Shown here piece by piece: positions 1 to 64,000 of a stretch of DNA of 64,000 nucleotides (positions are counted from its first letter, which is position 1; the number at the start of each line of letters is the position of its first letter). The stretch is from an uncultured Nitrospira sp. Lineage in GTDB: Bacteria; Nitrospirota; Nitrospiria; Nitrospirales; Nitrospiraceae. The notes under the pieces are model-generated. The model made no database searches. It saw nothing but the letters and a program-made list of their open reading frames with translations, and had not been told where the DNA came from. The translations under genes and the position numbers were made by a program. The stretch spans positions 1 to 64,000 of the forward strand of contig CABVRZ010000013.1 of assembly GCA_902500775.1 (NCBI GenBank), written 5' to 3'.

Positions 1-56
1 CCCGATCGGCTGTTGAACCAGTGTGGTTGCGCTCATCGTGAATAATGCAGGCTAGA
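1..56. repeat. right-hand end of a CTAG-flanked repeat element
   Basis: The motif GAATAATGCAGGCTAG ends at position 54. It is nearly identical to the right terminus of the complete element at 16310-16526, which ends GAATAATGCGGGCTAG. The rest of this copy lies outside the window. Directly after the CTAG an open reading frame begins without a start codon, so the element seems to have beheaded the next gene. Confidence 0.55.
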
Positions 57-315
57 GATTGCCACTGCACTGGCGCTGAAAAAAGCAGCCACCGTTCCGC
101 AAAAACTCAAAGAGCTGCGGGCTCTTGTCGCAGCACAACCGGAAAGCTTTTATACTGAATGGACATTCGACGGAACGAAACAGTATGTGCAGACCGAGAA
201 GGTCTTTATTCCATACCGTCCATGGCTCAACGACCTGTTCTCGATTGTTGAAGCAAAGGATCGAGCCGCCCTCCTATCCGCGTTGGATCGCGTACAGTCC
301 AGCTTCGCACCATAA
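46..315 (+). pseudogene. 5'-truncated hypothetical gene (C-terminal fragment)
   Basis: From just after a stop codon at 43-45 the frame stays open to the TAA at 313-315. It encodes about 85 residues with coding character, beginning around ATALALKKAA and ending VQSSFAP. There is no ATG with a ribosome binding site near its beginning, and the first codons overlap the repeat terminus at 1-56. I read it as the last part of a longer protein cut off by the element. No family was recognised. The composition (charged helices, no membrane segment) suggests a soluble domain. Confidence 0.45.
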
Positions 316-360
316 GAAAACAAGAGGCCTCGCAGATGGCTGATGGGAACAGAGGAGCGT

Positions 361-528
361 TTAAATTCCCAGCTCTTCCGACAACCGCACTTCGGATTCG
401 TCGATGATCTCTTCCAGGCAGGTGAAGCAGGAGAAGGGAAAGCGATCGATAGGAATCGCGCAGACTTCCCCGACTGGTGACTCCTCCAGCGCCGGGCCGC
501 CGCACTCTTTGTGAATCAACACGAGCAT
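361..528 (-). CDS. small Cys-containing hypothetical protein, 55 aa
   Basis: ATG at 526-528 and TAA at 361-363 give a 55-residue acidic protein starting MLVLIHKECGGPALEE. It has one Cys near the N-terminus (KECGG) and a CxxC-like pair in the middle (FSCFTCLEE). The spaced cysteines suggest a small metal-binding, zinc-ribbon-like fold, but the family is not recognised. It is convergent with the truncated gene that ends at 315. The ribosome binding site is weak (GAGAGAAA). The call rests on sensible composition and the ordered Cys motifs. Confidence 0.5.
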   Translation of the reverse strand: MLVLIHKECGGPALEESPVGEVCAIPIDRFPFSCFTCLEEIIDESEVRLSEELGI

Positions 529-796
529 CAGATTTCTCTCATCTTTTGGCGAAATAGCCGCATGTGTTCGAGCTTACTGAGCCGATGATTGCTCTTCTGG
601 TCACCCGTCACTAAATTCGCAACACCATATCGAACACTTTTTTCATTATATCGATCACGTTATCATCTTGCACGACATCGTTGCAGGAGGAAGAAAATCA
701 GAAATAAGTGATTGGCGAGGCACTCGCACTTTTGATACAGTGCGTGGCCGTATTGAGGGTTTTGGTTTGTTCATCCGTAGGAGGATCACGTCGAGA

Positions 797-1717
797 ATGA
801 GACCACGAGTCGAGTGTGGACCGTCCCAATCATTACTGCGTATAGACAGATTGGTCCTTATTGTTTTGTTGACGTTGGCGTCTGGTTGTGCGGTTGGCAA
901 AGGCTCAACCGCCCCTTCGCTGTCTCAGTTTGAGCAGCAGGCCCAACCCATTGTGCTGGCCGACGCCGCCCCCCAGGCGCCGCCGTCTGAGACGATCACC
1001 GATTCATCCCCGAACGAGCCATTCGATCCCTTCGCCAAACCAGAGGAAAGGATTGAAGAGTACGATCCCTGGGAGTCATTGAATACCAAATTCTTTGAAT
1101 TCAATCGGCAACTTGACCGGTGGATCCTGAAGCCGGTTGCCAAAGGCTACAATTTCGTCGTACCGAACATCGTCCAAGTTGGTATTGGTAATGTGTTCTA
1201 CAACAGCCGTGTGACCCCACGATTGCTGAACAACCTGTTTCAGGGGAAATTCAAGGGCGCAGGAATCGAAGCAGGACGGTTTCTCATCAATACCACTGTT
1301 GGAATCGGTGGATTTTTTGACGTGGCTCAACGATTCAATCTCACCACTCCAGAAGAAGATACCGGGCAGACGCTCGGATTTTATGGAGTCAAACCTGGCC
1401 CCTACTTGATGGTGCCGCTTCTTGGGCCCTATACAGTTCGAGATCTGATTGGGTTTGGCGGGGATATCGCGCTCAATCCAATTTATTGGCTCGTTCTCCC
1501 CGCCATGCATAGCATCGATGCCATTCCAACTGTGGTTGATGTCGATGAACTAGTGGCCACGTATGCTATTTCGATCAGCGCGCGTGCAACGGAAATCGTA
1601 AACGACCGCTCTCTGAATTTAGAGAAGTTTCAAGGTGTTGAAGAATCGACCCTGGATCTCTACGCCGCAGTCAGAAATGCCTACCTGCAGAAGCGAGCAA
1701 AATCCATCCGTGAATAG
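797..1717 (+). CDS. mlaA: MlaA/VacJ-family outer-membrane lipoprotein
   Basis: 306 residues. A signal sequence ends in the lipobox LASGC, so the mature protein should be a lipoprotein. The MlaA/VacJ domain starts near EEYDPWESLN and includes the typical FEFNRQLDRWILKPVAKGY and GRFLINTTVGIGGFFD segments. In Gram-negative bacteria MlaA sits in the outer membrane and removes misplaced phospholipids from the outer leaflet, passing them to MlaC. I chose the ATG at 797 because it puts the signal peptide at the N-terminus and has AGGAGG 12 bases upstream; an upstream TTG would add 43 basic residues ahead of the signal. No other mla gene is adjacent. Confidence 0.88.
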   Translation: MRPRVECGPSQSLLRIDRLVLIVLLTLASGCAVGKGSTAPSLSQFEQQAQPIVLADAAPQAPPSETITDSSPNEPFDPFAKPEERIEEYDPWESLNTKFFEFNRQLDRWILKPVAKGYNFVVPNIVQVGIGNVFYNSRVTPRLLNNLFQGKFKGAGIEAGRFLINTTVGIGGFFDVAQRFNLTTPEEDTGQTLGFYGVKPGPYLMVPLLGPYTVRDLIGFGGDIALNPIYWLVLPAMHSIDAIPTVVDVDELVATYAISISARATEIVNDRSLNLEKFQGVEESTLDLYAAVRNAYLQKRAKSIRE

Positions 1718-1793
1718 TTTTGGGACAGCAGTGGCTTCCAAGTAAACAGTTCTGACGATCCCAATGAGTGGCTTCTTTCAGCCTGCCATCGTT

Positions 1794-1813
1794 CCATTGT
1801 CTATAGACAATGG
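1794..1813. promoter_or_regulatory. perfect 20-bp palindrome CCATTGTCTATAGACAATGG
   Basis: The two 10-base halves are exact reverse complements with no loop, which is the form of an operator for a dimeric regulator rather than of a terminator. The core CTATAGACAA occurs again at about 1925 (TTCTATAGACAAAC). It lies in the gap between mlaA and the convergent tiny gene at 2046-2126, so it could also be a fold-back element between the 3' ends of the two genes. No regulator can be assigned. Confidence 0.5.
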
Positions 1814-2045
1814 GTGTAGCGCGCCTGTTGAAGGCTACCCTGCTGTGGAGTTCACAAAATGACTCTTCAACCCTGGCAGGAAAAATAATCCCTTAGCTAG
1901 CCTCAACGAGATAGCTCGATAATTCTATAGACAAACTAGACACATAGAAACCAGGCTCCCATCCCAGCCACGAGATGGGCTTCAGCCGAGATGGGTCCCC
2001 TTGCGCTGTTGCACTAGCCTATGCAGGAAGAAGCACTGGGTACTT

Positions 2046-2126
2046 CTACTGGCTTTTCTTCCACACAAACAGGCCACCGACAAACAGGATGAGCATCACG
2101 ATGATAAACATGATGAGAGTATCCAT
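2046..2126 (-). CDS. single-pass membrane microprotein, 26 aa
   Basis: ATG at 2124-2126 and TAG at 2046-2048. The peptide is almost entirely one hydrophobic helix, running from MDTLIMFIIVML to VWKKSQ, with a short charged C-terminus placing the positive end on the inside. An AAGGAG ribosome binding site lies 6-7 bases upstream, which is the strongest argument that this is a gene. Peptides of this form often act as accessory subunits of respiratory complexes, but no partner is encoded next to it, so the role is unknown. Confidence 0.6.
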   Translation of the reverse strand: MDTLIMFIIVMLILFVGGLFVWKKSQ

Positions 2127-2729
2127 AACTACTCCTTTCGTTCGGACCCGTCACGCAACGAACTCAGTAGAGAACAGCATACTCCCTAAGGAAGGAGACC
2201 GATGGACATCTTCCCCTGAACTAAGCTGCAGACGACATCAACAGGGTTTGACGTCAAACAACAACTCGGCCCACCGCACCTTTGGGAACCAATGTCGGGC
2301 CTATATTTATTCCCCTCATGATCTAGTGTCAAGTAGCGCAAGCGCAAAGTTCGAGCTCTCAGGATGGGAGACTCATTACGAGTGCCAAGGGCGCTCTCAT
2401 GCGGTAAGCACTGACAATTCAACGAGTTATTCACAAACGACTCCGGTGGGCACGTGCATACTCCATCCGAACAGAACACCTCTCGGTGCTATGATTGACC
2501 CTCCACCAACCTTTTTTACGATCTTAGATGTGATTCATTCGGCGGCATGCACCAACATCTACGAACGGGCCTCACAAAAATGCTTTGATTGCCACTGAAG
2601 AATCGCCGGAGGATGCGCCCTCACGTTGAAAAGGCTCTCAACAACTGGGCCTCCCGCAAAGTGCGGGCTGAACGCATACGGTATGGATCGGAAGGGTCCG
2701 GATGAGAACGGGTTAGGATCTTAATTTGC
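2127..2729. other. gap without a supported gene
   Basis: Open frames exist on both strands but lack ribosome binding sites, recognisable motifs or sensible protein composition. The part near 2126 must hold the promoter of the microprotein gene on the minus strand. I see no clear hairpin or repeat here. Confidence 0.4.
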
Positions 2730-2993
2730 TTACGACACGGTCTTTTGCATAGGCCTCTGTTGTGAGGCTACTTGTGGTGGTTCGCTGAATGCTGGATAAA
2801 CTTGCACAGTATACGTCCTGTCCGGATCCAATGCTACGCGAACCATTCCAGCCTTATTCAGATAATCGATCGCCAGGTAGACTTGGTTCCACGTAAGCTC
2901 CGGGCAAAGCCCCACCACCTCTTCCATGGAGCAATCCTTACCATGTTCCTCCAGTGCACGATGAACACGCTCGATGATTGCTTCAACCTGCAT
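2730..2993 (-). CDS. small winged-helix-like hypothetical protein, 87 aa
   Basis: The predicted helices MQVEAIIERVHRALEEHG, TWNQVYLAIDYLNKAG and the following basic strand MVRVALDPDRTYTVQV fit a small helix-turn-helix or winged-helix fold. That would suit a DNA-binding regulator, though no family was recognised. The start is well supported by GAGGAGG about 6 bases before the ATG. It stands alone, with gaps of several hundred bases on both sides. The C-terminal tail (EPPQVASQQRPMQ) looks disordered. Confidence 0.75.
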   Translation of the reverse strand: MQVEAIIERVHRALEEHGKDCSMEEVVGLCPELTWNQVYLAIDYLNKAGMVRVALDPDRTYTVQVYPAFSEPPQVASQQRPMQKTVS

Positions 2994-3492
2994 GGCGCCT
3001 CCTCAGAGATAAGAGGTGAGCACTCAAAATTATTTCATCTATCAATCATTAATGACCTGATCAGCGGCAGTCAACGTAATGAATAATTCAGATCTTCCAT
3101 CACGAACTAATAACCAATTTCCCTTATAGATATACTTGAGCTCTGTCTGACCTGTGAACTAGTAAACTCACTAGTAGAATGGAGAGATATTACTAGCGGT
3201 TTGTTGGCTAACTGCCAGTTGGTGAGACCTACGGCTCGAATCGAATGAACTGCAGGCACCCTGTGGAAGCTTGGAGTTGATTCGAATGGAGCAGAACAGG
3301 GATTCCACGTTGAAGAGCCGCAGTATCGATTTGTTTGTGCGCGCGTCGTTCAGGGGGGCACCGCTTAAGCTTCCAACATAGCAACCGCCTCCCCTCCTAT
3401 CCACGGGCCCCTTGGAGCAGGACATCTATCGATAGGGCTAGGGAGAATTTGCTGAGCCGGGACGAAGCTGGAACACTTTTGGGATCACTCAC
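2994..3492. other. gap without a supported gene
   Basis: No frame here has both a ribosome binding site and plausible protein composition. The first 100 bases on the minus strand should contain the promoter of the 87-residue gene that starts at 2993. The far end is downstream of the response regulator gene that stops at 3493. Confidence 0.4.
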
Positions 3493-4146
3493 CTAGGAAG
3501 AGACACTGACTAGCCCTTCGGCGATCGCATATTTGATGAGCTCGGCGGTAGAATGCAGATTGAGTTCACCCATCATCCTGAACTTGTGAAACTCCACCGT
3601 CTTCACCGAGATATTCAAGAGGGAGGCGATGGCCTTGGTCCCTTTCCCCTCGGCAACAAGCTGCAAAACCTCACGCTGCCGCTGTGTCAGAGCATTCGCC
3701 AAGGGCTTGCTGGATGGGCCATCGACGGAGTGGAGCGTGGCGGCGAGCACATCCTTGGTGATCAGTGGAGTCATATAGTGCTGTCCTCGCATGACGGCCT
3801 GGATAGCCTGTTTGAGCTCCACGGCTGCGGACCGCTTGATTAAGTACCCGGCCGCGCCGGCCTTAAAGGCTTCAGTAGCATAGGTAGGAGTCGCGTGCAT
3901 GGTGAGGAAGATCAGCTTGCTCTCAGGCACCAGCTTGGTCAACTGACGAGCCGCGTCCAACCCATTCAGGAGCGGCATTGAGATATCCAGCAGCACGATA
4001 TCGGGCCGCAGCTGCTGCGCCACCTCGACCAACGAACGTCCATCTTCCACCATCCCCACCACTTCACCCTCGGCTTCGACCAGCTTCCGAAGCCCAGCCA
4101 GGACAATCGCATGATCATCTGCCATCAGGATACGTGGCCGTTTCAT
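3493..4146 (-). CDS. NarL/FixJ-family response regulator
   Basis: 217 residues. The receiver domain covers about 1-120, with the acidic start MADDHA, the phospho-acceptor Asp in LLDISMP near residue 55, and the conserved Lys in LIKRSA. A LuxR-type helix-turn-helix occupies about 150-210 (LTQRQREVLQLVAEG, KTVEFHKFRMM). It is a cytoplasmic transcription factor. Its start codon overlaps the stop of the kinase gene by 4 bases (ATGA), so kinase and regulator are translationally coupled and almost certainly cognate. Target genes cannot be read from the sequence. Confidence 0.93.
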   Translation of the reverse strand: MKRPRILMADDHAIVLAGLRKLVEAEGEVVGMVEDGRSLVEVAQQLRPDIVLLDISMPLLNGLDAARQLTKLVPESKLIFLTMHATPTYATEAFKAGAAGYLIKRSAAVELKQAIQAVMRGQHYMTPLITKDVLAATLHSVDGPSSKPLANALTQRQREVLQLVAEGKGTKAIASLLNISVKTVEFHKFRMMGELNLHSTAELIKYAIAEGLVSVSS

Positions 4147-6875
4147 GAAATCTCTCCCTCACAAGGAACCCAGGCACACACCTTGGTCCCCCCGTCCGGT
4201 TGAGACTGAATCTGAAAATACCCGTGCAGTTGTCGTAACCGTTCTTCCATGCTGCTCAACCCTAACCCTCGTTGGATGGCCTGGTGATCGCGTAGGTCGA
4301 ACCCCTTTCCGTTATCCCTCACGGACAATCCTACTCCTTTCGATGATCCCCTGAGTTGAACGGTCACAGCTGTCGCGTGGGCATGCTTGAACACATTTTG
4401 CACGCTCTCCTGCATCACGCGGAAGAGGCAGGTTGCATGATCAAGCGAGATGGCTGTCGGCACCCCAACGATCTTGAGAGAAATGGGCAGACCCATGCGG
4501 CGAGAAACCTGATGAATATGATCTTCGACTGCGGGGCAGAGCCCGGCATGTTCGAGCAGCGAAGGATGCAATCGATACGCGAGGGTGTGCACATCATCGG
4601 ACAGCTGTTCCAGCTGCTCACGGAGCGGTGCAAGCGCTTGGGGATACTCACCAGGCACAGAGGTCGGGTGTTGCTCCAACGACGCCACCTCCAATACCAG
4701 AGCTGCCAACCGCTGACTGACGTCATCGTGCAGGTCCCGTGCGATACGTTGACGCTCACGCTCTTGGGCATTCAGCAATTTAGACGTCAGCTCCTCCAAT
4801 TGCACCTGCTGCTGGTGCAGCTCCAACTGATTCCGATGCAGGGTCTCTTCGGCACTCTTGCGTTCCGTGATGTCACGATTGGACTCCAGGGCGTAATCCG
4901 TTCCGCCATAGGTCACCCGCACAAGCCGGCTCTCAACAATGACCGGGCGCCCTTCCTTGGTGACCTGGGAGAGCTCACCAGACCATCGCCCTTCTCGAGC
5001 CAGACGGGCCTCCATGTCCGTGACCGACAAGGGATTCGTACTGAGCAACTCATGGTTCTCACGCCCGATCACTTCATGTGATTGCCAGCCATAGAGCTCC
5101 TCCGCCCCTCGATTCCAATACACGATCCCACCGCCAACCTTCCATGCCAAGATCGCATCGCTGGAGTGGTTCAGCATGTCGGCCTGCTGTTTAAGCAGCT
5201 CTTCAGTCCTTTGACGCTCGGTGATATCGACCGCCACACCACCGAACAAGGCCGGTGCTCCCTGATGATCAAGAATAGGAAACTTACTGACGAGGGCGTG
5301 TCGAACCTCTCCCTGCTGGATGAATGACTCGACGATGTGCAGTGGGACTCCGGTCTCCCGTACCGTCCGATCGTTGCGCTCATACGGTTCGGCAATGGGT
5401 GCCGGCCATAACTCCTGAGCCGTCTTTCCGTTCCAATCTTTTCCTGGCAGCAGGGAATCTTGGAGGAGTCTATTCACGTACAAGTATCGCCCCTGAGCAT
5501 CTTTGATCCACGCAAACCCATGCAAGTTATCCATAAAAGAAGCGAACCGGCGCTCGCTGACCTTCAAGGCCTCCTCGGCCTGTTTGCGTTTCGTGATGTC
5601 GATCATCGCTCCCAAGGTCCGCGCCGGGCGTCGCTCCGGCCCGTCCAGATCGAACAAGGTCCACGCACGAAAGCTGACCCACCGGACCTGACCATTAGGC
5701 AACACCAGGCGATGCTCCACTGAATACAGATCGTCGCCCACAAGCTCTGGAGCTCGCTCAATTGCCGCAACCACCATGGCGCGGTCTTCCGGATGGACCA
5801 ATCGAATGAAGGCTTCAAGTGAGGCAGGGACGTCAGGTCCGACTCCGTAGATTTCCCGCATTACTGGAGACCAATAGACACTCCCCGTGCGATGATCTTG
5901 ATCAAGGATCCCAAAGTTGGCGAGTCGAATGACCTGATCTGATCGTTCCTCACGCTCATGCAGCGCTTTTTTGGCTTGCACCCGAGCCGTCACATCCTCC
6001 GTGGCAATGATAATGCCACCGACCTGATCACCACGATACCAGGGGCGGACATCCCAGGTAATCCATTGGCTGGAGCCATCTCTCCGAAGGAATTGGTCTT
6101 CGTCAGTACTTAACACCTCTCCTCCGAGGCCCCGCTGATAAATATTTTTCCACCGAGACGGGATATGCGGGAAGACATCATAGTGCGATCGACCGAGTAT
6201 GTCGCACGTCAACTCGTAGTCTTCTATCCATCGTCGGCTAGCAGCGAGATACCGCATATCGCGATCCAACATTGCAATCGCAGCCGGGGCATGTTCAATG
6301 AACACACGAAACCGCTCTTCACTCTCCCGCATCGCCACATTGGTTCGATTAAGGTCCGCCGTTCGCCTCCGGACACGCTCTTCCAATTCCTCAGGCGTTC
6401 GATGCAATGCCTCCTCACCCTTCTTACGATCGGTCAGGTCATTGCCTATCATCAACAAACACAGTTTCCCCCTGAGGGTAATCAAACTGGCGGAGATCAT
6501 GAGCTGTCTCCGTTCACCCTGCCTGGTTCGCATCGACACATTGAGGTTTGAAATGGTCCCTTGGGATCGAAGGCGCTCGATCAGCTTGACGCGATCCTGA
6601 GCATCGGGCCAGATCCCCACCATCAAGGCGGCCCGGCCGACGACGTCCTCTCGACGAAAACCACAGGCGTTGAGGCAGGCGTCGTTGACCTCCAGGCAAA
6701 TCCCGGTTTCAAGCTCCATGATACCGATCGGGTAAGGATTGAGACGGAAGGCTTCGGCAAAGAACTCGTCCCTCGTTGAATCAGCCGCGCTACCTTGCCA
6801 ATCCCCCGGATGGCGTACCGGGATACGTGGTCGCGCTCTGATCCAACGCTTCTTCTTCGTAGCTTTTGGTGTCAT
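4143..6875 (-). CDS. multi-PAS sensor histidine kinase (HisKA_3 type)
   Basis: 910 residues with no membrane segment, so a cytoplasmic sensor. Five PAS/PAC units follow one another (roughly 25-150, 170-300, 305-430, 435-560, 565-690); most end in the typical DITERK/DVTAR linker. The dimerisation domain has the NarX-type H-box RDLHDDVSQ with the phospho-acceptor His near residue 716. The HATPase domain shows DNGKGFDL and GLGLSSMEERL. It partners the NarL-type regulator whose start codon overlaps its stop. The large PAS array suggests integration of redox, oxygen or small-ligand signals; no haem- or flavin-specific motif could be assigned. An upstream frame ending at 6872 also overlaps its start by 4 bases. 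Confidence 0.92.
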   Translation of the reverse strand: MTPKATKKKRWIRARPRIPVRHPGDWQGSAADSTRDEFFAEAFRLNPYPIGIMELETGICLEVNDACLNACGFRREDVVGRAALMVGIWPDAQDRVKLIERLRSQGTISNLNVSMRTRQGERRQLMISASLITLRGKLCLLMIGNDLTDRKKGEEALHRTPEELEERVRRRTADLNRTNVAMRESEERFRVFIEHAPAAIAMLDRDMRYLAASRRWIEDYELTCDILGRSHYDVFPHIPSRWKNIYQRGLGGEVLSTDEDQFLRRDGSSQWITWDVRPWYRGDQVGGIIIATEDVTARVQAKKALHEREERSDQVIRLANFGILDQDHRTGSVYWSPVMREIYGVGPDVPASLEAFIRLVHPEDRAMVVAAIERAPELVGDDLYSVEHRLVLPNGQVRWVSFRAWTLFDLDGPERRPARTLGAMIDITKRKQAEEALKVSERRFASFMDNLHGFAWIKDAQGRYLYVNRLLQDSLLPGKDWNGKTAQELWPAPIAEPYERNDRTVRETGVPLHIVESFIQQGEVRHALVSKFPILDHQGAPALFGGVAVDITERQRTEELLKQQADMLNHSSDAILAWKVGGGIVYWNRGAEELYGWQSHEVIGRENHELLSTNPLSVTDMEARLAREGRWSGELSQVTKEGRPVIVESRLVRVTYGGTDYALESNRDITERKSAEETLHRNQLELHQQQVQLEELTSKLLNAQERERQRIARDLHDDVSQRLAALVLEVASLEQHPTSVPGEYPQALAPLREQLEQLSDDVHTLAYRLHPSLLEHAGLCPAVEDHIHQVSRRMGLPISLKIVGVPTAISLDHATCLFRVMQESVQNVFKHAHATAVTVQLRGSSKGVGLSVRDNGKGFDLRDHQAIQRGLGLSSMEERLRQLHGYFQIQSQPDGGTKVCAWVPCEGEIS

Positions 6876-7102
6876 AGCCAGAAATCGATTCTAGTCCACT
6901 TACGTAGCTCTCGCAAGGTCCGATTCCCGGATACATGTATAAGTACTTGCCGAATATAATGAATCTTCTTAGCATCAGGAGGAAACGGTGGTGCGGCATT
7001 GAGGTCGGCAAAGAGTTGGGACACCATTCTGAGCACATCCGTCCAGCGCCGAGTCCCATCCGGCGTCGTACCTCTGCCGAGACCTTCAGTCGTCAGACTC
7101 AA
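6872..7102 (-). CDS. possible small hypothetical protein, 76 aa
   Basis: A TTG-started frame lies 18 bases after the hydrolase stop and overlaps the kinase start by 4 bases (ATGA). The product is basic, runs from about SLTTEGLGRG to WTRIDFWL, and is predicted mostly helical. No family was recognised. Its tight spacing in the operon argues for translation, while the rare start codon and poor ribosome binding site argue against it. It may be a translational-coupling leader or the remnant of a larger gene. Confidence 0.35.
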   Translation of the reverse strand: MSLTTEGLGRGTTPDGTRRWTDVLRMVSQLFADLNAAPPFPPDAKKIHYIRQVLIHVSGNRTLRELRKWTRIDFWL

Positions 7103-7120
7103 AACGGATCCCGAACAGTA

Positions 7121-7867
7121 TCACGCCTGTTTCATAATCAGTCGTCGGAACAGATCGAGGTGTTCTGGTCCACTGAGTCGATGATCACCCGAAAGCAGCC
7201 TGAGGTCGAGCGGAAAGCCAGGGTGTCGGTGAGTGAGTTCGTTGGCGAACCGTCGACTGCCCTCAGGAGAGATGACTCGATCGTCCTGGCCATGCAGAAT
7301 CGTAGTCTTCACATGACGGACGACATCGAACGTTTTCGTCCAGTACTGCTCGCTTTCTTCCACCCACTTCCAAGACAATGGCCATTCTCGGTGCAGGGGG
7401 TCATCGTCCCAGGGCATCCATCCGGCGGTATGCCAATCATGGAGTCGCTCCGGGGAGATCGTCTTGGCCCGTTCGCCCATCATATTGAACGCCGGCGCGA
7501 TCAAGATCAGTTCCTCTACTATCAAGAATTCCTGCGCAACAAGCCAAGCGATCCAACTGCCGAGCGAATTGCCGACGATTGTCACCGGCGGGCCAGTCTT
7601 GATGGAATCCAACACCGTCCGCGCATCGATAATCCAGTCAGACAGTGTGTAGTCAGTGAACTCTCCTTCCGAGTCGCCATACCCTCGCACGTCGTAGCAA
7701 CAGAACCTCCACCCTCGTTCCTGGCACCATTGCGTCATGGCTTTACTCTTGTTGCCCCACCGCTTGGAGAGAAAGCCCGTGATGAACAGGATCTGTCGGC
7801 CCGTCCCATCGATTCGATCACCTTTGATGCGTTTCCCGTCCGCCCCGATAAGCTCAAACGATCTCAT
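7121..7867 (-). CDS. alpha/beta hydrolase
   Basis: 248 residues. The nucleophile elbow is GNSLGSW (GxSxG, Ser near residue 98), followed by an acid-bearing strand HGQDDRVIS and the catalytic His in GDHRLSGPEH near the C-terminus, so the full triad is present. An oxyanion strand ILFITGFLSKRWG lies near the N-terminus. There is no signal peptide, so the enzyme should be cytosolic. The substrate is unknown; the size and motifs fit small esterases and acyl hydrolases of the YcjY/UPF0227-like type. Four bases separate it from the preceding esterase gene, so the two are co-transcribed. Confidence 0.8.
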   Translation of the reverse strand: MRSFELIGADGKRIKGDRIDGTGRQILFITGFLSKRWGNKSKAMTQWCQERGWRFCCYDVRGYGDSEGEFTDYTLSDWIIDARTVLDSIKTGPPVTIVGNSLGSWIAWLVAQEFLIVEELILIAPAFNMMGERAKTISPERLHDWHTAGWMPWDDDPLHREWPLSWKWVEESEQYWTKTFDVVRHVKTTILHGQDDRVISPEGSRRFANELTHRHPGFPLDLRLLSGDHRLSGPEHLDLFRRLIMKQA

Positions 7868-7871
7868 AGTC

Positions 7872-8585
7872 CTATCCTAACAACTTCGTGATGAACGGAC
7901 CCAGTGATCGCAATACCAGTTCAGGTATTCCATGTCCTCCGCGGAAGCTGTGCCACTCGACGAGAAGACCCGCTTGCGTCAGTGCCTCACGGAGACGTTC
8001 TGCTCCAATATTGGGAAGAATGTCGTCCTCCAGGCCATGGCTTTGAAAAACCGACAGACCCTTCCGTTTCGGCATGAGCGGAGCCCACACAACTTGGGCC
8101 AGCAAATTTCCGGACAGCTGCACCAGGCCGGCGAATGGATAGTCGGTATGAAGTACGGCATCGCAGGTGAGCATCGCCCCTTGAGAGAACCCACCGATGA
8201 TCGTTTTCCTGTAGTCGATCGGGAACTGCCGTGGGAGCTCCTTGAGAAACGTTAGAAACCGATCACGCGCAAGACTGAGTCCCTGTGGAACGTCTCCTGA
8301 TAGATCACGAATGCGGCCTGCCTCTCGATCGGCCTGGATACGCGCAAAGTCGATAATCCACCAGGCACGCGCATCGCCGAACCCCATATTGAGAGAAAGG
8401 GGAGCTTCTGGAAAGACCCAACGGGTTCCTCGGGGAACCTGGATCACATCTGCCAGCGGGACCAGATCGTCGCCCGGCGCACCAAATCCATGGAGCAACA
8501 TCACAACTGGACCGTCGCCTCCACCCTTTCCATCCGTACCGCCCGTGAGTCGAACCTTCAATCCTCCGAGTGAGATTTCTCGCAT
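7872..8585 (-). CDS. phospholipase/carboxylesterase family alpha/beta hydrolase
   Basis: 237 residues, the usual length for the Abhydrolase_2 (carboxylesterase/YpfH) family. It has the oxyanion motif LLHGFGAPGDD, the nucleophile motif GGFSQGAML, an acid strand with GLEDDILP, and the catalytic His in GGHGIP. The family hydrolyses short carboxyl esters or lysophospholipids in the cytosol. It is the first gene of a minus-strand run that continues with a second hydrolase and then the PAS kinase and response regulator. The upstream gap contains a repeat element rather than an obvious promoter. Confidence 0.82.
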   Translation of the reverse strand: MREISLGGLKVRLTGGTDGKGGGDGPVVMLLHGFGAPGDDLVPLADVIQVPRGTRWVFPEAPLSLNMGFGDARAWWIIDFARIQADREAGRIRDLSGDVPQGLSLARDRFLTFLKELPRQFPIDYRKTIIGGFSQGAMLTCDAVLHTDYPFAGLVQLSGNLLAQVVWAPLMPKRKGLSVFQSHGLEDDILPNIGAERLREALTQAGLLVEWHSFRGGHGIPELVLRSLGPFITKLLG

Positions 8586-8671
8586 ACGATCCTCAAATAG
8601 GCCGTCGATACACTATACCCGCATTTCAGCCAAGCGTGGCTGAACGGTCCGTCATTTCACGTACAGGTCCC

Positions 8672-8911
8672 GCAGGATGTTCAAAAAAGACGTCGATTCT
8701 CACCCACCCGCTCCTGCACACGGCTCGACTAAACTCGCCGAAGTCCAAGACGCGCATTTCACCGACCAAGGCCGCAGCGAGCGAGGCGGCGATGCGTAGA
8801 CCTTTTTCACTCGCCCACCCATCGACGATGTGAACAAGCGTTTGCCCGACCGTACATTGAGCCTCTGAGCGATGTGAGAACGCCGCTGGCAGGACTTTTT
8901 CAATATCCTGC
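8672..8911. repeat. intergenic repeat with inverted ends (CAGGATG...)
   Basis: The left end reads GCAGGATGTTCAAAA. Reading inward from the right, the reverse complement is GCAGGATATTGAAAAAG, so the ends are imperfect inverted repeats. The interior shares blocks with the element at 31949-32076: AAGGCCGCAGCGAGCGA, TTGAGCCTCTGAGCGATG and GGACTTTTTC. The right end abuts CTAA, which contains the TAG stop codon of the gene at 8911-12132. It codes for nothing I can support and resembles a non-autonomous mobile repeat. Confidence 0.75.
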
Positions 8912-11900
8912 TAACTGAGATACAGATACTGGAGCAACGCCACCAGTCCATACAAGGACGATTCGACGACCGGCTGTTGATAGAGCGGCACAAAGGCACC
9001 CTGTTCATTGTCTTCCACATCGCTGATCACATGCTGGATCTGCTTCACGCGAATGTCGTGATCCTTCCCGGCCCCCAGGGTCTGAACGATTTGCCGGTTG
9101 AGCCCAGCCAGCATGGTAGCTTTCGCCCGGCTGGCCGACTGATACAGGAGAAATGCGCCTAGGAGCGCGAGCAGAACATTGACCGACCAGGATAGGAGCA
9201 ACAAGAGCGGATAATTCCAGATGTCGAAATACTCGTTGCGTGCGGCGATCATGATCAAGAGCGTAATAAAGGGATATCGGATCAGTCGATTGATCACTTC
9301 CGTCCGCTGCGCAATCAGGTCCACTACGGCGAGATACTTCAACTTCTCGAATTCGGCTTGCTCCGCTTCTCCCAACCCATAATTGCGAAGATACCCTTCT
9401 CGTACTTGCTGAGACCACCCGCCCGTAGTGCTGATCACCCATCCGATCCATCGGCGGCAGAGCATCACCGCATCGAACACCGCCAGGTTTAGCAGCACGA
9501 CGATCCCGACGCTGGCAAGCGTCATGACTGAATCAACCTGACAACTCAGGTACCCACGGCAGGGATGGATATATTCTTCATCCAGCACGAAATACCCGAT
9601 GGCCCATATTGCCCCCATGTACAGGATGAACAGGAGAAGTGTACGGGCCATGCTCTGGCTCAACTGACTCGCCTCTCGATAGCGCCCCCAGGCCTGGTCG
9701 ACCTTTATCGAGGCAACCGTGGCCAATGGATGGTAGACTCGCTGGAGATTGGTCCAAAAGGTCTTGGGTGAGAGCCGTTGACGCTTCGAGGTGTCTTCAA
9801 ACTGAAACTTATCGTCGATCTCTTGACTGTTCTTCTTGAGATCGCGGGCGCCCTTTATAAACAGGAGGACGGACAGCACGACCACCACCATGCGGAGCAA
9901 TTCACTCGGCCAGATGCTGACACCGGCTGTCCACGAGAATGGCTCTCCTTCGTCATGCCCAGCTAGCAGCGCGTCGGCCCCACCGGCCACGATAAAGACT
10001 GCGAACAACGCAACGAGCACGACTGCCGTGACCCCCAAGACACGTGGGTGTCGCATAATGGCAGACCAGAGACGTTGATTACTCCAGGCCACGACGACGA
10101 ACAGGGCAAACCCCACCACTGTTCCTGCCGCCACGGCAGTATTGTCGAATCCGACGCCTTGTCGTAACTGACCATACGTATCCGTATAATCTAGATCGGG
10201 TCGTAACGGATGGATCGTACGAACCCCTTCTGTTGTGACAAGGCTCAAGTCGACCGCACCGTTTTTTCCCACCTCAAACAATCGGGGATGAACTCCGGCA
10301 TCGAACACACGATCCTCAGGCGTCAAGGCCGCGTGGTAGGCCGTCCCGCAGGGGCTGTTCACCTCATCGAATTGCTCACGGCGACACCTGACGTGGCCAA
10401 CTGCCTGCAAGGTCGCAAAATAGGTCGATGTTTGATAACTGCTCCGGAAGGGCGGCACATCGCGCTGCAAACCGCCATCCAATTGCAATCCAAACGGCGA
10501 GGCAATGACCATGTTGCGGATCCACTTAGACTCGCTCGGATGGAGATGCCGAGCATCGAGACCGACCGTAAAGAAAATGGCGTGCGGGAATGCAGGACGG
10601 AGAGCTTTGATGATCAGCAACGAATCATAGGGGTCGGTTCCAAAGATCCCGATAGCTCGAGCTCCTTCTCCCTCGTCATGGATTCGATTCACCAACGCCC
10701 GCACATAGTCCACCTGACTGGTCCCTTCAGGACGCTCACGCTGGCTATCTTTCGTGCTATCGGCACGTGTGACTTTGCTTTTGTCCTCCCCCGGCACTTC
10801 ACCATCCAATCCACTCAAGTAGCTGTACCGCTGAACGTTGAGACGTAAGGATTCATAGTCGGCTTGGCGCCGAATTTGGAGATCAACGGCATCGGGGATA
10901 TTGGAGCACCACTGTTTGATTGTTATTGGAACGTCGATCGTTTCCAGATCCCGCTCAGAAAAGGTCGCGATTTTCTTGCAGGCGGCTGCGCGAAACTCGA
11001 TCGGGAGCGTCCGTCCATAGAACGAGTCCCATTCCCCAATCAGAATTACCGCATCCCAGCCGAGGCGAACCTGCCGACGCTCCAGTTCCTCCACCAGCGA
11101 TTCGAATAATTGGTCATCAGAACCGATGTCGTATGTCAGCCGGATATTCGCACCCGTTAGTCGACGAGCGAATTCCTGCTCGCAAGACGTGTAAGAGTCG
11201 CAGGCTGAATCTTTCCCACCACTCGGCTTGAGGCCGTAAGCCAGGAGCCCTTTCATCGCACTACTCCACGCAGAATACAGCTCAATCCAGCCATCGGTGT
11301 TCGGCCAGACGCCGACTCCCACATGCGGCTCGCCATGTGCTTCTCCTGCCTCAGCCAGGAGCGCCCGAAATGCTGATGAACTGTGAGGGCCGAGAATCTT
11401 GAACGTGACCGCCTGTTGGAGTTGTGGATTCAACCGAACAAGCTTGCGCCGATCGTCAGTCAGGAGACACTTGCTTTCCTTCTCAGTCTCTCGACACACG
11501 AGCGCTTGGGAGAAGGAGGTCAGACTGGCCAGAAATCCTCGACTGAGTGCGTCGTCCGGGAACCAGACAACCAGCACAGTATGTGCACGCGACGATTCCT
11601 CGTCACACAGCCTGGTTCGCCTGAGTCGGTACCACTCATAGGGCAATGCCGGTAGCGAGCTCTGAGAATCCCATTCGACAAACGAGAGCTGCCCCTCCTG
11701 CTCCGGCACATAACAGGACACGCCCAGGGCCGTTCCAACCGCGTACCGATCTCGGATCCGCGACTCCGTGCTTTCGACATAAGGGCCTCCACTGGTCGTC
11801 ACCAGGAGGACGGTCACACGCTGGCCTTCCTTCACCCGTTCAGAGAGAGCCTGCCGAAGCGACCTGAGCCGCTGTGTGAGTGGAAGGGGCAATGTCGTGG

Positions 11901-12132
11901 CAGCTCGGTTCGCCTTGACTTCCCGAAGGCCTCGCTGGACTGCGGCGACAGGATCTTCCCATAAACGGGCGCGCACCGTTTGCTCTTCTATCGTAGCCTT
12001 CATGTCCAACCCTGTGCCGACCGGCCGTGAGCTGCGTAGCGGTTCCTTGACCAGCATGGCTCCTGCCAGCGCCAACACCAAGGTCAAGGCCCCTGCTACG
12101 GCAATTTTGGAGTCGCTTTGTTTCTTCGCCAT
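8911..12132 (-). CDS. large membrane protein with periplasmic region, unknown function, 1073 aa
   Basis: An N-terminal membrane anchor (VAGALTLVLALAGAML) is followed by about 620 mostly soluble residues and then a C-terminal half with six to seven membrane segments (for example GTVVGFALFVVVAW, VLGVTAVVLVALFAVFIVA, LLLFILYMGAIWAIGYFVL, LLLLLSWSVNVLLALLGAFLL). In the soluble part, stretches such as IGIFGTDPYDSLLIIKAL resemble the repeating beta-alpha pattern of type I periplasmic binding or Rossmann folds. Two blocks near residues 360 and 500 look related in pattern. I do not recognise the family. The ATG at 12130-12132 has a poor ribosome binding site. The stop codon TAG coincides with the end of a repeat element. 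A sensing or signalling role is a guess. Confidence 0.8.
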   Translation of the reverse strand: MAKKQSDSKIAVAGALTLVLALAGAMLVKEPLRSSRPVGTGLDMKATIEEQTVRARLWEDPVAAVQRGLREVKANRAATTLPLPLTQRLRSLRQALSERVKEGQRVTVLLVTTSGGPYVESTESRIRDRYAVGTALGVSCYVPEQEGQLSFVEWDSQSSLPALPYEWYRLRRTRLCDEESSRAHTVLVVWFPDDALSRGFLASLTSFSQALVCRETEKESKCLLTDDRRKLVRLNPQLQQAVTFKILGPHSSSAFRALLAEAGEAHGEPHVGVGVWPNTDGWIELYSAWSSAMKGLLAYGLKPSGGKDSACDSYTSCEQEFARRLTGANIRLTYDIGSDDQLFESLVEELERRQVRLGWDAVILIGEWDSFYGRTLPIEFRAAACKKIATFSERDLETIDVPITIKQWCSNIPDAVDLQIRRQADYESLRLNVQRYSYLSGLDGEVPGEDKSKVTRADSTKDSQRERPEGTSQVDYVRALVNRIHDEGEGARAIGIFGTDPYDSLLIIKALRPAFPHAIFFTVGLDARHLHPSESKWIRNMVIASPFGLQLDGGLQRDVPPFRSSYQTSTYFATLQAVGHVRCRREQFDEVNSPCGTAYHAALTPEDRVFDAGVHPRLFEVGKNGAVDLSLVTTEGVRTIHPLRPDLDYTDTYGQLRQGVGFDNTAVAAGTVVGFALFVVVAWSNQRLWSAIMRHPRVLGVTAVVLVALFAVFIVAGGADALLAGHDEGEPFSWTAGVSIWPSELLRMVVVVLSVLLFIKGARDLKKNSQEIDDKFQFEDTSKRQRLSPKTFWTNLQRVYHPLATVASIKVDQAWGRYREASQLSQSMARTLLLFILYMGAIWAIGYFVLDEEYIHPCRGYLSCQVDSVMTLASVGIVVLLNLAVFDAVMLCRRWIGWVISTTGGWSQQVREGYLRNYGLGEAEQAEFEKLKYLAVVDLIAQRTEVINRLIRYPFITLLIMIAARNEYFDIWNYPLLLLLSWSVNVLLALLGAFLLYQSASRAKATMLAGLNRQIVQTLGAGKDHDIRVKQIQHVISDVEDNEQGAFVPLYQQPVVESSLYGLVALLQYLYLS

Positions 12133-12202
12133 TTCGTTTCGAGGAAGTGAGGGGCATCACCCGGACGCTCGTGCAGTGTCCGTGCGCGACACTCTACATC
12201 AA

Positions 12203-12247
12203 ATAACGAGGGGGGCCGCAAGGATTACTTGCAGTCCCCCTCGTTAT
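12203..12247 (-). terminator. strong hairpin, probable terminator
   Basis: ATAACGAGGGGG (12203-12214) pairs perfectly with CCCCCTCGTTAT (12236-12247), a 12-bp stem with a 21-base loop. On the minus strand it is followed by TTGATGTAG, so the U-tract is poor. It lies just downstream of the degenerate dehydrogenase gene on the minus strand and upstream of the 1073-residue gene, so it probably ended transcription of the former. Confidence 0.55.
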
Positions 12248-12311
12248 GAACATCGATTTGAGATCAATGTGGATTAACGATGACTTTGAAAATACCACCA
12301 CTATTTGACGC

Positions 12312-12996
12312 CTAGACATAGCCGTTCGCTGACAGCATAAGGCTCAGCAAACCTCCAACCCCTCCAGGGTAAACAACGTTGGTTGTCCCATCCGTAGCAA
12401 CAAGGCGCATGATCCCTGTGTTAAATGCCGCCACAAACACATTATCACGATATGAATATGGATAAATGGAGGATATTGAAGGAATTCCCACAATTCCGGT
12501 TGGAGCGATCACCGAGTTAAAGGCCACGGTAGGGTTCCGATAGCTGGGATTGTTCGTGATCCCTCCAACAAGCGGCCATCCATAATTGCCACCGGCATCA
12601 ATCCGATTAATTTCGTCGTTGTCGCTCGGACCATTCTCTGACTCCCACAACTGTCCTGTCGAAGGGTGGAAGGCTAAACCAAAGCTGTTTCGATGGCCCA
12701 AGCTGTACACTTTCAGTGCATTAGTGCTTGATGAGAACGGATTTCCTGGCGCGGCCGATCCGTCCGTGTTCACCCGCAGAATCTTGCCGGCAAGTGAATC
12801 GGGTCTTGCGCATCCGAAGGAACTTGCGCATCACCAATGACAATGTACCGCTTCCCATCAGACCCAAAGGTAATGATGCCTCCATTATGGACTCCATTAG
12901 CGGGTAGACTAGGGAGAATAACTGTCTCTACACGCGAACCATCAGATTGCTTCACAAGTTTCGAAACGTGATTCGATGAGCCACAAACCGTGTATA
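12312..12996 (-). pseudogene. PQQ-type sugar dehydrogenase (glucose/sorbosone dehydrogenase), broken
   Basis: The two reading frames together read as the C-terminal half of a soluble aldose-sugar dehydrogenase: LPANGVHNGGIITFGSDGK, then (after a frameshift near 12780) VYSLGHRNSFGLAFHP, LWESENGPSDNDEINRI and GGNYGWPLVGG. HNGG, GHRN and GPxDNDEIN are hallmarks of this beta-propeller family, which oxidises sugars in the periplasm with pyrroloquinoline quinone. The N-terminal half is missing and the 5' edge, near 13000, adjoins the IS630 remnant. The frameshift and lack of a start make it a pseudogene unless the frameshift is a sequencing error. Confidence 0.75.
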
Positions 12997-13025
12997 ACTA
13001 CGCGCATAGTTACTGATAGCATGGG

Positions 13026-13864
13026 GTGACCGTCTGGGCGATCCTGCAAGCATGCGATGTTCGGGAGATTTGCGGCAACGGGTGGTGGATTGTGTCCGAA
13101 GGGCTGGGAGCAAGGCCGAGGCCGCGTGGCGAAGCAAGCCTGTACCGGTGGCTGAAGCCTGAGGGGCTGACGCCTAAGCGACCTGGACCTAACACTGCCC
13201 ACAAACTGGATGGGGAGGCGTTACGACATCACGTTGCCACCCATGACGACCTGACGCAGGTGGAAGCGGCCCGGTACTTCGGAGTCTTGCGCCAATGCAT
13301 TGGGAACGTGCTTCACCAGATAGGGTGGACTCGGAACAAATGACCAGCGACAAAGAGCGCAGTCCGCTGCATCGACGAAGGGTGCTGCGGCTTCATGAAC
13401 GGTACCGTCGTCTCGGCCTCCAGTTTCTGCCTGTCGATGAGTACGGCTTCGCCCCATCCGTCACGCGCCGCTAGGGATATGCGCCCAAAGGCCAGTGCGT
13501 GTCTGGCCTGATCTCCGGACACCGACGCCCTCGCCCCTCACTCATCGCCGCCCGTATCGGACCCGAGTTTGAAGACCCCTGCCTCTTCAAAGGCACGTGC
13601 GATACGGAGGTGTTCAACGCCGGGCTCCAAGCGAGGTTGTATCCGCCTCTGACCCGCCAGCATCTGGTCATCATGAACAACGCCGCGTTTTACACATCGC
13701 CAGACACGGTGCAGCTGATTGAGCACACTGGCGTCACGCTGCTGTTGTTGCCACTGTATTCCCCAGACCGCACCCCCATCGAGCACGACTTCGCGGCGAT
13801 CACAAAACACCTCGAATATCATGAACCCGTCACACTCGATCAGATCGTGACGGCCTCTCAGTGA
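13026..13864 (+). pseudogene. IS630-family transposase, degenerate
   Basis: Three pieces in two frames reconstruct an IS630 transposase: an N-terminal helix-turn-helix part (LDGEALRHHVATHDDLTQ, NVLHQIGWTRNK), a frameshift near 13340, then a catalytic part with VDEYGFAPSVTRR, GLISGHRRPR, LFKGTCDTEVFNA and YSPDRTPIEHDF. A TAG at 13472-13474 falls inside the catalytic part. The second catalytic aspartate of the DDE triad is replaced: the expected DNAAFH reads NNAAFY. The first Asp (VDEYG) and the Glu (PIEH) remain. With a frameshift, a stop and a lost active-site residue it cannot encode an active enzyme. It adjoins the broken dehydrogenase gene. Confidence 0.85.
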
Positions 13865-14655
13865 TTATCAGCGGGACCATAAACCACAACACAGATTCAC
13901 GCATATAAGTCGGTATTGAAGTGGGCGAGGAACACGATCGAGCATCTTCATGATCCAGCCCTAACGGACAATGGTTGCCGAATGCATCAAGCAGAACTGC
14001 TACTAGAGAACGGTTGGTGCCAGTTCATGTATCAGCGATACCGTATCGTGATAAGTGAATAGGCGATGTGAGGACGACTCTATATATCGTTTCTCTGTAC
14101 CCATATGCTGTAGCTGTAGCTGTGGATATGGAACTCACTGGAATATCTCGCTGAATTCAGATCAATGGTGGGGCAGACTTCTTGTCCGAGGGCCTGACGA
14201 ATCGCTGCTCGACCAATCTAGCCGGAGTGACGACCTCTATAAACTTACTCAGATATCAACAATGTAGACAATACATATGAATGTTTAAAGAGACCGCACA
14301 CCAAGCTGGTTGACGGCCGATCTTCGTCAGTTGCCGGAACACCTACGCCTTGAGCGCCTCGTCCTTATCAAGCTTCTGCTTTTCGCACATCTCACTCATT
14401 GCGGAATCGCACACATTCGGGTGTTACGGCCAAAGAACGTCTGTCACACTTACCTTGCGCTTACTATCTACCGCATTGTTGCGTTTGACACTTCTCCTTT
14501 CTATTTTCGCACACCTCGCTCATCGCCGAATCACAGGAACCCGTACGAACAGAAATTAAGATCTTGACAAGGTATTGATTTTGCTTCCCTCGATTAAGTC
14601 TGGGATAGGGAACCAATTGCAATAAGCCCTACCCGCTCAATCCTGGAGGCGTATC
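13865..14655. other. gap after the IS630 remnant, no supported gene
   Basis: The first bases probably include the 3' end of the IS630 remnant, but I could not identify a terminal inverted repeat with confidence. The remainder has only short frames without ribosome binding sites. A pair of imperfect direct repeats occurs at 14380-14413 and 14504-14536. The last 80 bases are the leader of the carbonic-anhydrase-like gene. Confidence 0.4.
14380..14536. repeat. pair of imperfect 33-34 bp direct repeats
   Basis: TTTTCGCACATCTCACTCAT at 14380 is repeated as TTTTCGCACACCTCGCTCAT at 14504. The similarity continues (GCGGAATCGCA versus CGCCGAATCACA). The two copies start 124 bases apart. They lie 120-275 bases upstream of the carbonic-anhydrase-like gene and could be a tandem remnant of an element or regulatory repeats. 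Confidence 0.45.
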
Positions 14656-15756
14656 ATGATGGGTGACTCGACTTTTTCCCAAACCAGCGCCGACAGCATC
14701 GCGATTCGCAACTTGCCTATACAACAAAGGATCGATTGGTTGATTGAACACGCCCGTCACTATGCCCAGATGTACCAAAGTCCAGAATCCTTTATTGCGC
14801 GCGAACGATACAGCGCGAAACATCCTACCTCCATCATCGCGCTCAAGTGCATGGATGGGCGCCTTAATCTTTCCGTGGCCACCAATACCCCGTCCGGGAT
14901 CATTCAGCCAATCCGTAATATCGGCGGTCGCTTCGACATGGGCTGGCCACATTTTGGAGAGGTCATGACGGAACAGGTCCAGCATATGGTCCGACATGGC
15001 CACCAGGCACTTATCCTGATCAATTATCACTATTCAAAGGGAGACCACAAGCGCGGCTGTGCGGGCTGGGGTTATAACACCGATGTCGCCAGAGACCATG
15101 CGTTTCGGATCCAACGACAGATGGAAGAGGTCTTCGGCTCGGCACACAACACAGTGTACCCCCTGGTCTATGGATTTGAAACCGATGAGGACGCCCTGGT
15201 TCTTCACGGGCGTCATCACCGTGATGTGTTGGACCTCTCAACCATTTCCGCTCAGGGTCTCGCTTCATTGCCAGCCACATTGTCCCAGCTGTATCCGGAC
15301 ATGCCCGAAGAGATGCAGGAAGACCTCTTGCCGCTCGTCCGGGGCAACATCGCCCATATTGAAGAAACCAGGAAAAGCGACCGAACCCTAGAGATCGTCC
15401 ATCACGAATGGATGATCGGGGTTGGGCGCGGGTTCCACTGGCTCCACATGCCAAACCTGGCATTGATTATCGGCCCACACAGCCCTGAACTTGCCGATCC
15501 TCTCAGCAAAGCCGGTGGGATCATCGCGGCCAACATGCGAGACGACCGCATCCCCGATGATGGCTTTCTCCTGCTGTCCGTCGCTCCCTACCAAGAGGTC
15601 GGAGTCGACCGTGCACGTGCCACGCTCAAGAGCCGATTCATGGCTGACTTTGCCGCCCACATCATCCGTTCAGATCATGCCACAATTGCGGACAAGATCA
15701 ACATCCGTAAAGCAGTCCTATCTTGGCACACCCGCGCACTGGAGTTTATTTTGTGA
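14656..15756 (+). CDS. divergent beta-carbonic-anhydrase-like protein, 366 aa
   Basis: The N-terminal half carries the beta-carbonic anhydrase zinc pattern in altered form: Cys65-x-Asp67-x-Arg69 in KCMDGRLN, followed about 65 residues later by a His/Cys pair in DHKRGCAGWG (His131, Cys135). Between them, SGIIQPIRNIGG matches the usual ...RNAGG strand. Classical enzymes have HxxC, here HxxxC, and the protein is about 150 residues longer, so activity is not certain. It is cytosolic (no signal peptide). A GGAGG ribosome binding site precedes ATGATG at 14656. Hydration of CO2 would suit the Dab and SulP genes elsewhere in the window, but that link is inferred. Confidence 0.6.
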   Translation: MMGDSTFSQTSADSIAIRNLPIQQRIDWLIEHARHYAQMYQSPESFIARERYSAKHPTSIIALKCMDGRLNLSVATNTPSGIIQPIRNIGGRFDMGWPHFGEVMTEQVQHMVRHGHQALILINYHYSKGDHKRGCAGWGYNTDVARDHAFRIQRQMEEVFGSAHNTVYPLVYGFETDEDALVLHGRHHRDVLDLSTISAQGLASLPATLSQLYPDMPEEMQEDLLPLVRGNIAHIEETRKSDRTLEIVHHEWMIGVGRGFHWLHMPNLALIIGPHSPELADPLSKAGGIIAANMRDDRIPDDGFLLLSVAPYQEVGVDRARATLKSRFMADFAAHIIRSDHATIADKINIRKAVLSWHTRALEFIL

Positions 15757-15853
15757 GAAACAGGCTCTCTGGCCATTGAACAATCGTACAACGACTTAGC
15801 ATAAGCGAACTGGCTTGAAGACAGATAACAAGTCACCATAATCGGAGCAGTCA

Positions 15854-16126
15854 ATGGCACACAAAGATTCCTTGTCTTGGACTCGCCGGACATTTATGAA
15901 ATGCTCTGTCGCTGGCGTCCTGCTCGGAGGCTGCAAGTCGTTGTGGCCATCAATTGCGCAGAGTGGCAGCCTTCCTCCTCCCACTCAACGCTCCAGCCAC
16001 AAAAGCATTCACACTGTTGAGACAGATCCGTTTGGTGTAGCGGGCCTAGGAAAGAGTGGCATGAGAAAATCGCGCCTCGGATTTGAACTCTGCCCTGGCC
16101 ATAACAAACCCAACAACGAACCCTGA
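15854..16126 (+). CDS. small Tat-signal lipoprotein, 90 aa
   Basis: The N-terminus has a twin-arginine motif followed by a hydrophobic stretch and lipobox: TRRTFMKCSVAGVLLGGC. That predicts export in folded form through Tat and lipid attachment at the Cys near residue 27. The remaining 60 residues are low in recognisable structure (Ser/Pro-rich, then FGVAGLGKSGMRKSRLGFELC). It starts about 100 bases after the carbonic-anhydrase-like gene and could share its transcript. It may be the surviving N-terminus of a larger Tat-exported oxidoreductase. Confidence 0.5.
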   Translation: MAHKDSLSWTRRTFMKCSVAGVLLGGCKSLWPSIAQSGSLPPPTQRSSHKSIHTVETDPFGVAGLGKSGMRKSRLGFELCPGHNKPNNEP

Positions 16127-16309
16127 CATCATACGATCTACCCCCCGCTCTTCGTAGGATCTACTCAACTGCAGTCTGCAGTTACATCTTTTGCAATTGG
16201 GATATTCGGCTGTGCGACCAGGTCGACCCTCACTCTCCCCTCATGTTACCGCGTTACTCAGGAACGCCGACCCTGAATCTTCCTCGATCGTGGCTTCGTG
16301 CAACATCAC

Positions 16310-16526
16310 CTAGCCCGCATTATTCATGAACACTTCTACTGCACCCGCCGATACGCCGCTGCGACAAGCCTGGCCGCGGTCTGTCAGCGGTCAGTCGAGC
16401 AGGCTCGCCCTTCGTGACCTCGACATACTGTTGCAAGTATGCCTCGGTCTCTCAGGGCTCCGCGTGCCCGTCTCGCCTGGCGTTTCGTCGGTTTCCTCAC
16501 GAACTGTCATGAATAATGCGGGCTAG
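16310..16526. mobile_element. 217-bp MITE with perfect 20-bp terminal inverted repeats
   Basis: CTAGCCCGCATTATTCATGA at 16310-16329 is the exact reverse complement of 16507-16526. Both termini end in CTAG, consistent with a CTAG target duplication flanking an element with 16-bp inverted ends. The interior has no transposase; a 66-codon frame inside it is unlikely to be a gene. A similar right end is at the window's left edge (39-54). It lies between the Tat lipoprotein gene and the 3' end of selO. Confidence 0.85.
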
Positions 16527-16577
16527 CGAAGGGTGAGATGTTGGGTCATCGCGCCCCTGATACGTCCTCAAGTTGAT

Positions 16578-18089
16578 TCAGGATGAGCAGCTCACGGTTA
16601 GATGCTTGCCCCAGTTCGGCGGTGGCAGCGCGTACGACTCCATGCCGGGTTGCTCGGTGAAGGGAGTTTGAAGTGCTGTGAAAAGACGGTCAATTTCTGA
16701 GAAGTCTTTATGCTGTGCTTTCTCGATCGTCGCCTGGGCAAGGTAATTCCTCAGCACGTACTTTGGGTTCACACGATTCATTCGAGTACACCGTTCATCG
16801 TCACGGCTGCCTTCACCCCGCAACCGATCACGATAACGCACGGCCCACTCGTCAAACCGTTCACGATTGAGAAAGTGCTCTCGCAACGTCTCGTTCACCG
16901 CGCCGTTCTGCGAGGAGAACGCGCCCAACTCTCGAAACACGATCGAATAGTCTGCATGGCTGCCTTGAAGCAGTCCGAGAAAATCTCGAATCAGTTCATC
17001 GTCTCCGGCCTGCGCTTCGCTCAATCCACATTTCGCACGCATGCGCTCCTGATACTCCCGGTCAAACAAAGGTTGATAGGTCTCAAGGCCCGCTTTGAGC
17101 GCTTCCTTCTCAGCCAGCGGCAACAGCGCTTGAGCCAAACAACTCAGATTCCAAAGCCCAATATACGGTTGCTGGTTGAACGCATAGCGGCCGTTGTGAT
17201 CGGAGTGGTTACAGATAAACCCCGCATCGTAGTCGTCCATAAACCCATACGGCCCATAGTCCAGGGTCAGGCCGAGAATCGACATGTTGTCGGTATTCAT
17301 CACTCCATGCGCCCAGCCAACCGCTTGCCACTGCGCAATCAATCGTGCCGTGCGCTCTACGACTTCGCTAAAGAATTGTGCGTATTTCTCACCGGTATCT
17401 CGGAGATGGGAGAAATGCTGCTCGATCACATAGTCGGCCAACGTTTTGAGATGCTCATGCTGCTTTCGATAATAAAAGACTTCAAACATGCCGAAGCGGA
17501 CATGCGAAGGCGCCATACGAACCAGCATTGCGCCGGTTTCGATCTGTTCCCGGTAAACTTTGTCATCACTGCCGACCAGGCAGAGCGCCTGAGTGGTTGC
17601 GATACCGAGACCCTGCATGGCCGCGCAACACAAGTACTCACGGATCGTAGACCGCAGCACCGCCCTTCCGTCTCCATCTCGTGAAAACGGTGTCATCCCG
17701 GCTCCTTTGAGATGGAGGTCCCATCGCTGCCCTCGTTGGTTCGTCGCCTCTCCAAGGAGGATCGCCCGACCGTCACCAAGTTGTGGGACGTAGACGCCGA
17801 ACTGATGGCCGGAATACAGCATCGCAAGCGGCTCCATGCCGGGGGCTAAGGCCTTCCCCCCGAAAAGCTCAGCGAGCTCCTGGCGCTCAAATTGTTCCGG
17901 GTCAAGATCGATCAATTCGGCAGCCGACCGATTGGCATGGATCAAATATGGCGGTTCGCTGAACGGAGTGGGGTTCAATCGCGCGTAAAAGGCTTGCGGA
18001 AGCCGGGCATAGGTATTGTCAAAGGAAAGGGTTTCAAGAGTTCGTTGCGGCATATCTCTCTGTACCATGAGCTTCATGGCCTTTGCCAT
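16578..18089 (-). CDS. selO: protein adenylyltransferase SelO (YdiU family)
   Basis: 503 residues, matching the family. Pseudokinase-fold motifs are present: YSGHQFGVYVPQLGDGRAI, LHLKGAGMTPFSRDGDGRAVLRS, GVMNTDNMSILGLTLDYGPYGFMDDY. SelO transfers AMP from ATP to Ser, Thr or Tyr of target proteins and is linked to redox stress. The C-terminus ends TVSCSS, corresponding to the CxxU/CxxS end seen in the family, so this is a non-selenium form. An internal ATG at 18053 (MPQRTLETL) would fit the usual N-terminus better than the ATG at 18089; neither has a strong ribosome binding site. It is transcribed alone. Confidence 0.92.
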   Translation of the reverse strand: MAKAMKLMVQRDMPQRTLETLSFDNTYARLPQAFYARLNPTPFSEPPYLIHANRSAAELIDLDPEQFERQELAELFGGKALAPGMEPLAMLYSGHQFGVYVPQLGDGRAILLGEATNQRGQRWDLHLKGAGMTPFSRDGDGRAVLRSTIREYLCCAAMQGLGIATTQALCLVGSDDKVYREQIETGAMLVRMAPSHVRFGMFEVFYYRKQHEHLKTLADYVIEQHFSHLRDTGEKYAQFFSEVVERTARLIAQWQAVGWAHGVMNTDNMSILGLTLDYGPYGFMDDYDAGFICNHSDHNGRYAFNQQPYIGLWNLSCLAQALLPLAEKEALKAGLETYQPLFDREYQERMRAKCGLSEAQAGDDELIRDFLGLLQGSHADYSIVFRELGAFSSQNGAVNETLREHFLNRERFDEWAVRYRDRLRGEGSRDDERCTRMNRVNPKYVLRNYLAQATIEKAQHKDFSEIDRLFTALQTPFTEQPGMESYALPPPNWGKHLTVSCSS

Positions 18090-18219
18090 GGCTCGAGGAT
18101 TTCAAGCGGGGACTCCGTGCTTGGAGATGTCACAGACTATGTCGCGGGCTCCATCAGCATGAGTGAGGGGTCATAGACGGCACCGACTCCTACCGTTGTT
18201 CTGTCTATCCATATAGCGC

Positions 18220-20187
18220 CTAGTGCCCCGAGGCAGTGGACACAGCGCTCGTCGACTCCTTGGCATCACCTAACCCGTCGACACCGAAGTAAAACACACG
18301 CGTCCCCTCAACCACATCCAGAATAATCCTACGCCCGTCTTGCCTCACGCCTCCTTGCGGCAACAGAGTCCACCCGAGAGGAACTTCGAGTACGGCACCC
18401 GTGATCCGTCGTGGCGCATCCATGGATACTGCCATTCGACCGGCTTTGGCCACAACCTCGACTTGCAACGCATTACGCGCCGACCACCAATCCCCAAATT
18501 CCCGCATCGATCCAAACCAGGTCCAATTCTTGACCGCATCATAAAATTGCTTCTCGAAGTCCAGCTTGTGATCAAGTATGTTTGGATGGATCAGCACCAC
18601 GACACTGCCACCATATCGGGCAATCTGCTTCGCCAGCGTCAGGGCCTGTGAGATTCGCTGTCCCATCGGCGGGAGTTCTTCATCTTCAATCGTTACAGGA
18701 AATTCAAAGATGTCGACCTCGGCTTCCGACAACCGATCATAGGTCATCTGGTACGGCAAATGAGTTAAGGAATTGTTAGCCGTCGCCGCGGAACTATATC
18801 GAAATCCAGTTGCAACTAAGGCTTGGGGCAGGCCGAACGGATTCGATAGCTCACCGGGCCGAAACGAAACCATCGTAGGACCACCCCCTAGCCGATCGAT
18901 AAGAAATTTGCTCACCCGCAGTTCACCGAGAATCGTCGCGCCATAGGCCTTTGAGCGATTTTTTACGAATGGACGGTAACTGGGATACCGCTCCTCTCCT
19001 GTTCCCATTTGAAAACTGCTGAATGAGGCAGAGTGGGCAACGGTGTGGCTAGCTAACTCCATACCAAGGTCGGCCAGTCTGGCAAGATGTTGCACCCCTT
19101 GTTCATTGAAAAAAATGTCGTCGTTATAGTCCCGAATGTATTTCGACTGGATAAAGTAGGTTCCGGTCAGCCCCTTGCTTCGTTCAAACTCTGCATAGGT
19201 AACCGCATTCGCCATGGACTCCGTAAAATCGACATCGTGCGTAAACATCACGGAAAGCCGTTTTCCGAACGGGACCGTGCCGATCGTCACCGCATTCGGC
19301 TCTCCCATTTGGTACATTCGTTTCAATACACGCAACCAGACATCCAACGTGGGGTCGAATCGGTTATCAAAACTAGTTGTGAACCCATCAGTACGGTTGT
19401 TATAGCCTTTCAATAACAGTGCGCCGAGATCGATGCCGATTGCATAAGCGTGCCCCCTGTCATAGTCCTTTGCCGTCATCGCCACCGACCCATCGGGATA
19501 ACTGCCAAGCACTCCCCTCGCCTGCCCATAGCTGTAGGTCCCGACAGCATTCTCCTCTTTTCCGTTTAATTTGGTCACCCATTCCGCTGGGTCGGTCATC
19601 CGTTCCATGAGGGGATGGGCTCGATTCCAGCGAATCTCCCGATTGTGCAATGCGACCGTCACGTCTGAATACCCAAAAACTTCTTCGAGCCCCCCACCCA
19701 ACACCTGGGTGGCAATCAAGGTGCCGCCGTTACGCGGAATGGCAGCCAACGCGCGAATTGCCTCACGCGAAAAGGATGTTCCCCTAATCATGGGATAGAC
19801 CAGAATGACCCGATGCTTGAGTGCCTCCTGATAGTCTCGCGTGACAACAAACGGTACACCGATGGACTTCAGCCCATGCGCCAATCCCAACCAGTTCGAT
19901 CGTTCCTCCGTCAGCAGTACGGCCAACCGACTGGGACTACCGACGGCATATTTCTGTGGAGATGATGGACTAGATGGTGCCACAACCGTCTTCTCTGTCG
20001 GTCCCGTGAGACCTTGGAAGACAAACAGGTCTTTTGACTGAAGTGTCGGTGGCTCCGAGTCAGTGAACTGGACGTGAAACCATCCCACGAGACCTAATAG
20101 GGAACAGGTAATCGCTCCAAACACAATCGGACCATGGAATGGCTTTGTCATCGGTGTGGTCAAGAAGGGATTCAGATGAATGATCAA
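18220..20187 (-). CDS. membrane-anchored polysaccharide-deacetylase-like protein, 655 aa
   Basis: A membrane anchor near residues 18-40 (GPIVFGAITCSLLGLVGWFHV) is followed by a periplasmic region whose first part resembles a glutamine-amidotransferase-like fold (AVLLTEERSNWLGLAHGLK). The NodB-type deacetylase domain starts near residue 310, with THDVD for metal and base, the second metal motif SHTVAHS (HxxxxH) and RPGELSNPFG. A C-terminal beta domain follows. Such proteins remove acetyl or related groups from cell-wall or exopolysaccharides. The substrate cannot be named, and no glycosyltransferase is nearby. A stretch of about 200 bases upstream separates it from gene fragments. Confidence 0.75.
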   Translation of the reverse strand: MIIHLNPFLTTPMTKPFHGPIVFGAITCSLLGLVGWFHVQFTDSEPPTLQSKDLFVFQGLTGPTEKTVVAPSSPSSPQKYAVGSPSRLAVLLTEERSNWLGLAHGLKSIGVPFVVTRDYQEALKHRVILVYPMIRGTSFSREAIRALAAIPRNGGTLIATQVLGGGLEEVFGYSDVTVALHNREIRWNRAHPLMERMTDPAEWVTKLNGKEENAVGTYSYGQARGVLGSYPDGSVAMTAKDYDRGHAYAIGIDLGALLLKGYNNRTDGFTTSFDNRFDPTLDVWLRVLKRMYQMGEPNAVTIGTVPFGKRLSVMFTHDVDFTESMANAVTYAEFERSKGLTGTYFIQSKYIRDYNDDIFFNEQGVQHLARLADLGMELASHTVAHSASFSSFQMGTGEERYPSYRPFVKNRSKAYGATILGELRVSKFLIDRLGGGPTMVSFRPGELSNPFGLPQALVATGFRYSSAATANNSLTHLPYQMTYDRLSEAEVDIFEFPVTIEDEELPPMGQRISQALTLAKQIARYGGSVVVLIHPNILDHKLDFEKQFYDAVKNWTWFGSMREFGDWWSARNALQVEVVAKAGRMAVSMDAPRRITGAVLEVPLGWTLLPQGGVRQDGRRIILDVVEGTRVFYFGVDGLGDAKESTSAVSTASGH

Positions 20188-20386
20188 CCGATATGCATCT
20201 TGGTCGCATGACCATCCAGATCATATCCATCGCACACGCATTCCCTGTCCCTTTTCGGTACTACCAGAGAAACCTTGAGCAGGTTTGGACATCAACGAAC
20301 AAGGACCGATCACACAGTATCGGTACCGGATGAGACGCGAAGGAAGGAATTGGCCATCACAACAAACCATTGCGAGCGAGCGTCAC

Positions 20387-20630
20387 TCACTGTGAGCTTG
20401 TTGGTTCGTTCGCCCGTAACAGTTCCACCAAGCCTTGGATCGTCTTCGGTGCATTGCCCACACTTCGATTGTTCACCAAGACATAAGCCGGTTTGGCTTG
20501 TGCGATCGATTGGTGAATGAGCATCACGGTATCTCTGCGCATCTCCGGAAGTTTCGCCACAATCTTGCCATACGGCGCTGCCCGCTTCTTGGCATCCGCA
20601 TAGATCATTTTTAACGGCGCCAGCAGGCGT
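20387..20630 (-). pseudogene. C-terminal fragment of a DUF72 (YecE-like) gene
   Basis: The translation (IYADAKKRAAPYGKIV, LPEMRRDTVMLIHQSIAQAK, YVLVNNRSVGNAPKTIQGL) closely matches the C-terminus of the intact DUF72 protein at 25061-25972. The DNA is also closely similar from about 20430 to 20630. Upstream, the similarity stops abruptly at CCAGCAGGCG, where sequence from an IS481 remnant begins. It is a partial duplicate or a rearrangement scar. Confidence 0.8.
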
Positions 20631-20905
20631 GCTCACGGGCGCGAATCGCCCAGACGAGGCGTTGGACCGCTCCAGGGACCTGCCGTGTCAGACGTGGCCC
20701 CTTCTTGGCCGCGGCATAGCGCCCAGAAAGGCAACCAGCCCTTCGATTCGGATGGCCTTGAGCCACAGCCCAACCATTTCCCGATGGCGATCCAGTTGGC
20801 GGGCGATCGCACAGATCGAGAGCCCGTGAGTGGCCAACTCTGTTGCTAGGATGAGCCGAGTTCTGGTCTCCATGTCCAGAGTCTACGCTGGACTGTCGGA
20901 TATTC
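20631..20905 (-). pseudogene. IS481-like transposase, N-terminal fragment
   Basis: ATG at 20873 opens METRTRLILATELATHGL with a helix-turn-helix (SICAIARQLDRHREMVGLWL). After a frameshift near 20710 the frame continues YAAAKKGPRLTRQ and VQRLVWAIRAREHA. This is the N-terminus of an IS481-type transposase/integrase; the catalytic domain is missing because the fragment fuses to the DUF72 remnant at about 20630. The stretch up to about 20905 (TGTCCAGAGTC... on the plus strand) may be the element's terminal repeat. Confidence 0.65.
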
Positions 20906-21449
20906 ACGGCAACAATGCGAGGTATTGCGGCTGGCTGGAGATCATGCATTCAGCTACCGACTGAACGCGTCGTACGGCTTCTACTCGCCCATCACGGTAC
21001 GTGGATTCAACGCGTATGGAGGAGGATTTGGCACCGATGGTCATGTTGAACCGGGATCTATGACCACCTTCACCATCGCGGAAGGATATGCGCTTACACG
21101 ACATATCGTTCTGGCACTCGATATCGGATTCCAGACCATCAATGCCACGCACTCTTCTTGGACAGCGGGAGTCGGTGTACAGGGTGAGCCGGCGGTCGTA
21201 GGAAAAGGCTACAGCAATCTTCTCTCCATCGCGCCAGCCATGGGATACCTCTTCACGCAGCACGTCGGGCTGATTGCCGGTCCATGGTTCAGCCTCAGAG
21301 GCAAGAACACCTCTGAATTCTTTGGTGTCGTGGCTGCGCTGCACCTGTTTCTGTTAAGCCTGTCATACTCGAATGCCTTGCGGTTCCCCAGCAACTTAGC
21401 CAGCCTGTTTCGAGAGTCCACTCCATTGCGGTTGTGCTCCCCCGCATAA
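20906..21449 (+). pseudogene. 5'-truncated outer-membrane beta-barrel protein
   Basis: About 175 residues of alternating hydrophobic and polar strands (FSYRLNASYGFYSPITV, ALTRHIVLALDIGFQT, LLSIAPAMGYLFTQHVGLIAGPWF, ALHLFLLSLSYSNALRF) typical of an outer-membrane barrel, perhaps of the phenol-degradation MetA or transporter type. No signal peptide is present and the first in-frame start is a TTG at 20925 inside the barrel, immediately after the IS481 remnant, so the N-terminus appears to have been removed by that insertion. Confidence 0.5.
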
Positions 21450-21681
21450 AGATCTCGAAACCCCAAGTTTTTCCACATTGATGACTTTCAGCTGGCCTAT
21501 GGCCAACCTCGTCTCTACCAGAGGCATCATGAGGTTTCTAAATGAGCTCCGGTGGTGGCTGTAGCCATTGACTCTCTACGCGTTCTTAACGTGCGGAGCA
21601 GTTCTCCTCGCCGACAGTCAGCTCCAACATCAGTCGTCGGATACTGGCGATATTTCAATACATTTATTTTATGAATGACTA

Positions 21682-21710
21682 TTGACATAATTATCTATTT
21701 GTCTATGTCA
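21682..21710 (+). promoter_or_regulatory. candidate promoter with overlapping dyad
   Basis: TTGACA at 21682-21687 is followed after 16 bases by TATGTC at 21704-21709, a plausible -35/-10 pair. The same bases form a dyad, TGACATA (21683-21689) and TATGTCA (21704-21710), which could be an operator covering the promoter. The next gene starts at 21776. Confidence 0.4.
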
Positions 21711-21775
21711 TGCCAGGTCCGATAAGTTGATCTTATGAGAACGTGTTCGCTCAAATATACAGAGGGGAGGGCACC

Positions 21776-22102
21776 ATGATTTATCGAGGTTTGTTGAATG
21801 CAGGCGTCTTATCCGTCGTTGCTACGACAGTACTATTCACCACGTCAACAGTGTTCCCAAGTGACAAACCGTCTGTGAGCGGTGGTGGTATGGAGCTCAA
21901 ACCCAAGACTAGCGTTCAAGAAAAGCTCAACGTGAAAGACCTGGATGAGGAGGTCTCGCACTTAGAAGTCGTGGATTCAAAAGGCAACGCTTACCTCCTC
22001 ATTCCTCTGAGGACCACTGGAGTAAACAAGCCTGTCGTTGCGGAAGATGGAAAGATCATTGTTGAGTATGTACACCCTTATACCGGACGACTTGGTAATT
22101 AG
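21776..22102 (+). CDS. exported hypothetical protein, 108 aa
   Basis: A signal peptide (LLNAGVLSVVATTVLFTTSTVFPSD) precedes an 80-residue domain with DLDEEVSHLEVVDSKGNAYLL. Its form suggests a small periplasmic beta-rich domain. No family was recognised. The ATG at 21776 is preceded by GGGAGGG; an upstream TTG in frame at 21743 would add 11 residues. A candidate promoter lies at 21682-21710. It is followed on the same strand by another small exported protein gene. Confidence 0.7.
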   Translation: MIYRGLLNAGVLSVVATTVLFTTSTVFPSDKPSVSGGGMELKPKTSVQEKLNVKDLDEEVSHLEVVDSKGNAYLLIPLRTTGVNKPVVAEDGKIIVEYVHPYTGRLGN

Positions 22103-22344
22103 CTGGAGTCGACGACCTGGAATCGCTGTGGCTTATCCATGCATGGGAGAGTCGCCACGGCAATGAACCAAGGTGGTCGTCAAGGGAGGGAATCATGAAA
22201 TGGGAGAATCGCAAAGCATACAAACCTGAAGTCAACGGAGTGAAACTCCCAATCTTCCTCGAGAGTGGAATCCTTGGAGTCTGCCGTAAAAGATGCAGTG
22301 CAAACAGTTGCTCTACGCTGTTTGATTCGAGAGGAGGCGTGATC

Positions 22345-22677
22345 ATGAACAAGATTGTCACGGTCCTGGGCTTCATCATCATCGCCAGCTACACCAACCT
22401 GGACCTCTCCTGGGGACACAGTCACCAACCGGCTCTCTCAGATGAAGCAATCGAGTTGCTCCACACGACTCAACCAGTGGACTTTATTGGACCTGTAGTC
22501 AATAGAGATGGCCTATTACAACGCGCAGAGGAACCATCATGGGATTGGTTCAATCTGGTGCATACCGACCCGCATCATGCTTTCCGCGATGCGCCGTACC
22601 GTCCGGCTTTCTCCCAGCACTTTTATGCACCGGACGGCGCCGCTGTGATGTTTGGATGGACGTTCGGCACACCGTGA
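22345..22677 (+). CDS. exported hypothetical protein, 110 aa
   Basis: The ATG at 22345 has AGGAGG 7-8 bases upstream, so it is preferred over an in-frame ATG at 22195 that lacks a sequence match to an export signal. The N-terminus MNKIVTVLGFIIIAS is a signal peptide. The mature part is His-, Asp- and aromatic-rich (HSHQPALSDEAIELL, WFNLVHTDPHHAFRD, AFSQHFYAPDG), which might bind metal. No family was recognised. About 240 bases separate it from the preceding exported protein gene. Confidence 0.65.
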   Translation: MNKIVTVLGFIIIASYTNLDLSWGHSHQPALSDEAIELLHTTQPVDFIGPVVNRDGLLQRAEEPSWDWFNLVHTDPHHAFRDAPYRPAFSQHFYAPDGAAVMFGWTFGTP

Positions 22678-22777
22678 CGAGTGAGATGGAAACCCGTGGA
22701 GAGGCATTGGGAATGAGTGGCGCAGCTCATGCATTTTTGCGACGGCACTTAACTGTCTGGTGTTGGTTACGTGTACC

Positions 22778-23970
22778 TAGCAGGTTATTGTCAAACTGCC
22801 GTATGCGAAGCGTGTGTGTCCCGACGGGAGTCGCTGCGGGTTCTGATTCTGGGCTCCTGTGCGGCTGAGGATGGGCTCCTGAGTTGTCCTCATCGGCCCG
22901 CTGCCACGCCCCTCTGCTGTCAGCCTCCTCTACAGACCGGAGCTGGAAGTCGGGTCGCCAGTCGCTTCAGATTCAGCAACCAACCCATCAGATACCCCTC
23001 ATCTTGGACCTGCAGCAGCCCACGGCGTTGAAACCGGCGGAACCCATGCCAGTATTTTGCCTCACCCCTCAACTTTTCATTCTTCTTCCGGGCCCGTTGG
23101 GAGAGCTGATAGCCCACGGTCCGACTCAAGTTGCGCACGCGCTGATGGATGGGTTCCTTCGCCGTTGATCCCCAACAAGAGCCGATGGCGGTTTTCCATG
23201 AGCCCGTTGACGGTGCAGCCCACCATCGCCGCCGTCCAATTGCCCTTGCTCGCCAGCTTCGCATCCGGATCGGTCGTCGAGATGTGTGTTTGATCAGACC
23301 GTCGCTCCCCGCGAAATGTGACTGTGGGGTTGCCCGGATCTGACTCTTGCTCTCCGCCCTGATCGAGCGAGCGTATCCGCCGCTTGTACTCTTCTGGCTT
23401 CAGCAACACTTCCATCGGCACAAAGCTCTTATGGGAGGCATTGGCCTGCACCAGGGTGCCATCCAGCGTCGGATGCAGGGGGACCAGCTTCTGCTTGATC
23501 GCGAGGGCTACCGTCTCATCAAAGAGTCGTTCGAGCAGTCCACTCTTCCTAAACCGCCGTTTCCGCTTCTGCGAAAACGTGAAGTGATCCCACGGCGCCG
23601 TGCCAAATCCAGGCCCACAAACCACCGAAGCACCAGGTTCCAAGTCAGCTCACGCACCAAGGCCCGCTCTGACGTGACGCCCAACAGATACCCACCCACG
23701 AGCGTGAGGAACAACTGCTCCGGCGGAATCGAGGGACGGCCCATGTCTGCGTATAGAGGGGCGCACAGTTGTCGAATGCCGGCGGTGTCGATCAACGGCC
23801 GAATCCTCCGCATCGGATGATCAGCGGTCACAAACTGCTCCAGATTGATCTGGTAGAAGAGAGCGGGCTGCGGATCAGATGTCCCCATCATCGGTGAAGT
23901 CCTCCTGATGGGAATCCTTCCTAATCACACCTGCGGTGACAGAGGGAGAGGGGTTGTCAACAACCTGCTA
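22778..23970. mobile_element. degenerate insertion sequence with terminal inverted repeats
   Basis: TAGCAGGTTATTGTCAA at 22778-22794 and TTGTCAACAACCTGCTA at 23954-23970 are inverted repeats (15 of 17 positions match) that bracket the transposase remnant on its two sides. The flanks read CTAG on the left and CTAA on the right, consistent with a YTAR target. The total length is about 1.19 kb. The right terminus contains the stop codon of the LysR gene. The transposase is broken, so the element is inactive. Confidence 0.75.
22920..23891 (-). pseudogene. IS1182/IS5-like transposase, frameshifted
   Basis: The N-terminal part (MMGTSDPQPALFYQINLEQF, PLYADMGRPSIPPEQLF) shows the IS1182-type DUF772 domain. 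After a frameshift near 23600 the catalytic part follows with PTLDGTLVQANASHKSF, bearing the first Asp. A second frameshift near 23110 leads to the C-terminal part with LRGEAKYWHGFRRFQRRG, containing the catalytic Glu, and GWLLNLKRL. Two frameshifts make it non-functional as it stands. Confidence 0.82.
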
Positions 23971-24867
23971 ACTGAGAACCTCCCGACGAGCGGTGTCAAA
24001 GAGGGTCATGACCGCTGGATGTTTCATCCGTCGGTCGACGGTGATGGCATAGAACTTCTGCTTGATAGAATCGACCCGCCGTACCACCTGCACCTGATAT
24101 TGCCGACAGATCTCTTTTTCCATAGCCGTAGACCCAGGGAACAATCCATGGCCTGTTTGTCCAAATGCTTTTAATGTGGCACTATCTTGGAACTCGCCGA
24201 TGACCGTCGGTGTCAAATCGTTTCGTGTCAACCAATCATCTAATAACCTCCGAAGCATCGTATTCGAGGTGGGTAACAAGATCGGTGCACCATTGAGGGA
24301 TTGAGGAAAGGTGCGACGGTAGCGCGCTGCCAACTTCGCGCTCGCAAAGAATGTGACCCCCGACTCACCCATAAGATGGTTGTAGGCCTGTACTTTGATT
24401 GTTGGTGGCGCGGGTGTGTCGGCGATCACCAAGTCCAATCCATGGATCGCCAGGTCAGCCAAGAGCCGGTCCAGTTTGTCCTCCCAGCACACCAGGCGTA
24501 CGGCGGGAAACTGTAGAAACGTGGATGCTAACAGTCGAGTCGCCAGCAGCTTCGGCACGACGTCGACGATGCCCACTGTGAGGCGCAGGGCTCGACCGCT
24601 CCCACGCCCCTTCACGGTGTTCATCAGATCTTGTCCGATGGAAAAGATATCCTCGGCATGCTTGAAGACGACGCGACCTATTTCGGTTAAGACAAGGTGC
24701 CGACCCTTCCGCAGAAACAGCTTCTCTCCGAGCCGGTCTTCAAAAACCCGAAGTTGTGCGCTGATCGTCGGCTGAGCCAACTGAAGCTCTTCGCACGCCT
24801 TGGCGATGGTCCCATGCTTCGCAATCGACCAGAAATAGAGAAGATGGTGGTAATTAAGCCATTCCAT
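23968..24867 (-). CDS. LysR-type regulator, NhaR-like
   Basis: 299 residues from the ATG at 24867. The N-terminus MEWLNYHHLLYFWSIAKHG, with the winged helix-turn-helix LAQPTISAQLRVFEDRLGEKLF, is typical of the NhaR subgroup, which in E. coli activates a Na+/H+ antiporter gene in response to sodium. A substrate-binding domain of two Rossmann-like lobes follows from about residue 90. An ATG 69 bases upstream would add a Ser-rich tail unlike the family. Its TAG stop codon lies in the inverted repeat of the neighbouring IS, so the natural C-terminus may have been changed by the insertion. Confidence 0.85.
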   Translation of the reverse strand: MEWLNYHHLLYFWSIAKHGTIAKACEELQLAQPTISAQLRVFEDRLGEKLFLRKGRHLVLTEIGRVVFKHAEDIFSIGQDLMNTVKGRGSGRALRLTVGIVDVVPKLLATRLLASTFLQFPAVRLVCWEDKLDRLLADLAIHGLDLVIADTPAPPTIKVQAYNHLMGESGVTFFASAKLAARYRRTFPQSLNGAPILLPTSNTMLRRLLDDWLTRNDLTPTVIGEFQDSATLKAFGQTGHGLFPGSTAMEKEICRQYQVQVVRRVDSIKQKFYAITVDRRMKHPAVMTLFDTARREVLS

Positions 24868-25060
24868 CGGGATCGCACTATACACCGAACTGGAAGATGA
24901 CTCTAGTTTGCGCGTTGACATGCAGCACCGCGCCATCGGTCAGGACACTCTACTGCGCTGCACCAAACCACAGACCTGCTCTCGTTTGTTTCTCTATTCC
25001 TGCCACGAGAGAGACAATTCCGTCCGAGGGTCCCCTACAACTCCTCTTTGTAAACCAGGG

Positions 25061-25972
25061 TCACTCGCGTACAGCTGACCCTGTTGATCCCAACAAGTCT
25101 GCCAGACCTTGGATCGTCTTCGGTGCATTACCCTCACTTCGATTGTTCACCAAGACATAGACCGGTTTGGCTTGCGTGATTGATTGGTGAATGAGCGTCA
25201 CGGTGTCTCTTCGCATCTCCGGAAGTTCTGCCACAATCTTGGTATACGGTGCTGCCCGCTTCTTGGCATCCGCATAGGTCATTTTTAACGGCGTCAGCAG
25301 GCGCAAGACCGTGAAAGGTGCTGTGAAGGTCTCCTGTAGCCGCTCGTGTTGCTCAGCTAGTGACGGCATGTAAGACCAATGGTTATACACGTGCGCGACG
25401 CCATGAGACTCCAACATTCTCCGATACTCAGGGCTAAGGAGACCGGCATTCCTGATCTCAACCGCGTACTTAAACTCCTTGGGAAGCTGATCGAAGAAGT
25501 TGTCGAGCCGAGTGGTGAACTCTGCGATCGACAGATCGTGACGTTGGAACTCGAATAGAAATGGGCCCGTGCTGTCCTGGAACTGAGCCTCCCGAAACGG
25601 AGTGAGTACGAGGTCCCTGAAGAGCTGCGCATCAAGAAACCGGAGGTTCCGTGTTCCAGCCTTCTGCCCATATCGTGGGTGTGGCGCGAACACTGGCACG
25701 GTGATATCCTCCCAAACCTTGAAACACATCTCCGCCTGTTCCGGCATCTGCTCACGATAGGCCAGGAGTTGCCGGCTCGTGGGTGGCCGATAGAAGGTGG
25801 CGTCATTCCCGACCGTACGGAAGAGCGGGGAGCCGTTATGCTGGAATTGCCAATACTCCGACAGACATTGTTTGGTAAAGGTGCTAGTCGGATAGTCCTT
25901 GAGGTACACCTGCCCCTTCCACCCCTCGTAGGTCCAGGTCGAGGTGCCGAATCTGACCAACGGCGCGATCAT
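25061..25972 (-). CDS. DUF72 (YecE-like) protein
   Basis: 303 residues. It has the DUF72 hallmarks FGTSTWTYEGWKGQVY near the N-terminus, ATFYRPPT, FLFEFQRHDLS, and KFKYAVEIRNAGLL-type and NNR segments. The family adopts a TIM-barrel fold in the cytosol; its biochemical function is unknown. The ATG at 25972, preceded by GGCGGG, puts the first strand at the N-terminus as in relatives; an ATG at 26011 is the alternative. It follows the LysR gene's start region on the same strand. A duplicate of its 3' end lies at 20387-20630. Confidence 0.88.
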   Translation of the reverse strand: MIAPLVRFGTSTWTYEGWKGQVYLKDYPTSTFTKQCLSEYWQFQHNGSPLFRTVGNDATFYRPPTSRQLLAYREQMPEQAEMCFKVWEDITVPVFAPHPRYGQKAGTRNLRFLDAQLFRDLVLTPFREAQFQDSTGPFLFEFQRHDLSIAEFTTRLDNFFDQLPKEFKYAVEIRNAGLLSPEYRRMLESHGVAHVYNHWSYMPSLAEQHERLQETFTAPFTVLRLLTPLKMTYADAKKRAAPYTKIVAELPEMRRDTVTLIHQSITQAKPVYVLVNNRSEGNAPKTIQGLADLLGSTGSAVRE

Positions 25973-26108
25973 ACGCCCGCCATGTTCATTCGTGAGGCAT
26001 CCCACTCCCATGAAAGTGAACCATCGTAACTGACATCTGGTGATGGAAAGACAGATGGATGAGCGGTTTCTACCCGATTAATATTTGCGTCGATCATTCG
26101 GTGGTCAA

Positions 26109-26185
26109 CTACCGAGCCCCGTTCTGCGGTTCCCGATCTACCGTAAAGACGAACGCCCGTTCCCCAAGCTGCACATCCGCGATCA
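26109..26185 (-). pseudogene. C-terminal scrap of a DUF2294 gene
   Basis: Read on the minus strand it gives IADVQLGERAFVFTVDREPQNGAR and a TAG, almost the same as the C-terminus of the intact DUF2294 protein at 37329-37673 (DVQLGERVFVFTTDRELQNGAR). Only the last 24 codons remain. It is evidence that this gene family or its 3' end has been copied around the chromosome. Confidence 0.7.
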
Positions 26186-26278
26186 GCAATGTTGGATTTC
26201 ATGGCTTGGCCTTCATCGGCTGTCACACAACGAGAAGTCGCTCGATGGAGGCGTGTACGGCGCGGTCCTACCAGGATG

Positions 26279-26521
26279 CTATGAAAGAATCGACAGTGGA
26301 ACGGATCGTCGACAAGAGGCGAAGACAATCGGTAACTGGGTGACTTCGGCCCACGACAGCATCGTGATCTCCTGGCCGACCGAAAACGAGTGAATCAGCA
26401 GGAAGAGACCGAAGCTGAGAGCAAGGATGCCGGGCCAGATCAGCGAGAGAGAGCCAAGCACCAAGGCGAACACCACCGCGGCCACTAGGTCGTAGGCAAG
26501 TTGGCTTTTGGCTGTGACCAT
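26279..26521 (-). CDS. small two-helix membrane protein, 80 aa
   Basis: ATG at 26519-26521 with AGGAGAGG just upstream. Two hydrophobic segments, YDLVAAVVFALVLGSLSL and PGILALSFGLFLLIHSF, make it an inner-membrane protein with a soluble C-terminus containing QEITMLSWAEVTQLP. The family is not recognised. It is isolated between the DUF2294 scrap and a gene-free gap. Confidence 0.65.
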   Translation of the reverse strand: MVTAKSQLAYDLVAAVVFALVLGSLSLIWPGILALSFGLFLLIHSFSVGQEITMLSWAEVTQLPIVFASCRRSVPLSILS

Positions 26522-26560
26522 ACCCTCTCCTTTCCTGGATTGCTCGCGGCGGACAAACAC

Positions 26561-27233
26561 GAGCAGTGTTGGTTGTATGTACGTACGATATCTCCTAAGG
26601 AGACCGCATTAGCAACAGAGAAAAAGACCTAGTCGCAGGTAGGGCTATTGCCAGAGTGGTAGCTGATCCAGCTCCACGTCAACACCGAAGCCGATCCGTG
26701 CCTGCCCACACGGTCGACGTGATTCATCACTCACATCCATGAGCGATTCCATTGCACATATCACTGGTCCTTGCGTTCTTGTGAACCACGTGGCGATCTT
26801 CGCCCCGAAACATGTCGGGTTGCTTCATCCGACGTTACAATGCCGTATCGGCAATGAAGAGACGCAGTAGTACGACGTAGCAGCGGCATGTGAAGCAAGG
26901 GACGGTGGATTCGAAACGCACGGAGATGCTGATGTGCGGGTCGCAAGTCATGATGTGCGAGGAGGAGTCCGCTCTCGAAGAACGCGGGTGTCAGTAGCCG
27001 TGATCGATGCCCCGATCTACCATCAAACGACACCGAATTGAAGACTTGACAGCGACAGGTCCAAACAGTTGTACTACGGGACTTTGACCCTATGGGGTAT
27101 TACTATTTTATACGTATGGCGGTGATCATATTAAGCGAAAGGGAAGCACTCATCCGACAATAACCCATCCATCACTCTTGACCATAGCGAGTGGGCCCAT
27201 TACGACGGCGTTAATTTGATCGCAACTGCTATG
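26561..27233. other. gap upstream of nqrA, no supported gene
   Basis: No frame here has both a ribosome binding site and plausible protein composition, although one plus-strand frame near 26930-27000 (EMLMCGSQVMMCEEESAL) could be a decayed gene. The last 150 bases are the nqr promoter region. Confidence 0.4.
27084..27112 (+). promoter_or_regulatory. candidate nqr operon promoter
   Basis: TTGACC at 27084-27089 and TTTATA at 27107-27112, 17 bases apart, are the best -35/-10 match upstream of nqrA. The distance to the start codon is about 120 bases. Only sequence resemblance supports it. Confidence 0.3.
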
Positions 27234-28589
27234 ATGATCAGAATTAAAAAGGGACTGGATCTGCCGATCAGCGGGAAACCTGAGCAGCTAGTCCGTCTCG
27301 CCAAACCTGTCCGCCATGTCGGCGTGCTCGGCGTGGATCATGTCGACCTCAAACCTGCCATGCTGGTCGCCGAAGGCGACAAGGTGAAGCTCGGCCAAGC
27401 GCTGTTCGACCATAAAAAGTTACCCGGCGTGCGCATTACGGCTCCAGGTTCCGGCACGGTGCGTGCGATCCATCGTGGAGCGCAACGCCTGCTCCAGTCG
27501 GTCGTCATCCGGCTCGACGAGACCGAAGACGAGGAGACATTTGCATCCTACTCGACCGACCAACTGACCAGCTTGACCGAAACGCAGGTCGTGGACAATC
27601 TTGTCGCATCGGGACTTTGGGTGGCGTTACGCACGCGTCCCTATAGCAAGATTGCCGACCCGACTACTCGTCCAGCGGCCATCTTCGTGACAGCGATGGA
27701 CAGTAACCCGCTGGCCGCCGATCCTGTTCCAATTATTACAGCAGAGGCTGAGTCGTTCCGCCATGGCCTGACGGTGCTCGCGTGCCTTGGCACCATGCCG
27801 CTGTGGGTGTGCAAGTCACCCGCAGCCGAACTGCCGCTGCCACAGGGGATAGGCCACATACGCCAGGCCTGTTTCGAAGGTCCCCACCCAGCCGGCCTGC
27901 CAGGGACGCACATTCATTTTCTCGAACCGGTCGACGTCAACAAGGTGGTCTGGCACCTCAACTACCAAGAGGTGATTGCGATCGGCAAACTCTTTACCAG
28001 CGGCCGATTATCGACCGGACGCATCGTCGCGCTTGGCGGACCTCAGGTCAAACAGCCACGCCTACTGCAGACCAGACTCGGCGCTTGTATCGAGGAGTTG
28101 CTCGAGGGTGAGCTTCAGGACGGCGAGAGCCGCATCATCTCCGGCTCGATCTTGTCGGGACGTCATGCAGCCAACTGGTCGTCCTACCTGGGACGCCATC
28201 ATCTTCAGATATCGGCGATTCAGGAGGGAGTCGAACGAACGTTCATGGGTTGGTTCACGCCCGGACGGAGAGCCTTCTCCCAGAGCAACGTCATGCTGTC
28301 GAGTCTCTTCCGTCACCGCAAGGAGGAGTTCGGATTGACCACCGGGCTAAACGGAAGCCTTCGCGCCATGGTGCCCTTCGGCAACTTCGAGGACATCATG
28401 CCCTTGGACATCCTCCCGACGCAGCTGCTGCGCTACCTGATGGTGGGTGACACGGACCTGGCGCAACAGCTGGGTTGCATGGAATTGGACGAAGAAGATC
28501 TCGCCTTGTGCTCCTTCGTCTGTGTGGGCAAAAACGACTACGGCCCGGTGCTGCGGAGCGTGCTGAGCCAAATTGAGAGAGAAGGCTGA
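27234..28589 (+). CDS. nqrA: Na+-translocating NADH:quinone reductase subunit A
   Basis: 451 residues; the family is typically near 445. It starts MIRIKKGLDLPISGKP, the conserved N-terminus, which decides the start at 27234 rather than the ATG at 27231 or an in-frame TTG at 27216. A barrel-sandwich hybrid domain follows (VGVLGVDHVDLKPAMLV, LGQALFDHKKLPGVRITAPGSGTV). NqrA is the soluble quinone-binding subunit at the cytoplasmic face of the NQR complex, which couples NADH oxidation by quinone to sodium export. It is the first gene of an eight-gene run. Confidence 0.96.
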   Translation: MIRIKKGLDLPISGKPEQLVRLAKPVRHVGVLGVDHVDLKPAMLVAEGDKVKLGQALFDHKKLPGVRITAPGSGTVRAIHRGAQRLLQSVVIRLDETEDEETFASYSTDQLTSLTETQVVDNLVASGLWVALRTRPYSKIADPTTRPAAIFVTAMDSNPLAADPVPIITAEAESFRHGLTVLACLGTMPLWVCKSPAAELPLPQGIGHIRQACFEGPHPAGLPGTHIHFLEPVDVNKVVWHLNYQEVIAIGKLFTSGRLSTGRIVALGGPQVKQPRLLQTRLGACIEELLEGELQDGESRIISGSILSGRHAANWSSYLGRHHLQISAIQEGVERTFMGWFTPGRRAFSQSNVMLSSLFRHRKEEFGLTTGLNGSLRAMVPFGNFEDIMPLDILPTQLLRYLMVGDTDLAQQLGCMELDEEDLALCSFVCVGKNDYGPVLRSVLSQIEREG

Positions 28590-28595
28590 GCAGGC

Positions 28596-29801
28596 ATGAA
28601 ACGCTATCTTGATGGTCTGAGGCCCCTGTTTAACAAGGGCGGTCGGTTTGAGAAGTACTATCCCATCTTCGAGATGGTCGATGTGTTTCTGTATTCAACC
28701 CCCGAAACCACACACCACGCGCCACACGTGCGAGATGGCATCGATCTGAAACGATTGATGATGTACGTGGTGGTGGCGTTGATTCCCTGTATCCTGTGGA
28801 GCTGGTTCAACACCGGCTATCAGGCCAATCTGGCACTCGCAAAGATGGGACTCGCCAAGACGGGCTGGCGGTACGATCTCCTGACGGCTCTCAATCTTGG
28901 TTTTGATGCCGACAGTATTCTGGCCAATACGGTCCATGGTTTCTTGTATTTTCTGCCGATCTATCTGACGACGTTACTCGTCGGCGGTATATGGGAAGTA
29001 GTGTTTTCGATCGTGCGTCAGAAAGAGATCAATGAAGGCTTTCTGGTCACCTCCATGCTCTTCACGCTGACGCTGCCCCCCGATATGCCGCTCTGGATGG
29101 TCGCTATCGGGATCAGCTTCGGCGTGGTGCTCGGCAAGGAGATCTTCGGAGGGACCGGCAAGAATTTTCTCAATCCTGCCCTGACCGCGCGGGCATTTCT
29201 GTTTTTCGCCTATCCCGCCGAAATTTCCGGTGACCGGGTATGGGTGGCGGTGGATGGTTATTCCGGCGCAACCGCGCTCAGCCTTGGCAAGGTCGGCGGC
29301 GTCGAGGAAATCACCCGCGGAGGCACGACCTGGTGGAATGCCTTTATCGGCCTGATGCCGGGCTCCATGGGGGAAACGTCCACCCTCGCCTGTCTCCTCG
29401 GCGCAGCGTTCCTGATCTATACAGGGGTCGGTTCCTGGCGCATTATTTTTGGGGTCTTTCTGGGGATGGTCGGAGCCTCGCTCCTATTCAATGTGATCGG
29501 CAGCGACACCAATCCCATGGTGGCAATGCCCTGGTACTGGCACCTGGTGCTTGGCGGGTTTGCCTTCGGCATGGTCTTTATGGCTACCGATCCGGTGTCG
29601 GCTGCCATGACGAGTGCCGGGCGCTGGGCCTTCGGTATTCTGATCGGTGCCATGACGGTGCTGATTCGCGTGGCGAACCCGGCGTTCCCGGAAGGCGTGA
29701 TGCTCACGATTTTGTTCGCCAATGTGTTCGCGCCCCTGATCGATTATACGGTCGTCCAGCTGAACATCCGACGGAGGCTCCGCCGCCATGCCCGCGTCTG
29801 A
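28596..29801 (+). CDS. nqrB: Na+-NQR subunit B (covalent FMN)
   Basis: 401 residues with about ten membrane helices. The flavinylation motif SGATALS is present with the acceptor Thr at residue 226, where ApbE attaches FMN by a phosphoester bond. Conserved segments include [20 protein letters not shown] and [16 protein letters not shown]. It starts 6 bases after nqrA and its end overlaps the start of nqrC. NqrB is the main sodium-channel-forming subunit and also holds riboflavin. Confidence 0.96.
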
Positions 29802-30597
29802 ACCAGATTCCTCCGTAGCCGCTGCGCCAGTCGAGAGTGCGAGCAGGACACTGATGGTGACGCTTGTGGTCTGCCTGGTCTGCTCGGTGGTGGTCGCCGG
29901 CGCGGCGGTGCTCCTTCGACCGATTCAGGAAACAAATCAGAAGGCCGACCTCATACGGAATGTGATTGCGGTCTCCGGCCTGCTCAAGGAGGGACTGACG
30001 GAAGAACAAGCGCTCAAACGGATTGATGCTCGCATGGTCGAACTGGCAACCGGTGACGAGGTGAAGGGGATCGATCCTAACACCTTTAATATCGTCAAGG
30101 CTGGAAAGGATCCCGAGATCTCCACTGAACTCACCCGCCGAGAGGATGTGGCGGGAATCCGGCGCGAACCCCGCTATCTGCCGGTCTATCGGATTGTTGG
30201 CCCCAACGGCGAGTTCAAGAAACTGATTCTACCGGTGTACGGCTATGGGCTCTGGTCCACCATGTACGGGTTTCTTGCGTTGGAGGAGGATCTGCGAACG
30301 GTTCAGGGCCTCCGATTCTATCAACACGCCGAAACCCCAGGGCTTGGAGGAGAGATCGACAATCCCAAGTGGCGAGCACAATGGACGGGCAAAGTCCTCT
30401 TCGACGCGAACTGGAAGGTTCAGGTTGAAGTGACGAAGGTTGCGATTGACAGCTCCACCCCGGAGGCTCAACATCAGGTCGATGCGCTCGCCGGCGCCAC
30501 CATCACCTCTCGAGGCGTGGAGAATTTGCTGAAGTTCTGGCTGAGCGACAGAGGGTACGGGCCGTACCTGTCCCGTTTGCGTCACGAAAGGAGCTAA
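29788..30597 (+). CDS. nqrC: Na+-NQR subunit C (covalent FMN)
   Basis: 269 residues. One N-terminal membrane helix ([22 protein letters not shown]) precedes the FMN-binding domain. The flavinylation motif near the C-terminus is AGATITS, with the acceptor Thr near residue 238; the usual first residue is Ser and is Ala here. [18 protein letters not shown] and ETPGLGGEI are typical. The gene overlaps nqrB by 14 bases. Confidence 0.95.
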
Positions 30598-30602
30598 CGC
30601 GC

Positions 30603-31268
30603 ATGGCGTACGAGCACAAAAAAATAATTTTTGACCCGATCGTTGACAACAACCCGGTCATTTTACAGGTCTTAGGGATTTGCTCCGCACTGGCCGTGAC
30701 GTCGAAGCTCTCGACCACGATCACCATGTGCATCGCGCTGACCGTCGTCACCGCCTTCTCCAATGCCGCCATCAGCCTGGTCCGCAATCATACTCCGAGC
30801 AGCATCCGTATCATCGTGCAGATGACCATTATTTCCTCGCTGGTCATCGTCACCGATCAGTTCATCAAAGCCTATGCGTTCACCATCAGCAAGGATCTGT
30901 CGGTCTTCGTCGGGTTGATCATCACCAATTGTATCGTCATGGGACGCGCGGAAGCCTATGCCATGAAACATCCTCCGCTCCCAAGCTTCCTCGACGGGCT
31001 CGGCAACGGCCTCGGCTATAGCGCACTCTTAATGGTCGTCGGGGTCATCCGCGAGCTGTTGGGGTCCGGTTCCCTGTTCGGATATCCGATTCTCCCTCTT
31101 GATCGGGATGGCGGGTGGTATGTGCCGAACGGCTTATTGCTCCTGCCGCCGAGCGCATTTTTCCTGATCGGCATGATCATTTGGGTGGTGCGCTCCTGGA
31201 AGCCGGCGCAAGTCGAGGAACCTGAATACCGTATCTATCACGCGCCTCGTCCCGAGGTGGCCTCATGA
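30603..31268 (+). CDS. nqrD: Na+-NQR subunit D
   Basis: 221 residues, six membrane helices. The conserved motif [14 protein letters not shown] carries the cysteine that, with its NqrE counterpart, holds an intramembrane [2Fe-2S] centre between the two subunits. It starts 5 bases after nqrC and overlaps nqrE by 4 bases, so translation is coupled. Confidence 0.95.
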
Positions 31269-31873
31269 TCGACCTGGTCAATCTGTTTATCAAAGCGGTC
31301 TTCGTCGAGAACCTTGCGCTGACGTTTTTTCTCGGCATGTGCACGTTTCTCGCCGTTTCGAAAAAAATCAGCACGGCGCTCGGACTCGGTATCGCGGTGG
31401 TCGTCGTCCAAAGTCTGACCATCCCGATCAATAATCTGATCTACCGATTTCTGATCCGTGACGGCGCGCTGTCATGGGCGGGGCTCTCCGAGATGAGTCT
31501 GGATTTCCTTGGGCTCATCACCTACATCAGCGTCATTGCGGCGGTCGTACAGGTCCTGGAAATGTTTCTCGACCGATACGTCCCGTCTCTGTACAACTCG
31601 CTGGGGATCTTTTTGCCGCTGATTACCGTCAATTGTGCCATTCTCGGGGGCTGTCTGTTTATGGTCGAACGTGACTATACCTTCAGCGAGAGTGTCACCT
31701 ACGGGGTGGGGTCCGGTGCCGGATGGGCGCTTGCGATCGTGGCAATGGCAGGGGTGCGTGAGAAACTCAAGTATTCCGACATACCCGAAGGGTTGCAGGG
31801 ACTGGGCGTCACATTCATCACCGCAGGATTGATGGCCCTGGGGTTCATGGCCTTTTCCGGCATTCAACTCTAG
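31265..31873 (+). CDS. nqrE: Na+-NQR subunit E
   Basis: 202 residues, six membrane helices, homologous to NqrD with inverted topology. The conserved Cys lies in [13 protein letters not shown]. The stop codon TAG at 31871-31873 is the centre of CTAG, followed at once by CAGGTTGCGGAAAAC, the same kind of terminus as the repeat elements in this window. The gene therefore appears complete but its 3' edge adjoins an insertion. Confidence 0.95.
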
Positions 31874-31948
31874 CAGGTTGCGGAAAACTCTTTTGACCAG
31901 GTAGCACTACGCGATGACCGAGCGCCTTACCCTGACTCAAGAACGCCC

Positions 31949-32076
31949 GCAGGATGCTCAAAATGGCCGCCGGCAAGGCCGCAGCGAGCGAAGAGGCGAG
32001 GCATACTCTGCACCGTATGTTGAGCCTCTGAGCGATGCGAGAACAATGGCGGCGGACTTTTTCGGCATCCTGTTAA
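31949..32076. repeat. intergenic repeat inside the nqr operon
   Basis: Between nqrE and nqrF, where a few bases would be expected, there are 222 bases. GCAGGATGCTCAAAA on the left and, reversed from the right, ACAGGATGCCGAAAAAGTCC are inverted ends. The interior blocks AAGGCCGCAGCGAGCGA and TTGAGCCTCTGAGCGATG match the copy at 8672-8911. It must be transcribed with the operon and could fold into a hairpin affecting nqrF expression. Confidence 0.75.
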
Positions 32077-32095
32077 GTCTGATGAGGGGCCACGT

Positions 32096-33316
32096 ATGAT
32101 CGAGATCATACTGGGAGTCAGTGTGTTCACCGGGTTCGTTCTCATTCTCGTCGTCTTCATTCTGAGTGCGCGTTCAAAACTGGTGGCGAGCGGCAACGTC
32201 ACGATCACGATCAACGACAAGAAGTTTATCGAGACGCCGATCGGAGGCAAGTTGCTCGGCGCGCTCGGCGACGCGAAGATTTTTGTCAGCTCCGCCTGCG
32301 GCGGCGGTGGCACGTGTGGGGTGTGCCGGGTCAAGGTTTTCGAAGGAGGCGGGGTCATTCTGCCGACCGAAACCTCACATATCAACAAGCGTGAAGCACG
32401 CGAAGGGTACCGTCTGTCCTGTCAGGTGGCGGTCAAGCAGGACATGAAGATCGAGGTTCCAGACGAGGTGTTCGGGGTCAAGAAATGGGAATGTACCGTC
32501 CGCTCGAACCACAATGTGGCCACCTTCATCAAGGAACTGGTCCTGGAGCTTCCGCAGGATGAATCTGTCGATTTCCGTGCCGGAGGCTACATCCAGATTT
32601 TCTGTCCACCGTACGAGCACTCGTTTAAGGATTTTGATATCGAAGAACGATATCGCAGTGACTGGGACCGGCTGAAACTCTGGGAGCTTGTTTCAAAGGT
32701 TAATGAATCCCTCGAGCGCGCCTACTCCATGGCCAATTACCCTGAGGAACGTGGCATCATTATGCTCAATGTTCGCATTGCCACGCCCCCACCGCGCACG
32801 CAAAATCTGCCTCCAGGTAAAATGTCATCCTACCTATTCGGACTGAAACCTGGCGACAAGGTCACCATCTCCGGGCCGTTCGGCGAGTTCTTTGCGCGTG
32901 ATACCAACAACGAAATGGTGTTTATCGGCGGTGGTGCCGGGATGGCGCCCATGCGTTCACATATTTTCGATCAGCTGAGTCGCCTCGAGACTACACGCAA
33001 GATGTCCTTCTGGTACGGAGCTCGATCGAAGCGCGAGATGTTCTATGTCGACGATTTCAACAAGCTGGCCGCAGCGCACGACAACTTCAAGTGGCATGTC
33101 GCCCTGTCCGACCCACTCCCCGATGACAAATGGAGCGGCTATACCGGCTTCATCCATAGTGTGCTCTATAATGAGTACCTGAAGACCCATCCGGCTCCTG
33201 AAGACTGTGAGTACTACCTCTGCGGACCGCCGATGATGAATGCCGCCGTGATCAAGATGCTGTTGGATCTGGGTGTTGAGCGGGAAAACATCATGCTCGA
33301 TGACTTCGGAGACTGA
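32096..33316 (+). CDS. nqrF: Na+-NQR subunit F (NADH dehydrogenase, 2Fe-2S, FAD)
   Basis: 406 residues. One N-terminal helix is followed by a plant-type [2Fe-2S] domain with Cys68, Cys74, Cys77 ([12 protein letters not shown]) and Cys109 (RLSCQV). The FAD domain has [10 protein letters not shown] and the NADH domain [21 protein letters not shown] and YLCGPPMMN. NqrF oxidises NADH on the cytoplasmic side and passes electrons into the complex. The ribosome binding site is GAGG near 32085. The final residues LDDFGD are conserved in the family. Confidence 0.96.
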
Positions 33317-33322
33317 CCATCC

Positions 33323-34378
33323 ATGCATCCATCCATTCCTCGCCCTCGCGCGCTCATGGCCTTGATCGCTCTGCTGGCTGCCGGTGCCGGCTTGGGTCTA
33401 CTGCGCCCTGAGCCGCCTGTCGCAGAACTGCACATGAGTGGCCGAACCATGGGAACCACCTATAACGTGAAATACCGCCCTACCCAGAACACTCCACCGC
33501 TGAAGTCGATGCAACTCGAAGTGGACGCCTTGCTGGCCGAGATCAATCACACCATGTCCACCTACGACCCGGAATCGGAACTGTCGCGTTTGAACCGTCT
33601 GCACACCACCGACTGGGTGCCCGCATCCGCTTCGCTGCGCGCTGTGCTCAAGGCCGCGCTCGAGGTCGGCGTCCAGAGTGAAGGAGCGTTTGACATCACA
33701 GTCGGTCCCCTAGTGAATCTCTGGGGCTTTGGCCCGGAGGTGCATCCGGACCGCATCCCGCTTGAGGCCGACATCGCCGCAGCGCGTGCGCGCAGCGGGC
33801 TTGATAAAGTCACACTCAGTGAGACGCAACCGGCGATACGCAAGCACCATCCTGATGTATTCTTAGATCTTTCAGGGATCGCCAAAGGGTATGGGGTGGA
33901 CCGGGTTGCTGAACTCATGACCGCGCGTGGCATTGAGCATTATATGGTTGAGATCGGCGGCGAGATACGGGTACATGGGTTCAAGGAGCATGAGACGCTC
34001 TGGCGGATCGCGATTGAGAAGCCGCTGTCGGGCGAACGTTCGGTGCACACGATGCTGGCGCTTAGTGACATCGCGCTCGCCACCTCGGGCAATTATCGAA
34101 ACTTTTTTGAGATCGATGGGCGGCGCTATTCCCATACCATCGATCCGACAACCGGCTGGCCGGTCGATAATCATCTGGTGTCGGTGACCGTGCTGGCGGA
34201 GACCAGCATGCGAGCCGATGCCTGGGCCACCGCGTTTCAGGTGTTGGGACCCGAGCGTGCCATGGCCATCGCCGAACGGCTCAATCTTCCCGTCCTCTTC
34301 GTCATCGAACGGGATGGACAATTTGAAGAACGCGCCTGCTGTTCCTTCCAACGGTACCGGAAACAGGAGCTGTCATGA
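33323..34378 (+). CDS. apbE: FAD:protein FMN transferase ApbE
   Basis: 351 residues with a lipoprotein-like or anchor N-terminus (ALMALIALLAAGAGLGLL, no lipobox Cys seen). Motifs include MGTTYNVKY, DPESELSRLN, DLSGIAKGYGVDR, EIGGEIRV, and the metal-binding ATSGNYRNFFEIDGRRYSH/IDP. ApbE transfers FMN from FAD to the Thr of NqrB and NqrC in the periplasm. It overlaps the next gene by 4 bases. Confidence 0.95.
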   Translation: MHPSIPRPRALMALIALLAAGAGLGLLRPEPPVAELHMSGRTMGTTYNVKYRPTQNTPPLKSMQLEVDALLAEINHTMSTYDPESELSRLNRLHTTDWVPASASLRAVLKAALEVGVQSEGAFDITVGPLVNLWGFGPEVHPDRIPLEADIAAARARSGLDKVTLSETQPAIRKHHPDVFLDLSGIAKGYGVDRVAELMTARGIEHYMVEIGGEIRVHGFKEHETLWRIAIEKPLSGERSVHTMLALSDIALATSGNYRNFFEIDGRRYSHTIDPTTGWPVDNHLVSVTVLAETSMRADAWATAFQVLGPERAMAIAERLNLPVLFVIERDGQFEERACCSFQRYRKQELS

Positions 34379-34575
34379 CCATTTTCCTGGTGACCTTTCT
34401 TGTCATGGTGATTGCGATCCTAGCGATGGCAGTGGGCGTCCTGCTCGGTCGCCGCCCGATCGGCGGCAGCTGTGGCGGTCTCGAACGCCTTGGTCTGGAA
34501 TGCGATGCCGGCTGCGATAAGCCCTGCCCGGAACGTCTTGCCCGTCTGCAGTCTTCCCGAAAAGAACTGTTGTAA
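34375..34575 (+). CDS. nqrM: NqrM, iron-delivery factor for NQR maturation
   Basis: 66 residues with one membrane helix (FLVTFLVMVIAILAMAVGVLLG) and a Cys-rich tail: GGSCGG, LECDAGC, DKPCPERL. NqrM is needed to insert the Fe-S centre between NqrD and NqrE. The TAA at 34573 is followed by 61 more sense codons in the same frame up to 34760; see the separate entry. The ATGA overlap with apbE couples translation. Confidence 0.92.
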   Translation: MTIFLVTFLVMVIAILAMAVGVLLGRRPIGGSCGGLERLGLECDAGCDKPCPERLARLQSSRKELL

Positions 34576-34889
34576 GAACAGCTGGACTTGCTAAAACCGA
34601 TAGTCTCACTGACCAGCATTCCAAACCAGTCCCCGGCTGAGCGTCCCTCCGCAGATCCACAGGGCCTGGCTGCCCTCGGCCTGAGCCTTACCAACCTTGC
34701 ACAAGGCATAGAGCTGCCATCGATCTTCGTCCGCGAGCCGATGATACGTCCTCATGTATAACCCCGCGGTGTGCCAAGAGGTTATCCATCACGCCGTTCG
34801 TGAGTTTATGCACTGGCTACTTGAATCCGCGGGATAGAAGCTGTATTCATCTTCTGTCATTGGTCGCCACTGACTTGAAAGAGGCGGTT
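34576..34889 (+). other. open frame continuing nqrM after its stop, then leader of usp
   Basis: After the nqrM stop the same frame stays open from 34576 to the TAA at 34758-34760. It encodes EQLDLLKPIVSLTSIPNQ and then LAALGLSLTNLAQGIELP, with normal-looking composition. It may be a former C-terminal extension now cut by a point mutation, or a sequencing error in the TAA. The remaining 130 bases before 34890 hold no gene I can support. Confidence 0.4.
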
Positions 34890-35321
34890 ATGCCTAGCAC
34901 AATCTTGGTTCCGTTCGACGGCTCGGAGAGCGCGATGCGTGCACTCCATCTTGCCGTTGAGCGAGCACGTGAAAAACCACAGGGTCACGTGCATCTCGTG
35001 ACTGTGCGCCCCCCGTTACGCGTTTACGGTGAAATCCAAGTCTACGTGGGCGACAAGAAAGCAGCGGAAATGGCGGATCAGCATGATCGCGACGTGCTTG
35101 AACCGGCGGAGCAAGTACTGCGCTCGTCGGGCGTGACGTTCGCGAGCAGTACGGCGGAAGGCGATACCGCCGAACAGATCGTGGAATGCGCCAAGGCAGT
35201 TGGGGCCGGTGAAATCATCATGGGATCGCGTGGACTTGGGCGTATTGCTGGGCTCGTAATGGGCTCGGTGACCACCAAAGTCGTCCACCTGACCCAGCTC
35301 CCCGTCACGCTGGTTAAATGA
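34890..35321 (+). CDS. universal stress protein (UspA family)
   Basis: 143 residues, the usual single-domain length. It starts MPSTILVPFDGSESAMRALH, and the ATP-binding motif GSRGLGRIAGLVMGSVTTKVV is intact (GxxGxGx9GSxT). The start at 34890 follows GAGGCGG. In-frame codons upstream to 34800 do not fit the family. These cytosolic proteins bind ATP and assist survival under stress. It lies before the NhaD-type permease, separated by 500 bases. Confidence 0.9.
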   Translation: MPSTILVPFDGSESAMRALHLAVERAREKPQGHVHLVTVRPPLRVYGEIQVYVGDKKAAEMADQHDRDVLEPAEQVLRSSGVTFASSTAEGDTAEQIVECAKAVGAGEIIMGSRGLGRIAGLVMGSVTTKVVHLTQLPVTLVK

Positions 35322-35822
35322 CTGCGGTTTTCACACAACATTTCAAGCCATCGCGGTCAGGGAACGGAAAATCGGGTGATGGTGATGTCCGCCTTGCATC
35401 ACCGGTGACACGCATGTCAGAAGTCTCGCCGAGTTGTCTTCGACGCATGCTCCGCAGAAAGTTTGCCTTGCTTTTCACTCATCTGCCTGTGTACCTTCTG
35501 ATTTTATTGGGATTTCCGGTGTATCAGGATCGTCCGGTTGGCACGTCGGACCACGACCTCTGAATCTACACTTCGGCGATACACTCACGACTCCCATTCG
35601 GCAATTCCCAATCCATCGTAAAGACAAACAGCCGTTCTCACAGCCAACGGTGAGGGATTGGGAGCTCGGGACACAGGTAGGGATGGCACCCTAACCGCTA
35701 TACAGGCCCCCCGACATTGAACAACCTTCTCGTCGACAGTGGCCTGATCAGGCGCGTGCACGTCGACCGCTTTGCGATGGTAATAGGCTCGCTCCTTCGC
35801 ATCGTTGTGATCAACGCAAAGC
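35322..35822. other. gap before the permease gene; contains a repeat copy
   Basis: No supported gene. The segment 35547-35650 is a diverged copy of the 3' end of the DUF2294 gene and the tRNA-like sequence found again at 37293 onward. Confidence 0.4.
35547..35650. repeat. diverged copy A of tRNA-like/DUF2294 3' end
   Basis: GGACCACGACC and CCATCGTAAAGAC, in the same order and spacing, match GAACCACGACC and CCGTCGTAAAGAC at 37293-37370. The two copies lie in direct orientation about 1746 bases apart and bracket the NhaD-type permease gene. The copy is more decayed than the one at 37282-37400, since no open frame survives. Confidence 0.5.
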
Positions 35823-37241
35823 ATGGAGAGCGTCATCCGACTTGAAGAACAGAAGATTCCATCGACGCGCACGGGCATCGGTTCGCGGCTGGGCATCGCC
35901 GGAGCCGCGTTCTGGTTCGCCGCGCCGCTCGCGGTTGCGGCGGCTGAGCCGTTGGGTGCTGCGGCAGCCGACTCACCCACCGTGTTTGGCATCCCGCTCG
36001 ACTTCATCTTGTTCGCCCTCACGCTGCTCGGTGTCGCGCTGTTCCACCACCACACGCTGCGGGTGGCACTCACCGGACTCGCCACGATTGCGTTGTATAA
36101 ATTGGCGTTCACCGGGTTCAAGACCGGCGATGGCCTACCAGGCTTGGTCAACCACCTGGCCCATGAGTGGGTGATTCTTTCCAATCTGCTGTGCCTGTTG
36201 CTGGGCTTTGCGTTGCTGTCCAAACATTTCGAGGAAAGCCATGTTCCTTCGGTGCTGCCAAAGTACCTACCGGGACAAGCAAAGGGTGCGTTCGCACTGC
36301 TCGCAATGGTGTTCGTGCTGTCCTCCTTTCTCGATAACATCGCCGCAGCGCTGATCGGGGGCACAATGGCACACACCGTCTTTCGCGGCAAGGTCCACAT
36401 CGGTTACCTCGCCGCGATTGTCGCCGCCTCCAATGCGGGTGGTTCGGGCAGCGTGGTGGGCGACACTACGACTACAATGATGTGGATCGACGGGGTGAGT
36501 CCGGCCGATGTCTTCCACGCGTACGTCGCCGCAGTGGTCGCACTGGTCCTATTCGGTATTCCGGCCGCATGGCAGCAGAACAAGTTTTCGCCGTTGATGG
36601 CCTATAAGCCCGGTGGCGCGCATGTGGACTGGGGCCGCGTCGGTGTTGTGGCGTTCATTTTGGTGGTGGCGATTTCCACCAACGTGTACATCAACTTGAG
36701 GCACGCCGAGATCGCCGATCATTTCCCATTCATCGGCGTGGCCGTTGCACTGGCGATCCTGGTCTCGGCACCATTCCGCACACCGGATTGGAGTCTGTTA
36801 CCCGACGCAACCAAAGGGACGATTTTTCTGCTCGCACTGGTCACCTGCGCCTCCATGATGCCGGTGGAAAAATTGCCGGTCGCATCCTGGCAATCGGCCA
36901 TGGGGCTTGGTTTCATCTCCGCGGTGTTCGACAACATCCCCCTCACCGCGCTCGCGCTGAAACAAGGCGGTTATGACTGGGGCATGCTCGCCTACACGGT
37001 GGGGTTCGGCGGCTCGATGATCTGGTTCGGCTCGTCAGCCGGCGTGGCGTTGTCCAACATGTATCCGGATGCGAGGAACGTCGGTCGCTGGGTGTATCAC
37101 GGCTGGCATGTCGCGGTGGCGTATGTCATCAGCTTTCTTGTGCTGCTCGCGGTCATGGACTGGCACCCCAGTCCTAAACGAGGCGACCAGCCAGTCACAA
37201 CGTCTTCGGTTGCACAACCAGCCGAGGCACCGGCGCACTAG
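35823..37241 (+). CDS. NhaD/ArsB-superfamily Na+/H+ antiporter-like permease
   Basis: 472 residues with about 11-12 membrane helices. The two half-domains each have an unwound acidic motif: SSFLDNIAAALIGGTMAH and SAVFDNIPLTALAL. These correspond to the DN motifs of the ion-transporter superfamily that includes NhaD and ArsB. ASNAGGSGSVVGDTTTTMMW is the first-half substrate loop. Export of sodium, or citrate/anion transport, are both possible; sodium/proton exchange is favoured because of the motif form and the NQR operon nearby. The gene is unusually rich in G+C third positions and is bracketed by direct repeats, suggesting acquisition as a unit. Confidence 0.8.
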   Translation: MESVIRLEEQKIPSTRTGIGSRLGIAGAAFWFAAPLAVAAAEPLGAAAADSPTVFGIPLDFILFALTLLGVALFHHHTLRVALTGLATIALYKLAFTGFKTGDGLPGLVNHLAHEWVILSNLLCLLLGFALLSKHFEESHVPSVLPKYLPGQAKGAFALLAMVFVLSSFLDNIAAALIGGTMAHTVFRGKVHIGYLAAIVAASNAGGSGSVVGDTTTTMMWIDGVSPADVFHAYVAAVVALVLFGIPAAWQQNKFSPLMAYKPGGAHVDWGRVGVVAFILVVAISTNVYINLRHAEIADHFPFIGVAVALAILVSAPFRTPDWSLLPDATKGTIFLLALVTCASMMPVEKLPVASWQSAMGLGFISAVFDNIPLTALALKQGGYDWGMLAYTVGFGGSMIWFGSSAGVALSNMYPDARNVGRWVYHGWHVAVAYVISFLVLLAVMDWHPSPKRGDQPVTTSSVAQPAEAPAH

Positions 37242-37281
37242 AATCTCTCTTCCTTTGTTGTCGAAGAAAAGGCAAGGAGAA

Positions 37282-37340
37282 GGGATAGGCTTCGAACCAC
37301 GACCCCTAGATCCACAATCCAGAGTCCGCTACCGCGCTCC
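37282..37340 (-). other. tRNA-His-like remnant (possible attachment-site scar)
   Basis: On the minus strand the sequence includes CTGGATTGTGGATCTAG, an anticodon arm with anticodon GTG, followed by GTCGTGGTTCGAAGCC like a T-arm. The 5' acceptor half is missing and the T-stem pairs poorly, so it is not a functional tRNA. It overlaps the last codons and stop of the DUF2294 gene. Such 3' tRNA scars are usual attachment sites of integrating elements. Confidence 0.4.
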
Positions 37341-37673
37341 GTTCTGCAGTTCTCGATCCGTCGTAAAGACGAACACTCGTTCCCCTAGCTGCACGTCGAT
37401 ATCGGTAAAGAGACCGAGGATCTTCGCTCCGGTAATCTCACCAATCTGTTCGCAGAGCTTGTCACGCCCTTGGGCAATCAGGTTCTGTCGCAGGCGCTTG
37501 ACCATTTCGATACCCTCCGTGGTCTTCGCCAGTTGGCGCTCGGCCGGTGTTAAGACACCCTTGAGCCGCACCACGACCAGATCGCGTGCGACCAGCGCAC
37601 GGACTTCGTCAGGGCCACGCCCTAGAAACTCCTGCTCAAACTTAATGATGGCATTACGAATCGAATTTTCCAT
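37329..37673 (-). CDS. DUF2294 family protein, 114 aa
   Basis: The N-terminus MENSIRNAIIKFEQEFLGRGP, the middle VVVRLKGVLTPAERQLAKTTEG and the C-terminus DIDVQLGERVFVFTTDRELQ match the Na-translocating-decarboxylase-linked DUF2294 family of small cytosolic proteins with unknown function. The start is supported by AGGAAG upstream. It is divergent from the dab operon, with 376 bases between them. Partial copies of its 3' end lie at 26109-26185 and 35547-35650. Confidence 0.8.
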   Translation of the reverse strand: MENSIRNAIIKFEQEFLGRGPDEVRALVARDLVVVRLKGVLTPAERQLAKTTEGIEMVKRLRQNLIAQGRDKLCEQIGEITGAKILGLFTDIDVQLGERVFVFTTDRELQNGAR

Positions 37674-37712
37674 GTCTGTATTCTTCCTAATTATAGGTGT
37701 CTGTCCCGTGTA

Positions 37713-37748
37713 GGAACAAGTCCAATCCTAGGTCTTTTGTCTTGTTCC
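37713..37748. promoter_or_regulatory. 8-bp dyad GGAACAAG...CTTGTTCC in the divergent region
   Basis: GGAACAAG at 37713-37720 and CTTGTTCC at 37741-37748 are exact inverted repeats separated by 20 bases. The dyad lies 40 bases upstream of the DUF2294 start and 300 bases upstream of dabB. It may be an operator for one or both, or a terminator-like hairpin on either strand. Confidence 0.4.
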
Positions 37749-37969
37749 GTGAGTGAGTACTGAGCCTTTCGGCCCTGCTGACTGGAGAAGAACGAACTGA
37801 ACGACTATTTCGAGCTTGACGCTATACGGTGCCCCATATTATTGATGATGCCACCTTTTTGTGACAAGGCAGTGTTGCCGCTCTTACAATTCGTACGGAG
37901 AGGCAAAACGGCTTTTGTCGGAGGCCGTAGGGCGACCAGCAGTTCATTTTGAAAGGCCGGTCGCAGTAC

Positions 37970-38017
37970 AAGCCAACCGAACGGGTCTCGACCACGCGTC
38001 GAGCGGGCGGTTGGCTT
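37970..38017 (+). promoter_or_regulatory. terminator-like hairpin in the dab leader (possible attenuator)
   Basis: AAGCCAACCG at 37970-37979 pairs perfectly with CGGTTGGCTT at 38008-38017, and inside it CTCGA (37987-37991) pairs with TCGAG (37999-38003). A T-rich stretch (TCGTATTTT) follows. The hairpin ends 32 bases before the first dab start codon, so a transcript from upstream must pass it. That placement is usual for attenuators or riboswitch expression platforms. A frame continuous with dabB runs through it, so translation is an alternative explanation. Confidence 0.5.
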
Positions 38018-38049
38018 TCGTATTTTATGAGTCCTTTTTAGAGGTAATG

Positions 38050-39750
38050 ATGTCGGCTGTGTTGCTTGTGCCGCTCCTCCCGCTGATTGCCGCGCTGATC
38101 GTGAGTCTCGGCAGCGAGGCCACACGCCAGGCTCGCGCAAAAATCGCCGCCTGGCCGTTCGGCGTGGCCTTCTGCGGCGCCATTGCCACGCTATACGTGG
38201 TAGCCACGGAAGGCCCGATTGAGCTTCGACTCTACGATCCAGGGGCGTCCACCGTATTGGCCGTGCCGATCGGTCTCTACGTCGACCGGCTGAGCACGGT
38301 CATGATGGTGCTGATCTCCGGTATCGGCACGATCATTTACACCTACTCCGTCGAGTATATGTACCAAGATGTGCACGAACGCCGATATCTCGCCTTGATC
38401 GGGCTCACCGTGAGCGTTCTCCTCTGCATGGTATCCAGCGCAAATCTCTTGATGCTATTCATGCTGTGGCAGCTGCTGAGTTACCTCCTCTATCTCCTTG
38501 TCCATAATCATGGCCACCAAGAAACGCTGAAGAGCGCGTTCCGCACCTTCACGCTGTTGCGGGTCGGCGATATTGCCTTCTTGGGCGGGACCGTGCTGGC
38601 ATACTCACTGTACGGCACGCTGGAATTTCCCGATCTGTTTGCCGTCGCCGCCCGATCGACGGCGACCGTGTCCCTGTTCCCCGGTGTTGAGTTCGACGGC
38701 GCGACGGCCGTGACCTTGCTGCTCCTTGTCGGCGGCATGAGCAAGTCGGCTCAATTCCCCCTTCATGGTTGGCTGCCTCGGTATCTCTATGCCCCGACGT
38801 CCGTGACCGCCCTCCTGCATGCCGGCATCATCAATGCGGCAGGTTTTCTCATCAACCGTCTGGCGCCGCTCTTCGGGATGAGCTCGACCACGTTGCACAT
38901 CGCTCTTATCATCGGCACAGTGACGGCCGTCCTCGGCGCCACGATGATGTTGGTGCAAAACGACATCAAGAACATGCTCGGCTTTTCGACGATCGGCCAG
39001 ATGGGGTACATGATCATGGAATGCGGCTTGGGCGCCTTTTCGCTGGCCGTGTTCCATCTGATTGCGCATGGACTCTTCAAGGCTACGGTGTTTTTATACA
39101 GTGGAAATGTCATTCACAAGGCAAGACAAGAACCGCACGTCCCGCATTCTGGACATCAGGCAGAGGAAGAGAGTTACTCACCGCTGACTTGGACGACGGG
39201 ATTTTTCACGACCCTGCTGATTCCCTTGCTGATCTTGCTGGCAACTCACGGGGTGTTACAAATCCCTCTGTTGGAATCCCAAGGTACCGTCATCTTTCTC
39301 TTTTTCATCTGGATCACGTCGTCTCAGGCGATTCTAACGCTGACGCGATTGCGCGCCGTCGCCTCATGGAAGGTCTCCGCCGCCATGCTGGTGACGCTCT
39401 TGTTCATCGTATTCGTCTATCTGTTTGCCGTTGAATCGTTCACGGCATTCCTCTACCCTGACTCGAACGAAGTCGCATCGTACTTCAAGGCCGCCGATCT
39501 CCCCGATTGGCTCTTTGACCTCCTTCTCACGCTCTCGACATCGGTAACGATTGCCGGCTGGATCTATCTCTATATGCGGGCTCATGGCCGGACCGTCTGG
39601 ACGCCACCATGGATCGACGGACTTCGGATTCGGCTCTACGTGCTGTTCGTGAATCGACTCTATGTGGACGCAGTCTTATATCGCGTGGGCCACATCTTGA
39701 CATCCGTCATTCAACGCATGGATAAACGCGCACAAGAACGCTCACTGTGA
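38050..39750 (+). CDS. dabB: DabB-type NuoL-like proton-channel subunit, first copy
   Basis: 566 residues from the ATG at 38050, which follows GAGG; the frame is open upstream to 37861 but without membrane-protein character. About 14-15 membrane helices. The Proton_antipo_M domain has GGMSKSAQFPLHGWLP, a Lys in the helix (MSKSAQFP), HAGIINAAGFLINR, and NDIKNMLGFSTIGQMGYM. DabB is the ion-conducting half of the DAB inorganic-carbon concentrating complex with DabA. The operon also carries a close paralogue and a third NuoM/N-like subunit. FSTIGQMGYM and HGLFKATVF show it is the DabB branch of the NuoL family. Confidence 0.88.
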   Translation: MSAVLLVPLLPLIAALIVSLGSEATRQARAKIAAWPFGVAFCGAIATLYVVATEGPIELRLYDPGASTVLAVPIGLYVDRLSTVMMVLISGIGTIIYTYSVEYMYQDVHERRYLALIGLTVSVLLCMVSSANLLMLFMLWQLLSYLLYLLVHNHGHQETLKSAFRTFTLLRVGDIAFLGGTVLAYSLYGTLEFPDLFAVAARSTATVSLFPGVEFDGATAVTLLLLVGGMSKSAQFPLHGWLPRYLYAPTSVTALLHAGIINAAGFLINRLAPLFGMSSTTLHIALIIGTVTAVLGATMMLVQNDIKNMLGFSTIGQMGYMIMECGLGAFSLAVFHLIAHGLFKATVFLYSGNVIHKARQEPHVPHSGHQAEEESYSPLTWTTGFFTTLLIPLLILLATHGVLQIPLLESQGTVIFLFFIWITSSQAILTLTRLRAVASWKVSAAMLVTLLFIVFVYLFAVESFTAFLYPDSNEVASYFKAADLPDWLFDLLLTLSTSVTIAGWIYLYMRAHGRTVWTPPWIDGLRIRLYVLFVNRLYVDAVLYRVGHILTSVIQRMDKRAQERSL

Positions 39751-39876
39751 CCGATGCCAGCTTGACGAATGTAGAGACCCCGTATTAATGGTTAGCCTTC
39801 CAGCAGCGGCAAGAGAGGTGCTCATTGCCTGACGAAGAGGAAGACGCATAGGCTTGATAACCATCTGGTAGATGAC

Positions 39877-41583
39877 ATGCTCTTGTCGCTGGTTCTTATC
39901 GTCCCCTGTCTCCTCTTGGTCGCCGCCGGCATCGTGATGATCGGCAGGGAGACGCCACGGTTCATCCACGCGAAGTTGGCCGCCTACCCCATCGGCCTGG
40001 CATTCTTAGGCGCCATCGGCACGCTGATCCTCGTCACATCGCAGGGCCCTGTCACCGTTCGATTGTATGATCCGTCCTCCGTCGCATCCTTCATTATTCC
40101 CCTCGGGTTCTACGTCGATCGGCTGAGTGCGGTCATGATGACATTGATCACGGGTGTCAGCACCATCATTTACTGCTACTCAACCCGCTACATGTACCAG
40201 GACCGTCATGCGCGCCGATATCTGGTGCTGATTTGCCTCACCGACTTCGTCTTGATCTGCATGGTCTCGAGTGGAAACCTCATGATGCTGTTTCTTTTTT
40301 GGCAGATCCTGAGCTACCTGCTGTATCTACTTGCCCACAACCACATCCACCCTGCGACGTTGGCTGGCGCGTTCAAGACTTTTACATTGTTGCGGATCGC
40401 CGACACGGCATTTCTGGGCGGCATTGCCCTCGCCTATCAACTCTACGGCACGCTTGAATTCCACGAACTGTTCGCCAGGGCGGCGGCCACTTCCATGACG
40501 CTCTCGATTCTGCCCGGAATAGACGTGAGCGGCACTACCGCTGTGACCTTCTTTCTGTTTATCGGTGCGATGGGGAAATCCGCGCAGTTTCCGTTGCATC
40601 TGTGGCTACCAGGATCACTGTTCGCCCCCACGCCGGTTCACGCCTTGCTGCACGCCGGCATCATCAATGCGGGAGGCTTTCTCATCAACCGTCTCGCCCC
40701 GCTCTTTGGACTGAGCTCAACTACCCTACACATCGCCTTCGTCATCGGCACACTGACGGCCGTTCTCGGCGCCACGATGATGCTGGCGCAAAACGACATC
40801 AAGAAGACGCTCGGCTTCTCGACGATCGGCCAAATGGGCTACATGATCATGGAATGCGGCTTAGGCGCCTTTTCGCTGGCCGTGTTCCATCTGATTGCGC
40901 ATGGACTCTTCAAGGCCACGGTGTTCCTCAACTGTGGGAATGTCATCCATAAGGCGCGACAGGAGCCGCACGTCCCCCATACGAACCATGAGGATGAGGA
41001 GGCAGGATTCTCCCGCCTGACCTGGTCAACCGGGTTTGTGACGACCCTGTTTATTCCGCTGTTGATCCTGCTGATCACGCATGGCGTGCTGCGCATTCCA
41101 TTGCTAGAATCTCAAGGAACCGTTATCATTCTCTTTTTTATCTGGATCACGTCGTCCCAGGCGATCCTGACGCTGACGCGATTGCGCGCCGTCGCCTCGT
41201 GGAAGGTCTCCACTGCCATGCTGTTGACACTCCTCTTCACCGTGTTCGTCTATCTGTTCGCCGTTGAGTCCTTCACCGCATTCCTCTACCCGGACCCGAA
41301 CGAAGTGACGTCGTATTTCAAGGCCGCCCATCTCCCGGACTGGCTTTTTGACGTTATCGTCGTGATGGCCTCGCTCATGACAATCTTCGGCTGGACCTAT
41401 CTTTATCTGCGTGCCCACGGTCGGAGCATCTGGATACCGACCTGGATTGAGAACCTGCGAATTCGACTGTATACGGTATTCCTGAATCGGCTGTATGCCG
41501 ATGAACTCTATCAACTGATCGGTTCGACGACCACGCACCTGGTTCACCGAATCGACAAGCTGGAACGCGGGTGGTCCCGATGA
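39877..41583 (+). CDS. dabB: DabB-type NuoL-like subunit, second copy
   Basis: 568 residues, colinear with the preceding gene over its whole length. Conserved segments include GAMGKSAQFPLHLWLPG, HAGIINAGGFLINR and NDIKKTLGFSTIGQMGYM. Some segments are almost identical in DNA to the first copy, especially 40835-40925 against 39001-39090. It is separated by 126 bases from the first copy and overlaps the next gene by 4 bases (ATGA). Two adjacent DabB copies suggest two different complexes, or a hetero-assembly on one DabA. Confidence 0.88.
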   Translation: MLLSLVLIVPCLLLVAAGIVMIGRETPRFIHAKLAAYPIGLAFLGAIGTLILVTSQGPVTVRLYDPSSVASFIIPLGFYVDRLSAVMMTLITGVSTIIYCYSTRYMYQDRHARRYLVLICLTDFVLICMVSSGNLMMLFLFWQILSYLLYLLAHNHIHPATLAGAFKTFTLLRIADTAFLGGIALAYQLYGTLEFHELFARAAATSMTLSILPGIDVSGTTAVTFFLFIGAMGKSAQFPLHLWLPGSLFAPTPVHALLHAGIINAGGFLINRLAPLFGLSSTTLHIAFVIGTLTAVLGATMMLAQNDIKKTLGFSTIGQMGYMIMECGLGAFSLAVFHLIAHGLFKATVFLNCGNVIHKARQEPHVPHTNHEDEEAGFSRLTWSTGFVTTLFIPLLILLITHGVLRIPLLESQGTVIILFFIWITSSQAILTLTRLRAVASWKVSTAMLLTLLFTVFVYLFAVESFTAFLYPDPNEVTSYFKAAHLPDWLFDVIVVMASLMTIFGWTYLYLRAHGRSIWIPTWIENLRIRLYTVFLNRLYADELYQLIGSTTTHLVHRIDKLERGWSR

Positions 41584-42893
41584 TCGACCTATTCATACCC
41601 TGGCTGTTCGTCGGCATGCCGTTCGCGGGTGCACTCATCTGTTTGGCTGTGTGGTCCGATCCCTACCGCGTGAAGATGATGGCAATCATCTGTTCCATCA
41701 TCAACTTCGTGTCGATCGTCGCAGCAGCCAGCCTGATTCCGATTGCAACGACGTCTGACGGTCTCTTACCGCTCTATGTGCTGCCGATCGCCGCCGTGGT
41801 GTCCATAATAGGCCAGCCGGTTCATGAACAGCATCGGCTCTCCTGGACCATGATCTTGGTCTTTCTCGGGTTGGGGATGGGTGTGCTCACCACCGGGAAT
41901 TCGTTCGGCGCGTTGTGTCTGATCGCGCTCATGCTGATCATCATGTTCCTCCTGTACCGTCATCACACGACGCTCTGGCCCATTTCCTGGCGGGGTATCG
42001 GTTCCTTCGCCGTTGGTGTCGTCGGCGCAAGCCTGTCTCTTGTGGCGGAACCACCCATCGCGTCGGTGGCCTCCTTGGCGACCTATGCCGTGCTGTTGCC
42101 GCTCATGCCCCTTCATGACGGATATCTCACGGCGCTGACCAGGCTGCCGGGAAGCTTACCGCCGTTCATCGTGGTGCTGCTGCCGGTGCTCGGCCTTCAC
42201 GGATTGGCGACCGTCATGCCGACGATGCCGAATGAATTCGTGGGGATCGTCAGCTTCATGGCCTTGCTGAGTTCGCTGTACGGCGCGATCAAGGCGTTGG
42301 CTCAGTCACGTGTCCGGCTGTTGCTCGGCTATGGCAGTGTCTCGTTTTTTTCGATCCTCTGGTGGTTTGTGGCCGGGGCTCACCAGGCGACACCGCGCGC
42401 GGCGGTGTTGGCCGGAGCCGTCGGCCTCGCGATCGGCGGACTCTTGGTTGCCTGGCAGGTGATTCGCACGAGATACGGCGACGATGTGGATCCGCAGGCC
42501 ATCAGTGGCCTGGCAGCGGCCATGCCGAAATATGCGGTCCTTTTTTCCCTGTTGGGCCTTGCGGCGATGGGACTCCCGCCTTTCGGAGTGTTCGCGGGAT
42601 TCATGGGACTGCTGCTGACCACACCACCCGCGTCGACCATCGGCCTGTTCATCGCGCTCACGGCGTGGCTTGCCGCTTCGTGGTATATCATGCAGATGGT
42701 GCAACAGTTGCTCTTCGGCACGCGCCGACCGGATTTGCGCTATGCCGATCTCCGACATCCTGAATTTACGTCGCTATTGATCGTGGTGCTCACCTTGCTG
42801 GTGCTAGGATTGGCGCCGACCAGCTTGTATGCCCCGGATCAGGCGGCACCGACGACCACCGTTTTGGAGCGATCACTCGCATGGACCCGCTGA
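41580..42893 (+). CDS. NuoM/NuoN-like proton-conducting membrane subunit
   Basis: 437 residues, about 12-14 membrane helices. It has antiporter-type signatures in weaker form: LMPLHDGYLTALTRLPG, LAQSRVRLLLGYGSVSF and GLPPFGVFAGFMGLL. It is shorter and more divergent than the two DabB proteins and lacks the Lys-Ser-Ala-Gln segment of NuoL. The ATG at 41580 overlaps the preceding TGA; the gene overlaps dabA by 13 bases. Such an extra subunit is not part of the two-gene DAB systems and could add an ion path to the complex. Confidence 0.85.
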   Translation: MIDLFIPWLFVGMPFAGALICLAVWSDPYRVKMMAIICSIINFVSIVAAASLIPIATTSDGLLPLYVLPIAAVVSIIGQPVHEQHRLSWTMILVFLGLGMGVLTTGNSFGALCLIALMLIIMFLLYRHHTTLWPISWRGIGSFAVGVVGASLSLVAEPPIASVASLATYAVLLPLMPLHDGYLTALTRLPGSLPPFIVVLLPVLGLHGLATVMPTMPNEFVGIVSFMALLSSLYGAIKALAQSRVRLLLGYGSVSFFSILWWFVAGAHQATPRAAVLAGAVGLAIGGLLVAWQVIRTRYGDDVDPQAISGLAAAMPKYAVLFSLLGLAAMGLPPFGVFAGFMGLLLTTPPASTIGLFIALTAWLAASWYIMQMVQQLLFGTRRPDLRYADLRHPEFTSLLIVVLTLLVLGLAPTSLYAPDQAAPTTTVLERSLAWTR

Positions 42894-45800
42894 CGCACGA
42901 GACCGATATTGAATCCAGTCGAATGGAATTGCGCGGGATCGTCCGCCTTGCAGGGGAAGTCATTGCGCAGTACTGGCCGATGCGGACCTTCGTCCACCAT
43001 AATCCCTTGCACAGTATCGAATATTTGCCCTTCGAAGAAGCCGTCAAGCGTGGAAAGCAGTTCATGGGGGGTAACGGCTATCTACCCAGCCATCTGTATC
43101 GAGCCTATCTCCAGACTGATCGAATTCGCTTAACTCACATCGAGGATGCGCTGAAACCGCGAATCATCGACAAACACGTGCCGATTGGACCGCATACCGT
43201 CTCGCATGGCTCGGTCTTGCGCGCCTGCTTGGTTGATGGTTTGTGTGCTCCAGCCCTAGAACCGCTCGACCATCAGCTTGAAGATCCCGACAAATCGTTG
43301 ATCGACGCACTCACCTCCAAACTGGAACCGGTCTTTCTGCCTTTTTCATTGGAGGATCGCGTCCGTAAAGTTGTGGATGAGAACCAGGCTGCCCTGTGCC
43401 GATGGCTCACGCTGTCGCACTGGTGCGACGATACGCTCGGCACACAGATCGTCCAGCAGATCAACGAGCAGATGATCAAATGGTGCGGCGCGTTCCTGGA
43501 CGAAGGTCACGCCACCTGGGTGATGCCGGGACGTGAAAAAGGCCTGTACGAAGCCTGGCGGGCGATGGCCTCCCACGAATGGTCCCCCTGTGGGATCAAG
43601 AAGAGTGGCAAGAAGATTGCGCAACTGCCGGACTATCCCGAAGATGCGCTCCGCGAGAGTTTGGACGCGCTAGGGATTCCCTCCGAGCTGCTACAAGATT
43701 ACCTGTCGTTGCAATTGACGGCACTGCCCGGCTGGGCCGGATTCATCAAGTGGCGCGGAGAGGAACGTGAGTATTCCTGGCAGCAAGCTCATCCGGTCGG
43801 CCTGGTTAAGTTTTTGGCGATTCGTCTCTGGTACGCACGTGAATTGGTTCAACAGGCGTGCAAAGACCATCTTGGCATCGACGGACGCTACGAGGCCGTG
43901 ACGGCTTACATGCGCGACTATCCTGAAGAGTATTATCTCCGACGGCAGCGGGCAGCCGGGCGATTGCCCGCCCTCTATGCTGAAGAAGTCGATCGACTCT
44001 CGCATCGAAAAGGACAAAGCTGGAATAATGTCCTCACCCGGTACCGTACCGACGTCATTCCTCGGCTGCAAGCAGCCGTTCGCCGTGGGGCCGCACGCCG
44101 ATTGCTCGCCTTGGCCCATTCATTGACCATCGACGCACAGGCCCTTCTTGAAAGCTCCCCTGCGGACCTGAAGCACGTCATCGACTGGATGGAAGCGTTC
44201 CCCGAATCGGATCATGGCCCGGTCTGGCTCACGGCTCTAGAGGCAGGTTACCAGGAACAATTGCTGACGACCTTGCGAGCGCGTCACGTGGAATCCGTTC
44301 CCTCTGAGACAACGCGTCCGTACTCTCAGTCTGTCTACTGTATCGATGTGCGATCCGAACCGTTCCGTCGCCATCTGGAATCGGTCGGCCCGCATGAGAC
44401 CTATGGCTTCGCCGGATTTTTTGCCGCCTTTATCCGCTATCGGGCCTGGGGAAAGGAACATGATACGGAACAGTTCCCCGCAATCATGCGAGCAAAGAAT
44501 GAGGTGCGGGAAATCCCGCGCAGCTATCTCGATCATAAGGTCTCGCTGCACGCGGCTCGAGCCAAGTGGGTGCAGGCAGGGCATACGCTCTTGCATGATC
44601 TGAAAGAAAATGTGGTCACCCCCTATGTCATGGTGGAATCACTAGGCTGGTTTTACGGGCTGCCGATTTTCGGCAAAACATTGATCCCGACGCTCTATCA
44701 CCGCTGGACCGCCTGGTTGCGACGCCTGTTCGTTCCGTCACTGGCCACCACGCTGACAATCGACAAATTGGCGCCGGGTGAAACCGACGAGATGCTCGCT
44801 GCGGAACAGCACACCGTGATCAGAGAAGCCTTGCATGAACACTTTGGACTTCGCAGCTCCCGTATCACGCCGTCCTTTACTGAAGGGTTACGTCAGCGCG
44901 CGTTGACCGTGGAGGGCGACTCAGAACCGCCGATCACGGCTGAAGAAATCGAGCGGGTCGGACTCACGCCGGAAGCCATCACCACGTTTATTGAGACCCT
45001 GCGACGGCAATACGATCTGACGGCGCGGTCCGCATCACGCCATAAAGAACGGCTGACCAGAACCGGGTTCACGGTAGAAGAGCAAGCCCTGACCGTCGAC
45101 ACTGCGCTTCGCATGATGGGGCTGACGAAGAATTTCGCACGGCTCGTTCTTTTCTGCGCCCACGGGAGTACGTCGGACAACAATCCCTATGAGTCCGCTC
45201 TTGATTGCGGGGCCTGTGGCGGCAATGAGGGCAAACCCAATGCGCGTACGCTCGCGATGATGGCGAACAATCCCACCGTTCGCAAGCGACTGGCCAAACT
45301 ACGGATCGACATCCCATCCGATACACATTTCTTGGCCGGACAGATGGATACAACGACCGACGCCGTGCAGCTCTTCGACTTAGAAGACGTGCCGCCGACC
45401 CACCGAGTCGATCTGCTTCGACTTCAGAAAGACCTCAAAGACGCATCCAGGCTGACAAGCCAGGAACGCTGTGCACGCTTTCCTGATATTCAGCAGGCGC
45501 TCTCGGAGACGAGAGCCGAAGCGCACGTCCGTAGACGGAGCGTCGACTGGAGCCAAGTCAGGCCGGAGTGGGGCCTGTCGAACAATACGTCGTTCTTGAT
45601 CGGGCGACGGGAACTGACGAAAGGGTTGGATCTGGAGGGACGTGTCTTTCTACACTCATACAATTATCGCGAAGATCCGAGCAATCGACTGCTCGAAGTG
45701 TTGCTCACGGCCCCACAGGTCGTGGCGCAGTGGATCAACATGGAACACTATTTCTCCGCCGTCGACAACGACGTGTACGGCAGCGGAAGCAAGATCTACC

Positions 45801-46099
45801 ACAATGTCGTCGGTCGGCTCGGTATCATGTCCGGCCCCTGGAGCGATCTCCGGCTTGGACTGGCCCGACAAACCGTCATGAACAGCGAGGCGCCCTACCA
45901 TGAGCCGATGCGGTTGCTGACCATCGTAGAGACGCCTCGTGCCCGGATCGAGAAATTGATTGCGCGGCATGAGGTTTTACAGCACTTCTATCATAACCAG
46001 TGGGTTCATCTTGTCGCGCTCGATCCTGAAAACGGGGGCTGGTATCGATATCATCCGAATGGAGTATGGAGCGTCATAGAGCCGTCGTCGCAGCCGTGA
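42881..46099 (+). CDS. dabA: DabA, inorganic carbon-concentrating zinc protein (DUF2309)
   Basis: 1072 residues. The zinc and catalytic set of beta-carbonic-anhydrase-like DabA is visible: Cys487-x-Asp489-x-Arg (YCIDVRSE), His761 (FCAHGS) and Cys776 (LDCGACGG). The His-to-Cys spacing of 15 is that of the studied DabA of Halothiobacillus. VHHNPLHSIEYLPFEEAVKR near the N-terminus is a family hallmark. DabA converts CO2 to bicarbonate at the inner face of the membrane, driven by the ion gradient through DabB. It overlaps the preceding membrane gene by 13 bases, confirming one operon. Confidence 0.94.
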   Translation: MDPLTHETDIESSRMELRGIVRLAGEVIAQYWPMRTFVHHNPLHSIEYLPFEEAVKRGKQFMGGNGYLPSHLYRAYLQTDRIRLTHIEDALKPRIIDKHVPIGPHTVSHGSVLRACLVDGLCAPALEPLDHQLEDPDKSLIDALTSKLEPVFLPFSLEDRVRKVVDENQAALCRWLTLSHWCDDTLGTQIVQQINEQMIKWCGAFLDEGHATWVMPGREKGLYEAWRAMASHEWSPCGIKKSGKKIAQLPDYPEDALRESLDALGIPSELLQDYLSLQLTALPGWAGFIKWRGEEREYSWQQAHPVGLVKFLAIRLWYARELVQQACKDHLGIDGRYEAVTAYMRDYPEEYYLRRQRAAGRLPALYAEEVDRLSHRKGQSWNNVLTRYRTDVIPRLQAAVRRGAARRLLALAHSLTIDAQALLESSPADLKHVIDWMEAFPESDHGPVWLTALEAGYQEQLLTTLRARHVESVPSETTRPYSQSVYCIDVRSEPFRRHLESVGPHETYGFAGFFAAFIRYRAWGKEHDTEQFPAIMRAKNEVREIPRSYLDHKVSLHAARAKWVQAGHTLLHDLKENVVTPYVMVESLGWFYGLPIFGKTLIPTLYHRWTAWLRRLFVPSLATTLTIDKLAPGETDEMLAAEQHTVIREALHEHFGLRSSRITPSFTEGLRQRALTVEGDSEPPITAEEIERVGLTPEAITTFIETLRRQYDLTARSASRHKERLTRTGFTVEEQALTVDTALRMMGLTKNFARLVLFCAHGSTSDNNPYESALDCGACGGNEGKPNARTLAMMANNPTVRKRLAKLRIDIPSDTHFLAGQMDTTTDAVQLFDLEDVPPTHRVDLLRLQKDLKDASRLTSQERCARFPDIQQALSETRAEAHVRRRSVDWSQVRPEWGLSNNTSFLIGRRELTKGLDLEGRVFLHSYNYREDPSNRLLEVLLTAPQVVAQWINMEHYFSAVDNDVYGSGSKIYHNVVGRLGIMSGPWSDLRLGLARQTVMNSEAPYHEPMRLLTIVETPRARIEKLIARHEVLQHFYHNQWVHLVALDPENGGWYRYHPNGVWSVIEPSSQP

Positions 46100-46139
46100 C
46101 AGACCTGCACAGACTACACGTGAAGAAAGGAGTGCGCTG

Positions 46140-46478
46140 ATGGGACTGAGCTTGCATCCGATGAAAGAAATTCGAGTGATCATCGCGGGAGAACACCGCT
46201 CCTTCGTTACCGATCTACTGGATCGAGTCAAAGCGTCCGGCTACACGATTATCGGCAATATCTCCGGAAAGGGTCACCACGGTGTCCGCGAGGCCCACTT
46301 TATGTTCAGCGAGCAGGAAAGCCTCGAAATGATTCTCACGGTCGTGCCGGAAGACAAAGTCGAGCCGATTCTCGCCGGACTGCGGCCACTGTTCGAGCGC
46401 CATTCCGGCTTTATGTATGTCGCGGATGTGGCTGTCGGCCGACAAGAATACTTTGGGAAGAAGGGCGGCAAATCATGA
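46140..46478 (+). CDS. PII-like signal protein of the dab operon
   Basis: 112 residues with PII-type fold: strands MKEIRVIIAGEH and DKVEPILAGLRPLF, a loop NISGKGHHGVREAHF with the glycine-rich ligand motif, and a C-terminal strand FMYVADVAVGRQEYF. Related PII-like proteins accompany bicarbonate transporters and carboxysomes and bind adenine nucleotides or bicarbonate. It starts 40 bases after dabA, with AGGAG upstream. It could report energy or bicarbonate state to the Dab complex; no Tyr uridylylation site was seen. Confidence 0.85.
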   Translation: MGLSLHPMKEIRVIIAGEHRSFVTDLLDRVKASGYTIIGNISGKGHHGVREAHFMFSEQESLEMILTVVPEDKVEPILAGLRPLFERHSGFMYVADVAVGRQEYFGKKGGKS

Positions 46479-46520
46479 TAACGGGCACGTGTGTGGACAC
46501 AAAAGCATCATCCCAGACCT

Positions 46521-46545
46521 AGCATTGTCACCTCGTAACAATGCT
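46521..46545 (+). terminator. probable terminator of the dab operon
   Basis: AGCATTGT (46521-46528) pairs with ACAATGCT (46538-46545), an 8-bp stem with a 9-base loop. It is followed by GTCTCGTTCT, which is only weakly T-rich. It lies 43 bases after the PII-like stop codon and before the convergent regulator genes. Confidence 0.45.
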
Positions 46546-46712
46546 GTCTCGTTCTGACCTTTACACTCATCTGCCAGTCATTCATTTCCAAAGCGTCAGC
46601 TCACCCGCTCACTCTCCATCCATTCCGTCAACGGCGGCCTAGGCCCTGCATCGCCCTATTCCTTTGGGGATTGTGCGATAAAGAGATGCCAACGATATTG
46701 AAGACTTGTCAT

Positions 46713-48095
46713 TCAGTTGTACTTTTTCAATCGTCGATCTAACGAAAACCGTGTGAGACCCAGCTGTTTAGCAGCGAGACTCTTGTTGTAGTCCGCTAAC
46801 CGTAAGGTTTCTTCGATAATCGACTCCTCGATTTGCTCAAGCGTTTGTTTCCCGACTTGCATTTCGACACGGATCAATCGTTCTTGTCCGACCGATACGG
46901 AAGTGGTTGTCTGTTTCACCGTCTCGTGCAATTCGCGAGGGAGATAATCGGCCGTCAATACATGCCCGGAGCAAAAGATCATGGCCCGTTCAATAATATT
47001 TTCGAGTTCCCGAATATTCCCCGGGTAGTGATAGCGCTCTAAGGTCAACCGTGTCTCGGCATCAAGTTCCGGAACCGGCTTACCGAACTCATGGGCAAAC
47101 CGCACCATGGTCCGCTGACAAAGTGGAATGATGTCTTCGACTCGTTTACGAAGGGGCGGGATTTCAAAGGTCACGACATTGAGTCGAAAGTAAAGATCTT
47201 CTCGAAACTGCCCATGTTCTACATCTTTTTTGATTTCCCGATTTGTCGCCGTAATGAGGCGGAAATCGACACCCAGATCGTCGGTGCTTCCCAGTCTCCG
47301 AAACGAACGCTCTTGGATCACCCGCAGCAACTTGGCCTGCATCGACATATCCAAATCGCCGATTTCATCGAGGAACAGGGTACCTCCCTCTGCCTTTTCC
47401 AAGAGACCTAATTTTCGCTGATTGGCGCCCGTAAAGGCTCCTCGCTCATATCCGAATAACTCGCTTTCAAACAGGTCCTTGGGAATGGCGGTGCAATTGA
47501 CCCCTACAAAGGGGCCGCCCGATCTCTGTCCATTGTGGTGGATGACTCTCGCCAGGAATTCTTTCCCTGTCCCTGTTTCACCCAGCAACATGACAGAGGA
47601 CTTAGGATTCTCGGCTACGCCTTGAACCTGCTCTAATAAGTGTTTCATCGCTGGGCTGTGCGCTTCGAGACTACTCAGGTGAAACTGATTGGCCTGCCCG
47701 CTGAGCTCCGCTTCCAGACGGCGCCGAAGCTTCAGCATATCGATCGCCCGACCGGTGACGGCATCGAGTCCTTCAAGATCGACTGTCTTGATCAGGAAGT
47801 CATAGGCCCCCAACTTCATCGCGTCTACAGCATCTTGCACTGATCCATAGGCCGTTAACATGATCACCAGGGCTGCGGGAGCGAGGTGACGGATATGTTT
47901 GAGCGCCTCCAGGCCGCTCATACCGGACATTTTGAGATCAAGAAGCACAAGATCGGGGTGCGTGTGTTGGAGACTTTCCATCAAGGCTTCGCCGGATTCG
48001 TACCCGACAGCTGCATGGCCCTGTCTGGCCAGACGCTTGACGATCGCCGTGCGAATGACATGCTCATCGTCCGTCACAAATACTGTTGCGCGCAT
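46713..48095 (-). CDS. NtrC-family sigma-54 response regulator
   Basis: 460 residues. Receiver domain 1-120 with LVLLDLKMSGMSGLE and LTAYGSV; AAA+ domain about 145-380 with Walker A GETGTGKE, the sigma-54 contact loop ERGAFTGAN, Walker B LFLDEIGD and the Arg finger REDLYFRLNVV; Fis-type helix-turn-helix at the end (RLADYNKSLAAKQLGLTRFSLDRR). All parts needed for a sigma-54 activator are intact. It starts 3 bases after the kinase stop. It is the third gene of a minus-strand trio, and likely targets have -24/-12 promoters. Confidence 0.95.
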   Translation of the reverse strand: MRATVFVTDDEHVIRTAIVKRLARQGHAAVGYESGEALMESLQHTHPDLVLLDLKMSGMSGLEALKHIRHLAPAALVIMLTAYGSVQDAVDAMKLGAYDFLIKTVDLEGLDAVTGRAIDMLKLRRRLEAELSGQANQFHLSSLEAHSPAMKHLLEQVQGVAENPKSSVMLLGETGTGKEFLARVIHHNGQRSGGPFVGVNCTAIPKDLFESELFGYERGAFTGANQRKLGLLEKAEGGTLFLDEIGDLDMSMQAKLLRVIQERSFRRLGSTDDLGVDFRLITATNREIKKDVEHGQFREDLYFRLNVVTFEIPPLRKRVEDIIPLCQRTMVRFAHEFGKPVPELDAETRLTLERYHYPGNIRELENIIERAMIFCSGHVLTADYLPRELHETVKQTTTSVSVGQERLIRVEMQVGKQTLEQIEESIIEETLRLADYNKSLAAKQLGLTRFSLDRRLKKYN

Positions 48096-48098
48096 TGA

Positions 48099-50123
48099 TC
48101 AACCCTTCGTTGAGACCGGTTCTTGCTCGAGCGGCATCCAGATACCGAGAATCGTTCCTTTTCCTATCTCGCTACTGGCGTAAATGTCTCCCCCATGTGC
48201 CTCTATGATATTCCTGCAAATTGCGAGCCCCAATCCGGTCCCTGTACGTTTCCCAGAAGTGACGAACGGCTGAAAGATCTGTCCGATCAGCTCCTGCGAA
48301 ATTCCATGTCCGGCATCTTTTATTTGAATCAGGATACCTGGCCGTTCTTCTCGGAATAATTCATCCGCGGTGATTTGGATAGGCGAACCTCCATCGGGGG
48401 TTGCTTCCAATGCATTGTGCACTACGTTCAGGAGTACTTGTCTCAGTTGGTCACGATCCGCATGAATCTCACTGATCATGGGTGAGAGGCTGGTCTTGAC
48501 AGAGAGATGTCTCTGTTCCAATTGCACCTTCAGCAGGTTTCCCACTTCATCGACCAGTTGGATGAGATCGACTCGAGTCGGAGCAATGCGGCGAACCCGC
48601 GCAAAGTCCACGATTTCATTGACGATGCGATCCAACCGCCGTGTTTCCGATAGGATCACCTCGACCTCTTTTCGCTTCGCATCGGCCGGCTCGAAGTCAT
48701 CCAACAACCCTTTGGCCGTCGAACCGATTCCAACCAATGGGTTTCTGAGCTCATGGGCGATACCTGCCGCGACCTGACCCAATGTCGCCAAGTTTTCCGC
48801 CCGACTCAACCGTACCTGCAGGCTTTCGAGGGCCGTAATATCAATATTGAAACCCACATAGACAATATCGGAAGACTCTAGATCCATGATGGGAACATGT
48901 CGGCTTAAGATCTTGCGTACGTTGCCGTCTTCATGGACAAATCGGAAAATCGTTTCGCACGGTCGACCTTCCGCTACAGCTTGGGCAAAGGTCATCAGAA
49001 CCTGACCGCGGTCAGCGGGATGAATGCGTTGGAGGAATGTGGTGGGCGCAACCTCCTTCTCAGGGTCAAGGCCTGCTAACTGCTGATTGTATCGATTGCT
49101 GACAGTGACCTTCACACCTTTCGTGATGACGATGCCGACCGGAGCGTGGTCCACCAATCCTCGATACTTTGCTTCCGAGGCGGACAAGGATGCATTCAAT
49201 TTTTTGAGTGAATACTCGGAGTGTTGGAGTTCTTCCACATCTTGACGGATCCGTTCGCTCATTACCTCCATAACCTTTGTCAGCTCCCCGATTTCGTCTT
49301 TGCGCTCTAGTGCCGGAATATTGGGAATCGCTTCCCCGGTCTCCGAGCTCACGGCCTTGGATAATTCGACGAGCGGAGCCACGATTGATTTGGCGATGGC
49401 AGCGAGGCCTAGAGTAATGAGCGCGAGGGTCACGACCCCACCGGTCAGTATGATGAAGATGGTTCGAATCTCATCGTAGTTCAACGCAGACAGTTCCCGT
49501 TGCGTCGTTTGCTGTTCCATTTCCTCAAAGCGCCTCATCCAGGTGCGAATCTCAATCATGATTTCTCGGCTTTTCCCCTCTTGAATGTACCGAATAGCCT
49601 CAGACGAGGATCCCGCATTGATCGCCTCAACAAATTCTTCTTTTTCTGTAACCGATTTAGTGACTGCTTTTTGCAGTTCCCTGAATTGTTGGTTTTCCTC
49701 TTGTGGAAGTTTTCCGACCAGTTCTTGTTCGAAAGCAGAGAGCGTTGCTCTTCTTTGTTTAAATCCTTCGAAGTAGTTGCTGTCACGGGTGATTGCATAC
49801 CCGAGAAATGCCGTCTCCAGATCGGCCACTGATCGCATGTACTGAGCCGCCGTCTTCTGAAGGAGGTAACGCTCGTTCAGGCGTTCTTCGTCGTGGAAAA
49901 ACGTGAGGACGTCCATCGAGAGCATCGCGCCTAATACGAGAAGGAAGAGCAACGGAACCGCAGGGATGAGAAGGAGCTTGGGAAGAATCGGAAGGTTATT
50001 GAGGAACTTGTAAAGGGTTTGCATGTGTGTGACCATTCTGCCGTGACGGGTTCCTACGAAAGACCATGCGACCAACCTTCGTGCAGGTAACTTTCCAGCG
50101 AAACCTCGACAAGCACTCCGCAC
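48099..50123 (-). CDS. membrane sensor histidine kinase (CHASE3-like, HAMP, PAS)
   Basis: 674 residues. Two membrane helices (LLLIPAVPLLFLLVLGAML and IIFLTGGVVTLALITLGLA) enclose a helical periplasmic domain with AAQYMRSVADLETAFLGY, the CHASE3-like pattern. A HAMP linker, one PAS domain (KYRGLVDHAPVGIVITKG), the H-box GIAHELRNPLVGIG with the phospho-acceptor His, and ATPase motifs NALEAT, GTGLGLAICRNII follow. The GTG at 50123 is 10 bases after the upstream stop; ATG at 50036 (MVTHMQTL) would give a more usual N-terminus. It probably phosphorylates both neighbouring regulators. Confidence 0.92.
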   Translation of the reverse strand: MRSACRGFAGKLPARRLVAWSFVGTRHGRMVTHMQTLYKFLNNLPILPKLLLIPAVPLLFLLVLGAMLSMDVLTFFHDEERLNERYLLQKTAAQYMRSVADLETAFLGYAITRDSNYFEGFKQRRATLSAFEQELVGKLPQEENQQFRELQKAVTKSVTEKEEFVEAINAGSSSEAIRYIQEGKSREIMIEIRTWMRRFEEMEQQTTQRELSALNYDEIRTIFIILTGGVVTLALITLGLAAIAKSIVAPLVELSKAVSSETGEAIPNIPALERKDEIGELTKVMEVMSERIRQDVEELQHSEYSLKKLNASLSASEAKYRGLVDHAPVGIVITKGVKVTVSNRYNQQLAGLDPEKEVAPTTFLQRIHPADRGQVLMTFAQAVAEGRPCETIFRFVHEDGNVRKILSRHVPIMDLESSDIVYVGFNIDITALESLQVRLSRAENLATLGQVAAGIAHELRNPLVGIGSTAKGLLDDFEPADAKRKEVEVILSETRRLDRIVNEIVDFARVRRIAPTRVDLIQLVDEVGNLLKVQLEQRHLSVKTSLSPMISEIHADRDQLRQVLLNVVHNALEATPDGGSPIQITADELFREERPGILIQIKDAGHGISQELIGQIFQPFVTSGKRTGTGLGLAICRNIIEAHGGDIYASSEIGKGTILGIWMPLEQEPVSTKG

Positions 50124-50133
50124 CCGTCAAACC

Positions 50134-51303
50134 CTAAGTGGCACCTGGGAGGTCCCCGGGAGTCAACGTTCGACCGACAGATAACATCATCGCTCGTTCT
50201 ATCATGTTTTGCAGTTCACGCACATTACCAGGAAATTCGTATTGCTGAAGAATCTTAACGGCTCGAGGATCGATATCAGTAGCCTCCTTTTCGAGCTCCA
50301 CGCCATACTTCGTCATAAACAGTTTGGCGAGCGGTATGATGTCTTCGGTGCGCTTTTTGAGCGGCGGCACGACGAGCGGCACGACGTTGAGGCGATAGAA
50401 GAGATCCTCCCGAAATCGCCCTGCCGAAACTTCTGCCTTGAGGTCACGATACGACGACGCAATCACACGAAAATCTCCGACGATATCCTCGGTCCCGCCC
50501 AGCCTCCGATAGGATTGGTCCTGCACGATCCCAACAACTTTCCCCTGCATGGCCAGGTCGAGATCGCCGATTTCATCGATAAACAGAGTGCCGGTATCCA
50601 CCTGATCTAACAAGCCCAGCTTCCTCCGCTCTGCCCCAGCGAACGCCCCTCGTTCATATCCGAACAAGTCTCGCTCAAACCGCTGAGGAGAGAGCGTCGT
50701 ACAGCTGATCTTCACGAACGGACCTTTCCCGCGTGCGCTGCTATGGTGAATGACCTTGGCCACGTACTCTTTTCCGGTTCCAGTCTCTCCCATTAACAAG
50801 ACAGGCACATTGGGTAGTTCCATCAGATGCTGCAGTTGTCCGACCACCGCCTTCATTGCAGGGCTGTCTGCGATGAGGTCACCTAGGTTGTACTGTTCAG
50901 TCTGATGTTGATGGTCATAGAACACCCGCCGCCGCAATTGAATATGCTCGACTGCCCGATGGACCACACCTTCGACATCATCTAAATCAATCGTCTTAAT
51001 GAGAAAATCAAACGCACCGAGCTTCATGGCTTCGACGGCATCCTCTACCGTTCCATACGCTGTCAACAGGACAATGAGTGCCTCCCGCGTTTTTAATCGA
51101 AGCGCCTCCAGAACTTGGATCCCATCCAACCCAGGCATTTTGAGATCCAGAAGGATCATGTCCGGGGGGTCATGCTCAACAGCGGCAAGGAGTTCCTCGC
51201 CGGATTGGAAGGCCCGTACCCGATGTTGCATGCGAGAGAGAAGTTTCTCCAGTGCAGCACGAAAGGCAGCCTGATCATCGACAACGAAAATACTGACCTG
51301 CAT
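50134..51303 (-). CDS. response regulator with AAA+ domain, no DNA-binding domain
   Basis: 389 residues. The receiver domain (MILLDLKMPGLDGIQ) and an AAA+ domain with GETGTGKE, LFIDEIGD and REDLFYRLNVV are present, but the sigma-54 contact loop reads RGAFAGAE instead of GAFTGA, and the protein ends at LTPGDLPGAT, where NtrC-type proteins continue into the Fis domain. The ATG at 51303 follows AAAAGGAG; the frame is open 34 codons further upstream. It cannot bind DNA as a usual activator and lacks the Thr needed to engage sigma-54. It may be a phosphate sink or a modulator of the kinase or of the full regulator. Confidence 0.9.
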   Translation of the reverse strand: MQVSIFVVDDQAAFRAALEKLLSRMQHRVRAFQSGEELLAAVEHDPPDMILLDLKMPGLDGIQVLEALRLKTREALIVLLTAYGTVEDAVEAMKLGAFDFLIKTIDLDDVEGVVHRAVEHIQLRRRVFYDHQHQTEQYNLGDLIADSPAMKAVVGQLQHLMELPNVPVLLMGETGTGKEYVAKVIHHSSARGKGPFVKISCTTLSPQRFERDLFGYERGAFAGAERRKLGLLDQVDTGTLFIDEIGDLDLAMQGKVVGIVQDQSYRRLGGTEDIVGDFRVIASSYRDLKAEVSAGRFREDLFYRLNVVPLVVPPLKKRTEDIIPLAKLFMTKYGVELEKEATDIDPRAVKILQQYEFPGNVRELQNMIERAMMLSVGRTLTPGDLPGAT

Positions 51304-51520
51304 CAGGTGATGCTCCTTTTCCAGGGTAAGCGGCTTGTGAAGTGTGAGACCTCGCGTGTCTCTCTCGTTCCCAAGACTGTGCGTTCCGAGTTTGAGTAGA
51401 GGCATCTTTGTGCTCAGCTAACTCGCAGATCTCTATCCGTCTGAGCATCGAATGAGTCACTGGTTCTCCAACCAGAGAACCCTACGGCTGAACCATTATT
51501 CCTGAATCGCTCTCGTCGCC

Positions 51521-53281
51521 TCACACATATGCCATGCTGTCATGCATCTGCGTCACCCGATAGGCCAGTGCGTGCTGTGAATGAGCAACAAACCGTTCCT
51601 TCCCCAGAATAATGCATCTATGACCGGCCTCATGACAGCGCTCCCTGAAATAATGCACATACTCCATGGCCGTATGGTCGACAACATATCCCCGAAAAAT
51701 GAGGAGAAACGTGTGTTGTGCCTGAGTTTGTGCCAAGAGAAGCTCAAGTCGTTCCTCAAGCTTCATGACGTTCATGCAGCTAACCGATGAAAGGTAGATC
51801 TTATACGGATGTTTCATATGCCCGCCCGATTCCGTCACCACAAGTGGGCTTTCTAACCCTGCACGACCATCTCCGATCCGAATGACGGGATCACGGAACA
51901 GTTCTTTAATGGAGCCCATGAGGGCAACTGGGAGGGATTCGTTCTGGACGGCACGGAATCGTCGGTCGAGAGTCAACCCCACTAACACATCGCGACACAG
52001 AAGGATCATCTTCGCCGCAACTCCGAGTAGCACGCCCAACAAGAGATTGGATGTGACGATAGTCCCTATCACACAAGCCCCGGCAATCAGGATCTGCTCT
52101 CTCCCGATCGCCCACAAACGGAAGAAGACGATTGGAGCGCAGAGTCGCCAGCCAATGAAAATGAGCAGGGCGGCCAAGACCGTGACCGGAATCCGATTGA
52201 TCAGTTCGGTTCCAAACCATAAGAACATTGCCATAAATCCGGCATAGTGTGCGTTCGCCCACAACGTTCTCCCCCCAGCAAAGACGTTTGCCGTGCTTTT
52301 GATTCCACCGGGAATGATCATGAGTCCTCCGGCGAGCCCTGAGAGCATGGTAGAGACACCCACCGTACGTAGGGTGATATTGGGGTTCGACCTCCTCTTG
52401 AAGGGATCAATCTTATCGATCGCACGAATCGTCGCAAGTGACTCAGTGGCATTGATCAGTGTGAGGATGATAACCGTTGTGGAGAGAGCAAACCACAATT
52501 CCGGCTGTGCCCAGACGGCGGTGAACTGTGGGAACTGAACTCCTTGAGTCAAGATCTCACTGGGGACAGAGATCAGGTTCTCATCAGGTATCTGCATCAC
52601 CCATCCGGCCACTACCCCCCATAACACCACCAGTAGTGGGGACTGGGTCCTGACCCATGGGTACTTATTGAGGAGTGAACTGTTGAGGAGGAACAGAATA
52701 ATGAGCCCGATAACTCCGACACTAAACACAGGGACATTAAGATCTGAGATTTGCTCAGGGAGGCGATGGAAAGCTTCTGAAATATCTCTCGTGTAATAAA
52801 AGCCCGAGTGCCCAAGGAGAGCAGGAATTTGATGGGTGATAATGAGTATACCGATAGCCATTAACATCCCTTGCAGCACAGAACTCGGAAAATACATTGC
52901 GAGTCGACCGATGTCGTATTTACTCAGGAGAACCTGAATGGCTCCGGAGAGACAGACTGCCACGAGAAACAGGGGATACCCCACATCCACATTTCCTTCC
53001 CCTAGGATAAATATACCGGCCAGGGACGCTGGTGCCAGACCCACCGCTGGCCCACCAATCGTGATATACGTTCCCCCGAGCAGCGGAAAGGCGACGCCAG
53101 CAATGACGGCCGATATCATCGCTGCCACTGGAGGCGCTCCCGAAGCGAGTGCGACACCAAGGGATAGTGGTAAGGCCAGTAACGAGACTTGTAACCCCGC
53201 GAGGAGATCATGACGCCAGTATTTCAGGCCAGGAATCCCGTTCGGCGGTTTTTCGTCTCTCGGGTGTTGGATGTTTTCCAA
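51521..53281 (-). CDS. SulP-family anion/bicarbonate transporter with STAS-like domain
   Basis: 586 residues. About 12-14 membrane helices cover residues 25-430, with the family start LLAGLQVSLLALPLSLGVALASG, GGTYITIGGPAVGLAPASL and LINATESLATIRAIDK. A cytosolic domain with alternating strands and helices (IYLSSVSCMNVMKLEERLE, TAMEYVHYFRERCHEAGH) is a STAS-like module. SulP proteins carry sulfate, bicarbonate or other anions. The Dab operon a few kb away favours bicarbonate, but sulfate cannot be excluded. A sigma-54-like promoter lies 170 bases upstream, on the same strand as the neighbouring sigma-54 regulators. Confidence 0.85.
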   Translation of the reverse strand: MENIQHPRDEKPPNGIPGLKYWRHDLLAGLQVSLLALPLSLGVALASGAPPVAAMISAVIAGVAFPLLGGTYITIGGPAVGLAPASLAGIFILGEGNVDVGYPLFLVAVCLSGAIQVLLSKYDIGRLAMYFPSSVLQGMLMAIGILIITHQIPALLGHSGFYYTRDISEAFHRLPEQISDLNVPVFSVGVIGLIILFLLNSSLLNKYPWVRTQSPLLVVLWGVVAGWVMQIPDENLISVPSEILTQGVQFPQFTAVWAQPELWFALSTTVIILTLINATESLATIRAIDKIDPFKRRSNPNITLRTVGVSTMLSGLAGGLMIIPGGIKSTANVFAGGRTLWANAHYAGFMAMFLWFGTELINRIPVTVLAALLIFIGWRLCAPIVFFRLWAIGREQILIAGACVIGTIVTSNLLLGVLLGVAAKMILLCRDVLVGLTLDRRFRAVQNESLPVALMGSIKELFRDPVIRIGDGRAGLESPLVVTESGGHMKHPYKIYLSSVSCMNVMKLEERLELLLAQTQAQHTFLLIFRGYVVDHTAMEYVHYFRERCHEAGHRCIILGKERFVAHSQHALAYRVTQMHDSMAYV

Positions 53282-53450
53282 TGGACTATTTCTCCCTTAT
53301 ATGAAGCGGCACTTGGAGCTTCTCCACTCCGTCTGAAACTGTCCATTATCGTTTTATAGAACTTGTGGATTTTCCTTTCACCGCAAGTACAGCCCAGAGA
53401 CCATTCTGGTCACGAATGGGGACAGTTCCCCTCTCTCTCTCTTTACGAAA

Positions 53451-53466
53451 AGCATATGTAATGCCA
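53451..53466 (-). promoter_or_regulatory. sigma-54-like promoter upstream of the SulP gene
   Basis: On the minus strand the bases are TGGCATTACATATGCT. The GG and GC dinucleotides have the exact spacing of the -24/-12 consensus (TGGCA, then GC 12 bases after GG). It is 170 bases upstream of the SulP start codon. Confidence 0.4.
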
Positions 53467-53865
53467 GGGTCTGCTGGCCCAGCTCAAAGTGGACTGCGGC
53501 CTTGATCCCATTGTTACGTGCGCTCAATTCAGATTGTCTCAGATGAATTCATGATCATCATGATGGTTTACGGATTCCATCACATTGTAGAGGTCTTGCA
53601 GTGCGCTAAATCGCACGGAGCGAGGAGTGCGATTTCGCTCTCGACGTGGTTCTGGTCTATGAGTCCGTTTAAGCCAATTTCAATAGCCATGATAATTGTA
53701 TACATTTAGGTCTCATCATAGGACGTTCGTCTTCTAGCATTCCACTCCCTCACCTAAGGGCATCCCCTAGTTCCATGGAAAAATGCTTTGAGTTCTGCAG
53801 GATTATCATCGGAATATGCCGCATTTTAGCGATTGCTGAATAGCAACACCCTGGCTTTACCCCCG

Positions 53866-54004
53866 CTAGCAGTCTGCTGAAAAACCCTTCGTTCATCCTT
53901 CGAGAGCCTCAGGACGAACGGGGCAGCAATTGAAACTATTGAGGTTTTCCGTTTGTGCTGAGCTTGTCGAAGCACACATATTGAGTTTTTCAGCAGACTG
54001 CTAG
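53866..54004. repeat. 139-bp element with perfect 20-bp inverted ends
   Basis: CTAGCAGTCTGCTGAAAAAC at 53866-53885 is the exact reverse complement of 53985-54004. Both outer ends are CTAG. The interior contains GTTCATCCTTCGAGAGCC and TGAGCTTGTCGAAGCA, sequences of the type found in widely spread bacterial palindromic repeats. It codes for nothing and has the form of a non-autonomous mobile element. Confidence 0.85.
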
Positions 54005-54487
54005 GGCCTCGATACACTAGGCAGGCTTCCAGCTTCCGATGCTGGGTGAACTCTACCGAGACACCCCTTAGTTCATTTCCTTCTACACTCACTCCGATGA
54101 TGCCACCATTGCTGTGCGGGCAGGGCATAAGAAGATCTGACCCACCCTCGTGAGGTGAGAAAGCAAGGGACCAAAGCACTGGAGTGAGCGTGTACGCACT
54201 CAACGCACTGTGCACATGACAGTTAGGACGGGAGGATACCAATTAATTCGAGACATATTGACTCTTCATCTATGGCACACCCAAACCTTTGTCATTCCAA
54301 TCAGTGTGATCCGCGCGCAATGACTATTCGGTTCAGGGGCTCACTTCTTGCTCCTAATCAGTCAGTACCGAGCTTTCGAGAGAACATAGAAGCAATTGGT
54401 CGTCCGCCCTCCCGTACGGACGATCCCTCAAACAGAAATTTGCCTACACTGCTGCAGCAATTTTCTGAGGAAGGAGGAGGGTTCATC

Positions 54488-55156
54488 ATGTTACGCCTGG
54501 CAGCTAGGACAGAACGGAGAGACCGAAGAACACAAGCGAGTTGCATAGGTGGGATTGCGTTGGTTCCCCTATTTCTCATGTTGAACGTCGTGCTGGGTTG
54601 TGCGGCTGTGCTCACACCGATGACGCCTGGGATGAATAATTCACTAAGACCTGACGAGGGTTTGGTACTTGGCCGTATCCACATCACCGATAGTAGTGGC
54701 AAATCGTTCGCGTCTCCGAAGCAACTGTTTCGTACGTCATTCCATATGCAGTGGCGACTGAAGGATCAGAAGTCGGGAAAGGAATTCGTAATCGATTCTC
54801 TCCCCAGGGACGGACCCTTTGCGGTAAAATTACCAACCGGCTCTTATGACCTCACAGCGTTGAGTTTCGACACTGCGTTGGGTCTCTGGCAAGCCACTTT
54901 GCCAACTAGGTTTACGGTCAACTCGCAGGCTTGCACCTACCTCGGCATGTGGGAACTCCGCACGAACGCAGGCTTCTTTGGTGGTTCCATCGTTCGCCAT
55001 GTCATTGATCAGCACGCCCTTGCCGAGAACGATCTTCAAACCTTCGTGAGTGATCGACTGGTGCATCCAATGGTGACGGAGCTGAGTTCATCCACAACGA
55101 GCCCGTTGTTATTAACGTTTAGAACGCAAGGAACGGAGTTGACCTCACCACCATAA
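54488..55156 (+). CDS. hypothetical lipoprotein, 222 aa
   Basis: The ATG at 54488 is preceded by AGGAAGGAGGAGG, which decides the start; upstream codons in frame have no such support. The signal sequence ends in VVLGC, a lipobox. The mature part has beta-rich segments EGLVLGRIHITDSSGKSF and PFAVKLPTGSYDLTALSF, the latter like carboxypeptidase-regulatory or PEGA-type domains that use a GxY turn. Family not recognised. It is followed 190 bases later by a PII-like gene on the same strand. Confidence 0.75.
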   Translation: MLRLAARTERRDRRTQASCIGGIALVPLFLMLNVVLGCAAVLTPMTPGMNNSLRPDEGLVLGRIHITDSSGKSFASPKQLFRTSFHMQWRLKDQKSGKEFVIDSLPRDGPFAVKLPTGSYDLTALSFDTALGLWQATLPTRFTVNSQACTYLGMWELRTNAGFFGGSIVRHVIDQHALAENDLQTFVSDRLVHPMVTELSSSTTSPLLLTFRTQGTELTSPP

Positions 55157-55344
55157 TGGAATGTTGGATTTCAGCAAGCTCCGTTCTAGCGTGGATGAGC
55201 GTACAGATTATGATGAAAAGAGGTGTGGTGCCCTGGGTGTGTCTAAATCTAAATTTCCAATTGCTTCAGATTTCACGGCGAGGTTGGCCTGTTAATTGGA
55301 GCAAATCATAACGGAATTCACTTTTGAGAGGATAAGGACTATTT

Positions 55345-55650
55345 ATGGTTGCACTATTGATCGTGTATCGTTCATCAATGACTAGTGATCTTGAGGATAT
55401 GATGCGTAAAAGTGGTATTGACCATTATACTGTCATCGAAAATGCTACCGGGAAAGGAGAGACAGGGAATGTGGTGGGGTCCTTCTTCTATCCTGGAAGA
55501 AACTCCATCATCTTCGCCGTACTCCCGGATACGCAAGTTGACCAAACCATCAGCGACTTGAAGACGTTTCACGCAGAGCGGCTACAGAATACACAAGGGC
55601 GACCGATCCCCTTCAAGCTGTTTTCCTTTCCTTGTCGGGAAGTGATTTGA
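55345..55650 (+). CDS. second PII-like protein, 101 aa
   Basis: Strands VALLIVYRSSMTSDL and SIIFAVLPDTQVDQTISDLK, helix DLEDMMRKSG, and the loop ENATGKGETGNVVGSFFYPG fit the PII-like fold. The C-terminal strand has FKLFSFPCREVI. It resembles the DUF3240/PII-like proteins found with heavy-metal RND pumps, and an RND operon indeed lies convergently 850 bases away. It is clearly different from the dab-linked PII-like protein at 46140. The start has GAGAGGATAAGG upstream. Confidence 0.7.
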   Translation: MVALLIVYRSSMTSDLEDMMRKSGIDHYTVIENATGKGETGNVVGSFFYPGRNSIIFAVLPDTQVDQTISDLKTFHAERLQNTQGRPIPFKLFSFPCREVI

Positions 55651-56506
55651 TACTCGCGGGGGTGAACGCGTTGTTGCCTGTCCTGTTAACGTTCAAGCTG
55701 TGCTGAGCATATCACGAAACCAGGGCATTCCGAAGCTTCGAAGACTCGATTCGCCCTTCTCTTGCGTTTCCCTAATCCCAGGTGAACCTTCACCATACAG
55801 ATAGCTTGGGTATACTCCACTGGGATGGCCAGATATCTCGTGTAACAACGTATATCACCACGACCCAGCTAGCCTGTATTCTTCACGACTATTCGCCGTG
55901 AAACGCTCAGCCGTGTCGCGAATTCTGCACGCAGCGCTTAGAGACGTACTCACGCAGCACGTCGAAGATCTGAAGGGCAAATCAGCCTGCCACAGGCGTG
56001 TCGTAACAGCGGATCGATGATTGCAACACCGGAGTGGGAGACTTCGTGCCCATACTGTTCAGTGCAAGAGTCTAAAGAAATCATGGTAAAAGTCCGCCTT
56101 TCTCGGTGGAACGAAATGGCACCAGCCGCCGTCGCTGCCAGCTCCTCAGGTGAAACAGCTTTTCCGACGGTTTTGTTGGGGAGAGACACATCATCACAAG
56201 TTCTCTACCTTGATTGTCTTCTAGAAGGATTCCTTTTACGCGCATACTGTCATTGCTGCTCTTCTCAGGAGGTCCTGAAAAACCAAGCTCGTACAGTTCA
56301 TGGCCAATGGTCACTACCCATCAGCTGATGACCTCTGCCATATCACCTATTGTCCCGATCATGGAGTTCCCATCCGAAACCAATCTTATGTCGTTCCGGT
56401 ATAGTGCCGTCGACTATATGATTGCCCTAAAATCAGGCCGGCTCTGCAAGACGGAGCCCTCCCTTTCATCCTTATAGCGGGATCTGCATCTTTAGTGTGA
56501 TGCGAA
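55651..56506. other. gap with no clear gene
   Basis: Apart from the possible decayed gene listed at 55950-56314, I see no ribosome binding site with a plausible frame. It separates two convergent transcription units, so it may hold their terminators, but no hairpin was clear. Confidence 0.35.
55950..56314 (-). pseudogene. possible frameshifted hypothetical gene
   Basis: Two overlapping minus-strand frames have coding-like composition: HELYELGFSGPPEKSSN and MRVKGILLEDNQGREL in one, and KAVSPEELAATAAGAISFH, GVAIIDPLLRHACGRLICP in the other. Joined by a frameshift near 56185 they would make one 120-residue protein. No family was recognised, so this may also be coincidence. Confidence 0.25.
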
Positions 56507-57094
56507 TTACCGATTCCCGACTGGGAATTCGATGATCAAGCCACCCATCACGTCACCAATTTGGTAATCCTTTTTGGGACTATCCGGATGGCTGTTATGA
56601 CAGGCCACACAGGTCGGACTGAGCGCGATATCAGCATAAATCGCACGAAAATATGACTGACCATCGATCTTGACGGTACGTGTAACCGGACGTTCTGGTT
56701 TGGCCCTGACGGTTTCCAGACTAGTCTTATCGATCTGGTCACGGGGACTATTCTTCCGATTAATCGGCCACAGACTGATCAATTGGTATCGAAGTCCCGT
56801 GGATTGAGTCGTGAACATCTGGCTGGTTTCATTCACAATCTGAACAGGCAGCGGGATGGCTTTTTTCTGATTGCGCCATTCACTACTTGCTTTGGCTGCG
56901 TCCTGTTCTTCCAGGAGTGAGACGACATGGGCCGTGTAGAACTCGCGATGGCTTTCCACAACTGCATGAATATAGTCTGCAACCACTTCCGGAGACAAAC
57001 CACGTATGTCGGCGGCCCCTCCCTGCATCGGAGACCAAGACAGGACAATAAGCGGGATGACAATCAGCCCGGCACCCCATTTCATCTTCGTCAT
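56507..57094 (-). CDS. periplasmic c-type haem protein, Tll0287/DUF3365-like
   Basis: 195 residues from the ATG at 57094 (another ATG 18 bases upstream). A signal peptide (GAGLIVIPLIVLSWSPMQGGAAD) is followed by a helical region. The haem-binding motif CVACHNSHPD is near the C-terminus, with MGGLIIEFPV. The DUF3365 (Tll0287-like) family consists of periplasmic or sensor haem domains. It ends the RND efflux operon, 143 bases after the outer-membrane factor gene, which is an unusual association and might link the pump to redox state. Confidence 0.8.
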   Translation of the reverse strand: MTKMKWGAGLIVIPLIVLSWSPMQGGAADIRGLSPEVVADYIHAVVESHREFYTAHVVSLLEEQDAAKASSEWRNQKKAIPLPVQIVNETSQMFTTQSTGLRYQLISLWPINRKNSPRDQIDKTSLETVRAKPERPVTRTVKIDGQSYFRAIYADIALSPTCVACHNSHPDSPKKDYQIGDVMGGLIIEFPVGNR

Positions 57095-57237
57095 GTTATT
57101 CGTTTCTCCCAAACTTCACATATGTGGCAGCCTGCGACATACGTGCACCACGGCGTTGTCCTGGTGTGGAATAGTCCCATTTCCGAATCTCGGCTTCATG
57201 GCCAACCAACTGGATTTCGTGTAAGGCGATAGCGCAT

Positions 57238-58890
57238 TCACCGATTACTCCCGGATGTCGGCGGAGCCGTGGGAGTTGTCAGATCATTGTAGGGCTTCGC
57301 CGCTTCACCAACATTGACGTCGATCCCTCCCACTGAATTGGGTTTATCGAGATCACTGTATTGGAACAGGCCAAACGGCTGAATCTGGTCATCAGACGGT
57401 AATTGATTTCGATTCCATCCTCCGCCAAAAGCGCGGACGAGCTCGACGGAAGACTTCAGCAGTTCGGTCTTGACTTCCACCGAGTTAATGCGAGCCTCTA
57501 GTGTAGCAAGCTGGGCATAAATCACTTCCAAACTGTTGGCCAACCCACCGCGATAGAGCTGCATCGTAAGATTCTGTGTTTTGAAATTCGCCCCGACGGC
57601 TGCATCCTGACGATCTGCCGCAACCGTTAGTCGGTTGGTCATCGTCAAGTTGTTCGCAACCTCCCGAAAGGCCTTAAGGACGGTCATACGGTACAGGTCC
57701 TCTGTTTCACGATAGGCTGACCATGACTGTTGCAATTGGGCTCGGCGATACCCGCTCTGGAATAGTGGCAGCTCAAACGCCGCCCCGTAGGACCAGAAAC
57801 TATTGGCAATTTTAATTAAGTCCAGGCCCTTTTCTTCAAATCCGCCGCTGAGCCTGAACGAAACATTGGGGAAAAAGGCCGCTCTCGCAATACCGATGAC
57901 GCGGTTTGCTTCCGCCATTCGCCGCTCCATCATGGCGACATCCGGTCGACGCTCCAGCAGAGTAGCCGGGAGCGTGGCGGGTATGCCGAATTTGGCAACC
58001 CGAAGTTCATCCAACGGTTCGAGCTTGAAACTATCCGGCGTCAAATTGATTAGGACGGCGATGGCTTGTTCGGCGACCTGGCGTTGGCCTTCGATCCGTG
58101 CTAATCGCGATTCTGTTCCGTAGAGCAGGGATTCCACGCGAGCCACGTCAAGGGCCGATGCGATCTTGCCCGCAAACTGAGTTTTGACCACATTGAGCGT
58201 GTCTTTGTAGAGGTCAATTGATTGCTTGTAAATCATTGTCTGTGCATCGAAGCCACGGACGGTAAAGTAGTTTGCCGCGACTTCAGCCTGCAGACTCAGT
58301 CGCGCGAGGCCATATTCCGCCGCACGTTCCTCGGCGCGGTAGATCTCGGCCTGGGCGGCATTGCGGAGGCGTGACCAGAAATCAGGCTCCCAGGATGCGA
58401 TACCCCCGGGCTCCACGGTGCTGGACTGAAGCGGACTGTTTTCCGGACGGAAGAGCCGATCAAAGGATTGCCTATTGTGAGAAGCCCCCATCTCAAGACC
58501 GATCCGCGGAAAATACTCGGATCTCGCCGCCATCATGATATCCCGCGCCTGAACAAACCGTTCCGCTGCTGCCTGCAGATCAGGGTTAGCCGCCATGGCC
58601 TGGTCAATCAGTCGATCGAGTACCGGATCGTCATACAGTTTCCACCAATCCGGGCGAAGTACTTCATCGGACGGTTTGGCCACGACAAATGGACTCGCCC
58701 CCTGCCAAGAATCAGGAACGACGTATTGAGGCGGCTCATACTTCGGCGCAAGGTTGACGGCCGGAAACCAGCCACAGGCTGGCAGACTCACGATCGCCAG
58801 CAGGACAGTACTACGTCCCAACCAAGAGAGGACGACTCGCCTCAGAGACTGTTCGTTGGCAAACCGATAGCAATAACTTTGATTTTTCAT
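57238..58890 (-). CDS. outer-membrane efflux factor (NodT/TolC family lipoprotein)
   Basis: 550 residues. The signal peptide ends in LPACGWF, a lipobox. Two copies of the OEP domain follow, with long amphipathic helices (AANPDLQAAAERFVQARDIM, GLARLSLQAEVAANYF), ERRPDVAMMERRMAEANRVIG and GGLANSLEVIYAQLATLEAR. It forms the outer-membrane exit duct for the RND pump encoded just upstream. The gap to the adaptor gene is 28 bases. Confidence 0.92.
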   Translation of the reverse strand: MKNQSYCYRFANEQSLRRVVLSWLGRSTVLLAIVSLPACGWFPAVNLAPKYEPPQYVVPDSWQGASPFVVAKPSDEVLRPDWWKLYDDPVLDRLIDQAMAANPDLQAAAERFVQARDIMMAARSEYFPRIGLEMGASHNRQSFDRLFRPENSPLQSSTVEPGGIASWEPDFWSRLRNAAQAEIYRAEERAAEYGLARLSLQAEVAANYFTVRGFDAQTMIYKQSIDLYKDTLNVVKTQFAGKIASALDVARVESLLYGTESRLARIEGQRQVAEQAIAVLINLTPDSFKLEPLDELRVAKFGIPATLPATLLERRPDVAMMERRMAEANRVIGIARAAFFPNVSFRLSGGFEEKGLDLIKIANSFWSYGAAFELPLFQSGYRRAQLQQSWSAYRETEDLYRMTVLKAFREVANNLTMTNRLTVAADRQDAAVGANFKTQNLTMQLYRGGLANSLEVIYAQLATLEARINSVEVKTELLKSSVELVRAFGGGWNRNQLPSDDQIQPFGLFQYSDLDKPNSVGGIDVNVGEAAKPYNDLTTPTAPPTSGSNR

Positions 58891-58918
58891 AAGATGACTG
58901 CCGTTATGTTGTTAAGGG

Positions 58919-60121
58919 TCAGTGTTTTGAGTCCGTTGGCTCCGGCGCCTTGGCTTGGGTACCCACGATGTCATAGCCGGCCACCGGTGTGACGACACGC
59001 ACCTTATCACCTTCAAGCAATGCTGCACTGGGGTTGTTGACGATCCGATCGCTCACGCTGAGTCCTTCGGATACTTCGATAAAATTGTCATAGATCTTGG
59101 CAACCGTAATCGGCTGGAAATGTAGACGGTTCTCGTCTACCACCACGGCCACTTGGGTACCGTGCTCCTGGAAGACCAGGGCACTCGTCGGAATGGTCAT
59201 GACTTTTCTGTCGACCGGAGCGGTCAGGTGAACGCTGGCATAGGAACCTGGCCAGAGTGCCCGATCTTTATTGTCGATGGTGAAAACCGTCACCGCCGTG
59301 CGTGTGTTCACATCGAATCCCTTCGCGACGGTAAGAAACTTGAAATTAAAATGACGATTGGGAAGTTGGGGAACGGTCACGTTGGCCGTCAAGCCAGAGG
59401 CGAGGAAAGGCCCAAAGGTCTCCGGCACGTTCACAAAGAGACGAAGCTTATCCACCTCAGCCACAGTAAAGAGGTTATTCTTGGAATCGGTTCCGCTGAG
59501 ATTCCCTTCCTTACTCACCAGGTCACCGACATTGATGTTTCGTTGAGTGACGACTCCATCGAATGGAGCTGTGATCTTTTTAAATCCGATGAAGGCCTCG
59601 ATGTTCTTCACTTTTTGTTCGGCTGCCTTGACCTTTGCAGCCGCAGCCTGGGCCTCGGCAAGCTGTACAGAGATGGCTTGTTCCGAAAGCGCTTGGTGTT
59701 CCCGCATAGCCACATAACGTTGTGCTGTCAGCTGGGCCAGCGCGTTCATGGCACGCTCAGATTCCAGATCGGCATGGGCTTGTTTATACTCGGCATCGAG
59801 GTCCGGCGTGGTGATTTCGGCAAGAACGTCCCCTTTCTTGACGATGTCCCCATAGTCTTTGTACCAGGCCTTCACATAGCCTTCGACACGCGCGTAGATA
59901 GGTGCTTCGTACCAACCCACGATATTTCCAGGAAGCGTAATCGATTCGCTCGGGTCCACCACCTTGGCCCTGGTGAGGGCCACTGGGGTAACGGCCGTTT
60001 CTACCGCGCTCTTCTGCAGAGCAACCGCTTCGTGCTGGCCCTCATTGATGCGGTAAAACAGGATGGCAAGAAACCCAACGATGACGAGAACCAGAAAGAC
60101 TTTCCCACCTAGCTTATTCAT
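58919..60121 (-). CDS. RND efflux periplasmic adaptor (membrane fusion protein)
   Basis: 400 residues. One N-terminal membrane anchor (VFLVLVIVGFLAILFYRI), a biotinyl-lipoyl-like half (VEGYVKAWYKDYGDIVKKGD), a helical hairpin (LTAQRYVAMREHQALSE), and the second lipoyl half with TAPFDGVVTQRNINVGDLV. The ATG at 60121 follows one base after the permease stop, with AAGGAG 10 bases upstream, inside the permease gene. It links permease and outer-membrane factor. Metal-binding residues typical of CusB are not evident. Confidence 0.92.
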   Translation of the reverse strand: MNKLGGKVFLVLVIVGFLAILFYRINEGQHEAVALQKSAVETAVTPVALTRAKVVDPSESITLPGNIVGWYEAPIYARVEGYVKAWYKDYGDIVKKGDVLAEITTPDLDAEYKQAHADLESERAMNALAQLTAQRYVAMREHQALSEQAISVQLAEAQAAAAKVKAAEQKVKNIEAFIGFKKITAPFDGVVTQRNINVGDLVSKEGNLSGTDSKNNLFTVAEVDKLRLFVNVPETFGPFLASGLTANVTVPQLPNRHFNFKFLTVAKGFDVNTRTAVTVFTIDNKDRALWPGSYASVHLTAPVDRKVMTIPTSALVFQEHGTQVAVVVDENRLHFQPITVAKIYDNFIEVSEGLSVSDRIVNNPSAALLEGDKVRVVTPVAGYDIVGTQAKAPEPTDSKH

Positions 60122-60122
60122 A

Positions 60123-63100
60123 TCAGGCATGCTCCTTTTGGAGAACTGTTCGGCGGTGATAAATGATGGCGTAGATGCAGGGCACGAAAAACAGGGTGAA
60201 CAGAGTTGCAACTGTTAATCCTCCCATGACGGCTCGACCCAGCGGTGCATTCTGGGAATTAGCCATAGCCATCGGGAGCATACCGAAAATCATCGCGGCA
60301 GCGGTCATAAGCACCGGGCGGATCCGACCCTTCCCCGCCTCGACCGCGGCTCGCAGCGCATCACCGTGAACAGCAAGCCTTTCACGGGCGTATGAAACAA
60401 GAAGAATTGAATTGGCGGTCGCCGTACCCATCGTCATGATCGCGCCGGTCAAGGCCGGCACCGAAATATATGTGTGAGTCACGAACAGCGACCATGCGAT
60501 ACCAGCAAAGGCGCCCACCAAAGCCGTGACGATAATGAAGGGGTCCAGCCAGGATTGGAAATTGACGACGATCAAGAGATACACCAGCACAATGGCAATA
60601 ATGAGACCGCCGCCCAGTTCGACAAACGCGTCGTGCATGACCTCGGCTTGGCCATGGACTTCCACTTCGGCGCCGCGAGGCAGGTCGGCCTTCATACTTT
60701 CGGCAATCTGCTTCACATCCTCCAATACCCCACCAAGATCTCGACCTTCCGCCGAGACCAACACATCAATCATGGGCAGGAGATTGCGATGGGTCACGAC
60801 GCCCGGTGTGCCGATCAAGGACAGCTTCGTGACATTGCCAAGCAAATGCAGCTTTGCTTCCCCACCGTCTGACGCCTCCCGCTCTTCCGGCGCTACCGGG
60901 ATAGTCTGGAGATCTCCGATGCTCGCCAGCTGTGGCTGAGGCGTATAGACATTGAGGCGATAAGACTGTTGAGTCGAACGATCCAGCCAATATTTCTGGT
61001 CGATCTGCTGGCTGCCGGCGGTAGCCAGCAGCATGTTGAACCCGAAATCTCGTTGGTTCAGATTCAAGCCAAGCGCGAATCTCCGATCCCCTTCGACCAG
61101 AATGGTCGGCTGAAACATCGTCTGGTAGATATAAACATCGGCAGCTCCAGGAATTTGCCGGAATTTGCCTGCCAATTTTTGGGCATACTCATAGTTGGCA
61201 TAGAGATCAGGCCCGTTGATTTGCAGGTCGATCGGCGCGAGAGAACCGAAGTTCAGAATTTTATCGCTCAGGTCAGCTGGCTGAAATGTGAATTCTGTTC
61301 CAGGATAGCGCTCGGACAATCCTTTACGGAGCGTATTCCGAATGTCCCAGACCGGAGACTTTTCATCCTTTAGCGTGATCGTGAGATCACAATCCTGAGT
61401 ACCGATCGTCGGTGTCGGAATGAAGGCGAGGTTGTGGGCGCCGACCGGAAGGCCGCAATTGCTGACGACCGCATCTACATTACCCGGCAACATCTCCCGA
61501 ATGTCGTTCGAGACGAGCGAAGCCACTCGGCCTGCGGCCTCGATGCGTAGGCCGAGTGGCGCCCGCATGTGCATCTGCAACAATCCCCCTTTGATCTGAG
61601 GGAAAAACTCCTGCCCCTCGAAGGCAAACAACACAAGAGATACGAGTGAGACCACTACAGAGATCGTCACGAAGCCCACCCGATGCGCCACCGCCTGTTC
61701 AAGCAGCGCGGTGTATCTATCACGGAAGCGTTCGAACCCTTCTTGAAATCCATGCTGAAAGCGAGCAAAGACCCCATCCTCTGGCCCACTCGCATGGTGA
61801 ACCTTCAGTATATATTTCGCCATGGTCGGGACCAGGGTGTACGTCAGAATAAAGGAGGCCAGCATCGCGAAGACGACCGCCTCGGCCATGGCCGGGAAGA
61901 TCCAGCCGGCAATACCGGTTAAATGGAATAGCGGAACCCAAACTATGGAGATGGCTAACGTGGCCACGAACGTCGGAAGAATGATCTGGTTCGCGGCGTC
62001 GATGATCGCCTCCTCCAACGGCTTACCCATCGCAAGATGCGTGTCGATATTTTCGATCATGACTGCCGCATTATCGACGAGAATGCCCACGGCCAACGCG
62101 AGCCCCCCGAGTGTCATGATATTGATGGATTGCTCAAGGAGATGGAGACAGATAATCGAACTGAGAATGGAGAGGGGAATCGAGGTCAGCACGATGACGG
62201 TGGGCCGCCATGAGCCGAGCATGAGTAGGACGATGAAGCCCACGAGGGCCGCCGCAATAACCATTTCATGGACCACGTCTGCGATGGCATCCCGCACAAA
62301 GACCGAGGAATCGCTCAGCAGGCTCACTTTCACATCAGCAGGCACCACTTCCTGAATACGCGGAATCATTTTTCGGATGCCGTCGACGATGTCGATCGTC
62401 GACGCTTCGCTGCTTTTCATGACGACAACGATGACCGCCTGCTTTCCGTCGACTAAGACGGAGTTCGTTTGGACCCGCCCAGCCAGGCGGACCGTGGCGA
62501 CATCGCGCAGATGGATGAAGGAGTTCCCTTCCCGCTTGATCGGGATATCGTCGAACTCTTCAATCTTGAGCGGAGAGGCGTTCGTCAGCACCAGCCAGTC
62601 AGTCTCCTTGATCTTCATGTCACCGCCCGGCAACACGAGATTCTGCTTCTCAATCGCTTGGTGCACGTCCTCTGTGGTGAGGTGACGGGCTCGCAGTTTG
62701 TCTTGATCAACGTTGATCATGACCTGCATGTCCTGACCGCCGTAAGGGTGCGGCAGGATCGCACCGGGGATCGTGACGAGCATGGGGCGAATCCGCATCA
62801 CACATAGGTTATAGAGCTCCGCCGGCGTTTCCACGTCAGACTCTATTTGTAAGACGGCGACCGGCACTTGAGAGGGAAACAGCCGCATCACCATGGGTGC
62901 AGCGACATCAGGTGGGAGCGCTTTGACAGAGGTTTGCGAGATCCCCACGATATCGGCCTCACTCCCCGCCAGATCCACTCCGTCCTGGAGAAAGATGTTG
63001 ATGATGGAGTGTCCGAAGTAGGAAGTACTCACGATGGTCTTGATGCCTTCCACCGTCTGGGTCAGCATTTGTTCGAACACTCGTGTGACCCGCCCCTCGG

Positions 63101-63278
63101 TTTCCTGCGGCATCAACCCATCATAGAGCCAGACGACCGAGCTGACGGGCATCTGAATATTTGGGAAGACGTCGGTCGGAGCATGGATCACTGTCATCAC
63201 TCCAAACACGACAATCAGGATGGCGAGAACCACAAAGGTATAGGGTTTTTTTAAGGCAATTTGGACGAGCTTATTCAT
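60123..63278 (-). CDS. RND-family efflux permease
   Basis: 1051 residues, the full AcrB-type length, with 12 membrane helices and two large periplasmic loops. N-terminus MNKLVQIALKKPYTFVVLAI. TM4 contains the proton-relay-like GILVDNAAVMIENI, so one of the two Asp residues of AcrB (DD) is Asn here. Late motifs are TGAIMTMGTATANSILLV, GMLPMA and GRAVMGGLTVATLFTLFFVP. The substrate is unknown: the sequence is nearer to the multidrug and organic-ion branches than to metal pumps. A -24/-12-like promoter lies 180 bases upstream. Confidence 0.92.
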   Translation of the reverse strand: MNKLVQIALKKPYTFVVLAILIVVFGVMTVIHAPTDVFPNIQMPVSSVVWLYDGLMPQETEGRVTRVFEQMLTQTVEGIKTIVSTSYFGHSIINIFLQDGVDLAGSEADIVGISQTSVKALPPDVAAPMVMRLFPSQVPVAVLQIESDVETPAELYNLCVMRIRPMLVTIPGAILPHPYGGQDMQVMINVDQDKLRARHLTTEDVHQAIEKQNLVLPGGDMKIKETDWLVLTNASPLKIEEFDDIPIKREGNSFIHLRDVATVRLAGRVQTNSVLVDGKQAVIVVVMKSSEASTIDIVDGIRKMIPRIQEVVPADVKVSLLSDSSVFVRDAIADVVHEMVIAAALVGFIVLLMLGSWRPTVIVLTSIPLSILSSIICLHLLEQSINIMTLGGLALAVGILVDNAAVMIENIDTHLAMGKPLEEAIIDAANQIILPTFVATLAISIVWVPLFHLTGIAGWIFPAMAEAVVFAMLASFILTYTLVPTMAKYILKVHHASGPEDGVFARFQHGFQEGFERFRDRYTALLEQAVAHRVGFVTISVVVSLVSLVLFAFEGQEFFPQIKGGLLQMHMRAPLGLRIEAAGRVASLVSNDIREMLPGNVDAVVSNCGLPVGAHNLAFIPTPTIGTQDCDLTITLKDEKSPVWDIRNTLRKGLSERYPGTEFTFQPADLSDKILNFGSLAPIDLQINGPDLYANYEYAQKLAGKFRQIPGAADVYIYQTMFQPTILVEGDRRFALGLNLNQRDFGFNMLLATAGSQQIDQKYWLDRSTQQSYRLNVYTPQPQLASIGDLQTIPVAPEEREASDGGEAKLHLLGNVTKLSLIGTPGVVTHRNLLPMIDVLVSAEGRDLGGVLEDVKQIAESMKADLPRGAEVEVHGQAEVMHDAFVELGGGLIIAIVLVYLLIVVNFQSWLDPFIIVTALVGAFAGIAWSLFVTHTYISVPALTGAIMTMGTATANSILLVSYARERLAVHGDALRAAVEAGKGRIRPVLMTAAAMIFGMLPMAMANSQNAPLGRAVMGGLTVATLFTLFFVPCIYAIIYHRRTVLQKEHA

Positions 63279-63457
63279 GGGATCATACCTTCAGCAGGCT
63301 TCAGATGGTGTTGTCTTGTGTAGCTGCCCGATGCCGGTGCGTCGGGGAGCCGTTATCTGTGAGAGTGTCGGAGCCATAACGTGTTGCGCGCCACAGAATT
63401 TCACTGCGTTTCAAATCTCGTTTCTTCTTGACATCTTCAGCATCTGTCTTTGCTCTG

Positions 63458-63473
63458 TGCAAAGTGTTTGCCT
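63458..63473 (-). promoter_or_regulatory. sigma-54-like promoter upstream of the RND operon
   Basis: On the minus strand the bases are AGGCAAACACTTTGCA. GG and GC have the correct -24/-12 spacing, and TTGCA matches the -12 consensus exactly. It begins at the stop codon of the small upstream gene and is 180 bases before the permease start. Confidence 0.45.
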
Positions 63474-63663
63474 AGCACGCTTGTCCGACAAGCATTTGTA
63501 GCCTTTTTGAATAAATCCAACCGTTTATAGCGGTGAACCCCACCCACTCTTCTCGATCTAAGGCTATGTTTGGCTTTCCGAGGATCCAGTGCGCTAAGAC
63601 CAATAGAGCGATTCCGCACAGACGAGACGGTGCGTAATGCCTGAAATGAGGCTGGCAATGCAT
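63472..63663 (-). CDS. possible small membrane protein, 63 aa
   Basis: The ATG at 63663 has AAGGAGG 8 bases upstream, which is the best evidence. A hydrophobic segment RLCGIALLVLAHWILG follows near residue 14, then a charged tail with EEWVGFTAINGWIYSKRL and a final Cys. It might be a damaged member of the two-helix DUF2892/YgaP-like group. A competing ATG one base out of frame 5 bases upstream gives a basic, improbable product. Confidence 0.4.
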   Translation of the reverse strand: MHCQPHFRHYAPSRLCGIALLVLAHWILGKPNIALDREEWVGFTAINGWIYSKRLQMLVGQAC

Positions 63664-64000
63664 CCATTTTCCTCCTTCACAGAGACATTTGGCATGTTCG
63701 ATATCGCACGTCATTTGTGAAAAGTGCGTTGACGCACTGTGCGATGGGTGCGAAACAGCTCATTTTTATTGATTCCTATTTCATGCTTTTGGCATAGTAG
63801 GCAGCGTTCAATGCGCGAGTAGTGGCACCCGTGGAGTCTGGAACATTTCATATGGCACTGAGCGGAGTCTTCGATATTGTGCTTCCCCTGCCGGTTCCGA
63901 TTCTTTCTCAACCGTTCCCTTGGCACACACGTTCACAGAGCATGAACAGCCAGGGGATTGACGAACGACACCATCGGTGATCTGCACGGCACGCGCGGAC
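63664..64000. other. window end, no supported gene
   Basis: Only short frames without ribosome binding sites are present. One minus-strand frame at 63711-63926 has clustered Cys and His (HMKCSRLHGCHYSRIERC, LLCQKHE) but no other support. The last 60 bases could belong to a gene starting outside the window. Confidence 0.3.

Follow-up and report, generated by a model that had tools for sequence, protein, structure and literature searches.

The window, i.e. the whole stretch of 64,000 nucleotides that was analysed, carries on the forward strand the genes dabB1, dabB2, a third membrane subunit (M), dabA and a PII-like gene, in this order, preceded by an mpsC-family gene on the reverse strand (Table 1). 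Pfam searches confirmed the proteins recognized in the initial annotation. PF00361 is matched by two DabB paralogues of full length, with 159 and 162 bits, and by the C-terminal part of a third, divergent protein, with 33.8 bits; DabA and the PII-like protein are encoded on the same strand. All five genes of the locus are real. They had been described as a single run of overlapping genes, which applies to the dabB2/M and M/dabA junctions, while gaps of 126 nt and 40 nt separate dabB1 from dabB2 and dabA from the PII-like gene, respectively. The alternative ATG start of M overlaps the dabB2 stop codon as ATGA. Between the divergent mpsC and dabB1 genes, sigma-70-like consensus matches overlap on the two strands (37838-37890). 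The host draft genome (4.53 Mb) is 99.7% complete and its relatives are spread through one phylum. The arrangement of the locus is not due to chance, since the gene order is kept across dozens of genomes.

Table 1. Features of the locus, with positions in the window
Feature	Position	Strand	Remarks
mpsC-family gene	37329..37673	-	PF10057, 114 aa; Pfam 114 bits; divergent to the operon
Putative shared divergent control region mpsC/dabB1	37674..38049	.	overlapping sigma-70-like consensus matches
dabB1, 566 aa	38050..39750	+	PF00361/PF00662; RBS-like sequence at start
dabB1 Thr253 codon	38806..38808	+	coordinate computed from the 38050 start
dabB2, 568 aa	39877..41583	+	PF00361/PF00662
dabB2 His255 codon	40639..40641	+	coordinate computed from the 39877 start
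Third subunit M, 440 aa (GTG 41571) or 437 aa (ATG 41580)	41571..42893	+	
dabA, long (DAB1) type, 1072 aa	42881..46099	+	PF10070, 881 bits
CPII-type PII-like regulator, 112 aa	46140..46478	+	PF00543; PDB matches 5d4n/5d4l

DabA, its partners and the DAB1 family

The DabA of this locus, the only one in the genome, combines the Pfam match with a Cys2His zinc site and an Asp-Arg dyad (C487, D489, R491, H761, C776), which identify it as a DAB/DAC protein. As noted initially, the zinc set Cys487, Asp489, His761 and Cys776 is intact, with a His-Cys spacing of 15. Alignment with residues mapped on chain A of PDB 9rd0 shows that Arg491 and the finger residue Glu586 are likewise intact, and that the DAB2 tunnel residues R894, W897 and L899 are also present. 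Glu586 is the single finger glutamate of this DabA and aligns with the essential Glu444 of DabA2. In DAB2, alanine substitutions at the zinc and dyad residues impair function and substitution of Glu444 abolishes it (PMC13144422).

The best and only PDB matches of the PII-like protein are 5d4n and 5d4l (E 7e-34, 101 residues aligned with no gaps), which we take to be CPII structures. By this similarity, the gene product is of the CPII type. CPII, a carboxysome-associated PII-like protein, binds adenine nucleotides and bicarbonate.

The locus had been interpreted as an expanded two-gene system, on the grounds that characterised DABs consist of DabA and one DabB. That description is incomplete: in Halothiobacillus neapolitanus DAB1, an interstitial PF00361-type gene was already expressed along with dabA1 and dabB1 (PMC7714395), and this DAB1 has been termed three-subunit (PMC13144422). 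We compared the locus with DAB1 loci fetched as DabA relatives from named genomes, most of which belong to Pseudomonadota and a few to Aquificota. Nearly all the complete ones, including those of a Halothiobacillus neapolitanus MAG and of Nitrobacter, display the order dabB, a membrane protein of about 250 aa (Hneap_0908 type), long dabA and PII. The order dabB, membrane subunit, long dabA, PII in the window is that of DAB1 in H. neapolitanus (Hneap_0907-0909), Nitrobacter, Thiobacillus and Acidithiobacillus, and of the Pseudomonadota loci L098-L178 in general. The zinc site, the finger Glu and, apart from the Ser256 position, the DabB path residues are shared as well, and the third subunits are homologous. 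The locus is not an enlarged operon but the known DAB1 operon in the form that it takes in Nitrospirota.

It nevertheless differs from the Pseudomonadota loci examined in four respects: dabB is in tandem here and has no duplicate there, the third subunit has about 440 aa instead of about 250, the DabBs carry Thr or His where the Pseudomonadota DabB has Ser, and mpsC adjoins the operon. Nitrobacter DAB1 differs further in having RuBisCO and carboxysome genes alongside; in Nitrobacter hamburgensis, two DAB1 copies adjoin RuBisCO and CsoS2. The catalytic and finger residues of DabA and the cytoplasmic half-channel of DabB are also common to DAB2 of H. neapolitanus (PDB 9rd0), which has only two subunits, a shorter DabA, neither M nor PII, and Ser256 in its DabB2.

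The mpsC-family gene lies just outside the region delimited in the initial annotation and was missed there, although it belongs to the locus. Its product exceeds the Pfam gathering score of PF10057 (cut-off 23) and is the single PF10057 match in the genome. Of 63 assessable Nitrospirota operons, 58 have an mpsC-family gene divergent upstream, in most cases no more than about 600 bp away; the family gave no match in the Pseudomonadota DAB1 loci examined. DabA and DabB homologues with an mpsC-family gene nearby are also seen in MpsABC of Staphylococcus aureus, where mpsC is downstream and dispensable, as opposed to divergent and upstream here, and where no M or PII gene has been reported in the operon. 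A 2019 study reported no linkage of mpsC to DAB outside staphylococci. Here the gene is a lead, i.e. a candidate partner of DAB as distinct from a part of the demonstrated pump.

The third membrane subunit

Profile comparison with hhalign matched Nitrospirota M to the Pseudomonadota small subunits over the whole length of the latter (99.4%, E 3e-21; E-values from single-pair comparisons of this kind are rough) and to residues 226-492 of E. coli NuoM (97.6%). The homology between M and the small subunits is accepted because of this profile comparison, as a comparison of single sequences gives a weak match between M and the small protein of Nitrobacter (4.5 bits), which would not be trusted alone. 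Since the DAB1 small subunits tested gave no Pfam match, M, whose profile matches both them and NuoM, provides the bridge that identifies them. A tblastn search for M in plasmids gave no match.

In the AlphaFold (AF2) model of M, residues 165-420 are well predicted; the stretch 153-423 is structurally similar to ND4/NuoM chains (Z 23-26 over about 267 residues) and resembles TM8-14 of the NuoM (ND4) subunit of respiratory complex I. The N-terminal 150 residues are modelled with low confidence; the N-terminal part of M does not align with NuoM, so that the E144 region is not alignable. The other residues of the proton-conducting NuoM/MrpD set have been lost: every M-family member covering the positions has other residues in place of K234, K265, H348 and E407, and H322 is replaced except in one more distant member (L093). 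NuoM H241 is retained. The loss of K234, K265, H322, H348 and E407 makes M an unlikely ion channel. On its predicted structure, M is a NuoM-type scaffold with a TM8-14-like fold and without the charged path, that is, a degenerate C-terminal half of NuoM. Judging from these replacements, it is probably non-conducting, yet a standard part of DAB1.

In L094, L240 and L177, DabB occurs naturally fused to M or to its small homologue, in L094 as a His-type DabB; these three fusions indicate that M adjoins DabB in the complex. The AlphaFold model of the L177 fusion of DabB and small subunit was obtained with a smaller alignment, as a large mixed one had misplaced small subunits; it reaches a pTM of 0.55, with pLDDT below 50 over much of residues 281-572 and low at the junction, and its Foldseek matches show the NuoL fold only.

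Divergence of the two DabB copies

DabB1 and DabB2 of the locus are 70% identical. Alignment shows that the following path residues are intact: K232, H257, K307, S313, H336, H340 and K344 in DabB1 and K234, H259, K309, S315, H338, H342 and K346 in DabB2. Relative to the reference half-channel of the NuoL-type DabB of DAB2 (K235, S256, H260, K310, S316, H339, H343, K347), both copies match everywhere except at Ser256, which is Thr in DabB1 and His in DabB2.

Among 68 such operons of Nitrospirota in which dabB is intact, about half have the tandem duplication; 34 were scored as having two copies and 34 as having one, although L201, which a distance filter placed in the latter group, has a second copy as well. 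Two-copy operons have the constant order first copy, second copy, M, dabA, PII. Fixed differences between the copies are limited to three of about 568 positions, Y245/S247, T253/H255 and R564/W566 (DabB1/DabB2), and two of the three fall in the Ser256 region. T253/H255 is the equivalent of Ser256 in the DabB2 of DAB2 and of NuoL Ser250. In Nitrospirota two-dabB operons, the first copies all have Thr at this position (35/35) and the second copies all have His (35/35); it is Ser in 73/73 Pseudomonadota DAB1 and 5/5 DAB2 DabBs, and His, Thr or Ser in 28, 4 and 2 single-copy Nitrospirota DabBs, respectively, these counts including related genomes that are not independent samples. The S256A mutant of DabB2 impairs DAB2 (PMC13144422).

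The duplicate might serve mainly for dosage, or reflect recent redundancy of functionally equal copies. The small number of fixed differences agrees with this, as does codon sharing at identical residues. In the block 240-300, codon sharing is 0.57 between copies within a genome, compared with 0.52 between orthologues and 0.46 between copies of different genomes, a modest excess, uncorrected for relatedness of the genomes, that looks like the result of (continuing) gene conversion. If such conversion is real, the Thr/His difference has been maintained against it. We consider functional equality of the copies improbable, because the difference is kept in every one of the two-copy operons, at a residue whose Ala mutant impairs DAB2 and which is Ser throughout the Pseudomonadota DAB1 and DAB2 proteins compared. 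In the DabB trees, the first copies form mainly one clade of 26 plus smaller ones, while the second copies are scattered, giving no clean date for the duplication. On these comparisons, the duplicated dabB is conserved and looks functionally diverged. The novelty of the locus is a duplicated channel gene with a consistent difference at one proton-path residue that elsewhere is almost always Ser. A literature search, mostly of papers accessible without subscription, returned no description of a two-dabB operon in Nitrospira.

Possible pairing of DabA with two DabBs

In the DAB2 structure, the DabA finger substitutes for the exit half-channel absent from DabB, i.e. the equivalents of NuoL K399/D400 (PMC13144422). 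Both DabBs of the locus are gapped at these positions in the alignment, and by analogy every DabB appears to need a finger to complete its exit channel. Since each DabA has a single finger and both DabBs lack a K399/D400 equivalent, one DabA is expected to complete one DabB; it is then more probable that the two copies are alternative partners than that they form additional channels on the same DabA. The initial proposal of several ion-conducting subunits on one DabA, allowing more than one ion per CO2, is not supported in view of these same features and of the loss of the path in M. Moreover, one-dabB operons are as common as two-dabB operons, so one DabB seems to suffice.

Gene content, conservation, the intact residues, the fixed Thr/His difference and the loss of the path in M are the sequence-based elements of our interpretation. 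With moderate confidence, we regard the locus as encoding a DAB1-type vectorial carbonic anhydrase, a membrane-energised enzyme of a known kind of bacterial CO2-uptake pump, in which DabA would pair alternatively with DabB1 or DabB2, with a non-conducting M and a CPII sensor. The core would consist of DabA, one DabB and M, overseen by the CPII-type nucleotide/bicarbonate sensor. Entering CO2 would be hydrated at the DabA zinc, in a reaction driven and rectified by ions flowing through DabB and the finger of DabA (Glu586), and bicarbonate would accumulate. M, beside DabB2, may be a spacer or help in assembly, without conducting ions itself. The second DabB would replace the first in individual complexes, rather than add to it, giving two versions of the pump, DabA-DabB1 (Thr) and DabA-DabB2 (His), with different proton-path chemistry and perhaps matched to different values of pH or proton motive force. 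We infer the coupling, the stoichiometry, the alternative pairing and the regulation by CPII; the pairing in particular would follow from a structural argument based on DAB2, a system without M.

The main alternative is one larger complex containing both DabBs (e.g. two DabA, DabB1, DabB2 and M), with parallel proton paths and an ion/CO2 ratio or a control unlike those of DAB2. Complex-I-like antiporter subunits commonly assemble in rows, all the genes lie within one apparent operon and the copies differ consistently at a path residue. It is conceivable that the two DabBs are co-translated and coexist, and a two-DabA dimer with one of each DabB would equally satisfy the one-finger argument. 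We nonetheless find this assembly rather unlikely, given the single finger per DabA and the fact that in about half of the related operons M, DabA and PII are the same but dabB is single.

The suggestion in the initial annotation that the copies might divide H+ and Na+ between them has a sodium-cycling neighbourhood in its favour. Upstream in the window lie an NhaD-like antiporter gene and all the genes of an nqrABCDEF-apbE operon, together with a gene for a universal stress protein, and Na+ genes accompany the DAB operon in some relatives. MpsABC is reported to participate in Na+ transport (PMC6689103), and the paralogues do differ at one proton-path position. The characterised DAB2, on the other hand, behaves as proton-coupled, is active without Na+ and does not rescue a Na+-sensitive strain (PMC13144422); the Thr/His difference corresponds to no known Na+ site. 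Na+ genes occur beside one-dabB as well as two-dabB operons, do not accompany the DAB operon in most of the relatives sampled and are absent beside most two-dabB operons sampled. Linkage to Na+-NQR is ruled out as an explanation of the second dabB, as its occurrence does not track the second copy, and a split of one copy for Na+ and the other for H+ appears very improbable.

More tentatively, the locus may specify a DAB pump in which two DabBs, interchangeable or paired, are kept different at Ser256 and provide two energy-coupling modes, together with a conserved mpsC-family partner outside staphylococci. The presence of an ATP-citrate lyase domain, a reverse-TCA marker, and a RuBisCO match that is no more than weak, in a 382-aa frame that is probably RuBisCO-like, fit a reverse-TCA organism, in which the pump would feed bicarbonate to the reverse-TCA carboxylases.

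Two paralogous channels that share one DabA and differ at a residue needed by DAB2 constitute a natural experiment on how the flow of ions is coupled to the hydration of CO2. The third DAB1 subunit, whose annotation is poor, is explained as a degenerate half of a NuoM-type protein, making it a structural rather than a conducting candidate, and the mpsC linkage offers a lead on a gene considered unrelated to DAB outside staphylococci. As the hosts are probably nitrifying Nitrospira, the pump may matter to carbon fixation in nitrification.

A histidine in the TM12 region of DabB

His402 of the window dabB2 product lies in the TM12 region, and dabB1 also encodes a histidine there. Among the DabB proteins of Pseudomonadota DAB1 loci, this position is His in 67 of 73 and Arg in the other six, and no His was found at it in five DAB2 DabBs or in the Halothiobacillus neapolitanus DAB2 structure (PDB 9rd0). 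His402 is possibly a DAB1-specific residue of the exit path.

Unusual and duplicated DabA proteins

The DabA proteins of loci L073 and L077 carry a long insertion within the N-terminal third, together with the substitutions Glu444 to Asp (the finger glutamate of DabA2), Arg653 to Tyr and Leu658 to His. A Pfam search of the L073 protein gave no further domain. In five DAB1 loci of Thiohalocapsa, Halochromatium and Thiocystis (L167, L170, L172, L173, L174), dabA reads as two successive ORFs of about 170-340 and 910-970 aa; DabA may be a genuinely split protein there.

The Nitrospirota operon L063 consists of one dabB, the third membrane subunit M, two different tandem dabA genes and PII; the duplicate is thus dabA in L063, whereas it is dabB in the window. 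In Nitrosomonas eutropha Nm 57 (L112), dabB-small subunit-dabA-PII is followed by a second dabA-PII pair, with no separate dabB between the two. Nitrobacter hamburgensis plasmid 1 (L098) has two tandem copies of the entire DAB1 operon, adjoining RuBisCO and a carboxysome shell gene.

Other genes of the window and its genome

The genome's only beta-carbonic anhydrase match lies within a 752-aa open frame (L250), perhaps a transporter-carbonic anhydrase fusion. Within the window, a complete Na+-translocating NADH:quinone reductase operon is followed downstream by a Usp gene and an NhaD-like antiporter gene. This set also adjoins the DAB operon in L254-L257, and in part in L260, and is absent near most other DAB operons sampled. 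Beyond PII in the window, genes for an NtrC-type response regulator and a PAS histidine kinase run towards the operon on the opposite strand, in convergent orientation; their products are candidate regulators of it.

Coordinates of the features discussed
Feature	Locus	Position	Strand
nqrABCDEF + apbE	window	27216-34378	+
NhaD-like antiporter	window	35823-37241	
NtrC-type response regulator + PAS histidine kinase	window	46713-50123	-
DabA of ~1450 aa	L073	8893-13251	
DabA of ~1450 aa	L077	14820-19145	
Operon with two dabA genes	L063	3564-13557	-
Tandem DAB1 operons	L098	9524-22329	
Beta-carbonic anhydrase match	L250 (G000:C35)	18505-18993
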